From NCBI RefSeq assembly GCF_039831995.1, contig NZ_JBDOIO010000004.1, positions 310,001-374,000 on the forward strand: a DNA stretch of 64,000 nucleotides, written 5' to 3'. This document shows, one piece after another, positions 1 through 64,000 of this stretch. The notes beneath the pieces were generated by a model. It was not told the DNA's origin. It ran no database searches and saw only the letters and a list, made by a program, of their open reading frames with translations. The position numbers were made by a program, and so were the translations under genes. The DNA comes from Paenibacillus pabuli (GTDB taxonomy: Bacteria; Bacillota; Bacilli; Paenibacillales; Paenibacillaceae). Numbering within the stretch: position 1 is the stretch's first letter; every line of letters starts with the position of its first letter.

Positions 1-2
1 TC

Positions 3-629
3 ACGGAGAAGCAGGGTGCATGCCTGCTGATCACTGGACCGCTGGGACTGGACGCGTACTGGAAGGCAAGTGATCGGGCAGATCATATCGTGGGTAAACG
101 CAGTTTGGGTAACGTGCAGCGTGAGGAACTGCTAAATATTAATGGAGTGAATCACCGAGTAACCTATGGAAGACGCCGTATTGCGGAAGTGGCAAAGGAG
201 AATTTGCTTCATGGGGATAAGGTTACACCAGATGAAGTGACTATTGTGCCATGGGGAAAAGGGAAAATCATGTGGACCCCGCTGCCCCTCGAGCTTAACG
301 GACGGGATGAGCCGCTCGCGGACCTGTATCGTTATGCGGCCGAAACGGCTGGTATCTATCAGGAGCTGGAATGGATATCTGGCGGAGAAATCGTAGGGAT
401 TTATGGCCGGAAGCTGAGTTTTCCAAAAGGAAATCTATATGTATTTGTGTCAGAGTCTTCACTCAATCATAAGGTTCATGTAAGAGATACCCGCACTGGC
501 GTATCCTATGAATTCCAATTGGAGAAAAATCGCTCCGTGCTGTTTGCCACAGATGCTGCAGGAAAACTGCATACGGTGTATCGCCCTGAAGATGTTGAGA
601 TTGTACAACAAGATGGAGAGGTGGGCTAA
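3..629 (+). CDS. C-terminal part of a glycoside hydrolase (5' end outside window)
   Basis: The reading frame is open from the first bases of the window, so this is the end of a longer gene and the in-frame GTG at 90 is not its start. About 208 residues are visible. The stretch around LLITGPLGLDAYW, followed by a segment rich in Gly and Trp (IMWTPLPLEL) and a beta-rich end, resembles the post-barrel region of GH42/GH5-like enzymes. No catalytic residues lie in the visible part. The stop is 3 bases before the GH38 start with the Shine-Dalgarno inside its last codons, so the two genes are co-transcribed, presumably for plant or microbial glycan degradation. The family assignment is uncertain. 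Confidence 0.55.
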   Translation, partial: TEKQGACLLITGPLGLDAYWKASDRADHIVGKRSLGNVQREELLNINGVNHRVTYGRRRIAEVAKENLLHGDKVTPDEVTIVPWGKGKIMWTPLPLELNGRDEPLADLYRYAAETAGIYQELEWISGGEIVGIYGRKLSFPKGNLYVFVSESSLNHKVHVRDTRTGVSYEFQLEKNRSVLFATDAAGKLHTVYRPEDVEIVQQDGEVG

Positions 630-632
630 CTC

Positions 633-3416
633 ATGACGGAACAAAAGAATAAACCAAAAACCAAAAGAGCCCATATCATTTCGCACACCCACTGGGATCG
701 GGAATGGTACCTGCCCTATGAGAAGCATCATATGCGGCTCGTTCAACTGGTGGATTCACTGTTAGATGAGCTCGATGAGGGAGCGGACTACAAAAGCTTC
801 TACCTGGATGGACAAACGATCATCATCGACGATTATCTCCAGGTTCGCCCGGAGCAAAAGGAGCGGCTGGAGAAGCATATCCGGAATGGCCGGATCGTGA
901 TCGGGCCTTGGTATATCTTGCAGGATGCGTTCCTTACCAGTGGTGAAGCCAATGTGCGCAATATGCAGGTTGGACATCGGGATGCGAAGCGTTACGGCAC
1001 GCCTTCTAAGATCGGTTATTTTCCCGATACGTTCGGGCTGGTTGGACAGACGCCGCAGCTCATGCTGCAATCTGGCATCGATAACGTCTTTTTTGGAAGA
1101 GGCGTGAAACCTACAGGTTTCAATAATACAGTATCGGATGCAGGTTACGAATCCAGCTTCTCGGAGCTGATGTGGGAAGGTCCGGATGGATCGAAAGTGC
1201 TGGGTGTGCTATTTGCCAATTGGTATTCCAATGGTAATGAAATTCCGGTAGACGAGGCTTCAGCCCGCAAATTCTGGGAAACGAAGCTGGCAGATGCCGA
1301 GAAATATGCCTCGACCAATGAGCTGCTGTACATGAACGGATGTGATCACCAGCCTATTCAGCGGGATCTGCCTGAGGCAATCCGAATGGCCGAGCAATTA
1401 CATCCCGACATTGAGTTCGTTCACTCCAACTTTCCAGATTATCTGACTGCTCTGAAAGAATCAGCGGAACATGAGTTGTCCACGGTAAAAGGAGAGCTGC
1501 GCAGCCAGCGTACCGATGGCTGGGGTACCCTGGTGAACACCGCTTCTGCACGGGTTTATCTGAAACAGATGAACCAGCTTGGTCAAGCCATGCTGGAAAA
1601 GGTGGCTGAGCCACTGGCATCCTATGCCCATCTCCTTGGACATGCTTATCCGCATGATCAACTGACCTATGCCTGGAAAACGCTGATGCAGAACCATCCG
1701 CATGACAGTATTTGCGGCTGCAGTGTGGATGAGGTCCACTGCGAGATGGTCACACGATTCGAGAAGAGTCGTCACGTCGCTGAAGCGATGATTGAAGAGA
1801 GCACAAGTCAGATTGCTGCTTCGGTGGATACCTCAATTTTTGCCAGTTATGGTGAAGATCCGCGACCACTGATCACGTTCAATACGACAGGGTGGGAGCG
1901 CAGCGGCGTTGTTCAGATCGAACTGGATGCTGCTCGTATCTACTTCCGTGATGGAATTTCATTAGAGGATATGGCTGCCCAAATGAACAACGTAGATCTG
2001 TCTGGTCGTGTCCTCGTTGATGAAAATGGATTGCTCGTTCCGTGTACAGTTGAAGATCTGGGGCTGCAATTCGGATACGATCTGCCGGATGACCGATTCC
2101 GTCAGCCGTACAGCTGCCGTCGGGTCAGAATTACATTTGAAGCTGGGAACGTGCCAGCGCTTGGCTTGAAGGCGTATGCCTGGGTTCGCAGTGAAGCTAT
2201 GGTTGAAGCTGTTACGAATGGCTCTGAGCTGCGCCTTGGCGAACGAAGCATGGAAAATGAGTATGTGGCAGTAACGATCGCAGATAACGGTTCCTTTACA
2301 CTGAAGGATAAACGGACAGGACGGACGTACCAAGATCTTGGCGTTTACGAAAATGTTGGGGATATCGGTAACGAGTACATGTTCAAGCAGCCGGAGAACG
2401 AAGTTGCTCTGACTACAAGAGAACTAACAGCTGAAATTCAGATCCTTGAAGATACGCCGTACCGTACCTCCTACGAAATCGCACATCATTGGGAAATCCC
2501 TGCTTCGGCGGATGAGATGCTGGATCGTGAACAACGGGAGCTCATCTATTACCCGTATCGCAAGGCGCAGCGTTCCAAACAAACCACCACACTGCGTATT
2601 CGTACGATCCTGTCGTTAAGTCGCAGCGGAAAAGGAGTACGTTTGCAAACCACGTTCAACAATCAGGCGAAGGATCATCGTGTACGTGCCCTGTTCCCAA
2701 CCGATCTGGCGACTGCTGTACACCACGTGGATTCCATGTTCGAAATTGCGACTCGTGATAATGTGCCCGCACCAGAGTGGCAAAATCCAAGCAATACGCA
2801 GCATCAGCAAAGTTTTGTGGATGTGAGCGAAGATCAGGCCGGACTGGTCGTAGCCAATCTGGGACTGAATGAATATGAAGTCCTTCAGGATGGGCGCAAT
2901 ACGATAGCCGTAACGCTGCTCCGTGCCGTAGGGGAGCTTGGGGACTGGGGGTTGTTCCCAACGCCGGAAGCACAATGTCTGGGAGAGCATTCGTTCCAAA
3001 TGGAGATCATTCCGCATGATGGAAGCGGTGCATCATCCGATGCATACATCGAGGCTTACCAGTTCCAGGTTCCATGGACGCTGGTTCAAACGGATGTTCA
3101 CTCCGGTACGCTGTCTTCAACGCATACACCATTTGCCTGGCAGGGGGAAGGCTTGGCATTCTCCTCATTGAAAGTGAATGAGGAATCAGGGGATCTGATG
3201 ATGCGTTGGTATAATATGAAGCCGGGCACATCCCTGCTCAGTCTGGATGCGAACGAATTAAATACGAATGTTGAAGCATACAAGAGCAATATTCTGGAGG
3301 AGAAGGGCGAGAAACTGGCAGCCTCTTCAGATGTTTCTACTAATCGATCTAGCGGCAAGGAATGGTCCATCCAGATAGGCCCTTGCGAGATTGTTACCTT
3401 AGGGCTCGGTCGCTAA
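633..3416 (+). CDS. Alpha-mannosidase, glycoside hydrolase family 38
   Basis: A 927-residue cytoplasmic enzyme expected to release alpha-mannose from mannosides or glycan fragments. The N-terminal GH38 signature HTHWDREWY supplies zinc ligands. YFPDTFG (near residue 130) carries the nucleophilic Asp, and QNHPHDSICG (near 350) carries another zinc His. A helical middle domain and a long beta-rich C-terminal half follow, with length normal for bacterial GH38. There is no signal peptide. GGAGAGG precedes the ATG, and the gene is coupled to the upstream hydrolase. The family is clear; the precise substrate is not. Confidence 0.93.
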   Translation: MTEQKNKPKTKRAHIISHTHWDREWYLPYEKHHMRLVQLVDSLLDELDEGADYKSFYLDGQTIIIDDYLQVRPEQKERLEKHIRNGRIVIGPWYILQDAFLTSGEANVRNMQVGHRDAKRYGTPSKIGYFPDTFGLVGQTPQLMLQSGIDNVFFGRGVKPTGFNNTVSDAGYESSFSELMWEGPDGSKVLGVLFANWYSNGNEIPVDEASARKFWETKLADAEKYASTNELLYMNGCDHQPIQRDLPEAIRMAEQLHPDIEFVHSNFPDYLTALKESAEHELSTVKGELRSQRTDGWGTLVNTASARVYLKQMNQLGQAMLEKVAEPLASYAHLLGHAYPHDQLTYAWKTLMQNHPHDSICGCSVDEVHCEMVTRFEKSRHVAEAMIEESTSQIAASVDTSIFASYGEDPRPLITFNTTGWERSGVVQIELDAARIYFRDGISLEDMAAQMNNVDLSGRVLVDENGLLVPCTVEDLGLQFGYDLPDDRFRQPYSCRRVRITFEAGNVPALGLKAYAWVRSEAMVEAVTNGSELRLGERSMENEYVAVTIADNGSFTLKDKRTGRTYQDLGVYENVGDIGNEYMFKQPENEVALTTRELTAEIQILEDTPYRTSYEIAHHWEIPASADEMLDREQRELIYYPYRKAQRSKQTTTLRIRTILSLSRSGKGVRLQTTFNNQAKDHRVRALFPTDLATAVHHVDSMFEIATRDNVPAPEWQNPSNTQHQQSFVDVSEDQAGLVVANLGLNEYEVLQDGRNTIAVTLLRAVGELGDWGLFPTPEAQCLGEHSFQMEIIPHDGSGASSDAYIEAYQFQVPWTLVQTDVHSGTLSSTHTPFAWQGEGLAFSSLKVNEESGDLMMRWYNMKPGTSLLSLDANELNTNVEAYKSNILEEKGEKLAASSDVSTNRSSGKEWSIQIGPCEIVTLGLGR

Positions 3417-3508
3417 AGTAAGCAACCTGGGAGCAGGCAGGCACTGTCATCCACAGAATTCGCGATACGATATGTCACGTAGAAGATCGTTTTTCCAGTC
3501 GGAACATG

Positions 3509-3537
3509 TTGAGTTATGCCCCAAGTTTCTATAGAAT
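3509..3537 (+). promoter_or_regulatory. Probable sigma-A promoter of dnaI
   Basis: TTGAGT (3509-3514) and TAGAAT (3532-3537) are separated by 17 bases, about 108 bases before the dnaI ATG. The 228-base gap after the mannosidase shows no clear terminator. Confidence 0.5.
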
Positions 3538-3644
3538 GAACAATAGAATTGCAATCGATCGAAGGAACCTTTGCCATCATCAATGGTTATTGGTAAAATT
3601 CAGTGGTTCATTCTATATCGAATATATTAAGGGGGCTTGAAGCC

Positions 3645-4595
3645 ATGGAATCCTTGGGAGGACTGCTTCAGCAGCTTAATCCTTCCTTTCGTGAGCAGTC
3701 GCGGCGAATTGCGGCGGAGTTGATGGAAGATCCGTACGTACGCGAATTCCGAGCAGGTCACCCGGAACTAAAAGATGCACAGCTCATGACCGATCTGAGC
3801 AAGCTGTATCAGTATGCCCGAGATTCGAAAAACTGTGCGAATTGTCCGGGGCTGGATAACTGTCCTAACGATTTCCAGGGTCACTTTTGCAAACTGGAAG
3901 TAGAGCATTTTAACGGTAAACCCGAAATTATAGATAAAAAAGCTCCGTGTTCCAAGCATATTGCAAGGCAAAATGAGCATGTGATCAAGAAGAGAATCCG
4001 CAGCTTCTATGTGGACGAGCGTGCGCTTAGTGCGGGATATAACGATGTTGAAATCATGGGCAAGGACCGGATGCGTGCTCCGGCGGTAAACCAGGTTCTG
4101 CGTTATATTAATGATACGAAGGAAAACGGATTATCTCCGCAAGGACTGTTTTTGGAGGGGTCATTTGGAACAGGCAAGACTTTTCTGATGTGCTATCTAT
4201 TACACGAGTTAGCCGTTGCGGGATATACAGGCGTCATTATCTACATGCCTGACTTTGTGGAAGATCTGAAATCCATGATCACGGAAGGGCAGAAGCTGAA
4301 GGAAACGACTGATATCCTCAAAAGCTGTGACCTCCTCATCTTTGATGATATTGGTGCAGAGAATCTGAATCCTTGGGTTCGGGATCATGTCATGGGCTCC
4401 ATTTTGAACTACCGCATGAATCGCAAACCAACGTTCTATACGTCCAACTACAACCTGGATGGGCTGGAGAAGCATCTCAGCTTTACGAGCAAGGATGGCG
4501 AGGAAATGAATAAGGGTCAGCGTCTGATGGACCGCATTCGTCCGTTTGTCGACGTGGTTTCCGTTCGAGGCGAGAATCAGCGGGGTAAGCGATAA
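3645..4595 (+). CDS. dnaI: Primosomal protein DnaI, helicase loader
   Basis: A 316-residue AAA+ ATPase that loads the replicative helicase at initiation and restart. An N-terminal domain holds a zinc-type cysteine cluster (CANCPGLDNC, then further Cys). Walker A is GSFGTGKT and Walker B is LLIFDD. I chose ATG 3645 over the in-frame GTG at 3603 because AAGGGGG lies about 10 bases before it. In Bacillus dnaI follows dnaB; here dnaB is absent and dnaI has its own promoter, so it appears to be a single-gene unit ending at a strong terminator. Confidence 0.93.
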   Translation: MESLGGLLQQLNPSFREQSRRIAAELMEDPYVREFRAGHPELKDAQLMTDLSKLYQYARDSKNCANCPGLDNCPNDFQGHFCKLEVEHFNGKPEIIDKKAPCSKHIARQNEHVIKKRIRSFYVDERALSAGYNDVEIMGKDRMRAPAVNQVLRYINDTKENGLSPQGLFLEGSFGTGKTFLMCYLLHELAVAGYTGVIIYMPDFVEDLKSMITEGQKLKETTDILKSCDLLIFDDIGAENLNPWVRDHVMGSILNYRMNRKPTFYTSNYNLDGLEKHLSFTSKDGEEMNKGQRLMDRIRPFVDVVSVRGENQRGKR

Positions 4596-4622
4596 TTCAT
4601 CTATTTATATCAAGTAGTCCAC

Positions 4623-4668
4623 AAAAAAGCCTGGTTTTTCGCGGTGGTCGCGGAAACCGGGCTTTTTT
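4623..4668. terminator. Bidirectional intrinsic terminator between dnaI and the small membrane gene
   Basis: The stem pairs AAAAAAGCCTGG..TTCGCG with CGCGGAAACCGGGCTTTTTT around a GTGGT loop. T runs on both strands suit two convergent genes. Confidence 0.85.
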
Positions 4669-4690
4669 GGTCCTGCTCGGGCCTGACATC

Positions 4691-4846
4691 CTATTCGGTC
4701 AGGAATTTGAAGATGACCATGCCGAAGAAGATGACTGTCATCAGGCCACCCATGCCGGCAACACCCGCAATCAGATCGAATAGATCGTTACGGGGCTCCT
4801 CGTTCACATGTTCACGCGGGTCGTTGATCCGCACATTTGCGTCCAT
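4691..4846 (-). CDS. Small single-span membrane protein, 51 residues
   Basis: The frame begins MDANVRINDP and ends KFLTE. The first 25 residues are polar and charged; residues 26-48 form one hydrophobic segment rich in Gly and Met (GVAGMGGLMTVIFFGMVIF). An ideal AAGGAGG sits 7 bases before the ATG, and a 17-base-spaced promoter lies about 66 bases upstream. The gene ends against the bidirectional terminator shared with dnaI. I do not recognise a family with certainty and assign no function. The topology fits a small regulator or accessory subunit of a membrane complex, but that is only an inference. Confidence 0.78.
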   Translation of the reverse strand: MDANVRINDPREHVNEEPRNDLFDLIAGVAGMGGLMTVIFFGMVIFKFLTE

Positions 4847-4911
4847 GTTATTGCCTCCTTATGTGGATCAACAGCTCGCCCTTCCAGGGAGCTGAAGCCC
4901 GGAGTAATTTT

Positions 4912-4940
4912 AGTATACTTGGAAAAGAAAGCGTTTGTAA
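4912..4940 (-). promoter_or_regulatory. Sigma-A promoter of the 51-residue membrane protein gene
   Basis: Read on the minus strand, TTACAA and TATACT are separated by exactly 17 bases. A partial cre-like sequence (GAAAGCGTTTG on the plus strand) overlaps the -35, so carbon control is possible but weakly supported. Confidence 0.55.
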
Positions 4941-5015
4941 AGATTTAGCAGCAATCGTGTCAAGGTCACCAATTGTGAAGATTTGATGGTGGAGAGATGA
5001 ACATTGCACGTTCAT

Positions 5016-5045
5016 TTCACAAGTTTAGATGTCCTGTGTTATACT
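5016..5045 (+). promoter_or_regulatory. Sigma-A promoter of trxA
   Basis: TTCACA (5016-5021) and TATACT (5040-5045) with an 18-base spacer, 65 bases before the trxA start. Confidence 0.6.
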
Positions 5046-5110
5046 GGAAGTGTCGTTCACGACGTTACAGGTTAAAATAAACCGTAAGTATATATAAGGA
5101 GGACAATTTC

Positions 5111-5428
5111 ATGGCTATTGTTAACGTATCCGATCAATCCTTTAACGCTGAAGTCGAAGGAGAAGGAACGGTTCTTGTTGATTTCTGGGCGCCTTGGTGC
5201 GGTCCTTGCAAAATGCTCGCTCCAATCCTGGAAGAGCTGTCCACCGAAGTTGGCGATGCAGTGAAAATTGCCAAAGTCAACGTTGACGAAAATCCGGAAT
5301 CCGCTTCCCGCTTCGGCGTAATGAGCATTCCGACATTGATCTTCTTCAAAGACGGCCAACCGGTTGATAAAGTGGTTGGATTGAACTCGAAAGAAGCACT
5401 CAAAGGAATCATTGAGAAACACCAATAA
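5111..5428 (+). CDS. trxA: Thioredoxin
   Basis: A 105-residue cytosolic thiol-disulfide reductant for ribonucleotide reductase, PAPS reductase and damaged proteins. The redox motif WCGPCK is at residues 28-33 and the cis-proline loop is SIPTL. Length is canonical. AAGGAGG precedes the ATG by 8 bases. It has its own promoter and terminator. Its position directly before uvrC is a conserved Bacillales arrangement, although here a repeated element fills the gap between them. Confidence 0.97.
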   Translation: MAIVNVSDQSFNAEVEGEGTVLVDFWAPWCGPCKMLAPILEELSTEVGDAVKIAKVNVDENPESASRFGVMSIPTLIFFKDGQPVDKVVGLNSKEALKGIIEKHQ

Positions 5429-5446
5429 TTCACTAGGCTAACAAAT

Positions 5447-5478
5447 ACGCCTCCGGTTATGCGCCGGGGGCGTTTTGC
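5447..5478 (+). terminator. Terminator of trxA
   Basis: ACGCCTCCGG pairs with CCGGGGGCGT across a short loop, followed by TTTTG. Confidence 0.75.
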
Positions 5479-5552
5479 GTCGATTATCTTTTTATAGGAC
5501 AATATAGAGGTATACGATTATTATAAGTTGGTACTGAAAATTTACATGTTTA

Positions 5553-5679
5553 ACGGAGAGGACAGAAATGATCTGAAGAAACGAAGTGGTCGCCTTTATC
5601 ACCGGATTTATACCTTTTAAAAGTGCAATCTAAGAAATCTGGGGGTAACAGCGATCGGAAGATCATTCTGGCATCGGAG
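5553..5679 (+). repeat. Dispersed structured intergenic element, copy A (upstream of uvrC)
   Basis: About 127 bases align end to end with a second copy at 15915-16042. Conserved blocks include GAAATGA, CGCCTTT (shared as CGCCTTT / CCGCCTTT), GGGGG, AACAGCG and TCGGAAG. A stem CCGGATTT (5602-5609) with AAATCTGG (5635-5642) is matched in copy B by different but still complementary bases. A short hairpin GATC-GGAA-GATC lies at 5653-5664. It ends 65 bases before the uvrC ATG. It may be a cis-acting RNA or an old mobile repeat; the class is unknown to me. Confidence 0.7.
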
Positions 5680-5744
5680 TGGCACATGTAAGGTGAAGCT
5701 TTCAACTTTCTCAGAATTAATCGGGAGGGAGGGACCACCGAATT

Positions 5745-7838
5745 ATGGATGAATTCATAAATGTTCTGCAAGAACAGGAGCAGGCACTGGAGCAGATTCG
5801 GCACAAGCTGGCGCTGCTGCCCGATATGCCTGGCTGTTATTTGATGAAAAACAGTGAAGGTACCATTATCTATGTAGGTAAGGCAAAAGTGCTGAAAAAC
5901 CGCGTACGCTCTTACTTTATTGGTAGTCATAACGGAAAGACACAGCGTTTGGTATCCGAAATCCGCGATTTTGAATACATTGTGACGGGCAGTAATATGG
6001 AAGCACTCATTCTGGAGTGTAACCTGATCAAAAAACATATGCCGCGTTATAACGTTTTGCTTAAGGACGACAAAACCTTTCCTTATCTCAAAATTACGAA
6101 TGAAAAGCATCCCCGGCTCGAAGTGACCCGGCGCGTGCTGAAAGATAAAGCCAAGTACTTCGGACCCTATCCGAACTCTTATGCGGCACACCAAACGAAA
6201 AAGCTGCTCGACCGGATGTATCCGCTCCGTAAATGCGGCGTGATGCCGAAGGAAGTCTGCCTGTATTATCATATGGGACAATGTCTTGCTCCTTGTGTGA
6301 AAGAAGTAGGCAAGGAGCAATATGATCAGATTTCGCAAGAAATAGGTTCATTCCTGAGCGGTGGACACGAAGAAATTAAGAAAGATCTGCAGCGCAAAAT
6401 GCAGGAAGCGGCAGAGGATCTTTATTTTGAACGTGCCAAGGAACTGCGGGACCAGGTCATAGCAATCGATGCCATGATGGAAAAACAGAAAATTACGATG
6501 GCGGACGCCAGAGACCGTGATGTGTTTGGGTTCGCCATTGATAAGGGCTGGATGTGTGTCCAGATTCTATATATGCGTCAGGGTAAAATGATCGAGCGCC
6601 ATGTCTCGACGTTTCCGTTTTATGGCGAAGCGTACAGTGACTTTATATCCTACGTGACACAGTATTATAGCGATAATCCGGCATTGCCGCAGGAGATCTT
6701 ACTGCCTGAGGTTCCGAAAGAACTGATCGCTGGGGAACAGGCGGATAACGCTGAAGTTATCCCTGCTGATGTGCCGGCTGCTGTGACATCGGAGTCGGAT
6801 CCATTGTCGTCAGCGTCGGATGATGTTTCTGCTGAACCATTGGTTGCCGAGTCCCGTGCGGCTTATGGGGAAAACGATGTTCCAGAAGGGGCTGCAGCCC
6901 AAGCAGAAACGGCAATAACTGATGGTATTTCTGATCAACAGGAGAGTGCTGTTGCGGATACAAACCGAGCAGGACTGGAAGACCCGTTCCAGGCTGCAGC
7001 GGCCCTGCAGGAGTGGCTGGAGATCAAGGTTCACATCCCGCAGCGCGGGTTGAAACGCCAAATGATCACCATGGCTGTGGATAACGCACGTGTGGCGCTG
7101 GAAGAGAAGTTCCGTCTGATTGAGCGTAATGAGGAACGCACATCCAAAGCATCCGAAGGTCTTGGACGGTGGATCGGTCTGGATCAACTGCGCCGGATCG
7201 AAGCGTTCGATAACTCGAACATTCAGGGAACCAACCCGGTATCGGCGATGATTGTATTTACCGATGGCAAGCCGGACAAGAAAGAATACCGTAAATATAA
7301 GGTTCGTTCCGTAGAAGGACCCGATGATTATGAAACGATGCGGGAAGTCATTCGCAGACGCTACGAGCGGGTACTGAAGGAAAACCTGCCCCAGCCTGAC
7401 CTGATTGTTGTGGATGGCGGGAAAGGGCAGATTTCGGCGGCTGTGGATATATTGGAGAATGAACTGGGATTGTTTATTCCGGTATGTGGTCTGGTGAAGG
7501 ATGCCAAACATAAAACGTCCCAGCTCATGATTGGCAATCCGCCGGAAGTGATTTCACTGCCGCGGGACAGCCAGGAATTTTATCTGCTTCAACGCATTCA
7601 GGAAGAGGTTCACCGCTTTGCCATCTCATTCCACCGGGAACAGCGCGGCAAGTCCATGGTCACTTCACGTCTCGATTCCATTCCTGGCATCGGCGAGAAG
7701 CGTCGTAAACTGCTGCTCAAGCATTTTGGTTCTTTGCGCAAAATAAAAGAGGCCAGTGTCGAAGACTTCCGGCCTCTATCGATTGGTGACAAATTGGCAA
7801 AACAAATTATTGCAGCACTTCGGGATGAGGAGTCGTAA
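5745..7838 (+). CDS. uvrC: UvrABC system protein C, excinuclease subunit, with inserted linker
   Basis: A 697-residue nuclease making the 3' and 5' incisions in nucleotide excision repair. The GIY-YIG domain is at about 25-105 (GCYLM..IIYVGKA) and the UVR motif near 205-240. A C-terminal RNase H-like nuclease ([18 protein letters not shown]) and a helix-hairpin-helix pair ([17 protein letters not shown]) follow. Typical UvrC is near 600 residues. The excess is an acidic, Ala/Ser/Val-rich segment at about 328-410, between the UVR region and the second nuclease. GGGAGGGAGG precedes the ATG. The gene overlaps the convergent protease gene by 32 bases. Confidence 0.96.
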
Positions 7839-9504
7839 CATACGGCTTCTCTTTTTTTTGTGGATTCCATCGGTAAATGACATATCCAACGATGGCTGGA
7901 AGCACAATCCAGAAGATCCCTGCGGAGACATTCAGAATATCACCCATAAAGATCAGGCTGAGTCCCATCAGCAGGCTGTCGAAGATGACATGGCTGAACA
8001 CAACGGCGATAAAGCCGTGGCGCAGCATGATTAGACTGAACAGCAATCCGATGACCATGAGCTCAATGGGACGCGTGATGACCGGGTAGATTGGATAAAG
8101 TGTATGTCCAAGCGCCCAGATCAACGTTGGAATGAGACAGGCGATGAAGGTATTGCGCACGATTTTCTGCATCATGCGAATGCCGAACAGCCGGTACACC
8201 GTTTCCTCTCCAATGCCGGCCATCCAGGCCAAGATGGGAAAGATCCAGGCGTATGACATGTTGTATGTCGATTGGTCTGCCGAGGTGGTGGACCAGCTAC
8301 CTATGCTTCGTTCCAGAATGAAGAACAGGATGGATTGAACGCCAAGCAAAATGAACGCCCACAGGTACCCTGAATACATGCTGTGAAGGACATACTTGCC
8401 GTATCCAGGCTCTTTTGCGCGCGGCCAAGGATTTAGTCCGATTTTGCGCCACATCCCGTCTCCTGCAACAAGTGAGAGGTAGATCGTGGCACTCATGACC
8501 AAGGTGATCCCGGTCTGCATGAGCATGAGGAAGGCGAGCATGAAGCTGGACAGGCCTTGTGCCTCAAACAGCGGAATCATGTTTAGCGTCCCGATTACGG
8601 ATGCTGCAAAGTACACCAGTGACAGAATAATTCCGCGTTTAAATGATGTATGGGCCCGGGTGAGAATGCTGTAGATAATCGCCAGCACACCAAGTACAAA
8701 CGTCAGGAATGCATACCCTCCATAGGTCATCCAGTTGGCCTGACGGGTCTGATCCTGTACATAGTTGATATGCTCGTCTGGAACCGAGAAGACAGATTCG
8801 AAGGAGCGGACCGCTCCGTTTTCAAAGGTGAAATTCAGTTCAAGCTTGGAATTGCCGATCTGCTTATCCGCATCCGTGTAGGTTAATCCACCTTCACCTT
8901 CTCGGGTATCCAGCTGAAGTTTTGGGGCGTCATAGCCGAATTCACCAAGAATTCCGGATGCTAGCTGCACCTTTTCGTCTAATGGTATATTGCCCTCGGC
9001 GAGCTGGATCGTTGCATTGCGTTTGTTCTTGTCCTGCTCAACCTCAGCGGATGCATACAGGGAAGAAGGTAGTTCCCGTTTGAAACCGACGACTTTGCCT
9101 GTTCTCATATGTACGTCCACATTCAAATAACCGCCGTTGTCCTCATCAGGCAAACGAACGCGGAACACATCGTAGGGATAGGTTGCTTCCCATTTTTGAT
9201 TATACGTATCAAGCTGTTTGGTTTTGGCCATGTATCCATAGATATCGGAATGGGTTTGGTAAGTGACCAGCGTCCTGCCGTTATCCGAAGGAAGGGTGTA
9301 ATCGGCCATGGAAGCTGCAAATGATCGTGCGGATTGGGCTGCCTGTTCCTTGCTTATAAAAGATGTAGACTGAATATCTGTGGTTTGTGAAGAAGTAGCA
9401 GGGAAGATCTGAAAAACAAAAAACAAAATCAGGCCAATCGCCGCCAGCAACCCTAAACGCTTGAAGTTAGCTTTGAGTTCCAAAGGCTGCCCTAAGGGGT
9501 TCAT
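7807..9504 (-). CDS. CPBP family intramembrane metalloprotease
   Basis: A 565-residue membrane protein. One N-terminal span ([16 protein letters not shown]) leads to an extracytoplasmic region of about 230 residues, then a multi-span C-terminal half. That half holds the CPBP/Abi motif EETVYR, GHTLYP and FSHVIFDS, which supply the glutamates and histidines of the glutamic/metal-type active site. The start used is the ATG behind AGGAGG; an 80-residue upstream extension of the frame has no coding character. The family includes CAAX-type proteases and anti-sigma-factor processors; the target here is unknown. It is transcribed alone, convergent with uvrC. Confidence 0.85.
7827..7859 (+). terminator. 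uvrC terminator overlapping its own stop codon and the convergent gene
   Basis: GAGGAGTCGT (7827-7836) pairs with ACGGCTTCTC (7842-7851) around AACAT, followed by eight T. The TAA stop of uvrC lies in the stem and loop, and the left arm is also the 3' coding end of the opposing gene. Confidence 0.8.
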
Positions 9505-9790
9505 GTAATGGTGTTCCTCCTTTATTAATTTGGATATTAAAGTAAAGATAGCACAGGCCGAACCCGGAATGCCAATGATGAAACGAAAAGGCGTGCAAAT
9601 CCCTGAAAATGAATGAAAATGATCGAAAGACTCTGATCCGTTCATCGATATATCTGAGTTTTTCCCTTTTTGCCGGAATTCGATCCGATTTACACAAAAA
9701 TCGTTTTGTCTGTAAAAGCTGCAGCGCTTATAATTTTGAAACAAATGTGCAATAATTGCATGTCTTTAGCCTTGCAAGGGAACGAATAAG

Positions 9791-9915
9791 AGGATTCCAA
9801 CCTTAATGCATATGTGGTTATGACTAAAATCATACATGTTTATATGCTCCGATCGGTGCTTATCCAAGGTTCAGCGCGTGAGGCCCTTGTGCCATGGATG
9901 AGTGATTCGGAGAAA
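9791..9915 (+). promoter_or_regulatory. Structured leader RNA upstream of ktrB (orphan riboswitch candidate)
   Basis: AACCTT (9799-9804) can pair with AAGGTT (9866-9871), enclosing a hairpin closed by GCATAT (9808-9813) and ATATGC (9842-9847) plus the palindrome CCGATCGG (9849-9856). The fold stands just before an intrinsic terminator that precedes the ktrB ribosome site, the layout of an attenuation control element. I do not find the conserved cores of the ydaO (c-di-AMP) class that controls ktr genes in Bacillus. Confidence 0.45.
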
Positions 9916-9945
9916 GGCTCCACATCGTGGAGTCATTTTCTTTTT
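9916..9945 (+). terminator. Intrinsic terminator (attenuator) in the ktrB leader
   Basis: GGCTCCAC (9916-9923), loop ATC, GTGGAGTC (9927-9934), then ATTTTCTTTTT. It ends about 6 bases before the GAGGTGG ribosome site, so read-through must be regulated for ktrB to be expressed. Confidence 0.75.
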
Positions 9946-9967
9946 GGCAGAGGTGGATGATACAGAA

Positions 9968-11308
9968 GTGAAACTGAATGTTCAATGGGTGCGGCTATCG
10001 CCTCCACGAATTCTTGTACTGGGGTTTGCGGGAATTATCCTGCTCGGAACCTTGCTCCTCATGCTTCCGGTTTCCAGTCGCAGCGGGGATAGTCTTCCTT
10101 TTATTGATGCCTTATTTACCGCTACATCGGCAGTCTGTGTTACCGGTTTGGTTGTTGTGGACACGGGTACTCATTACTCTGTGCTGGGCCAGGTGATCAT
10201 TGCCGTTCTGATTCAGATCGGCGGACTTGGCTTCATGACCATGTCCACGCTGGTGGCGATTGCGTTCAAGCGGCGGATTTCCCTGCGGGAGCGATTGATT
10301 TTGCAGGAAGCGATGAACCAGAACACGATGGAAGGCATTGTGCGGCTTATCCGTAAGGTTGTGGCCTATTCTCTCATTCTGGAAGCCGTATGCGGTACGC
10401 TATTCGCCATCCGCTGGTCATTTGATATGCCTGTTTGGCAGGCCATCTATTACGGATACTGGCATGCGATCTCCATGTTTAATAATGCAGGATTTGATAT
10501 GTTTGGAGACTTCCGCAGTCTGACCGGGTATGTCTATGATCCACTGGTGAACTTTACGGCCATGTTTTTGATTGTGGCTGGGGGCGTTGGCTTTGTCGTA
10601 TTATCCGATCTGGTGGATTATCGTAAAACACGCAAACTTTCGCTTCACTCCAAGGTGGTGCTGCTAACCACAGGCTTGTTGATTGGATTCGGTGCGTTGG
10701 TCATTTTTGTGTTTGAATACAGCAATCCGCAGACATTGGGCAGTTTGAACTGGGGCGGTAAGATTCTCGGTTCGTTCTTTCAATCGGTAACCCCGCGAAC
10801 GGCAGGAGCTAATACGCTGGATATTGCCGGTCTCAGACAGGCAACGCAGTTTTTCATCATTATTTTAATGTTTATTGGGGCTTCTCCAGGTTCCACCGGA
10901 GGCGGGATCAAAACAACAACATTTATCATTATGATCGGAGCTGTCATCGCGATGATGCGCGGCAGGGAGGATATTGTTTTTTTCAGATATCGGCTTCAAC
11001 AGGAACGTATCTTCAAGGCGTTGACGGTTACGCTCCTTGCGCTGTTGCTGATCATTGCAGTTACTATGCTGCTCACCATGACGGAAGATAGCGGTTTTCT
11101 TGTGATTTTATTTGAGACGACATCCGCCTTTTCTACCGTTGGGTTATCGATGGGGTTGACGTTGAAACTGACTACATTCGGGAAGCTCATGATCTGTTTC
11201 ATGATGTTTGCGGGACGGCTTGGACCGATTACGCTGGCGTATGCACTTGGGCAGAAAAAGGGTAAAGAACTGTATAAGTATCCTGAAGGAAAAATGATTA
11301 TTGGATAG
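9968..11308 (+). CDS. ktrB: Ktr/Trk potassium transporter, membrane subunit KtrB
   Basis: A 446-residue potassium (sodium-coupled) channel-like transporter in the membrane. Four M-P-M units carry the filter sequences VCVTGL, NNAGF, TPRTAG and STVGLS. I chose the GTG at 9968: it follows GAGGTGG by about 9 bases and gives the length known for Bacillus KtrB. The GTG at 9902 would place coding sequence inside the terminator hairpin. It is co-transcribed with the RCK subunit 16 bases downstream. Order is B then A, opposite to Bacillus subtilis ktrAB. Confidence 0.9.
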   Translation: MKLNVQWVRLSPPRILVLGFAGIILLGTLLLMLPVSSRSGDSLPFIDALFTATSAVCVTGLVVVDTGTHYSVLGQVIIAVLIQIGGLGFMTMSTLVAIAFKRRISLRERLILQEAMNQNTMEGIVRLIRKVVAYSLILEAVCGTLFAIRWSFDMPVWQAIYYGYWHAISMFNNAGFDMFGDFRSLTGYVYDPLVNFTAMFLIVAGGVGFVVLSDLVDYRKTRKLSLHSKVVLLTTGLLIGFGALVIFVFEYSNPQTLGSLNWGGKILGSFFQSVTPRTAGANTLDIAGLRQATQFFIIILMFIGASPGSTGGGIKTTTFIIMIGAVIAMMRGREDIVFFRYRLQQERIFKALTVTLLALLLIIAVTMLLTMTEDSGFLVILFETTSAFSTVGLSMGLTLKLTTFGKLMICFMMFAGRLGPITLAYALGQKKGKELYKYPEGKMIIG

Positions 11309-11324
11309 GGGTTCGTGAAGAACA

Positions 11325-11996
11325 ATGAAAAGACAGCAGTTTGCGGTGATTGGGCTGGGTCGCTTCGGCTCGAGTCTGGCACAGGAATTAATGGAACTTG
11401 GCTACGAGGTGCTTGGCATTGACAAAAATGAAGAGGTCGTTGAAGACATGAGTGAACTGGTCACTCATGCGGTTGTGGCGGATGCTACGGATGAGGAAGT
11501 GCTGCGCTCACTGGGTATCCGTAATTTCGACTGCGGCATTGTGGCCATCGGAGACGATATTCAGACCAGCGTTCTTACCGCAATCCTGTTGAAGGAACTT
11601 GGCGTGAAAACGGTCGTTGCCAAGGCGATCTCCGTCTTGCACGGGCGAGCTCTGGATAAGCTGGGCATTGATCGCGTCGTTTATCCGGAACGGGATATGG
11701 GCATTCGGGTTGCCCATCAGCTCGTCACACCGAATCTGCTGGACTACATTGAACTTTCCAATGATTACAGCATTGTGGAAATGAAAGTACCGGCATGTCT
11801 GCATAATACAACGCTGTCCAGCCTGAATGCGCGTGTACGCTTCGGCTGCAGTATTGTAGCGCTGCAGAAGGAGACCGGAGTCATTATCGCTCCGACTGCA
11901 CTGGACTCGCTTCAGATGGGCGACATCATGGTCATTATCGGAATGAATGATGATATCGACCGGTTCGAACAAGAGGTAATCAGCCAGGAGGGCTAA
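11325..11996 (+). CDS. ktrA: Ktr potassium transporter, regulatory RCK subunit KtrA
   Basis: A 223-residue cytosolic gating subunit. The N-terminal RCK domain is a Rossmann fold with GLGRFGSS and the acidic strand end GIDKNEE (nucleotide binding). A TrkA-C domain follows from about residue 140, the site where c-di-AMP binds in homologues. An octamer ring would bind under KtrB. It follows ktrB closely, so both are under the same leader. KtrC is an equally good name; the A/C distinction cannot be made from sequence. Confidence 0.92.
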   Translation: MKRQQFAVIGLGRFGSSLAQELMELGYEVLGIDKNEEVVEDMSELVTHAVVADATDEEVLRSLGIRNFDCGIVAIGDDIQTSVLTAILLKELGVKTVVAKAISVLHGRALDKLGIDRVVYPERDMGIRVAHQLVTPNLLDYIELSNDYSIVEMKVPACLHNTTLSSLNARVRFGCSIVALQKETGVIIAPTALDSLQMGDIMVIIGMNDDIDRFEQEVISQEG

Positions 11997-12050
11997 TCCA
12001 ATCCTGGCGTTCAGGCAAGGGTAGGCGAAGATAAAGTTCATTTCTATTCA

Positions 12051-12974
12051 TTAAGGCGTCGTAGTCCTCCTGGAGGGCAGTGGCGCCTTTGCTGTAAAGA
12101 GCGCTGCCGTTTCTTTGACCCACTGTCTGGACGTTTCGCTGAGATCTTCCTTTTCCCCGTAGATCATGCAGGTTGTTCGGCGGGTCTGCTGCAGCTGAGG
12201 GAGATACACGGAGACCAGATCATTGTCTGCAAGCAGCTGAGGACGGAGATAAGACTTGGGCAGCAGAGCAGCGGCCTTACAAGTGGGCAGGAGGCGGACG
12301 ATGGCTTCAAACGAATCAATCTCCATCCGAATATCCGGCATGACGGCACAGCGCTGAAACAGATCGTCTGTCAGTTTGCGATACCAGGTGCCTTTGGAGA
12401 AGGTAATCATAGGCAGATCCTGCAAGTGCTCCATTCCGGCCTCTTTGCCGGACAAAGGGTGCGTAAGCGGCACTACCAGCTCCAGATGATCATCGAAGAG
12501 AGGCACACAGTTCAGCCCGGCTTCATTAATGGAGGAGGCAACAATGCCAACGTCCGCTTTTTTGTCCCGTACAGAGGAGACGATCTCATGTGTTTTCCCA
12601 GTCACGAGCTTGATCTCGGCGTTGGGATGTTTCTCCATGAAAGCATTAACCAAAGGCGGTAATGTGGTTTGGAGTGTAGTAAGGGATGCTCCAAGCGTAA
12701 TGGCACTCTGCTCCTCGTCCTTATACTGGGCAAGCATGGTCAGAAACTTTTGCTGCTGCTGCTTTTGTTCCACCGCAAACGTGTAGGCAAGCTGGCCGAC
12801 ACTGGTCAATTCAAGACGTTTGCCACGGCGGTGAAAAAGCGCCACCCCCAGTTCATCCTCCAATTTCGCGATTTTGCGCGAGAGGGCAGGCTGAGACAGA
12901 TTCAGCAATTTGGATGCACGATTCAGGCTCGATTGCTCCACGACTGCCGCAAATGCATTTAAATCCTCGAACAT
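12051..12974 (-). CDS. LysR family transcriptional regulator, divergent from sdhCAB
   Basis: 307 residues: an N-terminal winged helix (LNRASKLLNLSQPALSRKI) then a LysR effector domain in two lobes from about residue 90. The start is the ATG at MFEDLNAF behind AAGAGGTT; the frame extends 25 residues upstream without a ribosome site. It is transcribed away from sdhC across a 294-base gap that contains a TTATA..TATAA dyad, so autoregulation and control of succinate dehydrogenase are likely. CcpC-like function is possible, but the effector is unknown. Confidence 0.85.
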   Translation of the reverse strand: MFEDLNAFAAVVEQSSLNRASKLLNLSQPALSRKIAKLEDELGVALFHRRGKRLELTSVGQLAYTFAVEQKQQQQKFLTMLAQYKDEEQSAITLGASLTTLQTTLPPLVNAFMEKHPNAEIKLVTGKTHEIVSSVRDKKADVGIVASSINEAGLNCVPLFDDHLELVVPLTHPLSGKEAGMEHLQDLPMITFSKGTWYRKLTDDLFQRCAVMPDIRMEIDSFEAIVRLLPTCKAAALLPKSYLRPQLLADNDLVSVYLPQLQQTRRTTCMIYGEKEDLSETSRQWVKETAALFTAKAPLPSRRTTTP

Positions 12975-13064
12975 AAACACTAACCTCTTTTCCATGGGGT
13001 GTGATTGTTGTCCTTGATAAATCGTTTTCAATGCGATATGCCTGCCCATCTGATGTTTCAGCTC

Positions 13065-13083
13065 TTATACCTATAGGTTATAA
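13065..13083. promoter_or_regulatory. LysR-type operator between the regulator and sdhC
   Basis: TTATACCTATAGGTTATAA is an inverted repeat (TTATA-CC / GG-T-TATAA) around TATA with one extra base, typical in size of a LysR box. It lies about 91 bases before the regulator start. Confidence 0.5.
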
Positions 13084-13131
13084 CATTTAATAATTATATT
13101 GCAATTCCATTATAAGAAAAAAAGGAGTAAC

Positions 13132-13233
13132 ATGAATTGTGACACAAGTTGTTCACACCTGATGAAAACGGAACAATTTGTCGAACCTTTCCATGGGAAA
13201 GGTTTGTGTCATGATAAGCGAATTATTTTATGA
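13132..13233 (+). CDS. Possible 33-residue upstream ORF in the sdhC leader
   Basis: The ATG at 13132 stands 5 bases after AAAGGAG and opens a frame of 33 codons (MNCDTSCSHL...DKRIIL) with three Cys and three His. It ends 36 bases before the sdhC start. A perfect 9-bp hairpin AACCTTTCC/GGAAAGGTT (13184-13204) lies inside it, and a TGTGA-N10-TCACA dyad (13138-13157) near its start. It may be a regulatory leader peptide, or the ribosome site may be chance. Confidence 0.35.
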   Translation: MNCDTSCSHLMKTEQFVEPFHGKGLCHDKRIIL

Positions 13234-13268
13234 AAACGTTGTATTTAGCGAAAGGGGAACGACATTTT

Positions 13269-13937
13269 ATGAAAGGGTTTTACTCCAGAAAGCTGCACTC
13301 CTTGCTTGGCGTCATCCCGCTCAGTTTGTTTTTTCTTGAGCACCTGGTGACGAACTTCTCGGCAGTTGAAGGCGGCAAAGAAGGTTTTGACGGTGCTGTT
13401 GCCTTCCTGAACAGTCTGCCTCTTGTTATTGTCTTGGAAACGTTTCTCATCTGGTTGCCGTTGTTCTATCACGGTGTATACGGTCTGTACATTGCTTATC
13501 AGGCCAAGCCTAATGTCGGACGTTACGGCAATGAACGCAACTGGCGCTACACATTGCAGCGGATCAGTGGGGTCATTACGTTTGTTTTCGTAATCTGGCA
13601 CGTTTGGGAAACTCGGGTGCAGGTTGCATTGGGTAATGTAACGCATGAAGAACTTGGCGGTGTCATTCATGACGTCGTGATGAACCCGGTAACGTTTATT
13701 TTATATCTGATCAGTGTGGTTGCGGCCTCCTACCACTTTGCTAACGGCTTATGGTCGTTCCTGGTTAGCTGGGGGATTACCGTTGGACCGCGTGCGCAGC
13801 GTGTATCCTCTTATGTGTGCATGAGTCTGTTCGGTATTGTGGCTATTATGTTCATCGCTTCGTTGTTTGCTTTCCGGAGCATTGACTTCCAGACGGCAAC
13901 AACGATGATGGATACGATTAAGGCAGTTCTGATTTAA
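13269..13937 (+). CDS. sdhC: Succinate dehydrogenase cytochrome b558 subunit
   Basis: A 222-residue di-haem membrane anchor of respiratory complex II, passing electrons to menaquinone. It has five hydrophobic segments; candidate haem His residues are in RKLHSLLG, EHLVTNF, WHVWETR and SYHFANG. I start at ATG 13269 behind AAAGGGG rather than the in-frame ATG at 13230, which lacks a ribosome site. It heads the sdhC-sdhA-sdhB order typical of Bacillales and is divergent from a LysR gene. Confidence 0.93.
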   Translation: MKGFYSRKLHSLLGVIPLSLFFLEHLVTNFSAVEGGKEGFDGAVAFLNSLPLVIVLETFLIWLPLFYHGVYGLYIAYQAKPNVGRYGNERNWRYTLQRISGVITFVFVIWHVWETRVQVALGNVTHEELGGVIHDVVMNPVTFILYLISVVAASYHFANGLWSFLVSWGITVGPRAQRVSSYVCMSLFGIVAIMFIASLFAFRSIDFQTATTMMDTIKAVLI

Positions 13938-13978
13938 GCATTTGCGATAAATGCTGACTTATAAGGGAGTGAACAGCA

Positions 13979-15721
13979 ATGGCATCATCTAATGTAATTA
14001 TTGTGGGCGGAGGTCTCGCGGGCTTGATGGCGGCGATCAAATCGGCTGAGGCCGGAGTCCATGTTCATTTATTTTCACTGGTTCCTGTCAAAAGATCCCA
14101 CTCCGTATGTGCCCAGGGCGGCATTAACGGTGCGGTAAATACCAAGGGGGAGGGCGACTCCCCGTGGGTTCACTTTGACGACACCGTGTATGGCGGCGAC
14201 TTCCTTGCGAACCAGCCACCCGTTAAAGCCATGTGTGAAGCTGCACCTGGTATTATCCACCTGATGGACCGGATGGGCGTTATGTTCAACCGGACACCGG
14301 AAGGATTGCTTGATTTCCGCCGTTTCGGGGGAACCAAGCATCACCGTACAGCATTTGCCGGAGCAACGACAGGACAACAATTGCTCTATGCATTGGATGA
14401 GCAGGTTCGTCGCTGGGAAGCAGCGGGTCTGGTTACGAAATATGAGAACTGGGAGTTCCTGCAGGCAGTTATTGATGATGAAGGCATCTGTCGCGGAATC
14501 GTGGCACAGGATCTGAAAACGATGAAGGTGCAGACGTTCCCTGCCGAAGCCGTTATTCTCGCAAGCGGCGGCCCTGGTATCATTTTCGGTAAAACAACGA
14601 ACTCCGTTATCAATACAGGTACAGCAGCAAGTGCGGTGTACCAGCAAGGCGTTAACTATGCCAACGGGGAATTCATTCAGATTCACCCGACAGCCATTCC
14701 AGGGGATGACAAGCTTCGTTTGATGTCCGAATCGGCACGTGGTGAGGGCGGCCGGATCTGGACGTACAAAGACGGCAAGCCATGGTACTTCCTTGAAGAG
14801 AAGTATCCATCCTACGGTAACCTCGTTCCTCGTGATATCGCAACGCGGGAAATCTTCAGTGTTTGTGTGGATATGGGACTTGGAGTCAACGGTGAGAACA
14901 TGGTTTACCTTGATCTGTCTCACAAGGATCCGAAGGAGCTGGATGTTAAGCTCGGCGGTATCATTGAAATTTACGAGAAGTTCATGGGTGATGATCCGCG
15001 TAAAATCCCGATGAAAATCTTCCCGGCAGTTCACTATTCCATGGGCGGCATGTGGGTGGACTACAACCAAATGACCAACATTCCAGGCTTGTTTGCCGCT
15101 GGTGAATGTGAATATCAATACCATGGTGCAAACCGTCTGGGCGCGAACTCGCTGGTATCGGCCATTTATGGCGGTATGGTGGCTGGTCCAAAAGCGGTTG
15201 AATACATCAAAGGACTCAAAAAATCGTCTGCTGATGTGAATTCTTCCGTATTCGATGGCTATACCAAACGCCAAACGGATAAATACGAAGGAATCCTAAA
15301 AATGCAGGGCAACGAAAATGCCTATGTCATTCATAAAGAGCTTGGCGAGTGGATGACAGCCAATATGACGGTTGTACGTTATAACGATAAACTTGAAGCC
15401 ACTATTGGCAAAATCAAGGAATTGAAAGAGCGTTACGGCAAAATCAACATGTACGATACATCCGGTTGGAATAACCCGGGTGCAGCCTTCACACGTCAGC
15501 TGTGGAACATGCTTGAACTTGCTGAAGCGATGACACTCGGCGCACTGCTGCGTAACGAAAGCCGCGGGGCACACTACAAACCGGAATTCACGGAGCGTAA
15601 CGATGAAGAGTTCCTGAAAACGACCATCGCCAGCTGGTCGAAGGAAGGCCCGCAAATCTCGTACGAGCCTGTTGACGTTTCCCTGATCCCACCACGGATC
15701 CGGGACTATTCGAAGGATTAA
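13979..15721 (+). CDS. sdhA: Succinate dehydrogenase flavoprotein subunit
   Basis: A 580-residue catalytic subunit oxidising succinate to fumarate. The FAD Rossmann motif is GGGLAGLMAA. The covalent-FAD histidine block is HHRTAFAGATTG, the active-site region has FIQIHPTAIPG and SARGEGGRIW, and the late FAD contact is GLFAAGECEYQYHGANRLGA. Length is normal. It begins 42 bases after sdhC, with AAGGGAG before the ATG. A 393-base gap containing a repeated element separates it from sdhB. Confidence 0.97.
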   Translation: MASSNVIIVGGGLAGLMAAIKSAEAGVHVHLFSLVPVKRSHSVCAQGGINGAVNTKGEGDSPWVHFDDTVYGGDFLANQPPVKAMCEAAPGIIHLMDRMGVMFNRTPEGLLDFRRFGGTKHHRTAFAGATTGQQLLYALDEQVRRWEAAGLVTKYENWEFLQAVIDDEGICRGIVAQDLKTMKVQTFPAEAVILASGGPGIIFGKTTNSVINTGTAASAVYQQGVNYANGEFIQIHPTAIPGDDKLRLMSESARGEGGRIWTYKDGKPWYFLEEKYPSYGNLVPRDIATREIFSVCVDMGLGVNGENMVYLDLSHKDPKELDVKLGGIIEIYEKFMGDDPRKIPMKIFPAVHYSMGGMWVDYNQMTNIPGLFAAGECEYQYHGANRLGANSLVSAIYGGMVAGPKAVEYIKGLKKSSADVNSSVFDGYTKRQTDKYEGILKMQGNENAYVIHKELGEWMTANMTVVRYNDKLEATIGKIKELKERYGKINMYDTSGWNNPGAAFTRQLWNMLELAEAMTLGALLRNESRGAHYKPEFTERNDEEFLKTTIASWSKEGPQISYEPVDVSLIPPRIRDYSKD

Positions 15722-15914
15722 GTAAAGCGCCTGCTTTTGCTGTCTAGCACGAAGAGGATTTATTTTATATTTATTAAGATTAAAAGTTAACATCCGAACT
15801 GAAAAGCCAGAAAGATACTGAAGAAGCAAAGCATCGCGAAGCTTCAGAGGTTGACTAAGGCAATCCAGAATGAAATATTGCTACTTTCAGTAAAGTGATT
15901 CAGTAGCACGACGT

Positions 15915-16042
15915 AGCGGAGGAAGCGGAAATGACCTTAAGAAGCGTAGCGTCCGCCTTTGATACTCCATTTTAACCGATAAATAATTCATTCAGTAAAA
16001 TGGGGGAGCAACAGCGGTCGGAAGGACATTCCGCTGACGGAG
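15915..16042 (+). repeat. Dispersed structured intergenic element, copy B (between sdhA and sdhB)
   Basis: It aligns over its whole length with copy A at 5553-5679. The main stem is CCATTTT (15967-15973) with AAAATGG (15997-16003), in the same positions as the differing stem of copy A. The 3' part GCGGTCGGAAGGACATTCCGC can also fold (GCGG with CCGC). It ends 72 bases before the sdhB start. The rest of the 393-base gap (15722-15914) is AT-rich and shows no gene. Confidence 0.7.
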
Positions 16043-16114
16043 AGCCTACCGTGCATACAACGTCTCTTTACGCATCAGCAATCAATCATCGTCACCAAAG
16101 GAGGGGACAACGAT

Positions 16115-16879
16115 ATGGCGGAACAAGCTACAGCGAACAAAACCGTCAAGTTTATCATCACCCGTCAGGACAGTCCGGAGTCGTCTTCATACAACGAAGA
16201 ATTTGAACTTCCGTACCGTCCCGGCATGAACGTTATTAGTGCCCTTATGGAGATTCAGCGGAACCCGGTCAACAAAGACGGCAAGTCCATTGCCCCTGTC
16301 TGCTGGGAATCAAACTGTCTCGAAGAAGTCTGTGGAGCATGCTCCATGGTGATCAACGGTAAGCCACGTCAAGCGTGTGCAGCCCTAATCGATAAGCTGG
16401 AACAGCCGGTTCGAATCGAACCGATGAAAACCTTCCCGGTTGTACGTGACCTGGTCATCGACCGTAACCGGATGTTTAATGCCCTGAAACGGGTAAAAGC
16501 CTGGATTCCGATCGATGGTACCTATGACCTCGGTCCAGGTCCGCGGATGCCGGAGAAGAAGCGTCAGTGGGCATATGAGCTCTCCAAATGCATGACATGT
16601 GGCGTGTGTCTGGAAGCTTGTCCGAATGTTAATGAGAAAACAGACTTTATCGGCCCGGCAGCACTTTCCCAAGTCCGCCTGTTCAATGCTCACCCAACAG
16701 GAGAGATGAACGCCGAGGATCGTTTGGAAGCCCTTATGGAAGATGGAGGAATCGAGGGCTGCGGTAACTCGCAGAACTGTGTGCGCTCTTGTCCAAAAGG
16801 CATTCCGCTGACAACCTCCATTGCGGAAATGAACAAACAAACAACCAAGCATATGTTCAAACGCTGGTTGGGCGTATAA
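16115..16879 (+). CDS. sdhB: Succinate dehydrogenase iron-sulfur subunit
   Basis: A 254-residue electron-transfer subunit of complex II. The [2Fe-2S] cysteines lie in CWESNCLEEVCGACSM with a fourth in PRQAC. CMTCGVCLEACPN and NCVRSCPKG bind the [4Fe-4S] and [3Fe-4S] clusters. AAGGAGGGG precedes the ATG. In most Bacillales sdhB follows sdhA at once; here the structured element lies between them, so sdhB could have separate control. A large terminator follows. Confidence 0.96.
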   Translation: MAEQATANKTVKFIITRQDSPESSSYNEEFELPYRPGMNVISALMEIQRNPVNKDGKSIAPVCWESNCLEEVCGACSMVINGKPRQACAALIDKLEQPVRIEPMKTFPVVRDLVIDRNRMFNALKRVKAWIPIDGTYDLGPGPRMPEKKRQWAYELSKCMTCGVCLEACPNVNEKTDFIGPAALSQVRLFNAHPTGEMNAEDRLEALMEDGGIEGCGNSQNCVRSCPKGIPLTTSIAEMNKQTTKHMFKRWLGV

Positions 16880-16921
16880 TCTCGTCATATCCGTTGCAGA
16901 TGTGAAATTTGCGACATTAGG

Positions 16922-16972
16922 AGAAGTCGTGACCTTCGGCAGCTTGCTGCTGAAGATCATGGCTTCTTTTTC
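16922..16972 (+). terminator. Terminator of the sdhCAB operon
   Basis: A long hairpin: AGAAGTCGTGACCTTCGGCAG pairs with the arm ending CATGGCTTCT through GCAGC/GCTGC next to the loop; TTTTTCTT follows. Confidence 0.85.
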
Positions 16973-17055
16973 TTAGGCTGCGAAGGAACCGGGCTCGTCA
17001 TGCAGAATATGGTATACTATAGAGATGCATGTAGAGCGGAGAAGGAGGGGAAGAC

Positions 17056-18003
17056 ATGGCAGAGACACCGCGTAAGGGCAGCTCATGGCCACCGCCCCGG
17101 CGCTCAGACTCTGGACCGGATCAAGGGTCCGTTTTTCCCGGTGAGGAGAAGGACCATGATCCCTCCCGGCGCAGTTTCTTGCTGCGAATGGTCTTGATGA
17201 CAGCAGGAGCAGCTCTTTTCACAGGGGGATATGCGTGGCTCTGGGAACCGCGCCGCCTGGAAGTGAAGCCAGTTCAATTGGAACTGCCAGGATTTCCGAA
17301 GTCATTCGAAGGGCTGCGTGTTGTACAGTTTAGCGATGCACATCTCGGCTTTCATACCGGATTGAAGGAAATGGAGAAGCTGGCCGAGACCATACGGGAG
17401 CAGGCCCCGGATCTGATTTGTTTTACCGGAGATATGGTCGAACGGGAAGCCGAACCGATGCGGGAGTGTATACCTGTGCTGGCATCCATGCAGGCGAAGT
17501 ATGGCAAATTTGCCGTATTAGGGAATCATGATTATCGGGGCAGGCAGCAGAAAGAAGTGGAAGCCATGTTCAAGGAAGCCGGCTTCACGCTGCTTCGCAA
17601 CAGTCATGCTGTCATTAAACAAGGGAACGAACAGATCGCGGTGACAGGTCTGGATGATGCCCTTACAAGCCAGCCGAATCCCTTGGAAGCAATCGAAGGC
17701 TTGGACACAAACATCTGGAAACTGTTGCTAATGCATGAGCCGGATTATGCCGATATGGCTGAGCAGTTCGGATTTGGACTACAGCTATCTGGTCATAGCC
17801 ATGGTGGGCAGGTTCGTTTTCCATGGATTGGAGCTGTCACGACACCGCGGGGTTCACGCAAGTATATTCAGGGGTTATATTATGCAGGCAAGGCACGTAT
17901 GCCTGTCTATGTGAACCGCGGTTTTGGCATGACCCAGCTGCCAATTCGTTTTTTGTGCAGACCGGAATTAACCGTGTTTGAATTAAAGGGAACACGAACA
18001 TAG
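17056..18003 (+). CDS. Membrane-anchored metallophosphoesterase, YaeI-like
   Basis: 315 residues. A polar N-terminus of about 35 residues leads to SRRSFLLRM plus a hydrophobic stretch (VLMTAGAALFTGGYAW), which looks like a Tat-type signal or anchor. The calcineurin-like dimetal site then follows: FSDAHLG, GDMVE, GNHDY and SGHSHGG. The relatives act on phospholipid headgroup or cyclic nucleotide bonds at the outer face; the substrate is unknown. AAGGAGGGG precedes the ATG. A second, unrelated phosphoesterase follows 54 bases downstream. Confidence 0.88.
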   Translation: MAETPRKGSSWPPPRRSDSGPDQGSVFPGEEKDHDPSRRSFLLRMVLMTAGAALFTGGYAWLWEPRRLEVKPVQLELPGFPKSFEGLRVVQFSDAHLGFHTGLKEMEKLAETIREQAPDLICFTGDMVEREAEPMRECIPVLASMQAKYGKFAVLGNHDYRGRQQKEVEAMFKEAGFTLLRNSHAVIKQGNEQIAVTGLDDALTSQPNPLEAIEGLDTNIWKLLLMHEPDYADMAEQFGFGLQLSGHSHGGQVRFPWIGAVTTPRGSRKYIQGLYYAGKARMPVYVNRGFGMTQLPIRFLCRPELTVFELKGTRT

Positions 18004-18057
18004 CGTTTGTGCAGGATGAATTTAAGCATTTAAGGATTAAACGAGGAGGTTGGCCAG

Positions 18058-18789
18058 ATGGAACGAATTGCGATTGTATCCGATATTCATGGCAACATGA
18101 CAGCTTGGGAAGCCGTACTTAGAGATATCCGGAGTCGCGGGATTGAGCGTATCTTTTGTCTGGGCGACCTCGTGGGCAAAGGTCCGGATCCGGTGCAGGT
18201 GGTTGATCGGGTGAGAGAAACGTGCGAATACGTGATCCGGGGCAATTGGGATGAGCTGGTTGCGGTCAATCAGGATAATGAGAATTTTACTTGGCAGGCC
18301 GAAAGACTGGGAGCGGAACGGCTCACATACTTGAAGGGCCTTCCCTTTAGCCACCAATTTGAACTTAGTGGGCGAACGATTCGTTTGGTGCACGCCTCGC
18401 CGCAGAGTGTGTATCACCGGGTGCAGCCATGGGACGAGATGGAGAAGAGAATAGCCATGTTTGATGCTCCGGCAGATGATCCGGATTTTGGTGAAGCTGA
18501 TATCGTGGGATACGGCGATGTGCATAACGCTTACTTGCAGCATTTTCATGGGAAAATGTTGTTTAATGCCGGAAGCGTAGGTAATCCACTCGATATGACG
18601 CAAGCCTCTTACTGCATTCTTGAGGGAGAGAGTGGCAGTGATCGAAACAAGGCATTAAACCTTCAATTTGTCCGGGTTCCCTACGATATCGAACGTGAAG
18701 TGCTGGCTGCACAGCAGGCGAATGTACCTTCATTGGATTTTTACATCCGGGAGATTCGTACGGGGATCTACCGCGGACTGCAAGAATAA
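18058..18789 (+). CDS. Cytosolic metallophosphoesterase
   Basis: A 243-residue protein without signal or membrane spans. Dimetal motifs in order: SDIHGN, GDLVGKG, GNWDE, a His in VHASP, and DVHNAYL with NAGSVGNP near the end. This order fits the YfcE/DUF2437-like single-domain phosphoesterases, broad phosphodiesterases or phosphatases. AGGAGG precedes the ATG. It probably shares a transcript with the preceding phosphoesterase gene. The natural substrate cannot be told. Confidence 0.85.
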   Translation: MERIAIVSDIHGNMTAWEAVLRDIRSRGIERIFCLGDLVGKGPDPVQVVDRVRETCEYVIRGNWDELVAVNQDNENFTWQAERLGAERLTYLKGLPFSHQFELSGRTIRLVHASPQSVYHRVQPWDEMEKRIAMFDAPADDPDFGEADIVGYGDVHNAYLQHFHGKMLFNAGSVGNPLDMTQASYCILEGESGSDRNKALNLQFVRVPYDIEREVLAAQQANVPSLDFYIREIRTGIYRGLQE

Positions 18790-18945
18790 AGCTCGGCAGA
18801 GGAATAAATATTGGCAATGAATCGACATACTAACGTTCAAATACCAAAACCGGAATGTTATCCATCATTATCACTTGAGCCGGATCATCCCAGAGCTTGC
18901 TTGTCTTACCGGACCAGATCCCGATAGACAAAAGGAGCGATTACT

Positions 18946-19557
18946 ATGCTGACCCGTAAAATGCTGGACCAAGGACTTCCTGTGTTATGGACAGAGCGAC
19001 TGTTACTTCGATCTTTGCGTCAGAGTGATTTTAGCACATTATCGGAACTGTTCTCCGATCCGCAGGTCATTCAATATGTGAACAGGGGAGGCCAGCCAAC
19101 GCCGATTCGAGCCCGGCGACTACTGAATCAGATCCGGAACAGTAGTGCGAAGCTGGACTCGCTGCATTATGGAATCTGTTGGAAAGGCAGGGAGCAGATC
19201 ATCGGCATCACGTCTTTTCAGCACTGGAATGAGCAGAGTGGCACAGCCCAGATTGGCTATATTCTGAACAGATCCTGCTGGGGCATGGGTGTAGCGACTG
19301 AAGCTGTACAGCGTTTACTGGATTTTGGTTTTACGGAGCTGAATCTTCGGAAAGTGGAAGCACGCTGCTACGAAGCGAATGTACCATCCGAACGGGTGCT
19401 TCGCAAAAGCGGGATGGCTTACGAACGCACTCTTCCTTCATTTGGCTTGAGTCAGGAGGATGGTCTAACACCAGACACTCTACTGGACGTCAAAGTTTAT
19501 GCGTTATATCGGGAAGAGCATATACGATCACAAGAGGGCAAAAGCCTGCAAACCTAG
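18946..19557 (+). CDS. GNAT family N-acetyltransferase, RimJ/RimL type
   Basis: 203 residues with the acetyl-CoA fold: TERLLLRSLRQSDF at the start, IGYILNRSCWGMGVATEAVQRLLDF (acetyl-CoA pyrophosphate loop) and a closing NVPSERVLRKSGM motif. This variant acetylates protein N-termini, amino groups of small molecules or antibiotics. AAAAGGAG lies before the ATG. The next gene is convergent, with a terminator for each strand between them. Confidence 0.88.
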   Translation: MLTRKMLDQGLPVLWTERLLLRSLRQSDFSTLSELFSDPQVIQYVNRGGQPTPIRARRLLNQIRNSSAKLDSLHYGICWKGREQIIGITSFQHWNEQSGTAQIGYILNRSCWGMGVATEAVQRLLDFGFTELNLRKVEARCYEANVPSERVLRKSGMAYERTLPSFGLSQEDGLTPDTLLDVKVYALYREEHIRSQEGKSLQT

Positions 19558-19717
19558 GTATCCAATCAGCAAACGTAACATAGAATAAGATCGTAAACCC
19601 ATTGAATCGATCTTCAATCATTTGTTACACAATTGAAATATAGCTGCAATTGAACTCTAACAGACAGCGGGTAAACTTATCTCATGACCCCCTTTTTGAT
19701 AAATAGATATGCTGTTG

Positions 19718-19747
19718 GGACCCGCCGCGAGCGGGTTCATTTTTTTG
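19718..19747 (+). terminator. Terminator of the acetyltransferase gene
   Basis: GGACCCGC, loop CGCGA, GCGGGTTC, then A and seven T. Confidence 0.8.
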
Positions 19748-19751
19748 TCCA

Positions 19752-19797
19752 AGAGAAAAACCCTACGATACGGATCATCCCGCAGACAGTAGGGTTT
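19752..19797 (-). terminator. Terminator of the PHP phosphatase gene
   Basis: AAACCCTAC (19758-19766) pairs with GTAGGGTTT (19789-19797); on the minus strand a TTTTT run follows. The loop is long (22 bases). Confidence 0.55.
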
Positions 19798-19819
19798 CAG
19801 GCTTGATATTCTGTTTTCG

Positions 19820-20629
19820 TTACAAGGGAACGATCTGCATCTGTTTTTGTTTGAAATATACCCATTCCGTAAACCCGATCTCTTTCAGGCGTGTCCGAAC
19901 GTCTTCCAATTCGTCCGCTACGCGAGACGGTTTGTGGGCATCGGATCCAAAGGTCACCTTTACCCCGTAATGATTGGCTCTCTCCAAAATGGCATCAGAG
20001 GGATACCAGCCACCGCTTAGCTTCGTTTTGCCGGAGGTGTTGATCTCAATAGCCACGCCCGCCTCCCCAATAACCTGCAAGGTTTCATCTATGGCATGAT
20101 CGGCAACAATCTCGGAGAATGCAGGATAATTGCCTTTCATCGCATCAATGTGTCCAAGGATCTGGAATATGCCACTCCGGGCAGACTGTGAAATCAGTGA
20201 ATAGTAGCGTTCCTTCACTTCGATCTTCCGTGCTTCACTCAGTCCTTTCCACCGGGTTTTATTGAAAATACTGACATCTTCCGTGTGGTGAACCGAACCA
20301 ATAATATAGTCAAAAGGATGCTGTCCCAGCGTACTGCGATACAATTCGGCATGGAGAGGGAAATAATCGGATTCGATGCCAAGCAGCACGTCAATTTTCC
20401 CTGCATATTCCGCTTTCAGTGCAAGCACCTCATCCACATAATGGCGCAATTCGGACTTGGCCATCGCAATGCGGGGGAATGCTTGCTCTTCCCCACTGGC
20501 GAAATAAGGGGTGTGATCGGAGATTCCAATGGCCTGAAGACCAGCCTGAATGCCAGCTTCGATGTATTCCCGAATGTTGCCATCCGCATGACCACAGCGG
20601 AAATGATGTGTATGAAGATCGAATTTCAT
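19820..20629 (-). CDS. hisJ: Histidinol-phosphatase, PHP family
   Basis: 269 residues of the PHP metal-dependent phosphoesterase fold. Motifs: DLHTHHFRCGHA, SDHTPY, GIESDY, GSVHH, GHIDAMKGN, EINTSG and GSDAH, which build the trinuclear metal site. This pattern is that of HisK/HisJ, the penultimate step of histidine synthesis. The start is the ATG behind AAGGAAGGAT; the frame runs 26 codons further upstream into the neighbouring LysR gene without a start signal. It stands away from other his genes, so a related sugar-phosphate role is possible. Confidence 0.85.
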   Translation of the reverse strand: MKFDLHTHHFRCGHADGNIREYIEAGIQAGLQAIGISDHTPYFASGEEQAFPRIAMAKSELRHYVDEVLALKAEYAGKIDVLLGIESDYFPLHAELYRSTLGQHPFDYIIGSVHHTEDVSIFNKTRWKGLSEARKIEVKERYYSLISQSARSGIFQILGHIDAMKGNYPAFSEIVADHAIDETLQVIGEAGVAIEINTSGKTKLSGGWYPSDAILERANHYGVKVTFGSDAHKPSRVADELEDVRTRLKEIGFTEWVYFKQKQMQIVPL

Positions 20630-20660
20630 GAAAGATCCTTCCTTTCTCCTGCCTTGTTTG

Positions 20661-21563
20661 TCATTCTGAACTGATAAATTGGGTTTCCGGCATGCCTTTG
20701 AGGTCACTCAGGAATTGATGCATGGCCGAATTAAGATAACGACTGGATTTGTAAATGACGCCTACAGGATGACTAACCTCAAGTTCACTTAGCGGAATCA
20801 TCCGAAGTGTGCCCTGACGCAGTTCATGTGCGACGGATTGCTTGGATATCACTGCCGCTCCGAGATTAATCTCGACCATCCGTTTGACTTCCTCACTGCT
20901 TGACAATTCCATCACGATATTGGGCTCAATGCCATGTTTTTTGAAAATGCCTTCTGTAAACCGTCTGCCGACCGTATCTGGCGACAGCATAATCAGTGGG
21001 GTGCTGCGCAGTACATCCACCGCGGCATGCTTCTGCTTCGCAAGGGGATGGGCAGGAGAAACAACAAGTTCAAAAGTGTCGTAATAGAGCACGGAGGTGT
21101 TCAGATTAGGATTGCGCTCGGTAAGATAACCGATACCCACGTCAATCAACCCATTTTCGACCTGCGTGTAGATCTGCGAGGAAGGCAGGGACTGGATACT
21201 GGTTTTGATCAATGGAAACTGATCCTGGAAGTAGGATAGTACCCGAGGTAAAATCTGAATCGCAATGGAGGTTGTCGTGCCCAGTACGATATGTCCTTGA
21301 GGTGTTTCATCGAGATCGGACAGCTTCTGTTTCAGCTCGTCTACGATATCTAGCATGCGCTCGGCATGCTCCAAAAACACCTGTCCGCGATCGGTTAATG
21401 TAACGGGTTGGTTGCGATCTACAAGAACGGTGTTGAATTCATCCTCCAGACTTTTAATCTGGGCCGAGACGGCAGGCTGGGTTAGGTTCAGAAGTTCTCC
21501 CGCTTTGCGGAAACTCATCGTTTTCGAGATCGTAATCAGCGTCTCCAGTTGGCTGATATTCAT
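20661..21563 (-). CDS. LysR family transcriptional regulator, CysL-like
   Basis: 300 residues. The winged helix is at 1-60 (FRKAGELLNLTQPAVSAQIKSLEDEF), then a linker helix and a two-lobed effector domain. AAGGAGG precedes the ATG. It lies 31 bases upstream of the PHP gene on the same strand, so the two may share a transcript. The overall sequence is closest in memory to CysL/YwfK-type regulators; the target and effector are unknown. Confidence 0.85.
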   Translation of the reverse strand: MNISQLETLITISKTMSFRKAGELLNLTQPAVSAQIKSLEDEFNTVLVDRNQPVTLTDRGQVFLEHAERMLDIVDELKQKLSDLDETPQGHIVLGTTTSIAIQILPRVLSYFQDQFPLIKTSIQSLPSSQIYTQVENGLIDVGIGYLTERNPNLNTSVLYYDTFELVVSPAHPLAKQKHAAVDVLRSTPLIMLSPDTVGRRFTEGIFKKHGIEPNIVMELSSSEEVKRMVEINLGAAVISKQSVAHELRQGTLRMIPLSELEVSHPVGVIYKSSRYLNSAMHQFLSDLKGMPETQFISSE

Positions 21564-22023
21564 GTATGGCCTCCTTGCGGATAAGATGTCGTGTCATGGA
21601 GTGTTCCTGTATGAAATGGAATCCCGTAACTATTTTTTTGTTTTGTTATCTTAAATTATAGGTGATTCGAGACGGCAGGGCAATGAAGGAGACGCGGGGA
21701 GTTTTAGAAGAATAAATAAGCGTAAATTAAACTTAATATCAAGATTTTTAAAAATTTAACATCCGTTAAAATTCAGTAAAAAAGTCCTAAATATCAATGG
21801 GTACCTAACTGAATCAAAAGTCTTCCTACAAAAGGAGTGCAGAGCTCTGTTATTTCGTCAAAAACAGCTATAAACTATTGCCCCGCGTATGACGATAAAT
21901 TATAGTACACATGTCTTACCGAATTCATGGTGAATTCTTGTACGTGATAAAGTATAATAAAATTATTGAATATGGGACTTTTGGTATGTGACCAATAACC
22001 CAGTGTAAGGGGGACATTAGACA
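21564..22023 (+). promoter_or_regulatory. AT-rich intergenic region with promoter candidates for cheX
   Basis: 460 bases without a gene. TAAA (21871-21874) and GACGATAA (21891-21898) with a 16-base spacer resemble a flagellar SigD promoter (TAAA-N15-GCCGATAA). A TATAAT at 21953-21958 is a second candidate with a poor -35. I see no terminator or repeat here. Confidence 0.35.
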
Positions 22024-22482
22024 GTGAAAGCGGAAGTGATTAATCCTTTCCTGGAATCCGCACGCAACGTATTCGAACAACTCATCCAGGTTTCGCCTTC
22101 CACCGGAAGTCTTGGCGTGAAGAATGTAGAGTACATAGCAGACCATGTCTGGATCGTGATCGGAATGACGGGCCAACTGAGCGGAAACATTGTTTTCGGA
22201 ATTCAGGAACAAGTTGCACTGCGAATTGTCTCTGCCATGATGGGTGGTTTTGTAATTACCGAAATGGATGAAATGAGTAAAAGTGCCATCTCGGAACTGG
22301 GCAACATGATTAGCGGCAACGCGAGCACGATCCTGTCAAACCAGGGTGTCGTGGTGGACATCACGCCTCCGCAAGTGTTGAAGTCCGAACATTTGACCGG
22401 ATTTAATGCAACGAAGGCACTGAGTATTCCACTGTTGATGGACGGAATTGGTGAGATGGATATTCAGGTAATGATCTCGTAA
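22024..22482 (+). CDS. cheX: Chemotaxis protein CheX, CheY-P phosphatase family
   Basis: 152 residues of the CheC/CheX/FliY fold. The catalytic pattern E-x2-N lies in AISELGNMISGNAS (near residue 95). CheX normally dephosphorylates CheY-P to terminate chemotactic signalling. It starts with GTG behind AAGGGGG. It stands alone, away from flagellar or che genes, followed by an unrelated dehydrogenase. A SigD-like sequence upstream fits motility control. Confidence 0.85.
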   Translation: MKAEVINPFLESARNVFEQLIQVSPSTGSLGVKNVEYIADHVWIVIGMTGQLSGNIVFGIQEQVALRIVSAMMGGFVITEMDEMSKSAISELGNMISGNASTILSNQGVVVDITPPQVLKSEHLTGFNATKALSIPLLMDGIGEMDIQVMIS

Positions 22483-22537
22483 AATAGAACCATAGCCTGA
22501 ACAGGCGATTGTGTTCAATACGGGAGGAACTTCGGGT

Positions 22538-23311
22538 ATGCTGAAAGATCAGGTTGTATTCATCACAGGTGCGTCGAGCGGAATTGGTGCGCTCTGTGCA
22601 CAGATGTTGATTGAAGAAGGAGCTATTCCCATTCTCGCTGCCCGATCTCGGGACAAGCTCGAAGAAATTGGTGCTTCGCTAAAAGGGCCGCATGAGCTGC
22701 TTACGCTGGATGTAACCGATGATGAGCAGGTCCAGACAGCATTTAACATGATGCTGGAAAAATACGGGCGAATCGATATTTTGCTGAACAATGCAGGTTA
22801 CGGCAAATTTGCCGCAATGACGGAGATGACGGTGCAGGAATTCGAAGATATGATGGACGTCAACTACATGGGAATTGTTCGCTGTACGAAGGCAGTGCTG
22901 CCGCACATGCTGGAACGTGGCAACGGACAGATCGTGAATGTGGCCTCCATGGCTGGCAAAATCGGGACGGCAAAATCGGCTTCCTATACAGCAACCAAAC
23001 ATGCCGTACTTGGATTCAGCAATGCCTTGCGTCAGGAGCTACGCAAGACCGGAGTGACGGTTACGACCATTAACCCGGGTCCCATTGATACACCGTTTTT
23101 CAATCGCGCAGATCCTTCCGGGAATTACGTTAACAATGTGCGCTGGATGATGCTGAAGCCGGAAGACGTTGCAGGGCATATGATCCGGGCGATGAAGAAA
23201 CGCACGGAAGAAGTGAATCTGCCACGACTCGCTTCGGCAGGCATATGGCTGTATCAGCTGTTCCCGCGGCTCGCTGACCGGCTGTCGCATGGAGTCATGA
23301 ACCAGAAGTAG
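22538..23311 (+). CDS. Short-chain dehydrogenase/reductase
   Basis: 257 residues with the classical SDR signature: GASSGIGA (NAD(P) loop), NNAGYG, the catalytic Ser in NVASMAG, and YTATK (Tyr and Lys). The residue after the second strand (AARSRDK) suggests NADP preference. The start ATG at 22538 follows GGGAGGAAC; the in-frame GTG at 22511 has no ribosome site. It resembles DltE/YqjQ-like oxidoreductases of unknown substrate. A terminator follows. Confidence 0.88.
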   Translation: MLKDQVVFITGASSGIGALCAQMLIEEGAIPILAARSRDKLEEIGASLKGPHELLTLDVTDDEQVQTAFNMMLEKYGRIDILLNNAGYGKFAAMTEMTVQEFEDMMDVNYMGIVRCTKAVLPHMLERGNGQIVNVASMAGKIGTAKSASYTATKHAVLGFSNALRQELRKTGVTVTTINPGPIDTPFFNRADPSGNYVNNVRWMMLKPEDVAGHMIRAMKKRTEEVNLPRLASAGIWLYQLFPRLADRLSHGVMNQK

Positions 23312-23346
23312 AAATGCAGCAATCGAGGCATTATATAGGGAATGAG

Positions 23347-23379
23347 AGAAAAGCTCCGCCGAGGGGCTTTTCTTTTTTT
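23347..23379 (+). terminator. Terminator of the SDR gene
   Basis: AGAAAAGCTCC, loop GCCGA, GGGGCTTTTCT, then a run of T. Confidence 0.85.
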
Positions 23380-23523
23380 GCGCGCAAGATTAGAGCTGCC
23401 GAATAAGATTTGGTCCACAGCCTTTTTTCGCATATAATGAAAGATAATGTGATGACAGGCTTATGCTTCAGAAGTACAAGCAGGAAATAGCATCGTAAGA
23501 ATAAATTTAAAGGATGGACATAC

Positions 23524-24897
23524 ATGACGAATCAAACATTTGCTTCAATTGGAGTGGCACAGGATCTGGAGGCCCTTCTCGCTTCGCACGGGATTAACGA
23601 ACCTTCTCCGGTACAGGCTCAGACCATACCCATTATTTTGGAAGGCCGCGATGTGGTTGCCAAATCCCAGACAGGTACAGGCAAAACGCTTGCTTATCTT
23701 CTGCCATTGCTGCAATCCATCAAAAGTGATGTCAAAGGTACACAAAAGCTTATAATAGCCCCTACGCAAGAACTTGCGATGCAGATTGTGCGCGAAGCTC
23801 AGCGGTATGGGGAGGAACGCGGTATCGGCGTACTTGGTCTTATTGGTGGTGCAGCTGTCAAACGCCAGATTGAGAAACTGCGTGAGCATCCCGAACTGGT
23901 TGTGGGTACACCGGGACGACTGAAGGAACTGATTACGCTGAAAAAGCTGAAAATGCACAACGTGTCCACGATTGTCATTGATGAGGCTGACCAGGTATTC
24001 CAACTGGGGGGTGTGAGTGATGTGGATTTTGTGCTGCGCAGTGCCCTTCGGGACCGTCAGCTGATCTTCCTGTCTGCGACCATTGATGAGCATACCTCGG
24101 GACTTGCCAAGCGTGAGATGAAGGAACCTGTCCAGATTGGAATCGAACCGGACCGGGCAACCGCGGCGGGATTGGAGCATTATTATTTTGTGGAAGAGAC
24201 CCGAAACAAAATCGATATGCTGCGCCGTCTGGTCAGACAGTATAACCCTGATCGGGCCATCGTCTTTGTGAATGCTACGGAAGACATCGGCGAGGTTGAA
24301 GCGAAAATGAATCATTTGGGTCTTTCTGCAGCTGCATTATATGGTGATGCGGATAAGGTAACCCGGAGCAACGTACTTTCTGCTTTTCGCAATGGCAAAA
24401 TCAAATTGCTGATTGCCAGCGAAGTCGCGGCAAGAGGATTGGATATTGAAGGTTTGCCAATGGTCATCAACTATGACCCTGCTTTTGACTCGGAGCACTA
24501 TGTTCACCGTGCGGGACGCACCGGACGAATGGGACGCAGTGGGATTGTGTTATCGATCGTGGATGAAACGCAAATCTTCATCATGCGCAAATTCGCGCGT
24601 GAACTTGGCATCGAATTGCCGGAACGCGTCTTGTTCGGCGGTAAAGTACTTGAGGCTGAACCGCGTCCGGACACCCGGCCTGAAGGTCATTCTTTCTCGA
24701 GAAAACCGGGACAGTCCCGAGACCGCAAGCCAGGTCAGACAAGCCGTAACGGCGGCGCAAGAGCAGCTGTGTCGAACCAGCGAGGAGCGAGCAGCAAGCC
24801 TGCTCACAATGCTGGAAGAACGGAGCGGGATCAGGATCGCAAAAATAAGGGTGCACCCAAATGGAGCAAGGGAAATACACCGCGTTCCGAAGAATAA
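23524..24897 (+). CDS. DEAD-box ATP-dependent RNA helicase
   Basis: 457 residues with the full motif series: Q (SPVQAQTIPI), I (SQTGTGKT), Ia (APTQELAMQ), Ib (TPGR), II (DEAD), III (SAT), V (ASEVAARGLD), VI (HRAGRTGRMG). The last 85 residues are basic, low-complexity and rich in Arg, Gly, Ser and Lys, an RNA-binding tail. CshB or YfmL-like roles in ribosome assembly, mRNA decay or cold adaptation are plausible. A weak GGATG precedes the ATG. The ABC gene pair begins 27 bases later. Confidence 0.92.
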   Translation: MTNQTFASIGVAQDLEALLASHGINEPSPVQAQTIPIILEGRDVVAKSQTGTGKTLAYLLPLLQSIKSDVKGTQKLIIAPTQELAMQIVREAQRYGEERGIGVLGLIGGAAVKRQIEKLREHPELVVGTPGRLKELITLKKLKMHNVSTIVIDEADQVFQLGGVSDVDFVLRSALRDRQLIFLSATIDEHTSGLAKREMKEPVQIGIEPDRATAAGLEHYYFVEETRNKIDMLRRLVRQYNPDRAIVFVNATEDIGEVEAKMNHLGLSAAALYGDADKVTRSNVLSAFRNGKIKLLIASEVAARGLDIEGLPMVINYDPAFDSEHYVHRAGRTGRMGRSGIVLSIVDETQIFIMRKFARELGIELPERVLFGGKVLEAEPRPDTRPEGHSFSRKPGQSRDRKPGQTSRNGGARAAVSNQRGASSKPAHNAGRTERDQDRKNKGAPKWSKGNTPRSEE

Positions 24898-24924
24898 AAC
24901 CTGACGAAAGAGGTGCAGGGATTG

Positions 24925-25677
24925 ATGGATAACGGACAATCGCCCGTGCTTAAAATCAGCGGGCTAAGCGGAGGATACAGTGCCAAACGGCCGGTCCTCC
25001 ACGGTATCGATCTCGAAGTTGGACGCGGAGAGATGGTCGGACTGATCGGATTAAACGGTGCCGGAAAAAGTACCACAATGAAACATATTTTAGGCTTGAT
25101 GACTCCCCAGCAAGGGGAGGTTCGGGTCATGGGTAAGAAGCGGGACGAGGACGCGCAGATTTATCAATCGGCGATGGCATTTGTCCCGGAGTCACCCGAA
25201 TTGTATGACGAGATGACCGTAATGGAGCATCTGGAGTTCACGGCCAGGGCATATGGCGTATCCGAAGCGGATTTTAAACACCGCACGGAGAAATTGCTGG
25301 ACTTGTTCCGCATGAGGGAGAAAAGCACAAGTCTGTCGACCCACCTATCCAAAGGGATGCGGCAGAAGGTGATGATCATGTGTGCTTTTGTTGCAGGACC
25401 CCCGCTATACATTATCGATGAACCGTTCCTGGGGCTGGACCCGCTCGGGATTCGTTCTTTGCTTGATTTCATGCTGGAAATGAAGGCATCCGGATCATCC
25501 ATTTTGTTAAGTTCGCACATTCTGTCCACGATTGAAAATTACTGCGATCGCTTTATTGTATTGCATCGCGGACAGGTTATCGCTCATGGGACATTGAATG
25601 AGCTGCGTACCCAGTTCGGAGACTCGGATGCAGCGCTGGAGCACATGTTCTACTCTCTCGTGCAGGGCAGGGATTAA
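24925..25677 (+). CDS. ecsA: ABC transporter ATP-binding protein EcsA
   Basis: A 250-residue ATPase with Walker A GLNGAGKST, signature LSKGMRQKV, Walker B LYIIDEPFLGLDP and H-loop SSHI. The start region (LKISGLSGGYS) is typical of EcsA. I use ATG 24925, 9 bases after AGAGGTG; GTG 24913 is inside the ribosome site. It is translationally linked to the permease EcsB, which begins 2 bases after its stop. In Bacillus EcsAB affects secretion, proteolysis of membrane regulators and sporulation. Confidence 0.9.
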   Translation: MDNGQSPVLKISGLSGGYSAKRPVLHGIDLEVGRGEMVGLIGLNGAGKSTTMKHILGLMTPQQGEVRVMGKKRDEDAQIYQSAMAFVPESPELYDEMTVMEHLEFTARAYGVSEADFKHRTEKLLDLFRMREKSTSLSTHLSKGMRQKVMIMCAFVAGPPLYIIDEPFLGLDPLGIRSLLDFMLEMKASGSSILLSSHILSTIENYCDRFIVLHRGQVIAHGTLNELRTQFGDSDAALEHMFYSLVQGRD

Positions 25678-25679
25678 GC

Positions 25680-26897
25680 ATGGATCTCAAGCTGTTATGG
25701 AAGCAAAGACGCACGGGATTCTGGAACGGAATTCTTCCTTATCTGGGCTATGTCATACAGAGCGGCGTGGCCATGGTCTTTCTATTTCTCGTCATTGCAT
25801 TCTCTGCCTGGTATACCTCATTTGTACAAAACATTCCTGCAGGGTTTCCGATTCGCTGGATTGCCTTGCTGCTGCTGGCACCGCTGGTCCTGTTCAGCAG
25901 TTATCGTACATACCTGCATCCTGCCGATATCGTATTTCTGAGACCCCAGGAGTACCGGATGCAGGAGTATCTGAAGAACAGTTTTGCCCGGGGAATTATC
26001 TACAAAAGTCTGGGCATGCTGCTCGTATTTATTACGCTGTGGCCTCTCTATGTTCGGGCAGATCAGGATGCACGGCCATTTGGCTGGTTTATCGTGCTTT
26101 TGCTCCTCTGGAAAGGACTGGCGAGCTACGGTGCCTGGCAGGAGCTGCGGATGGTTCAGACCGGGGCAGCCAGGGGTTATCGTTTACTGCGCTGGGCGCT
26201 GACTATACTGGCGATTGCCGCATGGTTGTGGCAGCCTCCACTGCGTAGTGTCTGGTTCCTGTTGTTACTGGCGGTCCTCTATATGGTCGCATTGCGCTTC
26301 CCGGTGAAGCACCGGATTGCCTGGGAACGACTGATTCAGGTGGAGCGGGGCCAGGCCGGCCGGGTCATGCGGACATTAGGCTGGTTCGTGGATGTGCCGT
26401 CATCTGGCCAGAAAGTAAGTGCTCGCCGCTGGCTCAGCAAATGGGGAAGCGGACTACCCTGGAATGCAGGAAAAGCCTATCGTTATCTCATTACCAAAAC
26501 ATTCATACGAACCGAAGTGTTCTCCATTGTTTTGCGACTGATTGTAATGGGCATACTGCTCAGCTGGTGGACAGCGGGAAGTTACTTTGGCGTGGGTGTG
26601 TATCTGTTCTTCCTTCTGCTGGTTGGTGTTCAGCTCGGCGCATTACGCCGCAGTCTTGGTGAATCCTTCTGGATCATGATCTATCCCATCTCTGCAGAGA
26701 GCCGCCGTTCTCAGGTGCTCGGGTTCATCTTCAATCTGCATGCCATTGCTGCTCTATTGATGTGGCTTCCGATGTGGGCTGCCGGAATGAGTGGTTTGAG
26801 CGTTACAGGCATAGCGCTGGTGCTCGGTGCGCTGGTGATCTACGTCATGAGGCGTTCACAGGGCAATAAATGGTTGAAGGAAGAAGAGGACGAGTGA
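25680..26897 (+). CDS. ecsB: ABC transporter permease EcsB
   Basis: A 405-residue polytopic membrane protein with about eight hydrophobic segments. The opening DLKLLWKQRRTGFW and the block ARGIIYKSLGML fit EcsB. It is the membrane partner of EcsA. The central soluble part around 210-260 is strongly basic. No ecsC gene follows; the operon ends at a strong terminator. Confidence 0.88.
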   Translation: MDLKLLWKQRRTGFWNGILPYLGYVIQSGVAMVFLFLVIAFSAWYTSFVQNIPAGFPIRWIALLLLAPLVLFSSYRTYLHPADIVFLRPQEYRMQEYLKNSFARGIIYKSLGMLLVFITLWPLYVRADQDARPFGWFIVLLLLWKGLASYGAWQELRMVQTGAARGYRLLRWALTILAIAAWLWQPPLRSVWFLLLLAVLYMVALRFPVKHRIAWERLIQVERGQAGRVMRTLGWFVDVPSSGQKVSARRWLSKWGSGLPWNAGKAYRYLITKTFIRTEVFSIVLRLIVMGILLSWWTAGSYFGVGVYLFFLLLVGVQLGALRRSLGESFWIMIYPISAESRRSQVLGFIFNLHAIAALLMWLPMWAAGMSGLSVTGIALVLGALVIYVMRRSQGNKWLKEEEDE

Positions 26898-26979
26898 GCT
26901 TGACCTTGTTGATGCAAACGCGAACTGGAAGAAGTTTGACCCAGTAGCGAGGGTGTTGCTAATATATGAGTGCCGAAAG

Positions 26980-27023
26980 AAGACGGTTATGTTGGGGCTG
27001 AGTCCCCAAATAACCGTCTTTTT
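26980..27023 (+). terminator. Terminator of ecsAB
   Basis: AAGACGGTTAT..GGGGCT and ..CCCCAAATAACCGTCTT form a long stem, followed by TTTT. Confidence 0.88.
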
Positions 27024-27068
27024 GTTGTGGTCAGACCAACTGTCTCTCCCGCATAGCGGAGGTTGGAA

Positions 27069-27194
27069 CTAACAGAGGAACGATTTAGTGATGATTACGA
27101 GCAAAATGAACAGAACGAGAATCGCGCCTGTATTTGTAAATCCTCCGAATCCGCCGCATCCATAACCGCCTCTTGTATCTTCAACTCCAGACAT
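27069..27194 (-). CDS. YjcZ-family small sporulation protein
   Basis: A 41-residue peptide: MSGVEDTRGGYGCGGFGG, then a hydrophobic span TGAILVLFILLVIITKSF. This Gly/Tyr/Cys N-terminus plus one membrane span is the YjcZ pattern, small proteins made in the spore-forming cell. AAAGGGGAATG precedes the ATG. About 48 bases upstream on this strand is CATAATATA, matching the SigK -10 pattern CATA-N3-TA. The molecular function of the family is not known. Confidence 0.85.
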   Translation of the reverse strand: MSGVEDTRGGYGCGGFGGFTNTGAILVLFILLVIITKSFLC

Positions 27195-27349
27195 GGTCAT
27201 TCCCCTTTCGAGTGGTGTTTGGCACGCTCTTGCGTACATCGTATATTATGTGCCTTGGGTTTATGCTGATTGGGCCACTGCCCGGGATCATTGAGAAATA
27301 AATGGATTTCAGGTGAAGCAAGCTCTAACGCTGAAAAAGAAATCATACC

Positions 27350-27401
27350 AAACAGCCCTCAATGGGAAGTGAGTGTACATACTTCCCATTGAGGGCTGTT
27401 T
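27350..27401. terminator. Perfect 21-bp inverted repeat between YjcZ and aminotransferase genes
   Basis: The arms are 27350-27370 and 27381-27401 (AACAGCCCTCAATGGGAAGT and its exact complement) around a 10-base loop. It sits about 76 bases after the minus-strand aminotransferase stop, and its minus-strand exit is only TTT, so it is a very stable hairpin more than a classical terminator. Confidence 0.6.
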
Positions 27402-27476
27402 ATATTGCAGGACATGGCAGAAGCCTGAGAACGTCCTGAGTTATTCATTTTTTACAAGAGCGAAGCCTGATTGGAA

Positions 27477-28775
27477 TCAGTTCGTCTTCAGATCGGTGAT
27501 GCCACGGTAGATGGTATCAAACAGATCTTCCAGTCCGGACTCTTCAATACAGGAGAAGGCGATGCGCAGGTCAGCTTCACCCAGTGCAATGGTGCCTACC
27601 CCGTACTTGTGCAGCAAGTGGGAACGAAGTGTTTCTGCATCAACGTCTTTTAGCTTCAGACACATGAAGTAGCCGGAGTTGAACGGATAGTAATCCCAGC
27701 CATCTCCGTATTTACCGCTATCGAGAATGGCTTTCACCTTGTTCGCACGGCCTTTCATGATCTCAAACTTCTCCTGTTTCTGTGCTTCAAACTCCGGTGC
27801 TTTCAGTGCATCCAGGACAAAGGTCTGTGATGGATGCGGACCACTGGAGATAGTAGCCCGAATAATACCAAGTGTTTTTTGCTCCAGCGCATGCAGAACC
27901 GCAGCATTTTCATGTGCATAAGTGATGAAACCAACACGGAAGCCCCATACGAACTCTTCCTTCGTCGCACCATCCACTTTGACAGTGAGCACGCGTGGAT
28001 GAATATTGGCCAATTTGCCAAACAACGATTCGTGAATGGAATCCTCGAAGAACAGACCAAAGTAAGCATCGTCTGTCACGGCAACCACGTCTACACCTGC
28101 TTCCGCAGCCTGACGAATCGTGTCCACGATCGCATCGGCTTCTTTACCTCCAGGCGTGTAGCCTGTTGGATTGTTCGGGAAGTTGAGCAGCACGATGGCT
28201 TTGCCTTTGCCCTTCTGTGCAAGAAGTGCTTCGAGCAGTCCGCGACTATTAAAGTTCAGTTGGTCATCAAACAGGGGATAATGAACCAGCTGGCCATGAC
28301 GACGAATTCCGAAAGTCAGCTCGTAGTTTTCCCAGTTTTTATCCGGATATATAACAGCGTCCCCTTCTTCAACGAAGAGATCGGCTACAATACTGAGTCC
28401 ATGAGTCAATGCATTGGTCACAATGGGGTTGCCAAACGTTTTGCCTTCAAGTGAAGGGGTCTCCTTCAGCATCTTGTCTCTCCATACCGTCCGCAGTTCG
28501 GGCTTACCCGCAGGCGGAGCGTAAGGATAGAGGTCCTTCGGTTGGAATGCAGACAGCTTCTCCTGAATAACCGGAAGATGCATCGGCACACCGCCCTCCA
28601 GAGCAATACCAATCGTAGCATTATAGGTCTTGGCCAGGCTTGCTGCTTCAGCAGACTGACTCAGGATACCTTCTTTTGGGAAATAGATCTCTTTGCCGAG
28701 CTGCGACAGCATGGAGTAGACGTGACTGCTGCCTGCCTGAATACTTTCGTTCAACTGTTCAGCCAGTGGATTCAT
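27477..28775 (-). CDS. PLP-dependent aminotransferase, class I/II
   Basis: 432 residues of fold type I. NALTHGLSIVADLF marks the cofactor loop, NFPNNPTGYTP the substrate Asn region, and VTDDAYFGLF the PLP-ring Asp. VDGATKEEFVWGFRVGF contains the Schiff-base Lys. The start is the second ATG of the frame (MNPLAEQ), 9 bases after GGAAGG; the first ATG touches the ribosome site. It is related to aromatic/aspartate-type transaminases and lacks a pathway neighbour, so its substrate is unassigned. Confidence 0.88.
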   Translation of the reverse strand: MNPLAEQLNESIQAGSSHVYSMLSQLGKEIYFPKEGILSQSAEAASLAKTYNATIGIALEGGVPMHLPVIQEKLSAFQPKDLYPYAPPAGKPELRTVWRDKMLKETPSLEGKTFGNPIVTNALTHGLSIVADLFVEEGDAVIYPDKNWENYELTFGIRRHGQLVHYPLFDDQLNFNSRGLLEALLAQKGKGKAIVLLNFPNNPTGYTPGGKEADAIVDTIRQAAEAGVDVVAVTDDAYFGLFFEDSIHESLFGKLANIHPRVLTVKVDGATKEEFVWGFRVGFITYAHENAAVLHALEQKTLGIIRATISSGPHPSQTFVLDALKAPEFEAQKQEKFEIMKGRANKVKAILDSGKYGDGWDYYPFNSGYFMCLKLKDVDAETLRSHLLHKYGVGTIALGEADLRIAFSCIEESGLEDLFDTIYRGITDLKTN

Positions 28776-28952
28776 TCTTTTCATCCTTCCAAGTCTTTGG
28801 GATTCAACTGCCTAACATTATATCACCTTGACATCCCCCCGTCACGGAAATTACGCAATATGACAGTTATATCACTTTACCGCGTTGTTGCATGAGGTCA
28901 TCAGATGGAATTCGGGCACGTTCTCCCATGGTATCACAAGAAGAGTAAAATT

Positions 28953-29570
28953 TTATTGCTGATGAAAAGGGCAATATTTCCGCATCATTTCGGCTGTTTC
29001 TGCATCTCTTCCCTCATTGCGCTGTTTCAGCTGCCCGCTGATATGCTCGAAACGTTCGGTGGAGAGATTCTGTCCGAATTTGAACTTGGCACTGAGATGT
29101 TCCGGCACGATTCGAACGACAGCAACAGCCTTTAATCTACCCGTATACCGGGAATCGGCAGCGTCAATGGGGACATATCCACCTTGCGGCTGAAGCTTTT
29201 CCATGAACCGCTGCAGTACCTTGCCCTTGATTTCCAGATCCTGAACAGGCTCTGCCTGTCCGGATGCCATGACACTTTTGAAAAAGGAGGTTGCGGGACA
29301 AGCCAGTTCGGGATCACTGAAGTAAGAGGGGATCAGAGAAAACTCTTCAGCCACCGTAAAGCTGACCGAGGAATTATGCTTGATCTGTTTCATTTTCTCC
29401 CCGGCAAGACTGCCATGGAAATAAAAGCATCCGTCCATATATACGAAATTGAGCGGGGTTACCCGTGGTTGCCCATCCGGACTGACAGTTCCCAGAAATC
29501 CGAAGGAGCACTGATCCAGAAATGCAGTAATTTCTTTTTCTTCATCTACCGTAAATTCTTTGCGTCTCAT
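28953..29570 (-). CDS. Pyridoxamine 5'-phosphate oxidase-like FMN protein
   Basis: 205 residues of the split-barrel flavin fold: GFLGTVSPDGQPRVTPLNFVYMDG and FYFHGSLAGEKMKQIKHNSSVSF (FMN site). It resembles NimA/PNPOx-like reductases more than true PdxH. The start is the ATG behind AAGGGGGAAA. It is divergent from a MocR-type regulator, a common pairing in which the regulator controls vitamin B6-related neighbours. B6 function is inferred from context only. Confidence 0.82.
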   Translation of the reverse strand: MRRKEFTVDEEKEITAFLDQCSFGFLGTVSPDGQPRVTPLNFVYMDGCFYFHGSLAGEKMKQIKHNSSVSFTVAEEFSLIPSYFSDPELACPATSFFKSVMASGQAEPVQDLEIKGKVLQRFMEKLQPQGGYVPIDAADSRYTGRLKAVAVVRIVPEHLSAKFKFGQNLSTERFEHISGQLKQRNEGRDAETAEMMRKYCPFHQQ

Positions 29571-29646
29571 ATATTTCCCCCTTGGTTGTGATTGGTCATG
29601 AACTTGAATGGCAAGCTGCACCGTTGACCTAACGATAAAACATGCA

Positions 29647-29697
29647 TTGACATAAAAATAGATCCAATTTACATTCATTTTTATAGGCCAATTGCAT
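29647..29697 (+). promoter_or_regulatory. Promoter and direct repeats between the PNPOx-like gene and the MocR gene
   Basis: TTGACA (29647-29652) and TACATT (29670-29675) with a 17-base spacer point to the MocR gene. The half-sites CCAATTTACAT and CCAATTGCAT are direct repeats about 25 bases apart, as used by MocR/GabR-type dimers. Confidence 0.5.
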
Positions 29698-29776
29698 ACT
29701 TGGAAAGTTAAAGATTCAATGAACCTGGAGTAAGAGGCATCGAGACGCACGATTTAAAAATAAAGGAGCGAGAGAC

Positions 29777-31228
29777 ATGGAACTGTGGCTACCCTTGGAT
29801 TCCTATGAGCACCAGCATCGTTATAAATACATGGCACTTTACCATGCCTTGCGCGATGCCATTCACGCGGGAACACTCGTTGGCGGAACACGTCTCCCTT
29901 CCACCCGAGAACTTGCGAGCCAGTATGCCATGTCACGCGGTTCTGTAGCACAGGTATACGACATGCTGCTTGCGGATGGTTACGTAGAGGCACATCGGGG
30001 CAGAGGTACATTCGTTACAGGCACGTTTACGGCAGAGGAAAAAGGGGAGCAGGAAGCAGTTATTCACCTGTCTCCATGGGGGGAACGCGTGAGCACACTG
30101 GATACTCAAAAAGCTGTGGGATCTGTCTCTGTCCAGGATCAGCACGTCATCGATTTTCATGTCCATCGAATGCCCGCAGGCCACTTCCCCACATCGGAGT
30201 GGAAAAGTGCACTCGCCGCCGTACATCGGAGTGATTGGCGGGAGCAGAGCGGTGCAGCAGGGGACCCTGAGCTGCGTGAGGCCATCGCTTCACATCTGAG
30301 ATGGACGCGGGGGATTCAGGCGGAAGCATCCCAGATCGTGCTGTTCAGCGGTTCGATGCAAGGCATTACATTGCTGGCGCAGCTGCTTATTCCGGAAGGG
30401 GCGCAAGTCATATTGGAAAATCCGGGCTACCAGGGAATCGCGCATGCGGTGAATGCCTGTGGGGGCTGTATCGTCCCGGCAAGTGTGGACTCGCAGGGCA
30501 TCATCCCTGAAGATTGGAACGCACAGACGTTGTTCGTCACTCCAACCCGGCAGTTCCCGACTGGTGCCGTGTTAGGACTCGACAGACGCAAGACACTGCT
30601 TGCATGGGCTTCCAAGCGTAATGCCGTCATTATTGAAGATGACTATGACAGTGAATTCCGCTGGGGCGGCAGACCGATTGAACCGCTCAAAGTATTGGAT
30701 CGCGAGCAGCGGGTAATCTACGTTGGATCATTCTCACAGACGATGATTGCTTCCTTCCGGCTGGGCTATGCTGTCTTGCCACCAAGTCTGGTGTTGCCGC
30801 TACTGGCAGCGAAAGCCCTGTACGAACCGGTCCCTCCTGCATTATTGGAACAGCGAGCCCTGGCTAAATGGATGAGCAGGGGAGGATACCTGCGGCATTT
30901 GAGACGGTTAACCCGGCTATATGGGGAGCGACATGCTTTTTTTGTTCAGGAGATGCTGCATCAGTTACCAGAGGCATTCACCATGCAGCCAGGGGATGCA
31001 GGACTTCACATCTATGCCACCTGGAATGACAGTCCGGACAGTTTCCTGAAATTCAAATCGATTGCACAGGAAGAAGGCGTGTTATTTCGGGATGCCGCGC
31101 GTTATCAACTTATCCCCAGTCCTCCTGCCGTCTGTTTTGGTTTTGCACATCTGGAGAAGGAGGAAATTACGGAAGGGATCAGGAGACTGCGGCTGGCATG
31201 GGAGAAGAGTACATTTTCGTTTCACTGA
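29777..31228 (+). CDS. MocR/GabR-type transcriptional regulator with altered PLP site
   Basis: 483 residues. A GntR-type winged helix is at about 15-80 (TRLPSTRELASQYAMSRGSVAQVY), and an aminotransferase-fold sensor domain from about 125. PLP-pocket residues include TPTRQFPTG and IIEDDYDSEF. At the Schiff-base position (usual pattern FSK) the protein reads GSFSQT: Gln321 replaces Lys. The usual internal aldimine cannot form, unless another Lys serves. AAAGGAG precedes the ATG. It is divergent from the PNPOx-like gene, its likely target along with itself. Confidence 0.9.
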   Translation: MELWLPLDSYEHQHRYKYMALYHALRDAIHAGTLVGGTRLPSTRELASQYAMSRGSVAQVYDMLLADGYVEAHRGRGTFVTGTFTAEEKGEQEAVIHLSPWGERVSTLDTQKAVGSVSVQDQHVIDFHVHRMPAGHFPTSEWKSALAAVHRSDWREQSGAAGDPELREAIASHLRWTRGIQAEASQIVLFSGSMQGITLLAQLLIPEGAQVILENPGYQGIAHAVNACGGCIVPASVDSQGIIPEDWNAQTLFVTPTRQFPTGAVLGLDRRKTLLAWASKRNAVIIEDDYDSEFRWGGRPIEPLKVLDREQRVIYVGSFSQTMIASFRLGYAVLPPSLVLPLLAAKALYEPVPPALLEQRALAKWMSRGGYLRHLRRLTRLYGERHAFFVQEMLHQLPEAFTMQPGDAGLHIYATWNDSPDSFLKFKSIAQEEGVLFRDAARYQLIPSPPAVCFGFAHLEKEEITEGIRRLRLAWEKSTFSFH

Positions 31229-31449
31229 AATTCGCTGTATAATGGATGAAGACATTTCGCTCCGGGAGGAGCAAAAATCACATACAAGCAATTTGCATCA
31301 GATCCAGGAAGCGTACTGAGTTTAGGGACAGGCTGAACCGAAGGATTGTGTTCTAATTCTACGGCCTGTTAACCGTAAGCGATCTATCGGCGATTGGAAT
31401 TCAATGATGCAACATGCGGAGAGATTAACTTTCAAGGGGGAGTGGCGAC

Positions 31450-32235
31450 ATGCTGCAGGCATCGCCGTCATCTTTTGTTATTTTGCCCGCCGTCGCCAAA
31501 ATTGTCTGCGAACCGGGATGGAAGTGGCAGAAGCGGGAAAAACCGATGCAGAACTATGATTTATTTTATGTATGGAGTGGTGAAGGGACCGTTGTGCTGA
31601 ATGACCGGTCGTATGAAGTTGGGAAGGGCAGCTGTTTCCTGTTCAGACCAGGCGACCATCCTACTGCAACGCATAACAAGCAAAAACCGTTGGTACTTAC
31701 GTATATTCATTTTGATGTAGATATACCCGTTAATGACGTACCCCAGTCTTATCGTGAGGTACTGGAAACGGTGGAATTTGAGCATTTGCTGGCCCGGTAT
31801 GTAAGACTGTTCCTATCCGATGTATATGGGCGGGATGAAGAGAGCCGACTTATTTTGAAACAGCTGATGATTCATTTGCTGCGTGCGGATACGGAAGCAC
31901 CTGTGGAGAAAAGGGTCAGCAACCAGCTGTCGGATGTGATTCAGGAAGTGGCGAATTATGTACGCCAGCATCCGGGGATTACCCATCGGGTAGAGGATCT
32001 GGCTGCACGTGCGGGCTTGTCGCCCCGGTACTTCTCCATCAAATTCAAGGAATTGATCGGTTCTTCTGTCCAATCGTACATCATTCGCATGCGCATTGAG
32101 CGCGCAGAGCATTTGCTGGTACACACTGGCATGAATGTAACCGAGGTCGCGGATGCCCTTGGGTATCGGGATATCTTTTTCTTCAGTCGTCAGTTCAAGC
32201 AATACACCGGCAAAAGTCCTTCCGAGATTCGTTAG
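31450..32235 (+). CDS. AraC family transcriptional regulator
   Basis: 261 residues. An N-terminal cupin-like sensor (about 1-120; VWSGEGTVVLNDRSY, FRPGDHP) precedes two helix-turn-helix units at about 160-258 (VEDLAARAGLSPRYFSIKFKELIG and VTEVADALGYRDIFFFSRQFKQYTG). Such cupin-AraC proteins usually control sugar uptake or degradation. AAGGGGG precedes the ATG. It stands alone here, with no transporter beside it, so its target is unknown. Confidence 0.88.
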   Translation: MLQASPSSFVILPAVAKIVCEPGWKWQKREKPMQNYDLFYVWSGEGTVVLNDRSYEVGKGSCFLFRPGDHPTATHNKQKPLVLTYIHFDVDIPVNDVPQSYREVLETVEFEHLLARYVRLFLSDVYGRDEESRLILKQLMIHLLRADTEAPVEKRVSNQLSDVIQEVANYVRQHPGITHRVEDLAARAGLSPRYFSIKFKELIGSSVQSYIIRMRIERAEHLLVHTGMNVTEVADALGYRDIFFFSRQFKQYTGKSPSEIR

Positions 32236-32325
32236 GTATGGAGCCGGAGATCAGGTAACGTTTCAAGTCTGGGGGCCAGGGGTAAGTAAGTAGCATTCCA
32301 GACGAAACGAAAGGGGGAACTTGTG

Positions 32326-32442
32326 ATGAACGGAAAACGGCGGATCCGCAACCGGGGATGCTCTATGAAGGGATGCACTATTTTCCGGAACCGTCTGCGT
32401 CGCTTCAAACCGGCGGAGGAACTGCAGGACGTGTGGTTTTGA
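32326..32442 (+). CDS. Possible 38-residue Arg-rich small protein
   Basis: AAAGGGGG stands 8 bases before an ATG opening a frame MNGKRRIRNRGCSMKGC...LQDVWF. It is strongly basic, with nine Arg, three Lys and two Cys in a CxxxC spacing. Nothing else occupies this 372-base gap except the downstream terminator. No homologue known to me; the ribosome site and amino-acid mix are the only support. Confidence 0.4.
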   Translation: MNGKRRIRNRGCSMKGCTIFRNRLRRFKPAEELQDVWF

Positions 32443-32541
32443 AGAAAAGTCAGAGGGCTTATACATACGGAGCGATGTTTCGTATTGAATGTATATAAGG
32501 AATCTCCAGTGACTACTGTAAAACGATAAGGTTTCAAACCT

Positions 32542-32590
32542 AAAGAGGATGGCGCAAGCACCTGCAATCAGGTCTTGCGCCATCCTCTTT
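32542..32590. terminator. Bidirectional terminator between the AraC region and psd
   Basis: AAAGAGGATGGCGCAAG (32542-32558) and its exact complement (32574-32590) form a 17-bp stem with an inner CACCTG/CAGGT extension. Short T stretches flank both sides. Confidence 0.75.
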
Positions 32591-32607
32591 ATTTGGATCC
32601 GGAGTAT

Positions 32608-33399
32608 TCAGCGATTTGGCTTCAGGCGGCCGAGCAGTGTACCCATTTTGACGGAATCCCCCGGCTGCAGTCTGGGGTCAGGCTCAAATGTGCCGCTCTG
32701 CGTCAGCAGTACCACGGTGGAACCGAATTCAAAATAAGCCAGATCATCGCCTTGTGCCCAAGTACTTGCGGCCGTATCCGCGTACTGAATGCTGCTTACA
32801 TTCATGGCACCGACTTTGACGACAGCCACTTCTCCATAAGCATGACCGATATACGTAATCAGACGCTCATTTCGACTTAGCACCGATTTCATATGGGTCA
32901 GACCAAAATCATTAACAGGGTAAACCTTGCCCTTGATATGCTCACTTTCGATTCTGCGCCCGCTGACGGGTGCATGAATCCGGTGATAATCACGAGGGCT
33001 GAGGTACAAGACGAATGCATAGCCGTGCTTGTACTTCTCCAGATGCGGTGAGTGGTTTAATAGTTCAGCAAGTGTATAATTTTGTCCCTTAACATTCAGG
33101 ATGGTGCCTGCAGATACCGGCCCGGCTGCCGTAATTTTGGCATCAACAGGGCTGATGAGTGCATGTTCCGAAAGATCCAGCGGGCGCATGCCCGGCTTTA
33201 GTTTGCGGGTGAAGAAATCATTCAATGAACGATATTCCTTCCAGTCTTTCTCGGCTTCCTGAACAGGGATGTTGTAGGTCCGGACAAAATAAGGGATAAA
33301 TGCCTTGCTTCCTCTGCTCTTGGAGAAGGCTCCCACAGTCCGGGAGATCCATTTGCGAGAAGAAAGCTCGGTCATTAACCGCAACAGCGTTTTTGCCAT
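32608..33399 (-). CDS. psd: Phosphatidylserine decarboxylase proenzyme
   Basis: 263 residues. The membrane-associated enzyme makes phosphatidylethanolamine after self-cleavage. The cleavage site is FGST near residue 226, whose Ser becomes the pyruvoyl group; the family consensus is LGST. Upstream motifs SPVDAKIT and SPRDYHRIHAPVSG carry the catalytic Asp and His. The start ATG follows AAGGGGGATATTC; an 11-codon upstream extension lacks a ribosome site. The YheC/D-like gene lies upstream on the same strand, about 85 bases away. Confidence 0.93.
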   Translation of the reverse strand: MAKTLLRLMTELSSRKWISRTVGAFSKSRGSKAFIPYFVRTYNIPVQEAEKDWKEYRSLNDFFTRKLKPGMRPLDLSEHALISPVDAKITAAGPVSAGTILNVKGQNYTLAELLNHSPHLEKYKHGYAFVLYLSPRDYHRIHAPVSGRRIESEHIKGKVYPVNDFGLTHMKSVLSRNERLITYIGHAYGEVAVVKVGAMNVSSIQYADTAASTWAQGDDLAYFEFGSTVVLLTQSGTFEPDPRLQPGDSVKMGTLLGRLKPNR

Positions 33400-33484
33400 G
33401 AATATCCCCCTTAGGGTTAGTGCGAACTTCAAGGCCGGCAGGACCGGCCGTTCTGCATAATATTGACACAGAATGCCAGCGAAA

Positions 33485-34615
33485 TCAATACGGGTACTTA
33501 CGGTAGGTTTGCGGCTGACGCGGAATCTGCGAATTTTGCTCCGTCAGCAGACGTCCATATGCCATGGGCTCACGGTAGCTGGCTTTCCAGTGTTCAGGCA
33601 TTCCCGCCTTGCGAAAACCGTAGCGCTGGTCCCGTCCATTGCATTCTATGAAGTAAATCTGTCCGTTCCTGGCAATGCCCAGATCAAGACCGAGGTCGGC
33701 AAGATGCGGCAGGCTGGAAGCCAGTGTGCGGGCGACTCGCAGTCCGACTGCACTGATCTGGGCTTCGAGCTCTGCAATGCTGAGGCCCAGTTCTTCTTCA
33801 TCCAAGGCTTCTGCCAGGGTCATGACTTTGCCCCCTTGGGCAATATTGGTGACAAAGGTGTGGGCTGGTGCTGCCTTGGCGAACATGCCCGTGATGCCCC
33901 ATAGTCCGTCAATCCCCCGCTGTACAGATACACGCAGATCTACGGGTTTTCCTTCGTAACGAACCAGCGGAATCCGTTCCTCGATGAGATACGCATGGCG
34001 AAAAATACGTCTCAAAGTGGCTGAGGGCAGTTGCCCCCTGCTGAGCCGGAATGTGGCCCAGCCTTTGCGGGAAGCCTTGGTCTGGCAAGTCAATTTCCAG
34101 TCCCCGTCTCGTTTATACAAACGCATGATACCGTGTCCGATACTGCCGCTGCACGGTTTGATGATCAGATCATTATAATGTTCCATCATATAAGCCAGAG
34201 ACTCCGGTGCAGCTTTGGCTGCATGAGGCAGATGTTTCTTCAATACAGGGTCCTGGTGAAGCATGTCATGAATATGATCCTTGCGATACCGATTCCGAAC
34301 GTTAAATACCTGAATGCCCTGCAGCAGCAGCTTGGTCACCTCATGCTGATCTGCCCGGCGAAGCTGGAGCGCACGATTATGGATAACGGGAGGTAAAGGC
34401 ATTTTTTGACGAACGTATACTCCATCCTTTTTGACATATGCCAGACAGGTCTTCGTCTCCGAATCCACATCTTCAAGCCGCAAAAAGCAAGGAATTAATC
34501 CATAACAGGCTGCTGCCTGCTCATAATTCGCGAGCGATTCCTGACCGGTCCTTCCGGCCGGTATCCCCCGGTACATGCGTGAATCGAACATAATGCCGAT
34601 CGTTTCTGGGGGCAT
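33485..34615 (-). CDS. YheC/YheD-type ATP-grasp protein, endospore coat-associated
   Basis: 376 residues. The opening IGIMFDSRMYRGIPAGRTG is that of the YheC/YheD group. An ATP-grasp core follows (DLIIKPCSGSIGHGIMRLYKR as the ATP-binding loop, VDLRVSVQRG, and FIECNGRDQRYGF as the metal-binding end). In Bacillus these proteins are linked to the spore coat, and the chemistry is expected to be a carboxylate-amine ligation. GAAGGAGGAACG precedes the ATG. It is divergent from the giant repeat-protein gene, which fits a spore-surface locus. Confidence 0.85.
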   Translation of the reverse strand: MPPETIGIMFDSRMYRGIPAGRTGQESLANYEQAAACYGLIPCFLRLEDVDSETKTCLAYVKKDGVYVRQKMPLPPVIHNRALQLRRADQHEVTKLLLQGIQVFNVRNRYRKDHIHDMLHQDPVLKKHLPHAAKAAPESLAYMMEHYNDLIIKPCSGSIGHGIMRLYKRDGDWKLTCQTKASRKGWATFRLSRGQLPSATLRRIFRHAYLIEERIPLVRYEGKPVDLRVSVQRGIDGLWGITGMFAKAAPAHTFVTNIAQGGKVMTLAEALDEEELGLSIAELEAQISAVGLRVARTLASSLPHLADLGLDLGIARNGQIYFIECNGRDQRYGFRKAGMPEHWKASYREPMAYGRLLTEQNSQIPRQPQTYRKYPY

Positions 34616-35049
34616 GACCGTTCCTCCTTCAATATTATCGCGACATGGATCGTCCATATATGGGATGCCGGCCTGTCAACGCATGATTGGACATCACGAT
34701 CACGCAGACCGGAATCATGATGCACCTTCATGCACCGGCGTGTTGTTATTAGCTCTACATCCATTGAACTCGGATAAGGGAAGACTAAAAGAGAGCATTG
34801 GAAGCCGTTTTACGGATGTATACGGAAGGCTTATGTAGTATCGTATGACATTGTCGCAGCAGGGGCGTGGACAGCCGCCTTTCATCTATAGCCGAGCACA
34901 GCCTATTTCACCATGGACAGGTACATCACTTGCAGTTTGACTCGCTCCTTCATTCAATCTTGCCTTTAAAAGTCGTGATATGAAGTGGCAGATGCCCATA
35001 TCGGAGCATATGATGCCGGAGATGAACGTTAGAGGAAGGAGCAAGCTGC
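34616..35049. other. Intergenic region between the ATP-grasp gene and the repeat-protein gene
   Basis: 434 bases with no gene I can support. It must hold both divergent promoters. CATATGAT (35009-35016) resembles a SigK -10 (CATA-N3-T) about 35 bases before the repeat-protein start, but no matching -35 is clear. Confidence 0.4.
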
Positions 35050-38000
35050 ATGAGTAAAAAAGGCAATAAGAAGGTTCCTACGCCGAAACTGCGGCATGTG
35101 AGTCCCAAATTTAAAGAACTGGAACTGACCGAACGCCGTGCAGGCACCATGAATTCAGGTCTAACCCAGAATAGGGAAGAGCGCTTGAATACGAATAAAC
35201 TGGATTCGAGAGCGAGTCAGGCATCGGAAGAATCCATATATGAATCAACGGAATTCCCTGCTTCTACGAACGAGCTGGAAGACCTGGATATCGCAAACGA
35301 AACGAAGGAGCCGGAACCCGTAGCATCGGATAGCGAGGATATCCAGATGCAAGATAGCCCGGAAAAGCAGATTCAGGTTAGCAGTGTGGCTTCGCTTGCT
35401 CTGGAGGAGCAAAATATCATCCAGCAGGAGACCACAGGCAAAGACCGGTTGGAGATTCTGAACCAGAACCAGATGCCGGGCCATACCGGACACTATATCT
35501 ACACGGATGATCTGAGTGATTTTGCGGTTACGGAGAGCAAGCTGTCTCCATTCTCCGTGGATGCTTCCAAGTTGAAAGCAGGTGCAGTCGGCAGTGAAGC
35601 ATTGCAGGATTATGCAGTGACGAGCATTCATATTGCTGATGGGGCGATTGTCTCCGCCAAACTTGCAGAGGCTTCGGTTTCCGAGGAACATCTGATTGAT
35701 GGCTCTGTGTCCGGTCACAAAATACGCAATGCGTCCATTGCCGGCGAGAAAATCAAAGACGGCAGCATTACTTCGCAGAAGCTTGGCAATCAGGTCATCG
35801 ATTCGTCCAAGATCGCCGATGGTTCCATCGGCACAAGGCATCTCAGCCGCATGCTGGTTACGGAAGACTTGATCAAGAATCATGCCGTAACTGGAGATAA
35901 GATCGCCATCAGTGGCGTGGATACCCGGCATCTCACGGGTGGCGCCGTGCATACGTCCAAATTGGCTGACGATGCAGTGACTACATCCAAAATTCGTGAA
36001 GGTGCTGTCACAGGCAGCAAGATCGAAGAACAATCCATCGAGTCTCACCATATTCAGGATGGTGCAATTAAACAAACACATCTGGCAGAAGGAGCGGTCG
36101 GTCGTTCACAATTGTCTATTGGAAGTATTGGAAGTGACCAGATCGAGGATGGATCCATACAAACCAGACACTTGGCTGAGGGTTCGCTCAGTGGAAAGCA
36201 TTTGCTGGATGGTTCCATCGGTTCGAACCAGATTCGTGCTCAGGCGGTGGGCAAGGATCAGCTGGGCAGAGGGGAAGTCGGCAGTGAACACTTGGCAGAG
36301 GGAGCCGTAACCAGCAGCAAACTGGCAGACCAGTCAGTTGGAACCGCGAAATTGCTAGAGCAGTCGATTACGGCTTCCAAGATCTCAGACCAAAGTGTCA
36401 TTGCGTCCAAAATTGCGGATGAAGCTATACAGGCCAAACATCTTGCCAAAGGCTCCATTCGTGCAGAACATATTGTTAATCGGGGAATTACACCGGTCCA
36501 TGTGGATAATGCTGCAATTCACTCCATTCACATTGCAAGTGGAAGCATTGAGGCACCTCATCTGTCTACCGGAAGTGTGTCCGGGGAAGCTCTTGCAGAT
36601 GGCGCGGTATCCGAGCGGCATCTGGCTGAGGCTGCGGTGGGTACGTATGAATTACAGGATGCTGCAGTGACAGACGTGAAGCTTGCGGATGGAAGTGTGA
36701 CAACAGAAAAATTGGGAACGGCATCGGTTAGCAGCAGAGCGCTCGCTCCGGGAAGCGTCGCATCCTCGCATCTTGCAGGTGGTAGTGTTACGGGTACACA
36801 TCTGGCTCCAGGAAGTGTGGGGTCCGAGGCCCTGAGACCTTATGCCGTGAAAGCGGAGCATCTGACAGAACATGCCGTAGGTGTCCCTCACCTTCAGCCG
36901 GGCAGTGTTGAAACGGATGCCATTGCACGTGCGGCAGTCACAACGGACAAATTGGCTCCTGGCAGCATAACTTCGGCCCAGCTGGCTGGAGGGTCCATTT
37001 TTCCGCCGCATCTGACAGATCATTCGGTTACCTCCCCGAAGCTCTCACCAGAGAGTGTTGCTACGGATAAATTGGCGGACTTTGCTGTCACTTCAGCCAA
37101 ACTGGCAGATGGCAGCGTGACTTCTTCCAAGATCATGGCAGAAAGCATTAACGCCAAGCATATTCCCGCCGGAACCATACGTGGTTATCATTTGAAGCAG
37201 CATGCTGTCTCACTGGAACATTTATCGGAGGAAATACGTTCGCCGGAGTTGTTTGCCGATGGCAGTATCACAGGCAGCAAACTGCGTCATGGGTCCATCA
37301 CTGCAGACCATTTAACCGCAGACTCGGTATCGGGGACAGAATTACAAGAGGGTGCCATAGGCAGTGAACATCTGCAGCCATCCATTGTGCTTTCCGAGCA
37401 TCTGGCAGACGGCAGTGTGAAGTCTGACCATCTGGATCATCATGTCGTGAACTCACAGCATCTGAAGCCAGACATTATTCATGCGGAGCATATTGCTGAA
37501 CAGGTCATTACCTCCCATCACCTGGCTCCGGGGTCTGTCGAAACAGACCATCTGGCACCTTTATCCATCACAGCGGCTCACCTTCAACCCGGCTTGATCA
37601 GTGGGTTACACCTTCAGGCAGAGTCGACAAGTGCGGTTCATCTGCAGCAGGGGGCTGTACATTCCCGCCATATTCAAGATGGTGAAATTCTTCCACATCA
37701 TATCCATGAACGCAGCATCGGAACGTCTCATCTGGAGGAAGAAGCGGTAAGTACAATTATACTCCAGGAAGGATCCGTAACAGGCTCCAAACTGGCAAGT
37801 GGCAGTGTCGATGGCAGCAAATTGGTCGCAGGAACGATAGAGGCCACTCACATTGCAGACGAAAGTGTGCAGTCCCGTCATATCCAGGAGGGAGCCATCC
37901 TCGCGAATCATATTCAGGAGAGCAGTATTGGCACAACTCATCTGGAAGAGGAGTCGGTAAGTGCGGTTCATTTGCAAGATGGGTCGGTAACGAGTGCCAA

Positions 38001-40290
38001 GCTGGCGGACGGCAGCATAAGCGGCAGCAAATTGCTGGAAGGTACGATCACTGCAGCTCATATCGCAACGGAAAGTGTGCAATCGGAGCATATTCAGGCA
38101 GATGCGATCCATGCAGATCATATTCAGGAGCGCAGCATCGGCACAGTCCATCTGGAAGAAGAAGCCGTAAGTGCAATTCACCTGCAAAATGGGTCTGTGA
38201 CGAGTGCCAAACTGGCCGACGGCAGCGTGAGTGGAAGTAAACTGCTTGAAGATGCGGTATCCGGTATCCATATCACCTCCGAAAGTATACAGTCCCGTCA
38301 TATTCAGGAAGGAGCGATCCTTGCTGATCATATCCAGGAGCGGAGCATTGGTACACCTCATCTGGAAGAGGAAGCGGTAAGTGCGATTCATTTGCAAAAT
38401 GGATCTGTAATCAGCACCAAGCTGGCCGACGGCAGTGTAAACGGAAGCAAGCTGCTCGAAGGAGCGGTATCGGATCTTCACATTGCTGATCATAGTGTGC
38501 AATCCCGCCATATCCAGGAGGGGGCCATCCAAGCCAGCCACATTCAAGAGTGCAGCATTGGAACAACCCATCTGGATGAGGAGTCGGTGAGTGCAATCCA
38601 TTTGCAAAATGGATCTGTAACAAGTGCCAAACTGGCCGACAGCAGCGTGAGCGGCAGCAAGCTGCTGGATGGAACGATATCCGGAGTTCATATCGCATCG
38701 GAAAGTGTGCAATCCGTGCATATTCAGGCAGGTGCCATCCGTGCAGATCACCTTCAGGAGCGGAGCATTGGCACGGTCCATCTGGATGAGGAAGCCGTAA
38801 GTGCGGTTCACCTGCAAAATGGGTCCGTGACGAGTGCCAAACTGGCCGACGGCAGCGTGAGCGGCAGCAAATTGCTTGAAGATGCCGTATCGGGAGTTCA
38901 TCTTGCATCAGGAAGTGTGCAGTCCCACCACATTCAGGATGGAACCATCCTCGCTGGTCATGTCCAGGAGAATAGTATCGGCACAGTCCACCTGCAAGAA
39001 GAAGCCATAAATGCGGTCCATCTGCAAAATGGGTCTGTAACAAGTGCCAAACTGGCTGATGGCAGCGTGAGCAGCAGCAAATTGCTTGAAAATGCCGTAT
39101 CCGATGTTCATATCGCAGACGGTACTGTGCAATCCCGGCATATCCAGGAGAAAGCCATCCATGCCGATCATATTCAGGAGCGGAGCATTGGAATTTCCCA
39201 TCTGAAAGCCGAATCGGTAAGTGCGATTCATCTGCACAATGGTTCGATCACCAGTGCGAAACTCGCCGATGGCAGTGTAAACAGCAACAAATTGCTTGAA
39301 GGTGCAGTAGCGGCTATCCATCTGTCAGACAAAAGCGTGCAATCCCGGCATATCCAGGATGGAACGATTCTGGCTGATCATATTCAGGAACGCAGTATCC
39401 GCACTGCTCATTTGGAAGAAGAATTGGTCAGCGGGATTCATCTGCAAAATGGATCCGTAACGAGTGCTAAACTGGCCGACGGCAGCGTAAACGGAAGCAA
39501 ATTGGCTGAACAAAGCATCACCTCTAATCACTTGAACGCAGGCATTGTAGGCCCGGCGCATCTGAGCGAAGAGATCTGGAATGCAATTCGTCAGTTTAGT
39601 GGAGAAACGCTGGAGCAGCTGGCAGCGATCAAACGGCAGGAAGCGCTGCTTCAGGGTGAACGTGAGGCTGTACAGCCAGCACAACCGGCAGCTCTCGAGG
39701 AGCTGCCGAGTACGGATCTGAAGGAAACTCCGACATTCCAGACTTTGGGTCAGGAGCTGGGACAACAAGAACAGGAACAGCCATCGCAAGTCAACCAGCT
39801 TGGAGAGACCGTGACGGATTCCTTGATGGCAGCAGATGTGGTCCAGCCACAGTTACAGCAGCCACAACCTGAACTTCCGCAGGAAATCGATAAAATTGCG
39901 GAGTTTAAACTGAGCGAGCAAGCGGTGAAGCAGGAGCATCTGGGAGAAGGTGCTGTTGGAAGCAGCCAGCTGCAGCATGGAGCAGTCGGTCCTGAACACC
40001 TGTCATTCCAGCCGGTTCGCAGTGTCAGTCGTCAGCCGGTCGTTCAGCAGTTCGGCATGGAAGCCTTTATCCTGCCCGAAGATGAAGAATGCGTTGAGGT
40101 AACCGTAGCATTTGAGCAATCATTTGCATCAGAACATTATGTGATCGTAGGAATGAGTAATGATCGCGGATTCCAGGTGTCACTGCTGTCCCAGAGTGAG
40201 GATGAAGCGGTATTGGAAGTGTTCCGTACGGCTGGATGCAAGCACACCTATGGTTTGTTATCCTGGATTGCAGCAGGTCCTTTGAATTAA
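35050..40290 (+). CDS. Giant decapeptide-repeat surface protein with WIAG-type tail
   Basis: 1746 residues. Residues 1-155 are an acidic, non-repeated N-terminus with no signal peptide. From about 160 to 1520 the chain is some 135 copies of a ten-residue unit of the form G-S-V-x-S-x-K/H-L-x-D. At 905-1464 these are grouped into eight 70-residue super-repeats. A Gln/Glu-rich linker, a few more repeats, and a C-terminal domain (about 1670-1746) ending WIAAGPLN follow. Regular hydrophobic spacing suggests a beta-solenoid or triple-stranded shaft like phage tail fibres. GGAAGGAGC precedes the ATG. Lack of a signal peptide suits a protein assembled on the forespore from the mother cell. Confidence 0.9.
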   Translation: MSKKGNKKVPTPKLRHVSPKFKELELTERRAGTMNSGLTQNREERLNTNKLDSRASQASEESIYESTEFPASTNELEDLDIANETKEPEPVASDSEDIQMQDSPEKQIQVSSVASLALEEQNIIQQETTGKDRLEILNQNQMPGHTGHYIYTDDLSDFAVTESKLSPFSVDASKLKAGAVGSEALQDYAVTSIHIADGAIVSAKLAEASVSEEHLIDGSVSGHKIRNASIAGEKIKDGSITSQKLGNQVIDSSKIADGSIGTRHLSRMLVTEDLIKNHAVTGDKIAISGVDTRHLTGGAVHTSKLADDAVTTSKIREGAVTGSKIEEQSIESHHIQDGAIKQTHLAEGAVGRSQLSIGSIGSDQIEDGSIQTRHLAEGSLSGKHLLDGSIGSNQIRAQAVGKDQLGRGEVGSEHLAEGAVTSSKLADQSVGTAKLLEQSITASKISDQSVIASKIADEAIQAKHLAKGSIRAEHIVNRGITPVHVDNAAIHSIHIASGSIEAPHLSTGSVSGEALADGAVSERHLAEAAVGTYELQDAAVTDVKLADGSVTTEKLGTASVSSRALAPGSVASSHLAGGSVTGTHLAPGSVGSEALRPYAVKAEHLTEHAVGVPHLQPGSVETDAIARAAVTTDKLAPGSITSAQLAGGSIFPPHLTDHSVTSPKLSPESVATDKLADFAVTSAKLADGSVTSSKIMAESINAKHIPAGTIRGYHLKQHAVSLEHLSEEIRSPELFADGSITGSKLRHGSITADHLTADSVSGTELQEGAIGSEHLQPSIVLSEHLADGSVKSDHLDHHVVNSQHLKPDIIHAEHIAEQVITSHHLAPGSVETDHLAPLSITAAHLQPGLISGLHLQAESTSAVHLQQGAVHSRHIQDGEILPHHIHERSIGTSHLEEEAVSTIILQEGSVTGSKLASGSVDGSKLVAGTIEATHIADESVQSRHIQEGAILANHIQESSIGTTHLEEESVSAVHLQDGSVTSAKLADGSISGSKLLEGTITAAHIATESVQSEHIQADAIHADHIQERSIGTVHLEEEAVSAIHLQNGSVTSAKLADGSVSGSKLLEDAVSGIHITSESIQSRHIQEGAILADHIQERSIGTPHLEEEAVSAIHLQNGSVISTKLADGSVNGSKLLEGAVSDLHIADHSVQSRHIQEGAIQASHIQECSIGTTHLDEESVSAIHLQNGSVTSAKLADSSVSGSKLLDGTISGVHIASESVQSVHIQAGAIRADHLQERSIGTVHLDEEAVSAVHLQNGSVTSAKLADGSVSGSKLLEDAVSGVHLASGSVQSHHIQDGTILAGHVQENSIGTVHLQEEAINAVHLQNGSVTSAKLADGSVSSSKLLENAVSDVHIADGTVQSRHIQEKAIHADHIQERSIGISHLKAESVSAIHLHNGSITSAKLADGSVNSNKLLEGAVAAIHLSDKSVQSRHIQDGTILADHIQERSIRTAHLEEELVSGIHLQNGSVTSAKLADGSVNGSKLAEQSITSNHLNAGIVGPAHLSEEIWNAIRQFSGETLEQLAAIKRQEALLQGEREAVQPAQPAALEELPSTDLKETPTFQTLGQELGQQEQEQPSQVNQLGETVTDSLMAADVVQPQLQQPQPELPQEIDKIAEFKLSEQAVKQEHLGEGAVGSSQLQHGAVGPEHLSFQPVRSVSRQPVVQQFGMEAFILPEDEECVEVTVAFEQSFASEHYVIVGMSNDRGFQVSLLSQSEDEAVLEVFRTAGCKHTYGLLSWIAAGPLN
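37762..39441 (+). repeat. Eight tandem 210-bp coding repeats
   Basis: Units begin at 37762, 37972, 38182, 38392, 38602, 38812, 39022 and 39232, each exactly 210 bases (seven decapeptides). A degenerate ninth starts at 39442. Units start with Leu-Gln/His-Asn/Asp/Glu-Gly-Ser. No length drift among units implies repeat expansion by recombination with frame kept. Confidence 0.93.
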
Positions 40291-40329
40291 TAGGATGCGT
40301 CAAGCCGTCAAGCCACGGAGTAAATGCAC

Positions 40330-40368
40330 AAAAGCGGTTCCTGGAATTGTCCGGGACACCGCTTTTGT
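40330..40368 (+). terminator. Terminator of the repeat-protein gene
   Basis: AAAAGCGGT..CC..GG..and CC..GG..ACCGCTTTTG pair. It separates this gene from the glycosyltransferase operon. Confidence 0.78.
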
Positions 40369-40524
40369 TCCTATATAAGCCGGTCGGTCCTCTAAAAAGG
40401 GAAGGAGGAGACGTACGAGTCTTATTTTGACGAATATGGACTAAAAGACGAGGCTGAAAAATCTTTTCCTGCCAGAAGCTTGTGGAATGTAAGGACAAAC
40501 GCCGTTTCCACTATTCCCTAATTA

Positions 40525-40533
40525 CATAGAATA
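40525..40533 (+). promoter_or_regulatory. Possible sporulation-type (SigK-like) -10 before the glycosyltransferase operon
   Basis: CATAGAATA fits CATA-N3-TA. It lies 53 bases before the TTG start of the first glycosyltransferase. The -35 (AC) is not well placed, so this is tentative. Confidence 0.3.
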
Positions 40534-40585
40534 ACGTGTACTCCCTTGGCATGTTGAGTATTTATGAGGGTGGGAGGTGACCGTA

Positions 40586-41473
40586 TTGCAACATCGTCGT
40601 CGTACTGTTCATTCAGCTGCCAAACTGGTGACCCGAAAGAGGAAGCAGTTGAACAAACGACGTGTAAAGTCTGTGAGTAAAAAGGGTGCTGGAATCCGCA
40701 GATACGTCATGCCTCCAACACGGGAGGAAATCAACCCACACATACCCATGCTTTCGGTGATTATACCGGCAATGAATGAAGAAAAGACGATTAGCAGAGT
40801 CATCAGGCAGGCGCTTCGCATCTGCAGGGATTCGGAAGTGATTGCCGTTGTCAACGGCTCAACGGATGGCACGGCAGCAGCGGCACAGGCTGCAGGTGCA
40901 AGAGTGCTTTTGTATACGGAGGCATTGGGTCACGATGCAGGAAGACGAATGGGTGCAGCGGCTGCTCGCGGGAGGGTCCTCCTCTTTACAGACGCAGATA
41001 TACCCATACCTGCAGAGCAGCTCGCTCCCTATGTGCAGGCCATATTGGATGGGACAGATGTTGCGCTTAACGATTATGACGGTCCCGTTAAACGAATCCC
41101 TGTACATCCAGTGGTGGAGGCCAAGCATGTCCTGAACAGCATCCTGTCCCGGCCGGACCTGCAAGGAGCTTCCATGACAGCCATTCCGCATGCGTTAAGC
41201 CGCAGGGCACTTGATGTTATAGGCGTTCCTTCGCTGGAGGTTCCTCCGCTTGCATTGGCCAAAGCCGTGTCGGGTGGATTAGAGGTACGCGCCGTTCACC
41301 ATGTGCCTGTTGGTAAAATGAATGCGGTTCGTGTGAAACGGCGAAGCGGGCCAGATCCGCTGAGCCAAGTGGTGCTGAATGATCATCTGACAGCGATCAG
41401 GTGGATCACCGACAAGCTTGGTCCACGCGGAGGATATTCCGACCTGCAGCGTGTTCGCTGTCTGACGAGGTGA
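40586..41473 (+). CDS. Family 2-type glycosyltransferase with basic N-terminal tail (paralogue 1a)
   Basis: 295 residues. A strongly basic tail of about 40 residues (HRRRTVHS..RKRKQLNKRRVK) precedes a GT-A fold domain: SVIIPAMNEEKTI, VVNGSTDGT, and the metal motif TDAD. I use the TTG at 40586, 5 bases after a perfect GGGAGGTGA; the GTG at 40577 lies inside that site. It is a paralogue of the next gene: HDAGRRMGA, ALND and TAIPHALSR recur in both. The donor sugar is unknown. It leads the operon after the repeat-protein terminator. Confidence 0.85.
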   Translation: MQHRRRTVHSAAKLVTRKRKQLNKRRVKSVSKKGAGIRRYVMPPTREEINPHIPMLSVIIPAMNEEKTISRVIRQALRICRDSEVIAVVNGSTDGTAAAAQAAGARVLLYTEALGHDAGRRMGAAAARGRVLLFTDADIPIPAEQLAPYVQAILDGTDVALNDYDGPVKRIPVHPVVEAKHVLNSILSRPDLQGASMTAIPHALSRRALDVIGVPSLEVPPLALAKAVSGGLEVRAVHHVPVGKMNAVRVKRRSGPDPLSQVVLNDHLTAIRWITDKLGPRGGYSDLQRVRCLTR

Positions 41474-41477
41474 GAAG

Positions 41478-42566
41478 ATGAAGGAACGTACGAGAGCTGT
41501 CCGCCATCGTCGGACGATGAAAAGACAACTGGCGTCCAGGCGGAACATTCCCGGGAGAAGGCGGAAGAAGGGTTCGATAGCCAAAGCTCCAGAACCCAGT
41601 CTGAATGCCGTATGGAAGTCAGGGCATCAGGCAGGACTTCATGCACCTGAAGATAGAGCGATGGCTCCCCAACATGCACGTCTTGCCTGGCGTGAGCACT
41701 GGCAGTCCATCTCGGGAAATATCGGAAGTTATGAAGCTGCCATGCAGGCAGGGAAAGCATATATGCAAGGATACGTGCAGGGTGCCGGATATCCAGTGGA
41801 TATCGTCCCGCTCCCTCTCCATCATTCCGCTGCCGCTGTTGTCTGTGCATGCAATGAAGAACGGACACTGGGAAAAGTAATGGCACAGTTAAAACGGCTG
41901 CCACTGAAGGACATCATAGTTGTGTTGAATGGAACAACGGACGACAGTCTGGATCTGGTGCTGGCTGAGTCCGGTATAACTCTTGTGTATGAACCGGATC
42001 GTGCAGGACATGATGTAGGCCGTGCACTTGGAGCCAAATTGACCGAAGCGGAAGCGATTCTTTTTGTGGATGGGGACATGGTGCTTCCTGCAGAACAGCT
42101 GGCCCCTTTTCTATACGCTGTGGACCGGGGAAGCGATGTGGCCTTGAATGATCTGAACTCATTGCTGCCACCGTTTGCCCGGCAGGATGATGTGAGCCGA
42201 ATTAAGGCTTATCTCAACCGTACACTCGGAAGATCTGATCTGGGGTCTAATTCCCTGACCGCCGTCCCGCACGCTCTTTCCCGCAAAATGGTCCTGACCG
42301 TTAAGCCGGAATCTCTGGCTGTCCCGCCGAAGGCGCAAGCCCTGGCGATCCGGCACGGTCTGAGCGTAACGGCCCCTTGCCAGGTGGACGTGATTCGCTC
42401 CAATCGTCTGCGTCCCACGAATACAGGCAGCGGCAATGAAGTTGCGGGATTGATCATTGGGGACCACTTGGAGGCGATTGCAGCCTGGATGGCAACAGCA
42501 GAGCATGAGACGGATTCGCGGATGTTAACCCGGGCCGAAGTGGCTTACAGGAGGAACGCCCGATGA
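41478..42566 (+). CDS. Family 2-type glycosyltransferase with basic tail and YxxGYxxG motif (paralogue 1b)
   Basis: 362 residues. The N-terminal 36 residues are Arg/Lys-rich (RAVRHRRTMKRQ..GRRRKKG). YMQGYVQG is at about 95-102, then the catalytic domain: CACNEERTLG, VLNGTTDDS and the metal motif FVDGDM. It shares HDVGRALGA, ALNDLNS and TAVPHALSR with the preceding enzyme, so the pair arose by duplication. GAGGTGAGAAG precedes the ATG, 4 bases after the previous stop. It overlaps the next gene by 4 bases. Confidence 0.87.
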   Translation: MKERTRAVRHRRTMKRQLASRRNIPGRRRKKGSIAKAPEPSLNAVWKSGHQAGLHAPEDRAMAPQHARLAWREHWQSISGNIGSYEAAMQAGKAYMQGYVQGAGYPVDIVPLPLHHSAAAVVCACNEERTLGKVMAQLKRLPLKDIIVVLNGTTDDSLDLVLAESGITLVYEPDRAGHDVGRALGAKLTEAEAILFVDGDMVLPAEQLAPFLYAVDRGSDVALNDLNSLLPPFARQDDVSRIKAYLNRTLGRSDLGSNSLTAVPHALSRKMVLTVKPESLAVPPKAQALAIRHGLSVTAPCQVDVIRSNRLRPTNTGSGNEVAGLIIGDHLEAIAAWMATAEHETDSRMLTRAEVAYRRNAR

Positions 42567-43336
42567 CACTGACGAGTATCGTTATTCCGACGTATAACGG
42601 ACTGGACCTGCTGAAGCCGTGCATTGCTGCCATCCGGGAGTATACCGGAGTTGGAACACCTTACGAGATTGTAGTTGTGGATAATGGCTCCGTCGATGGT
42701 ACGGCAGCCTATTGTGCACGTGAACGGGTTCGATTTGTTCGATTACCGAAGAACCGGGGCTTCCCCGCAGCCTGTAATGCCGGGCTGCGTGCGGCTTGCG
42801 GTGATGAGCTGCTGCTGCTCAACAACGATGTCACGGTAACCCCGCGCTGGCTCGAGAATCTTCGTATCGGACTCTACAGTGAAGCAAATATCGGGATCAC
42901 CGGTCCGGTGACCAATTATGCAAGCGGGATTCAGCAGGTTGACCTGGACTTCGGGAGCATGGAGCAGTTCCTGCAATTAGCGGAAGCCAACAATGTCTCG
43001 GATCCAACCAGGTGGAAGGAAGTCAGCCGCATCGTTGGACTGTGCATGTTGTTTCGGCGAGAGGTCATGGCGTCCATCGGCTTGCTTGACGAAGCCTATT
43101 CTCCTGGACATTATGAGGATGATGATTATTGTTATCGGGCTCGCATGCAAGGGTATCGCCTGCTTGTATGCAGGGATGTGCTTGTGCATCATCGTGGCAG
43201 CGCGAGTTTTCAGAAGACGGACCCGGCTGCATGGAAACAATTGCTTGAACGTAATCGCTCGATTTTTATGCATAAATGGCATGTCGATCCTCTTGAATAT
43301 ATTGAGACATCCGATGAGGGAGGGAATGTGGAATGA
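42563..43336 (+). CDS. Family 2 glycosyltransferase (paralogue 2a)
   Basis: 257 residues without the basic tail of its neighbours. GT2 motifs: SIVIPTYNGLDLL, VVDNGSVDGT, NRGFPAACNAG, the metal motif NNDV, and GHYEDDDYCYRAR with the catalytic acid. HHRGSASFQK ends the domain. The block GPVTNYASG recurs as GPVTNYIGG in the enzyme at 45580, its paralogue. Such proteins usually add rhamnosyl or similar sugars to a polymer. Start and stop overlap the neighbours by 4 bases each (ATGA), so translation is coupled. Confidence 0.9.
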   Translation: MTLTSIVIPTYNGLDLLKPCIAAIREYTGVGTPYEIVVVDNGSVDGTAAYCARERVRFVRLPKNRGFPAACNAGLRAACGDELLLLNNDVTVTPRWLENLRIGLYSEANIGITGPVTNYASGIQQVDLDFGSMEQFLQLAEANNVSDPTRWKEVSRIVGLCMLFRREVMASIGLLDEAYSPGHYEDDDYCYRARMQGYRLLVCRDVLVHHRGSASFQKTDPAAWKQLLERNRSIFMHKWHVDPLEYIETSDEGGNVE

Positions 43337-44064
43337 AAGGTGTAATTCTTGCTGGCGGAACGGGAACACGGCTGTATCCTCTGACGCGGCTGATTAACAA
43401 ACATCTGCTTCCGGTCGGTAAACATCCGATGATAGTGTATGGCATCGACAGACTCCGTCAGGCGGGGATTGAAGATATTCTGATTGTGATGGGCAAACAT
43501 TCGGCAGGACTGTATACGGAGTATCTGGGCGGCGGAGCTGATCTTGGGGTTCGGTTGACATACCGGATTCAGGAGCAGGCGGGAGGCATTGCTGAAGCAC
43601 TGGATCTGGCAAAGTCCTTTATTCTTCCTGGCGAAAAGTTTGTCGTACTGCTGGGTGACAACCTGTTCAGTGATGATCTGAAGCCATATGTTGACCGCTA
43701 TGTGCAGCAGCCTGCGGGAACAGCACGGGTGCTGCTGAAAGAGGTGGATGATGCCAGACGTTACGGTGTGCCGGTCTTTGACGTGAACCATCCGGAGCGC
43801 ATATCGTACATTGAGGAAAAACCAAGCCAGCCGAAAACCTCTTACTGCGTAACCGGTATTTATATGTACGATGATCATGTATTCAATCTGATTGACGGCA
43901 TTACGCCTTCTGCACGCGGAGAACTTGAAATTACGGATGTCAATAACCACTACGCCTCTGCTGGAGGCCTGGAGTATGATATTTTGCAAAAATACTGGAG
44001 CGATGCAGGTACCTTCGAATCGCTGCAGGAGGCTGCAGTCCGCATGAAGGGACAACTGCCATAA
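43333..44064 (+). CDS. Short sugar-1-phosphate nucleotidyltransferase, RmlA/SpsI-like
   Basis: 243 residues. It makes an NDP-sugar, probably dTDP-glucose. Signature: GVILAGGTGTRLYPLTRLINKHLLPV (nucleotide loop with catalytic Arg and Lys), LLGDNLF (metal Asp) and IEEKPSQPKT. It lacks the C-terminal extension of housekeeping RmlA (about 290 residues), as does SpsI of the Bacillus subtilis spore polysaccharide operon. It supplies activated sugar for the glycosyltransferases around it. No rmlBCD genes are in the window, so later steps must be encoded elsewhere. Confidence 0.9.
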   Translation: MKGVILAGGTGTRLYPLTRLINKHLLPVGKHPMIVYGIDRLRQAGIEDILIVMGKHSAGLYTEYLGGGADLGVRLTYRIQEQAGGIAEALDLAKSFILPGEKFVVLLGDNLFSDDLKPYVDRYVQQPAGTARVLLKEVDDARRYGVPVFDVNHPERISYIEEKPSQPKTSYCVTGIYMYDDHVFNLIDGITPSARGELEITDVNNHYASAGGLEYDILQKYWSDAGTFESLQEAAVRMKGQLP

Positions 44065-44119
44065 CATCATGCGCCTGATGCTGCCGCTGTGCGGTGCCCC
44101 ATGGGACCCGATATAACCT

Positions 44120-44154
44120 GCGCCGGAGCTGGAAGGAGGCTCCGGCGCTTTGTT
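44120..44154 (+). terminator. Hairpin between the nucleotidyltransferase and GT-D genes
   Basis: GCGCCGGAGC (44120-44129) and GCTCCGGCGC (44139-44148) pair exactly, followed by TTTGTT. It is a partial terminator or processing site inside the cluster. Confidence 0.6.
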
Positions 44155-44191
44155 CAGCGGCGCTCCCGTGCATGCCGAGGGAGGGAATGCC

Positions 44192-45520
44192 ATGAGAGTA
44201 GCGAAACGGACCGGGCACACGGAAGCCAAGGTGACAGGTAAGCCGCGGGGTACTCACCCGGCAGCATTTCAAGGGCAAGGCGTTCTGATGGTTACGGGAA
44301 CCCCAGAGACCGGGACCCGGCGGGCTGCCGTCAAGCCTGGGCATCGCACTGCGCGGGCCAAGGCGGGTGCGCGTGCTGGCGTGCCGCGTAAGCCTGTCGG
44401 CAGGAAGGCCGCCGCACGCCGACGTACTGCTGGCAGGCGCGGGCATGCCGCCGCTCACGGCCGCCGCAGCGGCGCAGCAGCCAAGCGCACGCCGCGTCCG
44501 GCTGCGCGGCGTGCGCCGGCGCCAGCGCCAGTACCGCAAGCCAGCACGCCGCAGGCGATGCCTGCCCGCGGTACTGGCACGGCCCCGCTCCAGGCGAAAC
44601 ACCACCCGCACGGTGGTGTCGCCCCCGCGGGGCAAGCCGGCGCTGCTGCACACGCGGGCAGCGCCAAGGCCCTGCCGCCTGCAGAGCCGGCAGGCGCACC
44701 CGGCGGCTACGCCGAAGGCTACCGCGACGGCGTATTCGCGGGCGGTGAGGCGCTGGTGGCGCAGCACATCCCGCCGGACCACATTCTGCCTGCCGTAGCG
44801 GCGGCAGATCTGATCGCGGCGGGGTTCCGCCAATACACGCCCAGCCTCACCCGTCTGGCCAGCCCCCACGAAGTGGCGGGCCAGATCCGGGGGGCGCTGG
44901 ATGCGCAGCGCCCCCTGTCGGTCGTTCGCCTCGGAGATGGCGAACTGCTGACGCTGGCAGCCGATACGGTGCTGCCCGGCGAGCAGGTGCAGGAGCTTGC
45001 CCCGTTCCTGCCTTACGCAGGGGTGCCACGCTCCGTTCCCGAGATTCGGGCTGCGCTGGCCGAAGCCATACAGGGGGCGGATTGGGTAGGCGTTCCGATC
45101 TCGCGGGCACCCACATTTCAAGGCTTGTTGTTCCCGGTTATGCGTCACTTCGGGATTGACTGGTCCCGGTTGAAGCTGACCAGTTCCACAATTAATTACA
45201 GTCTGCATCAATCAGGACTGCTGCTGCCTATCCTGCAAGGCCGCCGCGTACTGGTGATCGGCAGTCAGGCGAGTGGGCTCGGTGCACTGCTTCTCAGCCG
45301 CGGGATACATGTGACGGGCATTATTGATTCGGTTGCCGGGGTTATGGATGTTCCCAGGGTGGTGCAGGAAACGGCAGCGCATTCCTTCGATATCGCTCTG
45401 GTAGCTGCAGGCATTCCGGCGGTGATTCTATGTCGGCGCATTGCCGGCGAACTTGGCAAGGTTGCTCTGGATTTTGGGCATTTGGCTGATAAATTGGTCA
45501 CAGGAGAGCTTCATCTCTAA
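44192..45520 (+). CDS. GT-D fold glycosyltransferase with long Ala/Arg/Pro-rich tail
   Basis: 442 residues. The first 170 are low-complexity, Ala/Arg/Pro/Gly-rich and strongly basic (KAAARRRTAGRRGH), resembling histone H1-like tails. YAEGYRDG follows at about 173-180. The catalytic domain (about 215-442) begins SVVRLGDGELLTLA, the GDGE metal motif of GT-D enzymes, and ends with ILCRRIAGELGKVALDFGHLAD. I chose the ATG behind GAGGGAGGG; an upstream start would add 14 codons. The tail is very GC-rich compared with the rest of the window. The acceptor is unknown. Confidence 0.83.
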   Translation: MRVAKRTGHTEAKVTGKPRGTHPAAFQGQGVLMVTGTPETGTRRAAVKPGHRTARAKAGARAGVPRKPVGRKAAARRRTAGRRGHAAAHGRRSGAAAKRTPRPAARRAPAPAPVPQASTPQAMPARGTGTAPLQAKHHPHGGVAPAGQAGAAAHAGSAKALPPAEPAGAPGGYAEGYRDGVFAGGEALVAQHIPPDHILPAVAAADLIAAGFRQYTPSLTRLASPHEVAGQIRGALDAQRPLSVVRLGDGELLTLAADTVLPGEQVQELAPFLPYAGVPRSVPEIRAALAEAIQGADWVGVPISRAPTFQGLLFPVMRHFGIDWSRLKLTSSTINYSLHQSGLLLPILQGRRVLVIGSQASGLGALLLSRGIHVTGIIDSVAGVMDVPRVVQETAAHSFDIALVAAGIPAVILCRRIAGELGKVALDFGHLADKLVTGELHL

Positions 45521-45579
45521 TGGAGTCTGGCGGGTGGTTCACGTGACGCATCCGGACGAGGGGAAATGGAGGAAGCAAC

Positions 45580-47133
45580 ATGAGCAAACCAGGTATCATA
45601 TCCAAGCATCGGGGTGCTTCCGGCCCCGTTGAAGTTAAACTGCATTCCGCTGGAAAGAGCTCTGTGCGGAAGACGGGACGCAGAGGGAAAGGCAAGCGGG
45701 GGGCCAGAGCGGCCAAACTGTACAAACAAGGGTACAGCAGGGGATACGATGAAGGTGTAAGACAGGGACAGAGTTCATTTGGACTGTTATTTGAAGGGGT
45801 CAGCATCATTATTCCGACCTATAATCAGCGGGAGTATGTCCTTAAGTGTGTATCCAGTATCGAGAAACATACGCCTGCTCCATATGAAATCATCGTAGTG
45901 GATAATGCTTCGAAGGACGGCACGGCAGAAGCGATGCTGCGTAAAGGCGGCATGGTGAGAGTGGCTGCACTGGACGTCAATCGCGGATTCGCCGGAGGTG
46001 TCAATCAGGGTCTAATGATGGCAAGAGGCCGTCATATTGTGGTGCTGAATAACGATACGCTGGTCACTCCAGGCTGGCTTGATAACATGATGGCCTGCCT
46101 GGACAGTGATCCGGAGATCGGTCTGGTCGGTCCAGTCACCAACTATATAGGAGGCGATCAGCAGATCGATGTTCCGTATTCCGAGGTACAGGATATGTGG
46201 TCCTTTGCTGCCAGACACAATCGGCCTGACCCTGGAAAACACCGGGTGACCGAACGGCTCGTCGGATTTTGCTGGCTGTTCTCACGGGAACTGCTGGAGC
46301 GGGTGGGATATCTGGATGAAGGATATGCGGTGGGCAACTTTGAAGACGATGACTGGATGATTCGGGTGAAGCTGGCAGGATATAAGCTTGCGGTCGCAGG
46401 AGATGCCTTCATTCATCACTTTGGCAGCGTCAGCATGAAGGCGCTGGGTGAACAGGATTTTGCGGCAGTGAACAAGGGGAACGAACAGTTTCATTCCAAG
46501 AAGTGGGGAGATCCTCACGCGCTGGTCGCGAAAACATTGCAGCTGGCGCACCATACGGCACAGGCGAATTCATCGGCAGCGCAGGATTCCGCCCATTCGG
46601 GCAAAACCGATCCGCGGCAGCAAATGTCCACGAAGGGCAGTCAGGACGGGGGACCGAAACCAAGACGCAGCAGCGACTTTTATCCGGAAGGCTGCTTCGT
46701 GTCTGATGCCAAAGGGGATGTATACCGTCTGGCGGGAGGACTGCGGCGCAAACTGAATATTCCTGTACCGCGAGGGATATCTCCTGTTCAGGTAGCCAAA
46801 CCGGATCTGCTTGGGATCCCTGCCGGAGATGCTGTGGTGTCAGCAGGCGAGATTCGGGGCTGGCCGCTTGAAGTCAGGCATGTGCATGTTCCATCGATTC
46901 ATGATTCGGCTACCGGTTGGACGGAAGGCTGTATCCTAGCTGCAGCTGATGCGCCAGAGGTCCGGTATCAGATCAGCGAGGGCAGACGAAGAAAGTTCGC
47001 AACGGTCTATACAGCAGAACGATGGGGCGTACATTCCGGTCATGTCATGAGCGTGTCTCCGGAACAACTGCATGCGATTCAAGAAGGCTTGCCCATCATC
47101 GCCCCGCCTCAGCTCTTAAACGAAGATCTGTAA
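45580..47133 (+). CDS. Family 2 glycosyltransferase with basic tail, YxxGYxxG motif and duplicated C-terminal domain (paralogue 2b)
   Basis: 517 residues. A basic tail (SSVRKTGRRGKGKRGARAAK) leads to YKQGYSRGYDEG at 48-59. A GT2 domain follows: SIIIPTYNQREYV, VVDNASKDGT, NRGFAGGVNQG, NNDT and GNFEDDDWMIRVK. A linker at 325-360 is followed by two similar units of about 75 residues, each opening EGC and holding a GLRRKL/GRRRKF block; they look like a duplicated binding domain. GAGGAAG precedes the ATG. It is the last gene of the cluster, and no clear terminator follows. Confidence 0.88.
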   Translation: MSKPGIISKHRGASGPVEVKLHSAGKSSVRKTGRRGKGKRGARAAKLYKQGYSRGYDEGVRQGQSSFGLLFEGVSIIIPTYNQREYVLKCVSSIEKHTPAPYEIIVVDNASKDGTAEAMLRKGGMVRVAALDVNRGFAGGVNQGLMMARGRHIVVLNNDTLVTPGWLDNMMACLDSDPEIGLVGPVTNYIGGDQQIDVPYSEVQDMWSFAARHNRPDPGKHRVTERLVGFCWLFSRELLERVGYLDEGYAVGNFEDDDWMIRVKLAGYKLAVAGDAFIHHFGSVSMKALGEQDFAAVNKGNEQFHSKKWGDPHALVAKTLQLAHHTAQANSSAAQDSAHSGKTDPRQQMSTKGSQDGGPKPRRSSDFYPEGCFVSDAKGDVYRLAGGLRRKLNIPVPRGISPVQVAKPDLLGIPAGDAVVSAGEIRGWPLEVRHVHVPSIHDSATGWTEGCILAAADAPEVRYQISEGRRRKFATVYTAERWGVHSGHVMSVSPEQLHAIQEGLPIIAPPQLLNEDL

Positions 47134-47259
47134 AGATGAAGCTTGCTGTGAACCGGTTCGGCATGATGCGAGATGTAATGTGCAGCGCACGGCTCCATTT
47201 CATTTCGCATCCAGGCTTTCCATGCGTTACATAAAAGGCAATCTATTTTTAGAGAATGA

Positions 47260-47288
47260 TTGAAACGTAAGCGATTTCATTTTACACT
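47260..47288 (+). promoter_or_regulatory. Promoter with cre-like spacer before the APH-type kinase gene
   Basis: TTGAAA (47260-47265), 17-base spacer, TACACT (47283-47288). CGTAAGCGATTTCA (47266-47279) matches the catabolite-response element pattern at 12 of 14 positions and sits in the spacer, where CcpA would block RNA polymerase. Confidence 0.45.
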
Positions 47289-47345
47289 ATGACCAATTGA
47301 ATCATCGCAGAGCTAACTTAAGCAGCGATATAGGGATGGTGCATA

Positions 47346-48299
47346 ATGAAGGATGAAGTCATCGTACTGGCCGAACGAATAGCTAGTCATTTTCTGCAGG
47401 AAAAGGTCAAAGCAGCACATCAGATCATGGGGAAGGGTTTCGTTAATCAGGTTTGCCTAGTCGAAACAGACCGTCATAACGTTATTGTGCGCATGAACCA
47501 TAAAGACAATTATCCGATTTTTATGAAGGAAAAATGGTGCATTGAGCAAGCAGCAGCCGTGGGGATTCCTGGTCCAGAGACGTTATCCGTTGGAATTACG
47601 GATGAAACAGCTTATATGATTCAAACGGTTGTCCAAGGAGATAACGGACTGGATGCAGCGACAGGCACGATTGAAGTCTGGAGAAAACTCGGCGAGTACG
47701 CAAAACGGATTCATTCCATCCCGGTGACTGGTTTTGGAGAACGGATGGACCCTGTCTCGGGTACATTCTATTCCCCACCACATGCGGGATCAGATGGCAG
47801 TTGGCAGGGATATGTTCAGTACAATATCAATAGCTTGACGGAGCACGACCCCTTGATTGAGCTTGGCGTATTAACGAAAGCAGAGTCGAGAAGGGTAAGA
47901 CAATGGTTCGAGCGTCTGAAAATGGAAACATTCCGTTTTGGCCTGTGCCATGGCGATCTCTCATTGAAGAACACGATGGTGGCTCCAACAGGCCAAATTA
48001 CGTTGCTGGATTGGGGAAATGCAGAAGTCACTGTGGTGCCGTATGGCGATATCATCCATATGATACGATGCCAGATCCACGGAGAAGGGCCAGATCATGT
48101 ACAACTGGAAGCCTTTATAGAAAGTTACGGGCTGAATGAGCAAGAGCTGGATCAGATGAGACTTGTGATGGTCCTGAAGACCTTTGATAACCTCAGATGG
48201 GCGATCGATCAAAGTCCGGATGAGGTTGATGATTACGTTGGAATGGCCCGGAAAGTCTTTGCTTTGGTCCAAGAGGCAAGCGGAGATGGATTGATCTAG
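47346..48299 (+). CDS. Aminoglycoside phosphotransferase (APH)-family kinase
   Basis: 317 residues of the APH/choline-kinase fold. Catalytic loop GLCHGDLSLKNTM and metal-binding LLDWGNAE are both intact. The N-terminal lobe reads GKGFVNQVCLVETD..VIVRMN. The family includes kinases for sugars, choline, homoserine and antibiotics; nothing shows that this one confers resistance, and a cre-like promoter suggests a carbon-metabolism role. A weak AGGGATGG precedes the ATG. It is a single gene. Confidence 0.85.
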   Translation: MKDEVIVLAERIASHFLQEKVKAAHQIMGKGFVNQVCLVETDRHNVIVRMNHKDNYPIFMKEKWCIEQAAAVGIPGPETLSVGITDETAYMIQTVVQGDNGLDAATGTIEVWRKLGEYAKRIHSIPVTGFGERMDPVSGTFYSPPHAGSDGSWQGYVQYNINSLTEHDPLIELGVLTKAESRRVRQWFERLKMETFRFGLCHGDLSLKNTMVAPTGQITLLDWGNAEVTVVPYGDIIHMIRCQIHGEGPDHVQLEAFIESYGLNEQELDQMRLVMVLKTFDNLRWAIDQSPDEVDDYVGMARKVFALVQEASGDGLI

Positions 48300-48486
48300 T
48301 TACCTTTTAAAAAAAAATTAAATTTAATCTTTCTATGTTGCTATAGGTTTATTCTATTAGCAGCTCCATTGACGCTTGAAGATGCGAAGAGTACATTAAT
48401 AGCCATAATTCTTATTTAACAGGTAGGAATTAAAAGGTCTGAGGCGTGCCTCGGCTTATCCTAGAATTCAATCAGGAGGGTTATCG

Positions 48487-48765
48487 ATGTCTACGTCACC
48501 CAAAAAAGTAGTGCTATGGAGCAAAACAGGCTGTCATTTCTGTGGAGAGGTCAAAGCGTTTTTGACGTCCCGGAATCAGCCTTTTGAAAACATTGAAGTG
48601 GAAGGCAATGATGTGCTGAGGGATGTGCTTGAAGCAAAATACGGCATACGGCATGTTCCTGTCATTGAGGTTGGAGGGGAAGGCAAGTATGAGGCTTTGC
48701 TGGAACCGGATCTGGAGAAGCTTGCTGCGCTTCTGGAGCAGCCGGACGAGGCAGCAGCTGTCTGA
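48487..48765 (+). CDS. Glutaredoxin-like thiol protein
   Basis: 92 residues of the thioredoxin fold with active site CHFC (residues 18-21, WSKTGCHFCGEVK), the cis-Pro loop HVPVIEV and a Gly-rich C-terminal helix start. AGGAGGG precedes the ATG. It lies just upstream of the sulfur-linked monooxygenase cluster, so a link to thiol or sulfur chemistry is plausible but unproven. Firmicutes usually lack glutathione, so bacillithiol or thioredoxin may reduce it. Confidence 0.85.
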   Translation: MSTSPKKVVLWSKTGCHFCGEVKAFLTSRNQPFENIEVEGNDVLRDVLEAKYGIRHVPVIEVGGEGKYEALLEPDLEKLAALLEQPDEAAAV

Positions 48766-48910
48766 TTGTCCTTTACACAATCGGATTGAATTCGTCGTTT
48801 CCGGCTGTAGAAAGCTGCCGAGGCAGTGGACCGGATCCGGGAACGCACGACTTATTTTCTCTTATTCAGATCTCTGATTTATATATAGAAAAGTTCTATT
48901 AGTCCCCCCG

Positions 48911-48972
48911 TTGACCCTTTCACAGGGCAATGTTAAGATTTGTGAAATCATAAAACTGACCAAACTCATAGG
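48911..48972 (+). promoter_or_regulatory. Promoter and operator-like motif, copy 1, before the monooxygenase gene
   Basis: TTGACC (48911-48916) and TAAGAT (48934-48939) are spaced by 17 bases. Just after the -10, the 21-base segment 48952-48972 (AAAACTGACCAAACTCATAGG) matches 50467-50487 at 17 positions. Confidence 0.5.
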
Positions 48973-49064
48973 AATAGTTACTTTTGAGTTTCGGAATTGT
49001 AAACTTCGTGTCTTGGACCTTGATGTATCATCCTAAATCCAATATGAGGGAAGGCGGAATGTAT

Positions 49065-50402
49065 ATGACAGCAAAACGCAGTTTGAAATTTGGAGCCATT
49101 GTTCACGGTGTCGGAGGCAGCATGACCACATGGAGACACCCGGAGATTCAACCGGATGCGAGTGTGAATTTTGAGTTCTACAAGCGGCAGACGCTGAAAG
49201 CGGAAGAAGGCAAGTTCGATCTCGTTTTTATTGCCGACGGTCTGTACATCACCGAAAAATCCATTCCCCACTTCCTGAATCGGTTTGAACCGATCAGCCT
49301 GTTGTCCGCCTTGGCTGCCATTACATCCCGGATCGGCCTGGTGGGAACCCTCTCCACGTCCTATAGCGATCCGTTTACGGTTGCCAGACAGTTTGGTTCG
49401 CTTGATCTGATCAGCGACGGCCGCGCAGGCTGGAACGTGGTGACCTCTCCGCTTGAAGGATCAGCCAAAAACTACAGCAGAAGCAACCACCCTACCCATC
49501 CGGAACGATATCGCATTGCAACCGAATATTTGCAGGTGACCAAAGGCCTGTGGGATTCGTGGGAAGATGATGCATTTGTCCGAGACAAGGAAAGCGGTGT
49601 TTTCTTCGATCCATCCAAACTGCATACACTCAACCACGAAGGGGAGTTCTTCTCCGTACAAGGACCACTGAACATTGCCCGTTCCCGTCAAGGTCAGCCC
49701 GTTATCTTCCAGGCAGGCTCTTCCGACGATGGCAAAACCCTTGCAGCGAAAGAAGCCGATGCAGTGTTTACGGGACATGATACGATCGAGGATGCACAAG
49801 CCTTTTACAAGGATGTCAAAACGCGTGCCGCTTCCTATGGACGTTCCTCTCAGGATATCGTCATTCTCCCAGGCATTAGCCCAATCGTAGGACGGACCGA
49901 AGAAGAAGCCGAGCGTAAATACGAGGAGATTGCCAGTCTCGTTACGATTGATAAAGCGCTGGATTATCTGGGTCGTTTCTTCGAGCACCATGACTTCTCC
50001 CAATATCCGCTGGATGAACCGTTCCCTGAACTGAACGGCATTGGCAGCAACAGCTTCCGCAGCGGCACAGATAAAATCAAGAAGGATGCCAAGGAGCAGG
50101 GATTGACGCTGCGCGAAGTGGCATTGCGTGCGGCTACGCCGAAGAGCAAATTCCTGGGTACACCGGAACAGGTAGCTGACAAAATCCAGGAGTGGTTTGA
50201 AGCAGAGGCCGCCGACGGCTTCATCATTCATTCGGAATTGCCAAGTGGCCTGTCTGATTTCGTAGAACTGGTCGTTCCGATTCTGCAGGAGCGCGGCATT
50301 TATCGTACGGAGTATGAGCACGATACACTTCGTGGCAATCTCGGTGTGCAGATTCCAGTGAATCGTTATACGGCAGCCCGGGAGCAAGTGCAGCAGGCAT
50401 AA
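49065..50402 (+). CDS. NtaA/SnaA/DszA-family FMN-dependent monooxygenase (YxeK/YtnJ-like)
   Basis: 445 residues of the luciferase-like superfamily, using reduced FMN. Blocks typical of the group: [30 protein letters not shown] [29 protein letters not shown] and [18 protein letters not shown]. In Bacillus, YxeK and YtnJ/CmoJ cleave N-acetyl S-modified cysteines for sulfur salvage; the same role is suggested by the downstream flavin reductase and deacylase. I use ATG 49065 behind AAGGCGG; the frame runs 27 codons further upstream. Confidence 0.87.
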
Positions 50403-50466
50403 GAATCAAGAGCGCTTGGAAACGAACATTACGTAATCACACTAAAATTTGATAGTCGCGCATCTT

Positions 50467-50496
50467 AAAACCGACTTATCTCATAGGTTATATACA
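50467..50496 (+). promoter_or_regulatory. Operator-like motif, copy 2, and -10 before the ABC importer operon
   Basis: AAAACCGACTTATCTCATAGG (50467-50487) repeats the motif at 48952. TATATAC/TATACA directly follows, so the motif would lie between -35 and -10 here. Confidence 0.45.
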
Positions 50497-50536
50497 AAAT
50501 AAAAATGACACCTGTATACACAGAGGGGGAAATGAT

Positions 50537-52177
50537 ATGAACAGGTCTATCGCATGGATGAAATTTATGGCATTGGCAGCAGTATTGGTACTGGTATTGT
50601 CCGGTTGCGGAGCGGGCGGCAGCTCCAGCGGTGCGGCTCAGGCATCAGGTGGTGGGCAGGCCAATGAAGCGGAGGGCGGGAATCTGACGTTCGCTCTTGC
50701 GACTTCACCGGATACGCTGGACCCTCACCGGAGCGGCCTTGCCGTCACGGTACGTGCCATCCGGACCATTTACGACAATCTGGTGGTCCAGCTGCCTGAT
50801 GGTTCCATTAAACCGTGGCTCGCCACCGAATGGAGCGTATCAGAGGATGGCAAGAGTTACACGTTCAAGCTGCGTGAAGACGTGAAGTTTCACGATGGCA
50901 CGCCGTTTAACGCTGAAGCCGTAAAGTACAACCTGGATCGTGTCATCGATCCTGCCACCAAAGCTGCCAATTCCCTTGCGTTGATCAGACCCTATCAATC
51001 TTCCGAGGTCATTGATGAATACACCATCAAGGTGAATCTGGAATCACCATCACAGGCCTTCCTGGGTAACTTAAGCCAGGCTCTGCTGGGTATCGTGTCA
51101 CCTACGGCTGCCAAGAAATATGGCGATCAACTGGGCAAAAATCCGGTAGGCACTGGGCCGTATACCTTCGTGAAATGGGATGAAAATGCGGATATCGTTG
51201 TCACCAAAAACAAGGATTATAAATGGGCCCCAGAGACAGTCGAAAACAAAGCTGCACCTCATCTGGATACAATCACGTTCAAAATTGTACCAGAGGAAGC
51301 GACACGGATCGGAAGCGTACAGAGCGGTCAGGTACTCGCTGCAGAGACCGTCCCACCGCAAAATGTTGCAGCTCTGAAGAATGATCCGAACCAGCAATTG
51401 CTGCAGGCCAATACGGTGGGACTGCCATATACACTCTTCTTCAATCTGCGCAAAGCACCTTGGGATGATGTGAAGGTCAGACAGGCGGTACAATCCGCTG
51501 TAGACGTGGAATCTATCGTCAAAACGTTGTATCTGGGCAACTACGAACGAGCGTGGTCTGCATTGTCTCCTGGCATTTTGGGTTACGATGCCTCGCTGGA
51601 AGGAAGCATCAACCCGGACATCAACAAAGCCAATCAGCTGCTGGATGAGCAGGGCTGGGTCAAGGGTGCGGATGGCTTACGTGAAAAGGATGGTCAGAAA
51701 CTGACGCTGCGTTATGTTGATGGTTCCCCAAACCGGGAAAAGCGCAATGATATCGCTGCCATCATTCAGCAGCAGCTGAAACAGGTTGGCATCGCGGTTG
51801 AAGTTGAAATCACGAAAGACATTGCCACCGTCATTTATCAGAATTGGGACTATGATCTGTATGGCAACAGCCAGGTCAATTCCGATCCGAATGCCCTATA
51901 CGCCTTCTATCATACGAGCGCAGAAGGGGAGCGTCCGACGTTGTCCGGGTTGTCCGATCCGAAGATCGACGAGCTGCTGGAACAGGGAGCGGTGGAGACG
52001 GATCCCGAAAAACGCGTGAAGATCTATAACGAGATTCAGCAATTTCTGATTGATCAGGCGGTCATTCTACCGATCTATGTATTCCCTTATACGGTAGCAG
52101 CATCCAAATCCGTTCAGGGAGTCAAGTTTGATTCGCTTGGGTACCCCTTGTTCAACGACGTGCGAATTCAGCCATAA
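50537..52177 (+). CDS. Peptide/opine-type ABC importer, substrate-binding lipoprotein
   Basis: 546 residues. A signal peptide with lipobox LSGC (Cys24) anchors it outside the membrane. A low-complexity Gly/Ser linker is followed by an SBP family 5 domain: FALATSPDTLDPH, YTFKLREDVKFHDGTPFNAEAV, NPVGTGPYTFVKW. Relatives bind peptides, opines, nickel chelates or glutathione. Position within the monooxygenase/deacylase cluster suggests an S- or N-modified amino-acid derivative as ligand. AGAGGGGG precedes the ATG. Confidence 0.93.
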   Translation: MNRSIAWMKFMALAAVLVLVLSGCGAGGSSSGAAQASGGGQANEAEGGNLTFALATSPDTLDPHRSGLAVTVRAIRTIYDNLVVQLPDGSIKPWLATEWSVSEDGKSYTFKLREDVKFHDGTPFNAEAVKYNLDRVIDPATKAANSLALIRPYQSSEVIDEYTIKVNLESPSQAFLGNLSQALLGIVSPTAAKKYGDQLGKNPVGTGPYTFVKWDENADIVVTKNKDYKWAPETVENKAAPHLDTITFKIVPEEATRIGSVQSGQVLAAETVPPQNVAALKNDPNQQLLQANTVGLPYTLFFNLRKAPWDDVKVRQAVQSAVDVESIVKTLYLGNYERAWSALSPGILGYDASLEGSINPDINKANQLLDEQGWVKGADGLREKDGQKLTLRYVDGSPNREKRNDIAAIIQQQLKQVGIAVEVEITKDIATVIYQNWDYDLYGNSQVNSDPNALYAFYHTSAEGERPTLSGLSDPKIDELLEQGAVETDPEKRVKIYNEIQQFLIDQAVILPIYVFPYTVAASKSVQGVKFDSLGYPLFNDVRIQP

Positions 52178-52219
52178 CATGAGCAGCCCATCACGCATTC
52201 AGGAAGGAGACGACCCGGT

Positions 52220-53152
52220 ATGGTTCAAACGATACTGACTCGGCTTGCAACATCACTATTTGTAATATTCGGAGCTTCGGTGCTGGTGTACTGCATCATG
52301 TATCTTCTGCCGGGTGATCCGGTCCTGCTCATGCTGGATCCATCCTCGGCTACACCGGAGATGATCGAGAATTTGCGGGCGCAGCTTGGTCTGGATCAGC
52401 CGTTTTACATTCAATTTGCGAACTATTTCGGAGATATGCTGCGCGGCGATTTTGGCAAGTCCATGATTAACTCGGATCCAGTGCTTCCCAAAATTCTGGA
52501 ACATTTCCCGGCCACCCTGGCACTGACGGCACTGAGTTCCATCATTGCGATTACCATCGGTATCACGCTTGGCGTGCTGTCCGCCATCCACCGAAATGGC
52601 GTGATTGATTTTATTGCCCGTCTTGTTGGACTGTTTGGCATCTCCATGCCAACGTTCTGGACCGGCATTCTGTTGATCCTGCTGTTCTCGGTTCAGCTCG
52701 GCTGGTTCCCGGCCATGGGCTCGGAGGGCTTTGGTTCATTGGTGCTTCCTGCAGCCACCCTTGGTCTGGTTGGTGCAGGTTTCATCGTACGGATGGTACG
52801 TAACAGTATGCTCGAAATCATTAATGAACCGTTTATCGTCGCATTGCGCGCCAAAGGGCTCACGGAGCGAACGATCATGTACGTTCACGCACTCCGCAAT
52901 GCACTGATTCCGGCTGTAACGGTCATTGGCATGTTGGTTGGGGATCTTCTCGCGGGAACCGTCGTGGTAGAGACCGTCTTCTCCAGACAGGGAATCGGGC
53001 GAATTATTGCCGATGCCTTGATGGCGAAAGACCTGCCTGTTGTACAGGGTGTTGTCTTTTTTACGGCGATTATCTATGTTGTGCTGAATTTGCTGGTGGA
53101 TATATCGTATGCCTACATCGATCCAAGGGTCAGACGTGCAGTCCGCACATGA
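52220..53152 (+). CDS. ABC importer permease, DppB type
   Basis: 310 residues with six membrane spans. MVQTILTRLATSLFVIFGASVLVYCI and FYIQFANYFGDMLRGDFGKS are typical openings of DppB/OppB. The EAA-like loop reads IVALRAKGLTERTIMYVHALRNALIP and couples to an ATPase. AAGGAGACG precedes the ATG. It pairs with the next permease; no ATPase gene follows in this operon. Confidence 0.92.
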   Translation: MVQTILTRLATSLFVIFGASVLVYCIMYLLPGDPVLLMLDPSSATPEMIENLRAQLGLDQPFYIQFANYFGDMLRGDFGKSMINSDPVLPKILEHFPATLALTALSSIIAITIGITLGVLSAIHRNGVIDFIARLVGLFGISMPTFWTGILLILLFSVQLGWFPAMGSEGFGSLVLPAATLGLVGAGFIVRMVRNSMLEIINEPFIVALRAKGLTERTIMYVHALRNALIPAVTVIGMLVGDLLAGTVVVETVFSRQGIGRIIADALMAKDLPVVQGVVFFTAIIYVVLNLLVDISYAYIDPRVRRAVRT

Positions 53153-53198
53153 TCTGCGAGGACCGTCTGTACTTGAGGGATGAGGAAGGAGGATTCTT

Positions 53199-54116
53199 AT
53201 GAGCATGAAACCATTGGTGGGTGACAAAAAGGCATGGACCGGCAGCAAAGGGCGTTTACGCTTGTGGAATCGCCGCTTGGGAGGTTACCGCTTCTCGTTC
53301 GCGGTTTCCCGGTTATTCTTTTATGCAGCGCTGCTGGTCGTGTTATTCACCATTACCTGTGCCATTGTTCCGGGCTGGATTGCTCCTTATGATCCAACTC
53401 AGATGATGACGGATGCAATCCTGCAGGCACCTTCTGCTGTGCATTGGTTCGGGACCGATTATTTCGGAAGGGATATTTTCAGCGTCGTCGTGCATGGCAG
53501 CAGGGATTCACTGCTGATTGGATTCGCCTCGGTGCTTGTCGGTGGCCTGGTGGGAAGTGCCTTGGGGATTGTCTCCGGGTATGTAGGCGGAATGGTGGAT
53601 ACAGCTATCATGCGTACCGTCGATATTCTGATGGCTGTCCCGGGCGTACTGCTGGCCCTGTCCGTAGCCGCGGCACTGGGTCCCGGACTGCTTAACATTG
53701 CACTGGCCGTTGCGGTAGCCTCCATTCCGGGATATGCACGGGTTATGCGCGGGCAGGTGATGTCTGTCAAAAGCCTGCCATTTATCACAGCGACACGATC
53801 GCTTGGCGGCTCGAACGGACGTATTTTCTGGCGGCATGTCCTGCCGCATTCCCTGTCTCCTCTGCTTGTGATGGCAACATTGGGGGTGGGTACTTCCATC
53901 CTGACGGGTTCCGGTCTCAGTTTTCTTGGACTTGGGGTATTGAAGGAAATTCCGGATTGGGGAGCACTGCTCTCGCAGGGACGCGGTTACCTGACCGTAG
54001 CCTGGTGGATCTGTACCTTCCCTGGTCTTGCCATTACTATGTTTGTACTCGCAGTGAATCTGATTGGAGACGATATCCGTGACCGGCTTGATCCAAGAGT
54101 AAAAGGAGCGGCTTGA
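53199..54116 (+). CDS. ABC importer permease, DppC type
   Basis: 305 residues. A basic N-terminus, then about six membrane spans. VPGWIAPYDPTQMMTDAIL and HWFGTDYFGRDIFSVVVHGSRDSL are the DppC/OppC N-terminal signature. FITATRSLGGSNGRIFWRHVLPHSLSP is the coupling loop. AAGGAGG precedes the ATG. Its coding end overlaps the region where the reductase frame begins; the reductase's own ATG lies 27 bases past the stop. Confidence 0.92.
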   Translation: MSMKPLVGDKKAWTGSKGRLRLWNRRLGGYRFSFAVSRLFFYAALLVVLFTITCAIVPGWIAPYDPTQMMTDAILQAPSAVHWFGTDYFGRDIFSVVVHGSRDSLLIGFASVLVGGLVGSALGIVSGYVGGMVDTAIMRTVDILMAVPGVLLALSVAAALGPGLLNIALAVAVASIPGYARVMRGQVMSVKSLPFITATRSLGGSNGRIFWRHVLPHSLSPLLVMATLGVGTSILTGSGLSFLGLGVLKEIPDWGALLSQGRGYLTVAWWICTFPGLAITMFVLAVNLIGDDIRDRLDPRVKGAA

Positions 54117-54142
54117 CCGCTATTCCAAGGAGGAGATTAATG

Positions 54143-54691
54143 ATGTCTCATGTCGTTATTATTGCCGGAGCACCTTCCAAACGTTCGCGTTTGACCGGCC
54201 TAACCGATTATAGCAGCAATAAATTAACCGAAGCAGGTATTACTGTTGAGGTGATACATGTAGCGGATCTGCCAGCTGAAGACCTCGTGCAGGCCCGGTT
54301 CGACAGTTCGCATGTGCGAGATGCGCTAGCCGTAGTTGAAGCAGCAGACGCGGTCATTGTGGCTACGCCTGTTTATAAAGCATCTTACTCCGGTGTACTG
54401 AAGCTGTTCCTGGATCTGATTCCACAGGAGGGGCTTCGCGGTAAAGTGTCTCTCCCGCTTGTCATTGGTGGCTCCATTGCCCATCTGCTGGCTATCGACT
54501 ATGCATTGAAGCCTGTAATCACTGCACTTGGAGGAAGACATATTCTGGGCGGTGTTTACGCGATTGATCAAGGGGTAGAGCGTCTGGAAGACGGGAAATA
54601 TGCGCTCTCGGCGGACATTACAACCCGGTTGGACCGTTCGCTGGATGAATTGATATTGACACTGGAAAAGGATGGTATTACGATTGCTTAA
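54143..54691 (+). CDS. NAD(P)H-dependent FMN reductase, SsuE-like
   Basis: 182 residues of the flavodoxin-like fold. SHVVIIAGAPSKRSRLTGL (phosphate loop), IVATPVYKASYSGVLKLFLDLI (flavin contact) and PLVIGGSIAHLLAIDYALKPV match SsuE. It supplies reduced FMN to the two luciferase-like monooxygenases of the cluster. Two ATGs are adjacent (54140, 54143); the second has the better spacing from AAGGAGGAG. It lies within the importer operon. Confidence 0.9.
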   Translation: MSHVVIIAGAPSKRSRLTGLTDYSSNKLTEAGITVEVIHVADLPAEDLVQARFDSSHVRDALAVVEAADAVIVATPVYKASYSGVLKLFLDLIPQEGLRGKVSLPLVIGGSIAHLLAIDYALKPVITALGGRHILGGVYAIDQGVERLEDGKYALSADITTRLDRSLDELILTLEKDGITIA

Positions 54692-54760
54692 AACCGAGTA
54701 AGTTGATTGGTTAAATTGATATAAGGTCAAACGTCTGTGGACGTGGATGCGGAGGCGCTT

Positions 54761-55633
54761 ATGAATATTGAGAACATTGAAGCGTTTGTATATATCAATC
54801 ATTACGGAAGCTTCAATAAGGCTGCCGAAGTACTCTTTTTGTCCCAACCATCTGTAACGGCTCGTATTCAATCGCTGGAACGTGAGCTCGGCTGCAAGCT
54901 GTTTGATCGGCTGGGCAAACAGATTGTGCTCACGGATGAGGGGAGAAAGTTCCTTCCGTACGCCCAGCAGGTGCTGCAGGTCATCCAAAAGGGCAGACAG
55001 AAGATTCAGCAGCGCCGGACTACACCGGACGCGCTGCGTCTCGGCAGTACTGTATCGGTATCCAATTATGTCATTCCAGACTTCCTGCCCAAAATCAAGG
55101 AAGCCTATCCTGAGGTCAGCATCAAGCTCACCACCGCTACGACAGATCAGTTGATCGCGAAGCTGCTTAATCAGGAGATTGATCTGGCGTTTGTACGCAA
55201 GGTCATGCACCCGGCCATTCGTACCATTGCTTTTTATGAGGACCCGATCCAACTGTATGTTTACAAGGGACATCCATTTATTGAACGCGGACACGTCAGC
55301 ATGGAGGCGATTCGCCATGAGCGGCTGGTCTTCTTCGAATGCGGTTCCCTGGACTGGCTGCGTATTCACCGTGCGTTCGACTCCCTGGACCATCCGCCGG
55401 ATATTACATACCATGTGGATCATTCGGAAACGGCGAAGAAACTGGTTCTGCAGGGAGCAGGTATTGCCTTTCTGCCAGGACTGACCGTGCAGAAGGAAGT
55501 GCAGGACCAGGAACTGTTTCCCATTCAGGTCCATGAAGTTGCTGGTGTATCGTTGCAGATTAGTGTCGTGACGCTAAAAGAAGAACATTCACCGTTTGCA
55601 GAGCCCTTTGGGGAGCTGCTGCGGCAGTTATAG
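54761..55633 (+). CDS. LysR family regulator of the monooxygenase cluster
   Basis: 290 residues. The winged helix holds SFNKAAEVLFLSQPSVTARIQSLERELG; the effector domain begins about residue 90 (DALRLGSTVSVSNYVIPDFL). YtlI and CysL-type regulators occupy the matching place in Bacillus sulfur-salvage loci, activated by O-acetylserine or related signals. The start ATG follows GGAGGCG; the frame starts 8 codons earlier. It is embedded in the operon it probably controls, and is a candidate reader of the repeated motif at 48952 and 50467. Confidence 0.87.
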   Translation: MNIENIEAFVYINHYGSFNKAAEVLFLSQPSVTARIQSLERELGCKLFDRLGKQIVLTDEGRKFLPYAQQVLQVIQKGRQKIQQRRTTPDALRLGSTVSVSNYVIPDFLPKIKEAYPEVSIKLTTATTDQLIAKLLNQEIDLAFVRKVMHPAIRTIAFYEDPIQLYVYKGHPFIERGHVSMEAIRHERLVFFECGSLDWLRIHRAFDSLDHPPDITYHVDHSETAKKLVLQGAGIAFLPGLTVQKEVQDQELFPIQVHEVAGVSLQISVVTLKEEHSPFAEPFGELLRQL

Positions 55634-55690
55634 AAGCAAGAACGGGCTTGGCAGCCGAATACGGCAGCACAATTGGAGGAGGAGAAACGT

Positions 55691-56752
55691 ATGGGGATTC
55701 GTCTTGGCATATTGGATCAGACCCCAATCTATGAAGGGGAGACGCCGGTGGATGCATTCCGGCATACCATTGAGCTGGTGCAGCGTGCAGAGCAGCTTGG
55801 ATTTCACCGGTTCTGGGTATCGGAGCATCACGATTCAGGGCATGTGGCAGGTTCTTCGCCAGAAGTGCTGATTTCTCATTTGCTGGCACATACAGAGCGG
55901 ATTCGTTTGGGTTCCGGCGGGGTGATGCTCCAGCATTACAGTCCTTACAAGGTTGCTGAGAATTTTAATGTGCTCGCAGCGCTCGGACCGGGAAGGATCG
56001 ATCTGGGTATAGGACGTGCGCCAGGAGGACTGCCCCGTTCAACGCAGGCTCTTCAGCAAGGAATCCAGGAGGCAGCCTCACTGAAGGAGAAAATACGGCA
56101 AGTGAAGCAGTTTATTCATAATGAACCGCATGCAGATGAATCCCATCCACTTGCCGGCTTAAGTGCTGCACCTGTATCCGAGATACCTGCAGAGCTGTAT
56201 GTACTCGGAGCAAGTGTCGATAGCGCTGGCATGGCGGCCGAACTCGGACTCCCCTATGTATTTTCCTTGTTTATTAACAGCAATATTGAAGTGGCACAAG
56301 AAGCCCTCCGTGTCTATCGCGAGCAGTTCAACCGTTCAGCGGGCCGGGAGCCTTACGCCGTTCTTGCCATATCATTAATTGTGGCAGAGAGTGAGGAGGA
56401 GGCTGAAGGGCTGGCGAGTGAGCACATGCTGGTCAAGATCCACCTGGAGAATGGCAAAGTGCTGACGGTTGGTTCGGTGGAGCAGGCAGAAGAATTCGGA
56501 CGGCAATCGAACGAGAAATATCGCATTGAGGTTCTGGAGCCAAGTGTAACTCGCGGAACGAAGGAAACGGTAGGTCAGGCTCTGCAGAAATTTCAGGATG
56601 ATTTTGCCATGGATGAACTGATTGTCACGACAGCCACGCGTGATTTCGCGAAACGCATTCGCTCTTTTGAATTGCTGCGCGAGGCACTGGATGAACAGGG
56701 ACTGGGTGAATTCTGGAGTGAATCCGAACCTGCGAAAGCCGCTATTGGTTAG
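55691..56752 (+). CDS. Luciferase-like FMN-dependent monooxygenase (YceB/YtmO-like)
   Basis: 353 residues of the LLM superfamily. RLGILDQTPIYEG, FWVSEHHDS, RIRLGSGGVMLQHYSPYKVAENF and LGIGRAPGG are the group's substrate and flavin blocks. YtmO/CmoO of Bacillus, in a similar gene set, oxidises S-modified cysteines. The start ATG follows GGAGGAGGAG; the TTG at 55673 lies at that ribosome site. It precedes the deacylase by 58 bases. The substrate is inferred only from neighbours. Confidence 0.87.
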   Translation: MGIRLGILDQTPIYEGETPVDAFRHTIELVQRAEQLGFHRFWVSEHHDSGHVAGSSPEVLISHLLAHTERIRLGSGGVMLQHYSPYKVAENFNVLAALGPGRIDLGIGRAPGGLPRSTQALQQGIQEAASLKEKIRQVKQFIHNEPHADESHPLAGLSAAPVSEIPAELYVLGASVDSAGMAAELGLPYVFSLFINSNIEVAQEALRVYREQFNRSAGREPYAVLAISLIVAESEEEAEGLASEHMLVKIHLENGKVLTVGSVEQAEEFGRQSNEKYRIEVLEPSVTRGTKETVGQALQKFQDDFAMDELIVTTATRDFAKRIRSFELLREALDEQGLGEFWSESEPAKAAIG

Positions 56753-56810
56753 AAGAGGATTCAGACCTGCATGTTTTCTGTACATGAATGACGATGAAGG
56801 AGGCAACGTT

Positions 56811-58037
56811 GTGAAGAGTGAGCTGGAACAGACCAAGCCGCAGGCAGAGCAAGAAGAAGAGAGACGCACGCAGATCATCCCTATTGTAACGGATGAAGCA
56901 TTTGCAGAGCGGTTAATTGCGATTCGGCGACATCTGCACCGCCATCCGGAATTGTCAGGCGAGGAAAGGGAAACAACGGCTGCTATTCGTGGTTGGCTGG
57001 AGGAGGAAGGGGTACGTATTGCAGACGAATATTCACTTCGTACGGGCCTTATTGCCGAGATTGGTCAGGGCGACGGCCCAGTTGTCGCCCTAAGAGCAGA
57101 CATTGATGCTCTGCCCATTCAGGAAGAGACGAAGCTGGAATTCGCCTCACAGGTTGCAGGCAAAATGCATGCTTGCGGGCATGATGCACATACGGCGATA
57201 TTGATTGGTGCTGCACGATTGTTGAAACAGCGGGAGTCCGGGCTGCCGGGCAAAGTAAGGCTGCTGTTCCAGCCTTCGGAGGAAAAAGCCACAGGCGCGC
57301 GGCAGGTTATTCAGAGCGGAGCGCTGTCTGACGTCCGTGCCGTGTTTGGTCTGCATAACAAACCGGATCTTCAGGTCGGCACAGTCGGTATCCGGGAAGG
57401 AGCACTTCTGGCAGCGGCAGATGGTTTTGTAGTAAACGTCGAAGGGGTGGGCACACATGCTGCGGTACCGGAAGCGGGAATCGATCCGATTGTTGTTGCC
57501 TCGCATATTGTAACGGCTTTGCAGGCGATTGTGAGCCGCAATGTAGGTGCACAGGAGAGCGCCGTGATCAGCGTGACTAAGATACACAGCGGTACAGCCT
57601 GGAATGTCATTCCGGATCAGGCCATATTGGATGGCACGGTGCGAACCTTTGACGAGAAAGTCCGTGCACGTATTCGTGAACGATTTAACCAGGTCGTGGC
57701 TGGTGTAGCGGCAGCATACGGTACACGTGCGACGGTGCGCTGGATTCAGGGACCGCCTGCGGTGGTTAACGATGCTTCGCTGGCCTCCGCGGCAGAACAG
57801 GTGGCGGTTGAAGTGGGATTGAACAGTGTCCGACCGCTGCCTTCCCCGGCAGGTGAGGATTTTTCCTTTTATCAGAAGGAGGTTCCGGGCCTCTTCCTCT
57901 TCCTGGGTACATCCGGACCGCATGAGTGGCATCATCCTGCTTTTGATCTTGATGAACGGGCGCTGCCGCTGGGAGCGCATCTGCTCGCTGCTTTGGCGGA
58001 GCAAGCGCTGCACAACCTGCAGCTGCAGCGTGATTGA
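56811..58037 (+). CDS. M20-family amidohydrolase (N-acyl amino acid deacylase)
   Basis: 408 residues. Dimetal motifs: RADIDALPIQEET, MHACGHDAHTA (His and Asp ligands), QPSEE, and HEWHHPAFDLDE near the end. The lid domain starts near GVGTHAAVPEAG. Such enzymes remove N-acetyl or N-acyl groups; in sulfur-salvage loci this frees cysteine derivatives. I choose the GTG at 56811 behind AAGGAGG. The frame extends 63 codons into the previous gene without a ribosome site. A terminator follows, closing the cluster. Confidence 0.9.
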   Translation: MKSELEQTKPQAEQEEERRTQIIPIVTDEAFAERLIAIRRHLHRHPELSGEERETTAAIRGWLEEEGVRIADEYSLRTGLIAEIGQGDGPVVALRADIDALPIQEETKLEFASQVAGKMHACGHDAHTAILIGAARLLKQRESGLPGKVRLLFQPSEEKATGARQVIQSGALSDVRAVFGLHNKPDLQVGTVGIREGALLAAADGFVVNVEGVGTHAAVPEAGIDPIVVASHIVTALQAIVSRNVGAQESAVISVTKIHSGTAWNVIPDQAILDGTVRTFDEKVRARIRERFNQVVAGVAAAYGTRATVRWIQGPPAVVNDASLASAAEQVAVEVGLNSVRPLPSPAGEDFSFYQKEVPGLFLFLGTSGPHEWHHPAFDLDERALPLGAHLLAALAEQALHNLQLQRD

Positions 58038-58075
58038 TGTGATGGCGTAAAAACCAAATAGTATGCTTTCAAAAA

Positions 58076-58107
58076 GACGGTTACCCTCCTGGGGTGACCG
58101 TTTTTTG
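58076..58107 (+). terminator. Terminator of the monooxygenase-deacylase operon
   Basis: ACGGTTACC (58077-58085) pairs with GGTGACCGT (58093-58101), followed by TTTTTG. Confidence 0.85.
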
Positions 58108-58242
58108 TCTAGTAGGCAGAGAATGAATGCAAAATAAATAGATGGATTCAAAACAAAGAAGCATCAACATCTCCAGTACATTAAGACATCTGCACTCTGG
58201 TACAGGAGGGAGATGAAGTTCTCTTGAAATGGAAAAATATTG

Positions 58243-58271
58243 TTGACGACCTCAATTTTGTATGCTATATT
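58243..58271 (+). promoter_or_regulatory. Strong promoter of the cnt metallophore operon
   Basis: TTGACG (58243-58248), 17-base spacer, TATATT (58266-58271), about 100 bases before cntK. A palindrome CGATTATTAATCG (58277-58289) covers the start-site region. Confidence 0.75.
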
Positions 58272-58286
58272 TTTCTCGATTATTAA

Positions 58287-58301
58287 TCGTAAAAATTACT
58301 A
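58287..58301. promoter_or_regulatory. Zur-like zinc-repression box
   Basis: TCGTAAAAATTACTA matches the Bacillus Zur consensus TCGTAATNATTACGA at 13 of 15 positions (the wildcard counted). It lies just after the -10 of the cnt promoter, a position that blocks transcription when zinc is plentiful. Confidence 0.6.
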
Positions 58302-58371
58302 TTAACAGAAGCGGGCCGTGCACAGGTGAAACTCATCCGAATCTGAATGAACAGGAATAGAGGTAGCTGGG

Positions 58372-59271
58372 ATGAAACAGGAGATCGAATTTATCAAGTT
58401 TAATCCAACACAGAACATGACGGTTTTGGTGAAAACAAGTCATCCAGCAGAGGAGTACCAACATATCGCTTCAACCATCATGTCCTACGATCATGTATAT
58501 GCGGAGCAGGTCGGATTTATTGTGCCATCGCTTCAGCGCGGAGCTGCAGCACGGTTGCATATGGCCGGAGGAGAGTTTTGTGGTAATGCCTGTATGGCTC
58601 TGGCAGCCTACCTTGCATCTGAACAGGAGATGGATTCTCAAGATTACACTGAATTGCTGCTTGAGGTCTCGGGTACAGATCAGTTGATCACCTGCCAAGT
58701 GAGGAAGGAGCTGAATGAATACTTTTGTCAGGTGACCATGCCGATTCCCAGACAGATTGGACGGCAGACCATAACGTACGAAGGCATCGATCTGGATATG
58801 ATTATTGTCCGGTATGAGGAGTTCATTCATATCGTGGTGGAGGTGGACGGGTTCGATGATGGGATCCGAAAAAGAGCACAAAACCTCGCGCGTCTGCTTG
58901 GACTAACCCTGGGAGACAAACTGATTGGCATTTTGTTGTTCAATCCACGTTCCAAAGAGTTGGCTCCGCTGATTTATGTTCCGGGACTGGATAGCCTGAT
59001 ATGGGAACGGGGATGCGGTTCAGGCACGGCTTCGCTGGGCGCCTATCTGGCCTGGAAGACAGGAAGAGAAATTGCTGCCCGAATTAAACAGCCCGGAGGT
59101 TCGATCAAAGTTGTAGCCCAGATCGATGAACATGGGCTGGGGAGCATTCACATTGAAGGTTCTGTCGGCATTGTGGCACAGGGGAAAGCATTTATTGATG
59201 CACAACAGTTGGACATGAATAAGGGGGAAGCACATGAATACGGTCGTGGATTTTACCAGACAGTTGAATGA
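58372..59271 (+). CDS. cntK: Histidine racemase CntK, opine metallophore synthesis
   Basis: 299 residues of the diaminopimelate-epimerase fold, converting L- to D-histidine, the first building block of staphylopine. The two catalytic cysteines are present: Cys70 in GGEFCGNA and Cys215 in ERGCGSGTAS. The opening IEFIKFNPTQNMTVLV and the late QPGGSIKV follow the CntK pattern rather than true DapF. A GAGGTAGCTGGG ribosome site precedes the ATG. It overlaps cntL by 38 bases and starts the cntKLMABC operon. Confidence 0.9.
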   Translation: MKQEIEFIKFNPTQNMTVLVKTSHPAEEYQHIASTIMSYDHVYAEQVGFIVPSLQRGAAARLHMAGGEFCGNACMALAAYLASEQEMDSQDYTELLLEVSGTDQLITCQVRKELNEYFCQVTMPIPRQIGRQTITYEGIDLDMIIVRYEEFIHIVVEVDGFDDGIRKRAQNLARLLGLTLGDKLIGILLFNPRSKELAPLIYVPGLDSLIWERGCGSGTASLGAYLAWKTGREIAARIKQPGGSIKVVAQIDEHGLGSIHIEGSVGIVAQGKAFIDAQQLDMNKGEAHEYGRGFYQTVE

Positions 59272-60040
59272 TTTTCTGAGTAGCTTTGAACAACTTGCCC
59301 GGAAATACGATCATTCCGTTCATCATGCGGAACAGATGGAGCTTGCCATCAATGCCTATTCCCACTGGATCACCGATAAGCATCACGAGTCATTCTGGGC
59401 AGAGAAGGAACTTGAGGGAAGCGCCGATTTTGAACAGCTTGTACTGGATTTAAGGTGTCAATCTTCCCGCTGTGTAGCGATCATGGAGAAATATCGGGCA
59501 TTGAAGCTGCAGCACGGAGATGGGGAGATCGCGGATTATTTCAGAAATATTGAGGAATGCATTGAGAAGGAATTCGGCAGCTTTCATGTCACTTCAGAGT
59601 CCAAGGTGCTTCTGATCGGCTCGGGTGCATTTCCAATGACTCCCCTGCTTATCGCCAGAAGGACGGGGGCACAGGTGGTAGGCATTGATATTGATGAAGA
59701 GGCAATCGGATTAGGTCAGACTGTGGTGAATACATTGGGGGCTGGTCTCCGCATCCATTTGCAGAAGGCGGCTGTTCAGGAACTCGATTTTACGAAAGAA
59801 GCCACGCATATCATTTTCAGTTCCACGGTCGCTATAAAGTATGACATCCTGGATCAGCTTCATTCACTCACGAATGAAGACGTTGTTGTCGCAATGCGAT
59901 ATGGCAATGGATTGAAGTCCTTGTTCAATTACCCTCAGCAGGAGACAGACCCGCTAAAATGGCGACTCGTTGACAATATTTTGCGACCGCACGATGTGTT
60001 TGACATTGCACTGTATCAGAAACCTTCGTATGTCGGATAA
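59234..60040 (+). CDS. cntL: Nicotianamine synthase-like aminobutyrate transferase CntL
   Basis: 268 residues. It transfers the aminobutyrate part of S-adenosylmethionine to D-histidine. The helical N-terminus is followed by YFRNIEECIEKEFG and a Rossmann SAM site: VLLIGSGAFPMTPLLIARRTGAQVVGIDIDEEA. The sequence VVAMRYGNGLKSLFNYPQQE is a CntL hallmark. The ATG follows AAGGGGGAAG, inside the cntK end. CntM starts 17 bases after its stop. Confidence 0.92.
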   Translation: MNTVVDFTRQLNDFLSSFEQLARKYDHSVHHAEQMELAINAYSHWITDKHHESFWAEKELEGSADFEQLVLDLRCQSSRCVAIMEKYRALKLQHGDGEIADYFRNIEECIEKEFGSFHVTSESKVLLIGSGAFPMTPLLIARRTGAQVVGIDIDEEAIGLGQTVVNTLGAGLRIHLQKAAVQELDFTKEATHIIFSSTVAIKYDILDQLHSLTNEDVVVAMRYGNGLKSLFNYPQQETDPLKWRLVDNILRPHDVFDIALYQKPSYVG

Positions 60041-60056
60041 GGAGAAGGAGGCACAT

Positions 60057-61370
60057 ATGATTGGTTTTGAACGAGTCTTAATCATGGGAACAGGGCCTGC
60101 ATCCGTTCAACTAGCTGTATTATTCAAGAAACAACGAGGCTCAACCATTGGCTTGGCAGGAAGGGAATCGCTTCGATCCAATGAATTCTTCGGCTCCTTG
60201 AAACGTCATGACCAGCACATTCAGGTAAGCGTTCAGAATGAGAAGCATCGGAGTGTGGCAGGCGAGTGTAGAGTGGATCGGATTTTTACCGGGTACAGTC
60301 GGATTGATGGCAGCTGGGATACGCTGATTCTTGCTGTGACGACGGATGCTTATGTTCAGGTATTAAGTCAGGTGAATCCGGATGTCCTGAAGCAAGTGCA
60401 GTGCATCGTGCTGATCTCTCCCACATTTGGATCGAATCGCCTGGTTCATCAGTATGTAAATGAGTTAGGGTACAATCCCGAAGTGATCAGTTTCTCCACC
60501 TATTGTGGGGATACGCGATGGGCGGATCGTCAGCCCTCGAATCATGTCGTGACAACCGGCGTGAAGAAAAAACTATATATCGGTTCCACGCAAACCCCTT
60601 CAGAACGAATGAACGAATTATGCAAAATGGTTGAGCAGCTCGGTGTGGTGATGGAAGTGATGGCCTCCCCGTTGGAAGCGGAGACACGAAACATCTCGCT
60701 GTATGTGCATCCGGCATTGTTCATGAATGACTTTTCTTTGAACGCGATTTTTGGTAACGCTGATGTCCAGACGTATGTTTACAAGATCTACCCGGAAGGG
60801 CCTATCAACCAAGATCTCATTCGGAATATGCTCGCAGGATGGAAAGAAATCATGAGGATTACAGACCGGTTGAACATCCGCCCACTTAATCTGCTTCAAT
60901 TCATGACAGACGATAATTATCCGGTTCATTTGCAGAGTTTATCTCGCCGTGATATCGAAGAATTCACAGGGTTGCAGGACATACATCAGGAGTATTTGCT
61001 GTACATACGGTATACCTCGTTACTGATTGATCCTTTCTCGCAGCCGGACGAACAAGGGAGATATTTTGACTTTTCAGCCGTACCATTTCGGAAGATGTTC
61101 ATCAATCGGGAAGGACAGCTTGAGATCCCAAGGATGCCCCAGGAAGATTATTACCGCATCAAAATCATTCAGGGCATTGCAAGGCATCTCCGGGTGGACT
61201 GCCCCACTATAGACAAATTCATCGCTACCTATGAGAACAAACTACATCAAGTGGTACAGGAACAGAGAGAACTGCCGTTATCCAGCGCATTTCAGATCCA
61301 GACGTTTGCTGGTGATCTGAACATGATCTGTGAAGGACTTGAAAACTATCATCAGGAGGACATGTTGTGA
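60057..61370 (+). CDS. cntM: Opine (staphylopine) dehydrogenase CntM
   Basis: 437 residues. It reductively condenses the CntL product with an alpha-keto acid. The nucleotide loop is MGTGPASVQLA. From memory of the Staphylococcus aureus enzyme, Arg33 and Asp150 set cofactor and keto-acid choice. The matching residues here are Arg36 (in IGLAGRESL) and Asp152 (in FSTYCGDTRW), which predict NADPH and pyruvate. Blocks HAETRNxSLYVHPxLFMNDFS and LLIDPFSQPDE also fit. The ATG follows GAAGGAGG; a longer frame lacks a start signal. It overlaps cntA by 4 bases. Confidence 0.92.
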   Translation: MIGFERVLIMGTGPASVQLAVLFKKQRGSTIGLAGRESLRSNEFFGSLKRHDQHIQVSVQNEKHRSVAGECRVDRIFTGYSRIDGSWDTLILAVTTDAYVQVLSQVNPDVLKQVQCIVLISPTFGSNRLVHQYVNELGYNPEVISFSTYCGDTRWADRQPSNHVVTTGVKKKLYIGSTQTPSERMNELCKMVEQLGVVMEVMASPLEAETRNISLYVHPALFMNDFSLNAIFGNADVQTYVYKIYPEGPINQDLIRNMLAGWKEIMRITDRLNIRPLNLLQFMTDDNYPVHLQSLSRRDIEEFTGLQDIHQEYLLYIRYTSLLIDPFSQPDEQGRYFDFSAVPFRKMFINREGQLEIPRMPQEDYYRIKIIQGIARHLRVDCPTIDKFIATYENKLHQVVQEQRELPLSSAFQIQTFAGDLNMICEGLENYHQEDML

Positions 61371-62986
61371 AAAAGGGAAGATCCAGTATGGGCTTAAGTA
61401 TTGTATTCGCGCTGGTTTTGGTCGTATTGGCCGGTTGCGGCGAGAAGGGAACTGCACAGACGGGGGCAGCAGATGGGGAGAAGAAGACGGATCTGATCTA
61501 TGCCTCCGCCAAGGATATTAATGATATGAATCCCCATTTGTATACAGGTTCCATGCCTGCTCAAGGGATGGTATATGAGTCATTGGTAGAGAACACGGCC
61601 GATGGCATTCAGCCCTTGCTTGCGGAATCATGGGATATTTCCGAGGACGGTAAGGTGTATACCTTTCATTTGCGAAAAGACGTGAAATTTCAGGACGGAG
61701 AACCTTTCAACGCCGAGGCGGTCAAGGCGAACTTTGATGCGGTTCAGGCCAATAGTGAGAAACATGCGTGGATTAAGCTGTCCACCAAAATTGTGAGTAC
61801 AAATGTCATTGATGAACATACCGTTGAATTGGTGCTGTCTAGTACCTATTATCCGACATTGGTGGAATTGTCCATGACCAGACCCTATGTGTTCATTTCC
61901 CCGAAAGACATGATCAATGGCGGGACCAAAGATGGTGTGAATGGTTACCATGGAACAGGGCCATACCTGCTTACAGAGCACAATGTGGATGAAAACGCGA
62001 CGTTTGTTGCAAATGAAAACTATTGGGGAGGCAAACCCGAAATTCAAAAAATCGTAGCCAAAGTTCTCCCGGCAGGAGAGACAACGTTTCTGGCCTTGCA
62101 AAAGGGTGAAATTGACTTCGTGTTCACGGATGACCGGGGTGCCGACAGTATTGATGTCCATGCCATGAATCAACTGGCGGAATCAGGAGAGTATCAGGTC
62201 GTACGAAGTGAGCCGATGAACACGAGCATCATTGCGGCCAATAGCAGCAAAAAGGATAACCCGGTCAGTGAAACAGCCGTTCGGGAAGCCATCTGGCATG
62301 CCATCGATCGGGATACGATCAGCAACGACATTTTTGAGGGGACACAGACACCTGCCCAGACCCTATTCTCTTCCAATGTGAATTACGCCGACGTGGAATT
62401 GAAGACACGACTTTATGATGTAAGTGCTGCAGAGAAGCTGCTGGACGAAGCGGGCTGGACTTTAGCTAGTGGTGCTGCTGTACGAACCAAAGAAGGGCAA
62501 GAGCTGAAGATGGATTTATATTATGACAGCAATTCCTCTACGCAGAAAACACAGGCTGAATACATTCAAAATGAATTGAAAAACATCGGTATCCAGCTAT
62601 CCATTATCGGGGAAGAATCTTCTTCCATCGCAAACAGAAGATCTACGGGAGAGTACGATCTGCTGTTCAATCAAACCTGGGGACTGGCTTATGATCCTCA
62701 GAGCACCATTTCCGCATTTGCCTCAAGCTCAGCCTATCTGCATACGACAAGCGGAATGCCTGACGCCGAGGAAATGTACGCCAAGATTGAAGACGTGATG
62801 GTATCCACCGATGAGAATACAAGGAAATCACTATACGCCGACATCATGACCATGGTTCACGAGGAAGCCGTGTTTATCCCTATTACGAACGGAAGCATGA
62901 CCATCGTTGCACCAAAGAACCTGGATGGCATTGCATTTAAGCAGACCCAATTTGAGCTGCCATTCGAGCGAATGAAATTTCAATAG
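61367..62986 (+). CDS. cntA: Metal-metallophore-binding lipoprotein CntA
   Basis: 539 residues. A signal peptide with lipobox LAGC (Cys24) is followed by an SBP family 5 domain (YTFHLRKDVKFQDGEPFNAEAVKANFD, GYHGTGPYLLTEHNVDENATF, FNQTWGLAYDPQST). In staphylococci CntA captures the metal-staphylopine complex for import. It starts with GTG overlapping the cntM stop, behind AGGAGG, so translation is coupled. It is distinct from the sulfur-cluster binding protein at 50537, though of the same family. Confidence 0.9.
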   Translation: MKKGRSSMGLSIVFALVLVVLAGCGEKGTAQTGAADGEKKTDLIYASAKDINDMNPHLYTGSMPAQGMVYESLVENTADGIQPLLAESWDISEDGKVYTFHLRKDVKFQDGEPFNAEAVKANFDAVQANSEKHAWIKLSTKIVSTNVIDEHTVELVLSSTYYPTLVELSMTRPYVFISPKDMINGGTKDGVNGYHGTGPYLLTEHNVDENATFVANENYWGGKPEIQKIVAKVLPAGETTFLALQKGEIDFVFTDDRGADSIDVHAMNQLAESGEYQVVRSEPMNTSIIAANSSKKDNPVSETAVREAIWHAIDRDTISNDIFEGTQTPAQTLFSSNVNYADVELKTRLYDVSAAEKLLDEAGWTLASGAAVRTKEGQELKMDLYYDSNSSTQKTQAEYIQNELKNIGIQLSIIGEESSSIANRRSTGEYDLLFNQTWGLAYDPQSTISAFASSSAYLHTTSGMPDAEEMYAKIEDVMVSTDENTRKSLYADIMTMVHEEAVFIPITNGSMTIVAPKNLDGIAFKQTQFELPFERMKFQ

Positions 62987-63021
62987 GGCACATTGGATTT
63001 CGTGTTGAAAAGGAGAAGGAT

Positions 63022-63957
63022 ATGGGGAGTTTTATCGTCAAACGAATTCTGCTCGCAATACCCCTGCTGTTGATTATTTCGTTTATAACCTTTGTTCTGA
63101 TCAATCTTTCACCGCTGGATCCTGCCGTTGTGGTGTTACAGGCGCAGGAAGTTCCGCAGATTACGGATGAGCTGGTTGCCCAAACCAAGGCGGAGCTTGG
63201 CATGGATCAGCCGTTTTTGATTCAATACGGGAACTGGCTGCTGGCTTGCCTGAAGCTGGACTTTGGCGAGTCCTATGTGACCGGGAATTCCGTCTGGTCC
63301 ATGATTGGCCCGGCATTTGTGAACACGCTCAAATTAACGCTGATATCTTCCGTGTTCATTATTCTCTTCTCGATCCTGTTAGGTGTTGTCTGTGCGATGA
63401 GGGAAGGGAAAATGATGGATAAGTCCGTACGGGGCTTCTCCTTCCTGCTGACGGCGATACCTTCCTACTGGCTTGCAGCTATGCTGATCTGGTACTTCTC
63501 CGTCAAGCTTGATCTGCTGCCCACCAGCGGAATGGATTCGCCGCAGAGCTATATTCTTCCGGTCATCGTCATTACGGTAAGTTATGTAGGTATCTACTTC
63601 AGGAGCGTCAGAAGCTCCATGCTGAACAATTTGAATGAAGATTATGTCCTTTACGCGCGAGCCAGCGGAATTCCCGAGAGAAGGGTAACACTGCATATTT
63701 TGAGAAATTCACTGCAGGTGTCCGTTTCCATCTTCTGTATGGCCATACCCATTGTACTTGGAAGCACCGTTGTGATTGAGAATGTGTTTGCCTGGCCAGG
63801 TCTCGGGCGGCTAAGCGTCAGATCCATACTGAGCAGGGACTATCCGATTATCCAGGCATACGTGCTTATTCTGGCTGTCACTTTTGTGCTGTTCAATACG
63901 CTTTCCGATATCGTGAACGCAGCAATGAATCCCAAACTCAGAAAGGAATTCGAATGA
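63022..63957 (+). CDS. cntB: Metallophore ABC importer permease CntB
   Basis: 311 residues with six membrane spans. MGSFIVKRILLAIPLLLIISFITFVLINLSP opens it, and the coupling loop is DYVLYARASGIPERRVTLHILRNSLQ. DppB/NikB-like family; its place directly after cntA identifies it as CntB. AAGGAGAAGG precedes the ATG. Its stop overlaps the start of the next permease by 4 bases. Confidence 0.92.
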   Translation: MGSFIVKRILLAIPLLLIISFITFVLINLSPLDPAVVVLQAQEVPQITDELVAQTKAELGMDQPFLIQYGNWLLACLKLDFGESYVTGNSVWSMIGPAFVNTLKLTLISSVFIILFSILLGVVCAMREGKMMDKSVRGFSFLLTAIPSYWLAAMLIWYFSVKLDLLPTSGMDSPQSYILPVIVITVSYVGIYFRSVRSSMLNNLNEDYVLYARASGIPERRVTLHILRNSLQVSVSIFCMAIPIVLGSTVVIENVFAWPGLGRLSVRSILSRDYPIIQAYVLILAVTFVLFNTLSDIVNAAMNPKLRKEFE

Positions 63958-64000
63958 GAAACCTTCGTAATTTAAGCCAGGATAAGCTAGCCATGGCGTC
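63954..64000 (+). CDS. cntC: Metallophore ABC importer permease CntC (truncated by window end)
   Basis: The ATG overlaps the cntB stop (ATGA). Only the first 15 codons, MRNLRNLSQDKLAMA, are visible. The opening with a short basic head fits DppC/NikC permeases. Identity is taken mainly from operon order; ATPase genes cntD and cntF are expected outside the window. Confidence 0.7.
   Translation, partial: MRNLRNLSQDKLAMA

Follow-up and report, generated by a model that had tools for sequence, protein, structure and literature searches.

The question raised by this locus is which opine metallophore its operon would make, staphylopine or bacillopaline. The window, that is, the whole stretch of DNA analysed, is 64,000 nt of Paenibacillus pabuli (GCF_039831995.1, contig NZ_JBDOIO010000004.1, positions 310,001 to 374,000 of the forward strand). 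The features are listed below in window coordinates, with the evidence for each; positions past the window are those of locus L002.

58287..58301, strand not given: Zur-like box TCGTAAAAATTACTA upstream of cntK, two mismatches to TCGTAATNATTACGA (consensus match)
58372..59271, +: cntK, histidine racemase (DapF-like), 299 aa (structure match, aligned residues, NCBIfam)
59234..60040, +: cntL, nicotianamine-synthase-like aminobutanoyltransferase, 268 aa (structure match, Pfam NAS, NCBIfam)
60057 (ATG)..61370, +: cntM, opine (staphylopine-type) dehydrogenase, 437 aa, with Asp152 and Arg36 (alignment, PF10100, fold)
61367..62986, +: cntA, metallophore-binding lipoprotein of the ABC importer, 539 aa (NCBIfam opine_bind_CntA, 5yh8)
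63022..63957, +: cntB, importer permease, 311 aa (Opp1B nickel/cobalt permease, 502.3 bits, cut-off 380)
63954..64000, +: start of cntC, permease, continuing to L002:14850 (opine_perm_CntC, 506.8 bits, cut-off 440)
L002:17774-19000, 3.8 kb past the window, strand not given: second CntE-like MFS gene

The preliminary description had placed cntK, cntL and cntM in order with importer genes, and this is what we observed (K-L-M-A-B at 58372-63957). It had also called the block complete, which holds once the DNA past the window is read; the window itself contains only these five genes and the first 47 bases of cntC. Downstream lie cntC, cntD, cntF and the MFS exporter gene cntE, all of which the description had proposed to look for (cntF is identified by position), followed by the second CntE-like MFS gene and a CobW-type GTPase gene.

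The first six genes after cntM are, therefore, cntA-B-C-D-F-E. The cntA protein scored 956.4 bits with NCBIfam opine_bind_CntA (cut-off 800), its closest solved structure being 5yh8 (E 1.6e-184), and the cntE protein scored 689.5 bits with the CntE model (cut-off 235). The cntD protein was above the cut-off for both the CntD and the CntF models. No opine-specific model was found among the 25 matches listed for the cntF protein, and the gene was therefore named by position. As in the clusters defined in PMC7438024, a NAS-type cntL stands directly upstream of cntM, with importer and efflux genes at most six ORFs away from cntM. The cnt gene order is conserved in relatives, which excludes chance as its source.

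All genes of the operon are intact open frames in the P. pabuli genome, and the key residues and boxes are retained. A decayed or silent remnant is, on this evidence, scarcely credible here; decay does occur in relatives: CntM and CntK are broken in genome G037 (scoring covered a few candidates per genome at most), as are cntA, cntE and the second MFS gene in G005. P. pabuli, a soil-type Paenibacillus, has the full gene set for making, exporting and re-importing a zinc-binding molecule, which is predicted to be staphylopine.

For CntK, the closest solved structure is 6l4l, deposited as a diaminopimelate epimerase, which we take to be S. aureus CntK. Residues Glu45, Cys70 and Cys215 align to the glutamate and both cysteines of the S. 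aureus enzyme. The histidine racemase with catalytic cysteines that is expected in a staphylopine-type cluster is present, although it scored 240.8 bits with NCBIfam His_racem_CntK, below the equivalog cut-off of 300. CntL is closest to 7c7m, the staphylopine biosynthesis enzyme CntL (E 3.8e-64), and passed the Pfam NAS cut-off (28.3 bits versus 27.1) but not that of NCBIfam (294.7 bits versus 350); its weak PDB match to a TALE protein was set aside as chance. Since the NCBIfam scores of CntK, CntL and CntM (240.8/300, 294.7/350 and 546/675) all fall below the curated cut-offs, we regard the three proteins as diverged members of their families. The models were presumably built for staphylococcal proteins.

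In a sequence search, CntM (query without the first Met) aligned over 5-428 with the staphylopine dehydrogenase of S. aureus (E 1.5e-127). The two proteins are about 46% identical, and PF10100 gave 647.6 bits. The predicted fold has its best matches in staphylopine dehydrogenase, and the pseudopaline and yersinopine enzymes tie in Z. The segment FSTYCGDTR of the window aligns gap-free to FSTYLGDTR of S. aureus, where P. aeruginosa has SLSSYYAATK. In the MAFFT alignment, window Asp152 corresponds to S. aureus Asp150 and window Arg36 to S. aureus Arg33, as the preliminary description had assumed; the P. aeruginosa residues at these two positions are Ala and His, respectively. Where a bacillopaline-type enzyme would carry Ala, the P. 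pabuli protein carries Asp.

By a published rule, CntM with Asp150 together with a racemase gives staphylopine (D-His plus pyruvate), and Ala150 gives bacillopaline (D-His plus alpha-ketoglutarate); an Ala substitution in S. aureus CntM (SaCntM) made both keto acids similarly preferred (PMC7438024). The rule rests on few enzymes. From the residue assignment and the presence of cntK, the rule-based prediction is therefore staphylopine, the same product that had been proposed from the window. We consider it highly likely that this is a complete, probably Zur-controlled CntKLM-ABCDF-E opine-metallophore operon with staphylopine as its predicted product.

In the proposed pathway, CntK would convert L-His to D-His, CntL would add an aminobutanoyl group from S-adenosylmethionine, and CntM would condense this intermediate reductively with pyruvate, probably with NADPH, to yield staphylopine. 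CntE would then export staphylopine, and CntABCDF would re-import the metal complex, mainly of zinc, under zinc scarcity.

A promiscuous dehydrogenase, or one using another keto acid, would instead produce a mixture of products or an opine not described before. Residues beyond 150 likely matter, and residues other than Asp and Ala occur at this position (PMC7438024); for example, we found Ser at 150 in four racemase-less Paenibacillaceae loci. Against this, all 22 aligned sequences have Asp150 within G-D-T-R, like SaCntM, and the ORFs of the operon showed no additional enzyme gene. We rate such an outcome as very improbable, even slightly more so than bacillopaline, which is discussed below.

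The cofactor is less clear than the predicted staphylopine product. According to PMC5719457, SaCntM favours NADPH and P. aeruginosa CntM (PaCntM) favours NADH. In the window, Arg33 is kept as Arg36. The second residue of what we take to be the NADPH-binding pair of SaCntM, Lys39, sits in a length-variable loop that is two residues longer in S. aureus, and the aligned residue in the window is Arg40. Because Lys39 is not conserved, and with PaCntM, which has His at the place of Arg33, crystallised with NADP+ (PDB entry titles), the NADPH use that had been proposed is plausible but weakly supported by the residues.

Besides the window, we compared residue 150 across Paenibacillaceae. Residue 150 could be read in 98 near-full-length CntM proteins that are linked to a racemase; it is Asp in 96 and Ala, the bacillopaline signature, in two. 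Gly of L194 and Asp of L195 were not trusted, both proteins being broken. The sequences thus indicate that the cntK-linked clade in Paenibacillaceae normally carries Asp150, with bacillopaline-type Ala as a rare exception. The predominance of Asp was already known: in the 2020 survey, cluster 1 (Bacillaceae, Paenibacillaceae and Actinobacteria) is predominantly Asp (PMC7438024). Two earlier suggestions are therefore not supported, namely that P. mucilaginosus represents the norm from which P. pabuli departs as a second chemotype, and that staphylococci were the only other bacteria known for the molecule; the Asp form of P. pabuli is the usual one in the family rather than an oddity.

The same comparison bears on the possibility that the operon makes bacillopaline, as similarity-based labels of related genomes would have it. 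Genome papers name bacillopaline as the product of clusters in P. amylolyticus and other Paenibacillus, and cntK-linked Ala enzymes do exist (L135, L176). However, Asp occupies position 150 in the window and in each of the 42 named loci that have a CntM, including P. amylolyticus Heshi-A3, and we consider bacillopaline improbable for P. pabuli. By the rule, Paenibacillus clusters with Asp in CntM, such as that of Heshi-A3, are predicted to make staphylopine despite their labels. On the same rule, staphylopine is the expected product of nearly every racemase-linked Paenibacillaceae cluster read, which corrects a likely mislabel.

The natural Ala variant at locus L135 (genome G310) is nested within the Asp clade, where it can serve to probe the one-residue rule. 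Because its CntA is 67% identical to that of the window, CntA was discarded as an indicator of the product. Should soil and plant bacilli produce staphylopine, they may share it with staphylococci as a common good, with possible cross-feeding.

We also looked at import without synthesis (piracy) within the genus. An orthologous CntA (780 bits or more) was found in none of the 27 CntM-less genomes searched at E up to 1e-150, and piracy was rejected on this count; CntA paralogues of 519-536 bits occurred in four of the 27.

Regulation was approached through the box upstream of cntK, whose consensus TCGTAATNATTACGA is that of Bacillus Zur. Of 100 loci, 91 have a box with at most two mismatches upstream of cntK, compared to 0 of 100 after a single shuffle. 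Two further boxes in P. pabuli lie past the window, at L002 17710 and 19222. The operon is probably under Zur control.

The second MFS gene adjoins cntE in 36 of 48 CntM-bearing Paenibacillus genomes, with a remnant in one more, and is broken in three of the 36 (G005, G021 and G054). Its conservation exceeds that of cntE, with a median identity to P. pabuli of 86.4% (27 loci; six of 33 values, below 60%, were taken as cntE matches and left out) versus 73.7% (33 loci). The view that it is a mere recent copy of cntE is not supported, given 43% identity between the two and relatives in other genera away from cnt. Its own Zur-like box is present in P. pabuli and in five of the 36 loci in total (L002, L062, L069-L071), all in the close clade of P. 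pabuli; separate Zur control is therefore no general feature of the gene.

The gene or more distant relatives occurred in 18 genomes without CntM, with at most a few candidates scored per genome. Of 34 loci away from cnt, 12 adjoin a Nik/Opp5/Cnt-type importer set, and four of these 12 belong to genomes that lack CntM. No importer set was counted at the other 22, among which the flank of L229 is cut by a contig end and six have conserved upstream ABC genes of the region that were not counted. The second MFS protein possibly serves the cnt operon. It is rather doubtful, but conceivable, that it exports a small chelator made elsewhere in the cell, re-imported by a Nik/Opp5-type importer, in a second, CntLM-independent zinc-starvation cycle.

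Among known systems, S. aureus Cnt (staphylopine) shares with P. pabuli the gene set CntKLM, CntABCDF and CntE, with an Opp-type importer and an MFS exporter, as well as CntM Asp150 and Arg33 and the glutamate and cysteines of CntK. P. pabuli differs in its CntM, about 46% identical and with a shorter cofactor loop lacking Lys39, and in the second CntE-like MFS and CobW-type genes downstream. The bacillopaline cluster of P. mucilaginosus is alike in operon type and racemase, and its CntM belongs to cluster 1 with Paenibacillaceae and Bacillaceae, but has Ala at 150 (PMC7438024), compared to Asp in P. pabuli. The pseudopaline (P. aeruginosa) and yersinopine (Y. pestis) systems have CntL and CntM homologues with a shared CntM fold; unlike P. 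pabuli, they have no racemase and use EamA exporters (PMC7438024), and P. aeruginosa CntM carries Ala at 150 and His at 33.

The cnt operon in this genome (6.95 Mb in 5 contigs) is real, complete and well identified, and its product is predicted from the protein sequences to be staphylopine. The genes cntK, cntL, cntM, cntA and cntB form a tight array on the + strand, starting at position 58372 of the window, with overlaps between cntK and cntL and between cntM and cntA. The preliminary description had proposed looking beyond the window for cntC, cntD, cntF and an exporter cntE, and all four were found downstream, cntF by position only. The coordinates below are those of L002, the window's own contig read past the window end, and equal window coordinates minus 50000.

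Genes at and beyond the window end (L002 coordinates)
13954-14850 (start at window 63954): cntC, read on past the window
14816-15655: cntD, read on past the window
15642-16394: cntF, a name resting on position, with no opine-specific model among the 25 models listed
16408-17616: cntE, by the NCBIfam CntE model
17774-19000, 3.8 kb beyond the window end: second CntE-like MFS gene, by the NCBIfam CntE model, with its own Zur-like box
from 19283: CobW-type GTPase gene

Among named genomes, the closest CntM proteins were those of Paenibacillus sp. ACRRY (92%) and P. illinoisensis NBRC 15959 (90%). Upstream of the operon, window positions 50537-58037 hold genes named by eye as peptide/nickel-type ABC, FMN-reductase-like, LysR-type, luciferase-like monooxygenase and M20 amidohydrolase genes; the ABC genes are also present in relatives, ahead of cnt or of the site from which cnt is missing.

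Both product rules, by which cntK gives D-histidine and CntM residue 150 selects the keto acid (Asp for pyruvate, Ala for alpha-ketoglutarate as well), are set out in passages of PMC7438024, according to which residue 150 tunes the keto-acid preference and does not fully fix it. PF10100 matched 48 of 75 Paenibacillus genomes and, across the family, 118 of 394. The CntM region was read in 114 of the 118 (49 loci of the genus, 70 of other genera and the window's own), with G124, G243, G322 and G336, genomes having short CntM fragments only, left out. Excluding the window and two references, 124 CntM rows remained: 97 had Asp and a cntK in the same locus, and 2 had Ala and a cntK; 16 Ala, 4 Ser and 2 Asp rows came from loci lacking cntK; two were fragments lacking residue 150 and one had Gly from a broken protein. 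Among the cntK-linked rows that are near full length and whose residue can be read, 96 of 98 have Asp (95 in the tree described below plus genome G000), a count that excludes the Gly row L194 and has a few rows, e.g., G037, from frame-broken genes. The exceptions were the loci L135 (genome G310) and L176 (G127). A genome-wide search detected CntK in 101 of the 394 genomes, 100 of which also had CntM.

The CntM tree was built by a quick method with SH-aLRT support from 122 rows, after removal of five with coverage below 85%, two of them Asp with cntK. The cntK-linked rows grouped with S. aureus CntM (support 100), and the 20 racemase-less Ala/Ser rows with P. aeruginosa CntM (support 100, the P. 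aeruginosa branch being long). The CntM of L135 was nested within the Asp rows, and that of L176 was the first branch of the cntK-linked clade. Asp and cntK are thus strongly associated, yet few independent changes (5 on the tree) lie behind the association. Fifteen alignment columns distinguish the 20 rows lacking a racemase from the Asp rows with cntK, which number 98 when the window is counted; the window CntM had the cntK-clade majority state in all 15, and the L135 protein in 13, differing at 150 and 348. Outside these columns L135 diverges more widely, with 56% identity to the window CntM.

Several loci depart from the common layout. The four racemase-less proteins with Ser (L185, L186, L189, L191) form one clade (support 99) and may use another keto acid. 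L173 (G292), from a Paenibacillus relative, has CntL and a CntM that is intact and carries Asp; CntK has no match anywhere in that genome (E up to 1e-20), and by the rules the predicted product would be yersinopine-like. In L138 (G349), CntK and CntL share a single open frame of 561 aa and are apparently fused. G034 and G003 each have a second locus (L081 and L082, respectively) with cntL-cntM, Ala at residue 150, no racemase and two Opp5-type importer sets, and L081 additionally has an EamA exporter and a methyltransferase; both genomes also carry an Asp, cntK-linked operon, and G273 and G281 likewise carry both types.

Zur-like boxes were searched for with the Bacillus Zur consensus. Such boxes precede cntK (2 mismatches), the second MFS gene (1) and the CobW-type gene (1), and three matches in 20 kb were reached in 3 of 200 shuffles. 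The best box upstream of cntK stayed within 2 mismatches in 91 of 100 loci and within 3 in 97, compared to 0 and 2 of 100 with a single shuffle each. At the 2-mismatch level, the CobW-type gene had a box in 39 of 40 loci (1 of 40 shuffled), the second MFS gene in 5 of 36, and cntE in none of 94. In S. aureus, zinc abundance is described in PMC5666155 as the chief control of cnt expression.

The second MFS protein is 43% identical to the cntE protein, and both pass the 235-bit NCBIfam CntE cut-off (395.1 and 689.5 bits, respectively). Its median identity among core genus loci was 86.4% (27 loci), higher than that of cntE (73.7%, 33) and cntM (66.4%, 34). At E up to 1e-110, 70 of 394 genomes gave matches, and CntM is absent from 18 of these, 9 within the genus and 9 outside it. 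Beyond the genus identity was 46-70%, so matches there are relatives whose orthology is uncertain. Six of the nine Paenibacillus genomes that lack CntM (G004, G016, G032, G036, G067, G068) keep the gene in its usual place behind conserved upstream genes, with the cnt genes gone except for fragments in G004 and G016. Away from cnt, 12 of 34 loci had a Nik/Opp5/Cnt-type importer set beside it, four of them in genomes without CntM (G102, G326, G360, G362); 22 were counted without one.

Loci with an importer set beside the second MFS gene
L206, L207, L210-L212, L218, L224-L228, L230

At L230, in the CntM-less G326, a Nik-type importer has a Zur-like box, and behind this importer come the second MFS type and a CntE relative that scores at full strength (712 bits). 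The occurrence of the gene in CntM-less genomes and beside importers, G326 included, is the basis for reading it as part of a second export-import cycle; that it exports a candidate chelator independent of CntLM, taken back by a Nik/Opp5-type importer, we consider rather unlikely. Judging by titles and the start of abstracts, literature searches on a CntE paralogue and, among the 20 of 41 matches listed, on Zur and metallophores in Paenibacillus gave no paper describing such a case.

The useful points are this second exporter, the natural Ala variant and a probable correction of the bacillopaline label. Passages of several papers give that label to Paenibacillus clusters: two cite antiSMASH, each for a P. 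amylolyticus strain; one counts 24 bacillopaline clusters in a passage about clusters more than 70% similar; and one uses P. mucilaginosus KNP414 for comparison, with protein identities of 60-73% among the rows seen. Relabelling these clusters is a prediction from the residue rule. Asp and cntK occur together in all 42 named loci that have a CntM, P. amylolyticus Heshi-A3 (L094) among them; these loci include a few from Bacillus, Peribacillus, Halobacillus, Evansella and Brevibacillus, in a scan that reaches close relatives only and many of whose loci duplicate genomes of the family set.

The operon is ordinary for Paenibacillaceae. The Asp chemotype had been presented as special, a view that is not supported: in the survey passages of PMC7438024, cluster 1 (Bacillaceae, Paenibacillaceae and Actinobacteria, with P. 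mucilaginosus CntM included) has mostly Asp at residue 150, some Ala and two Gly, so the chemotype is already the majority in print.
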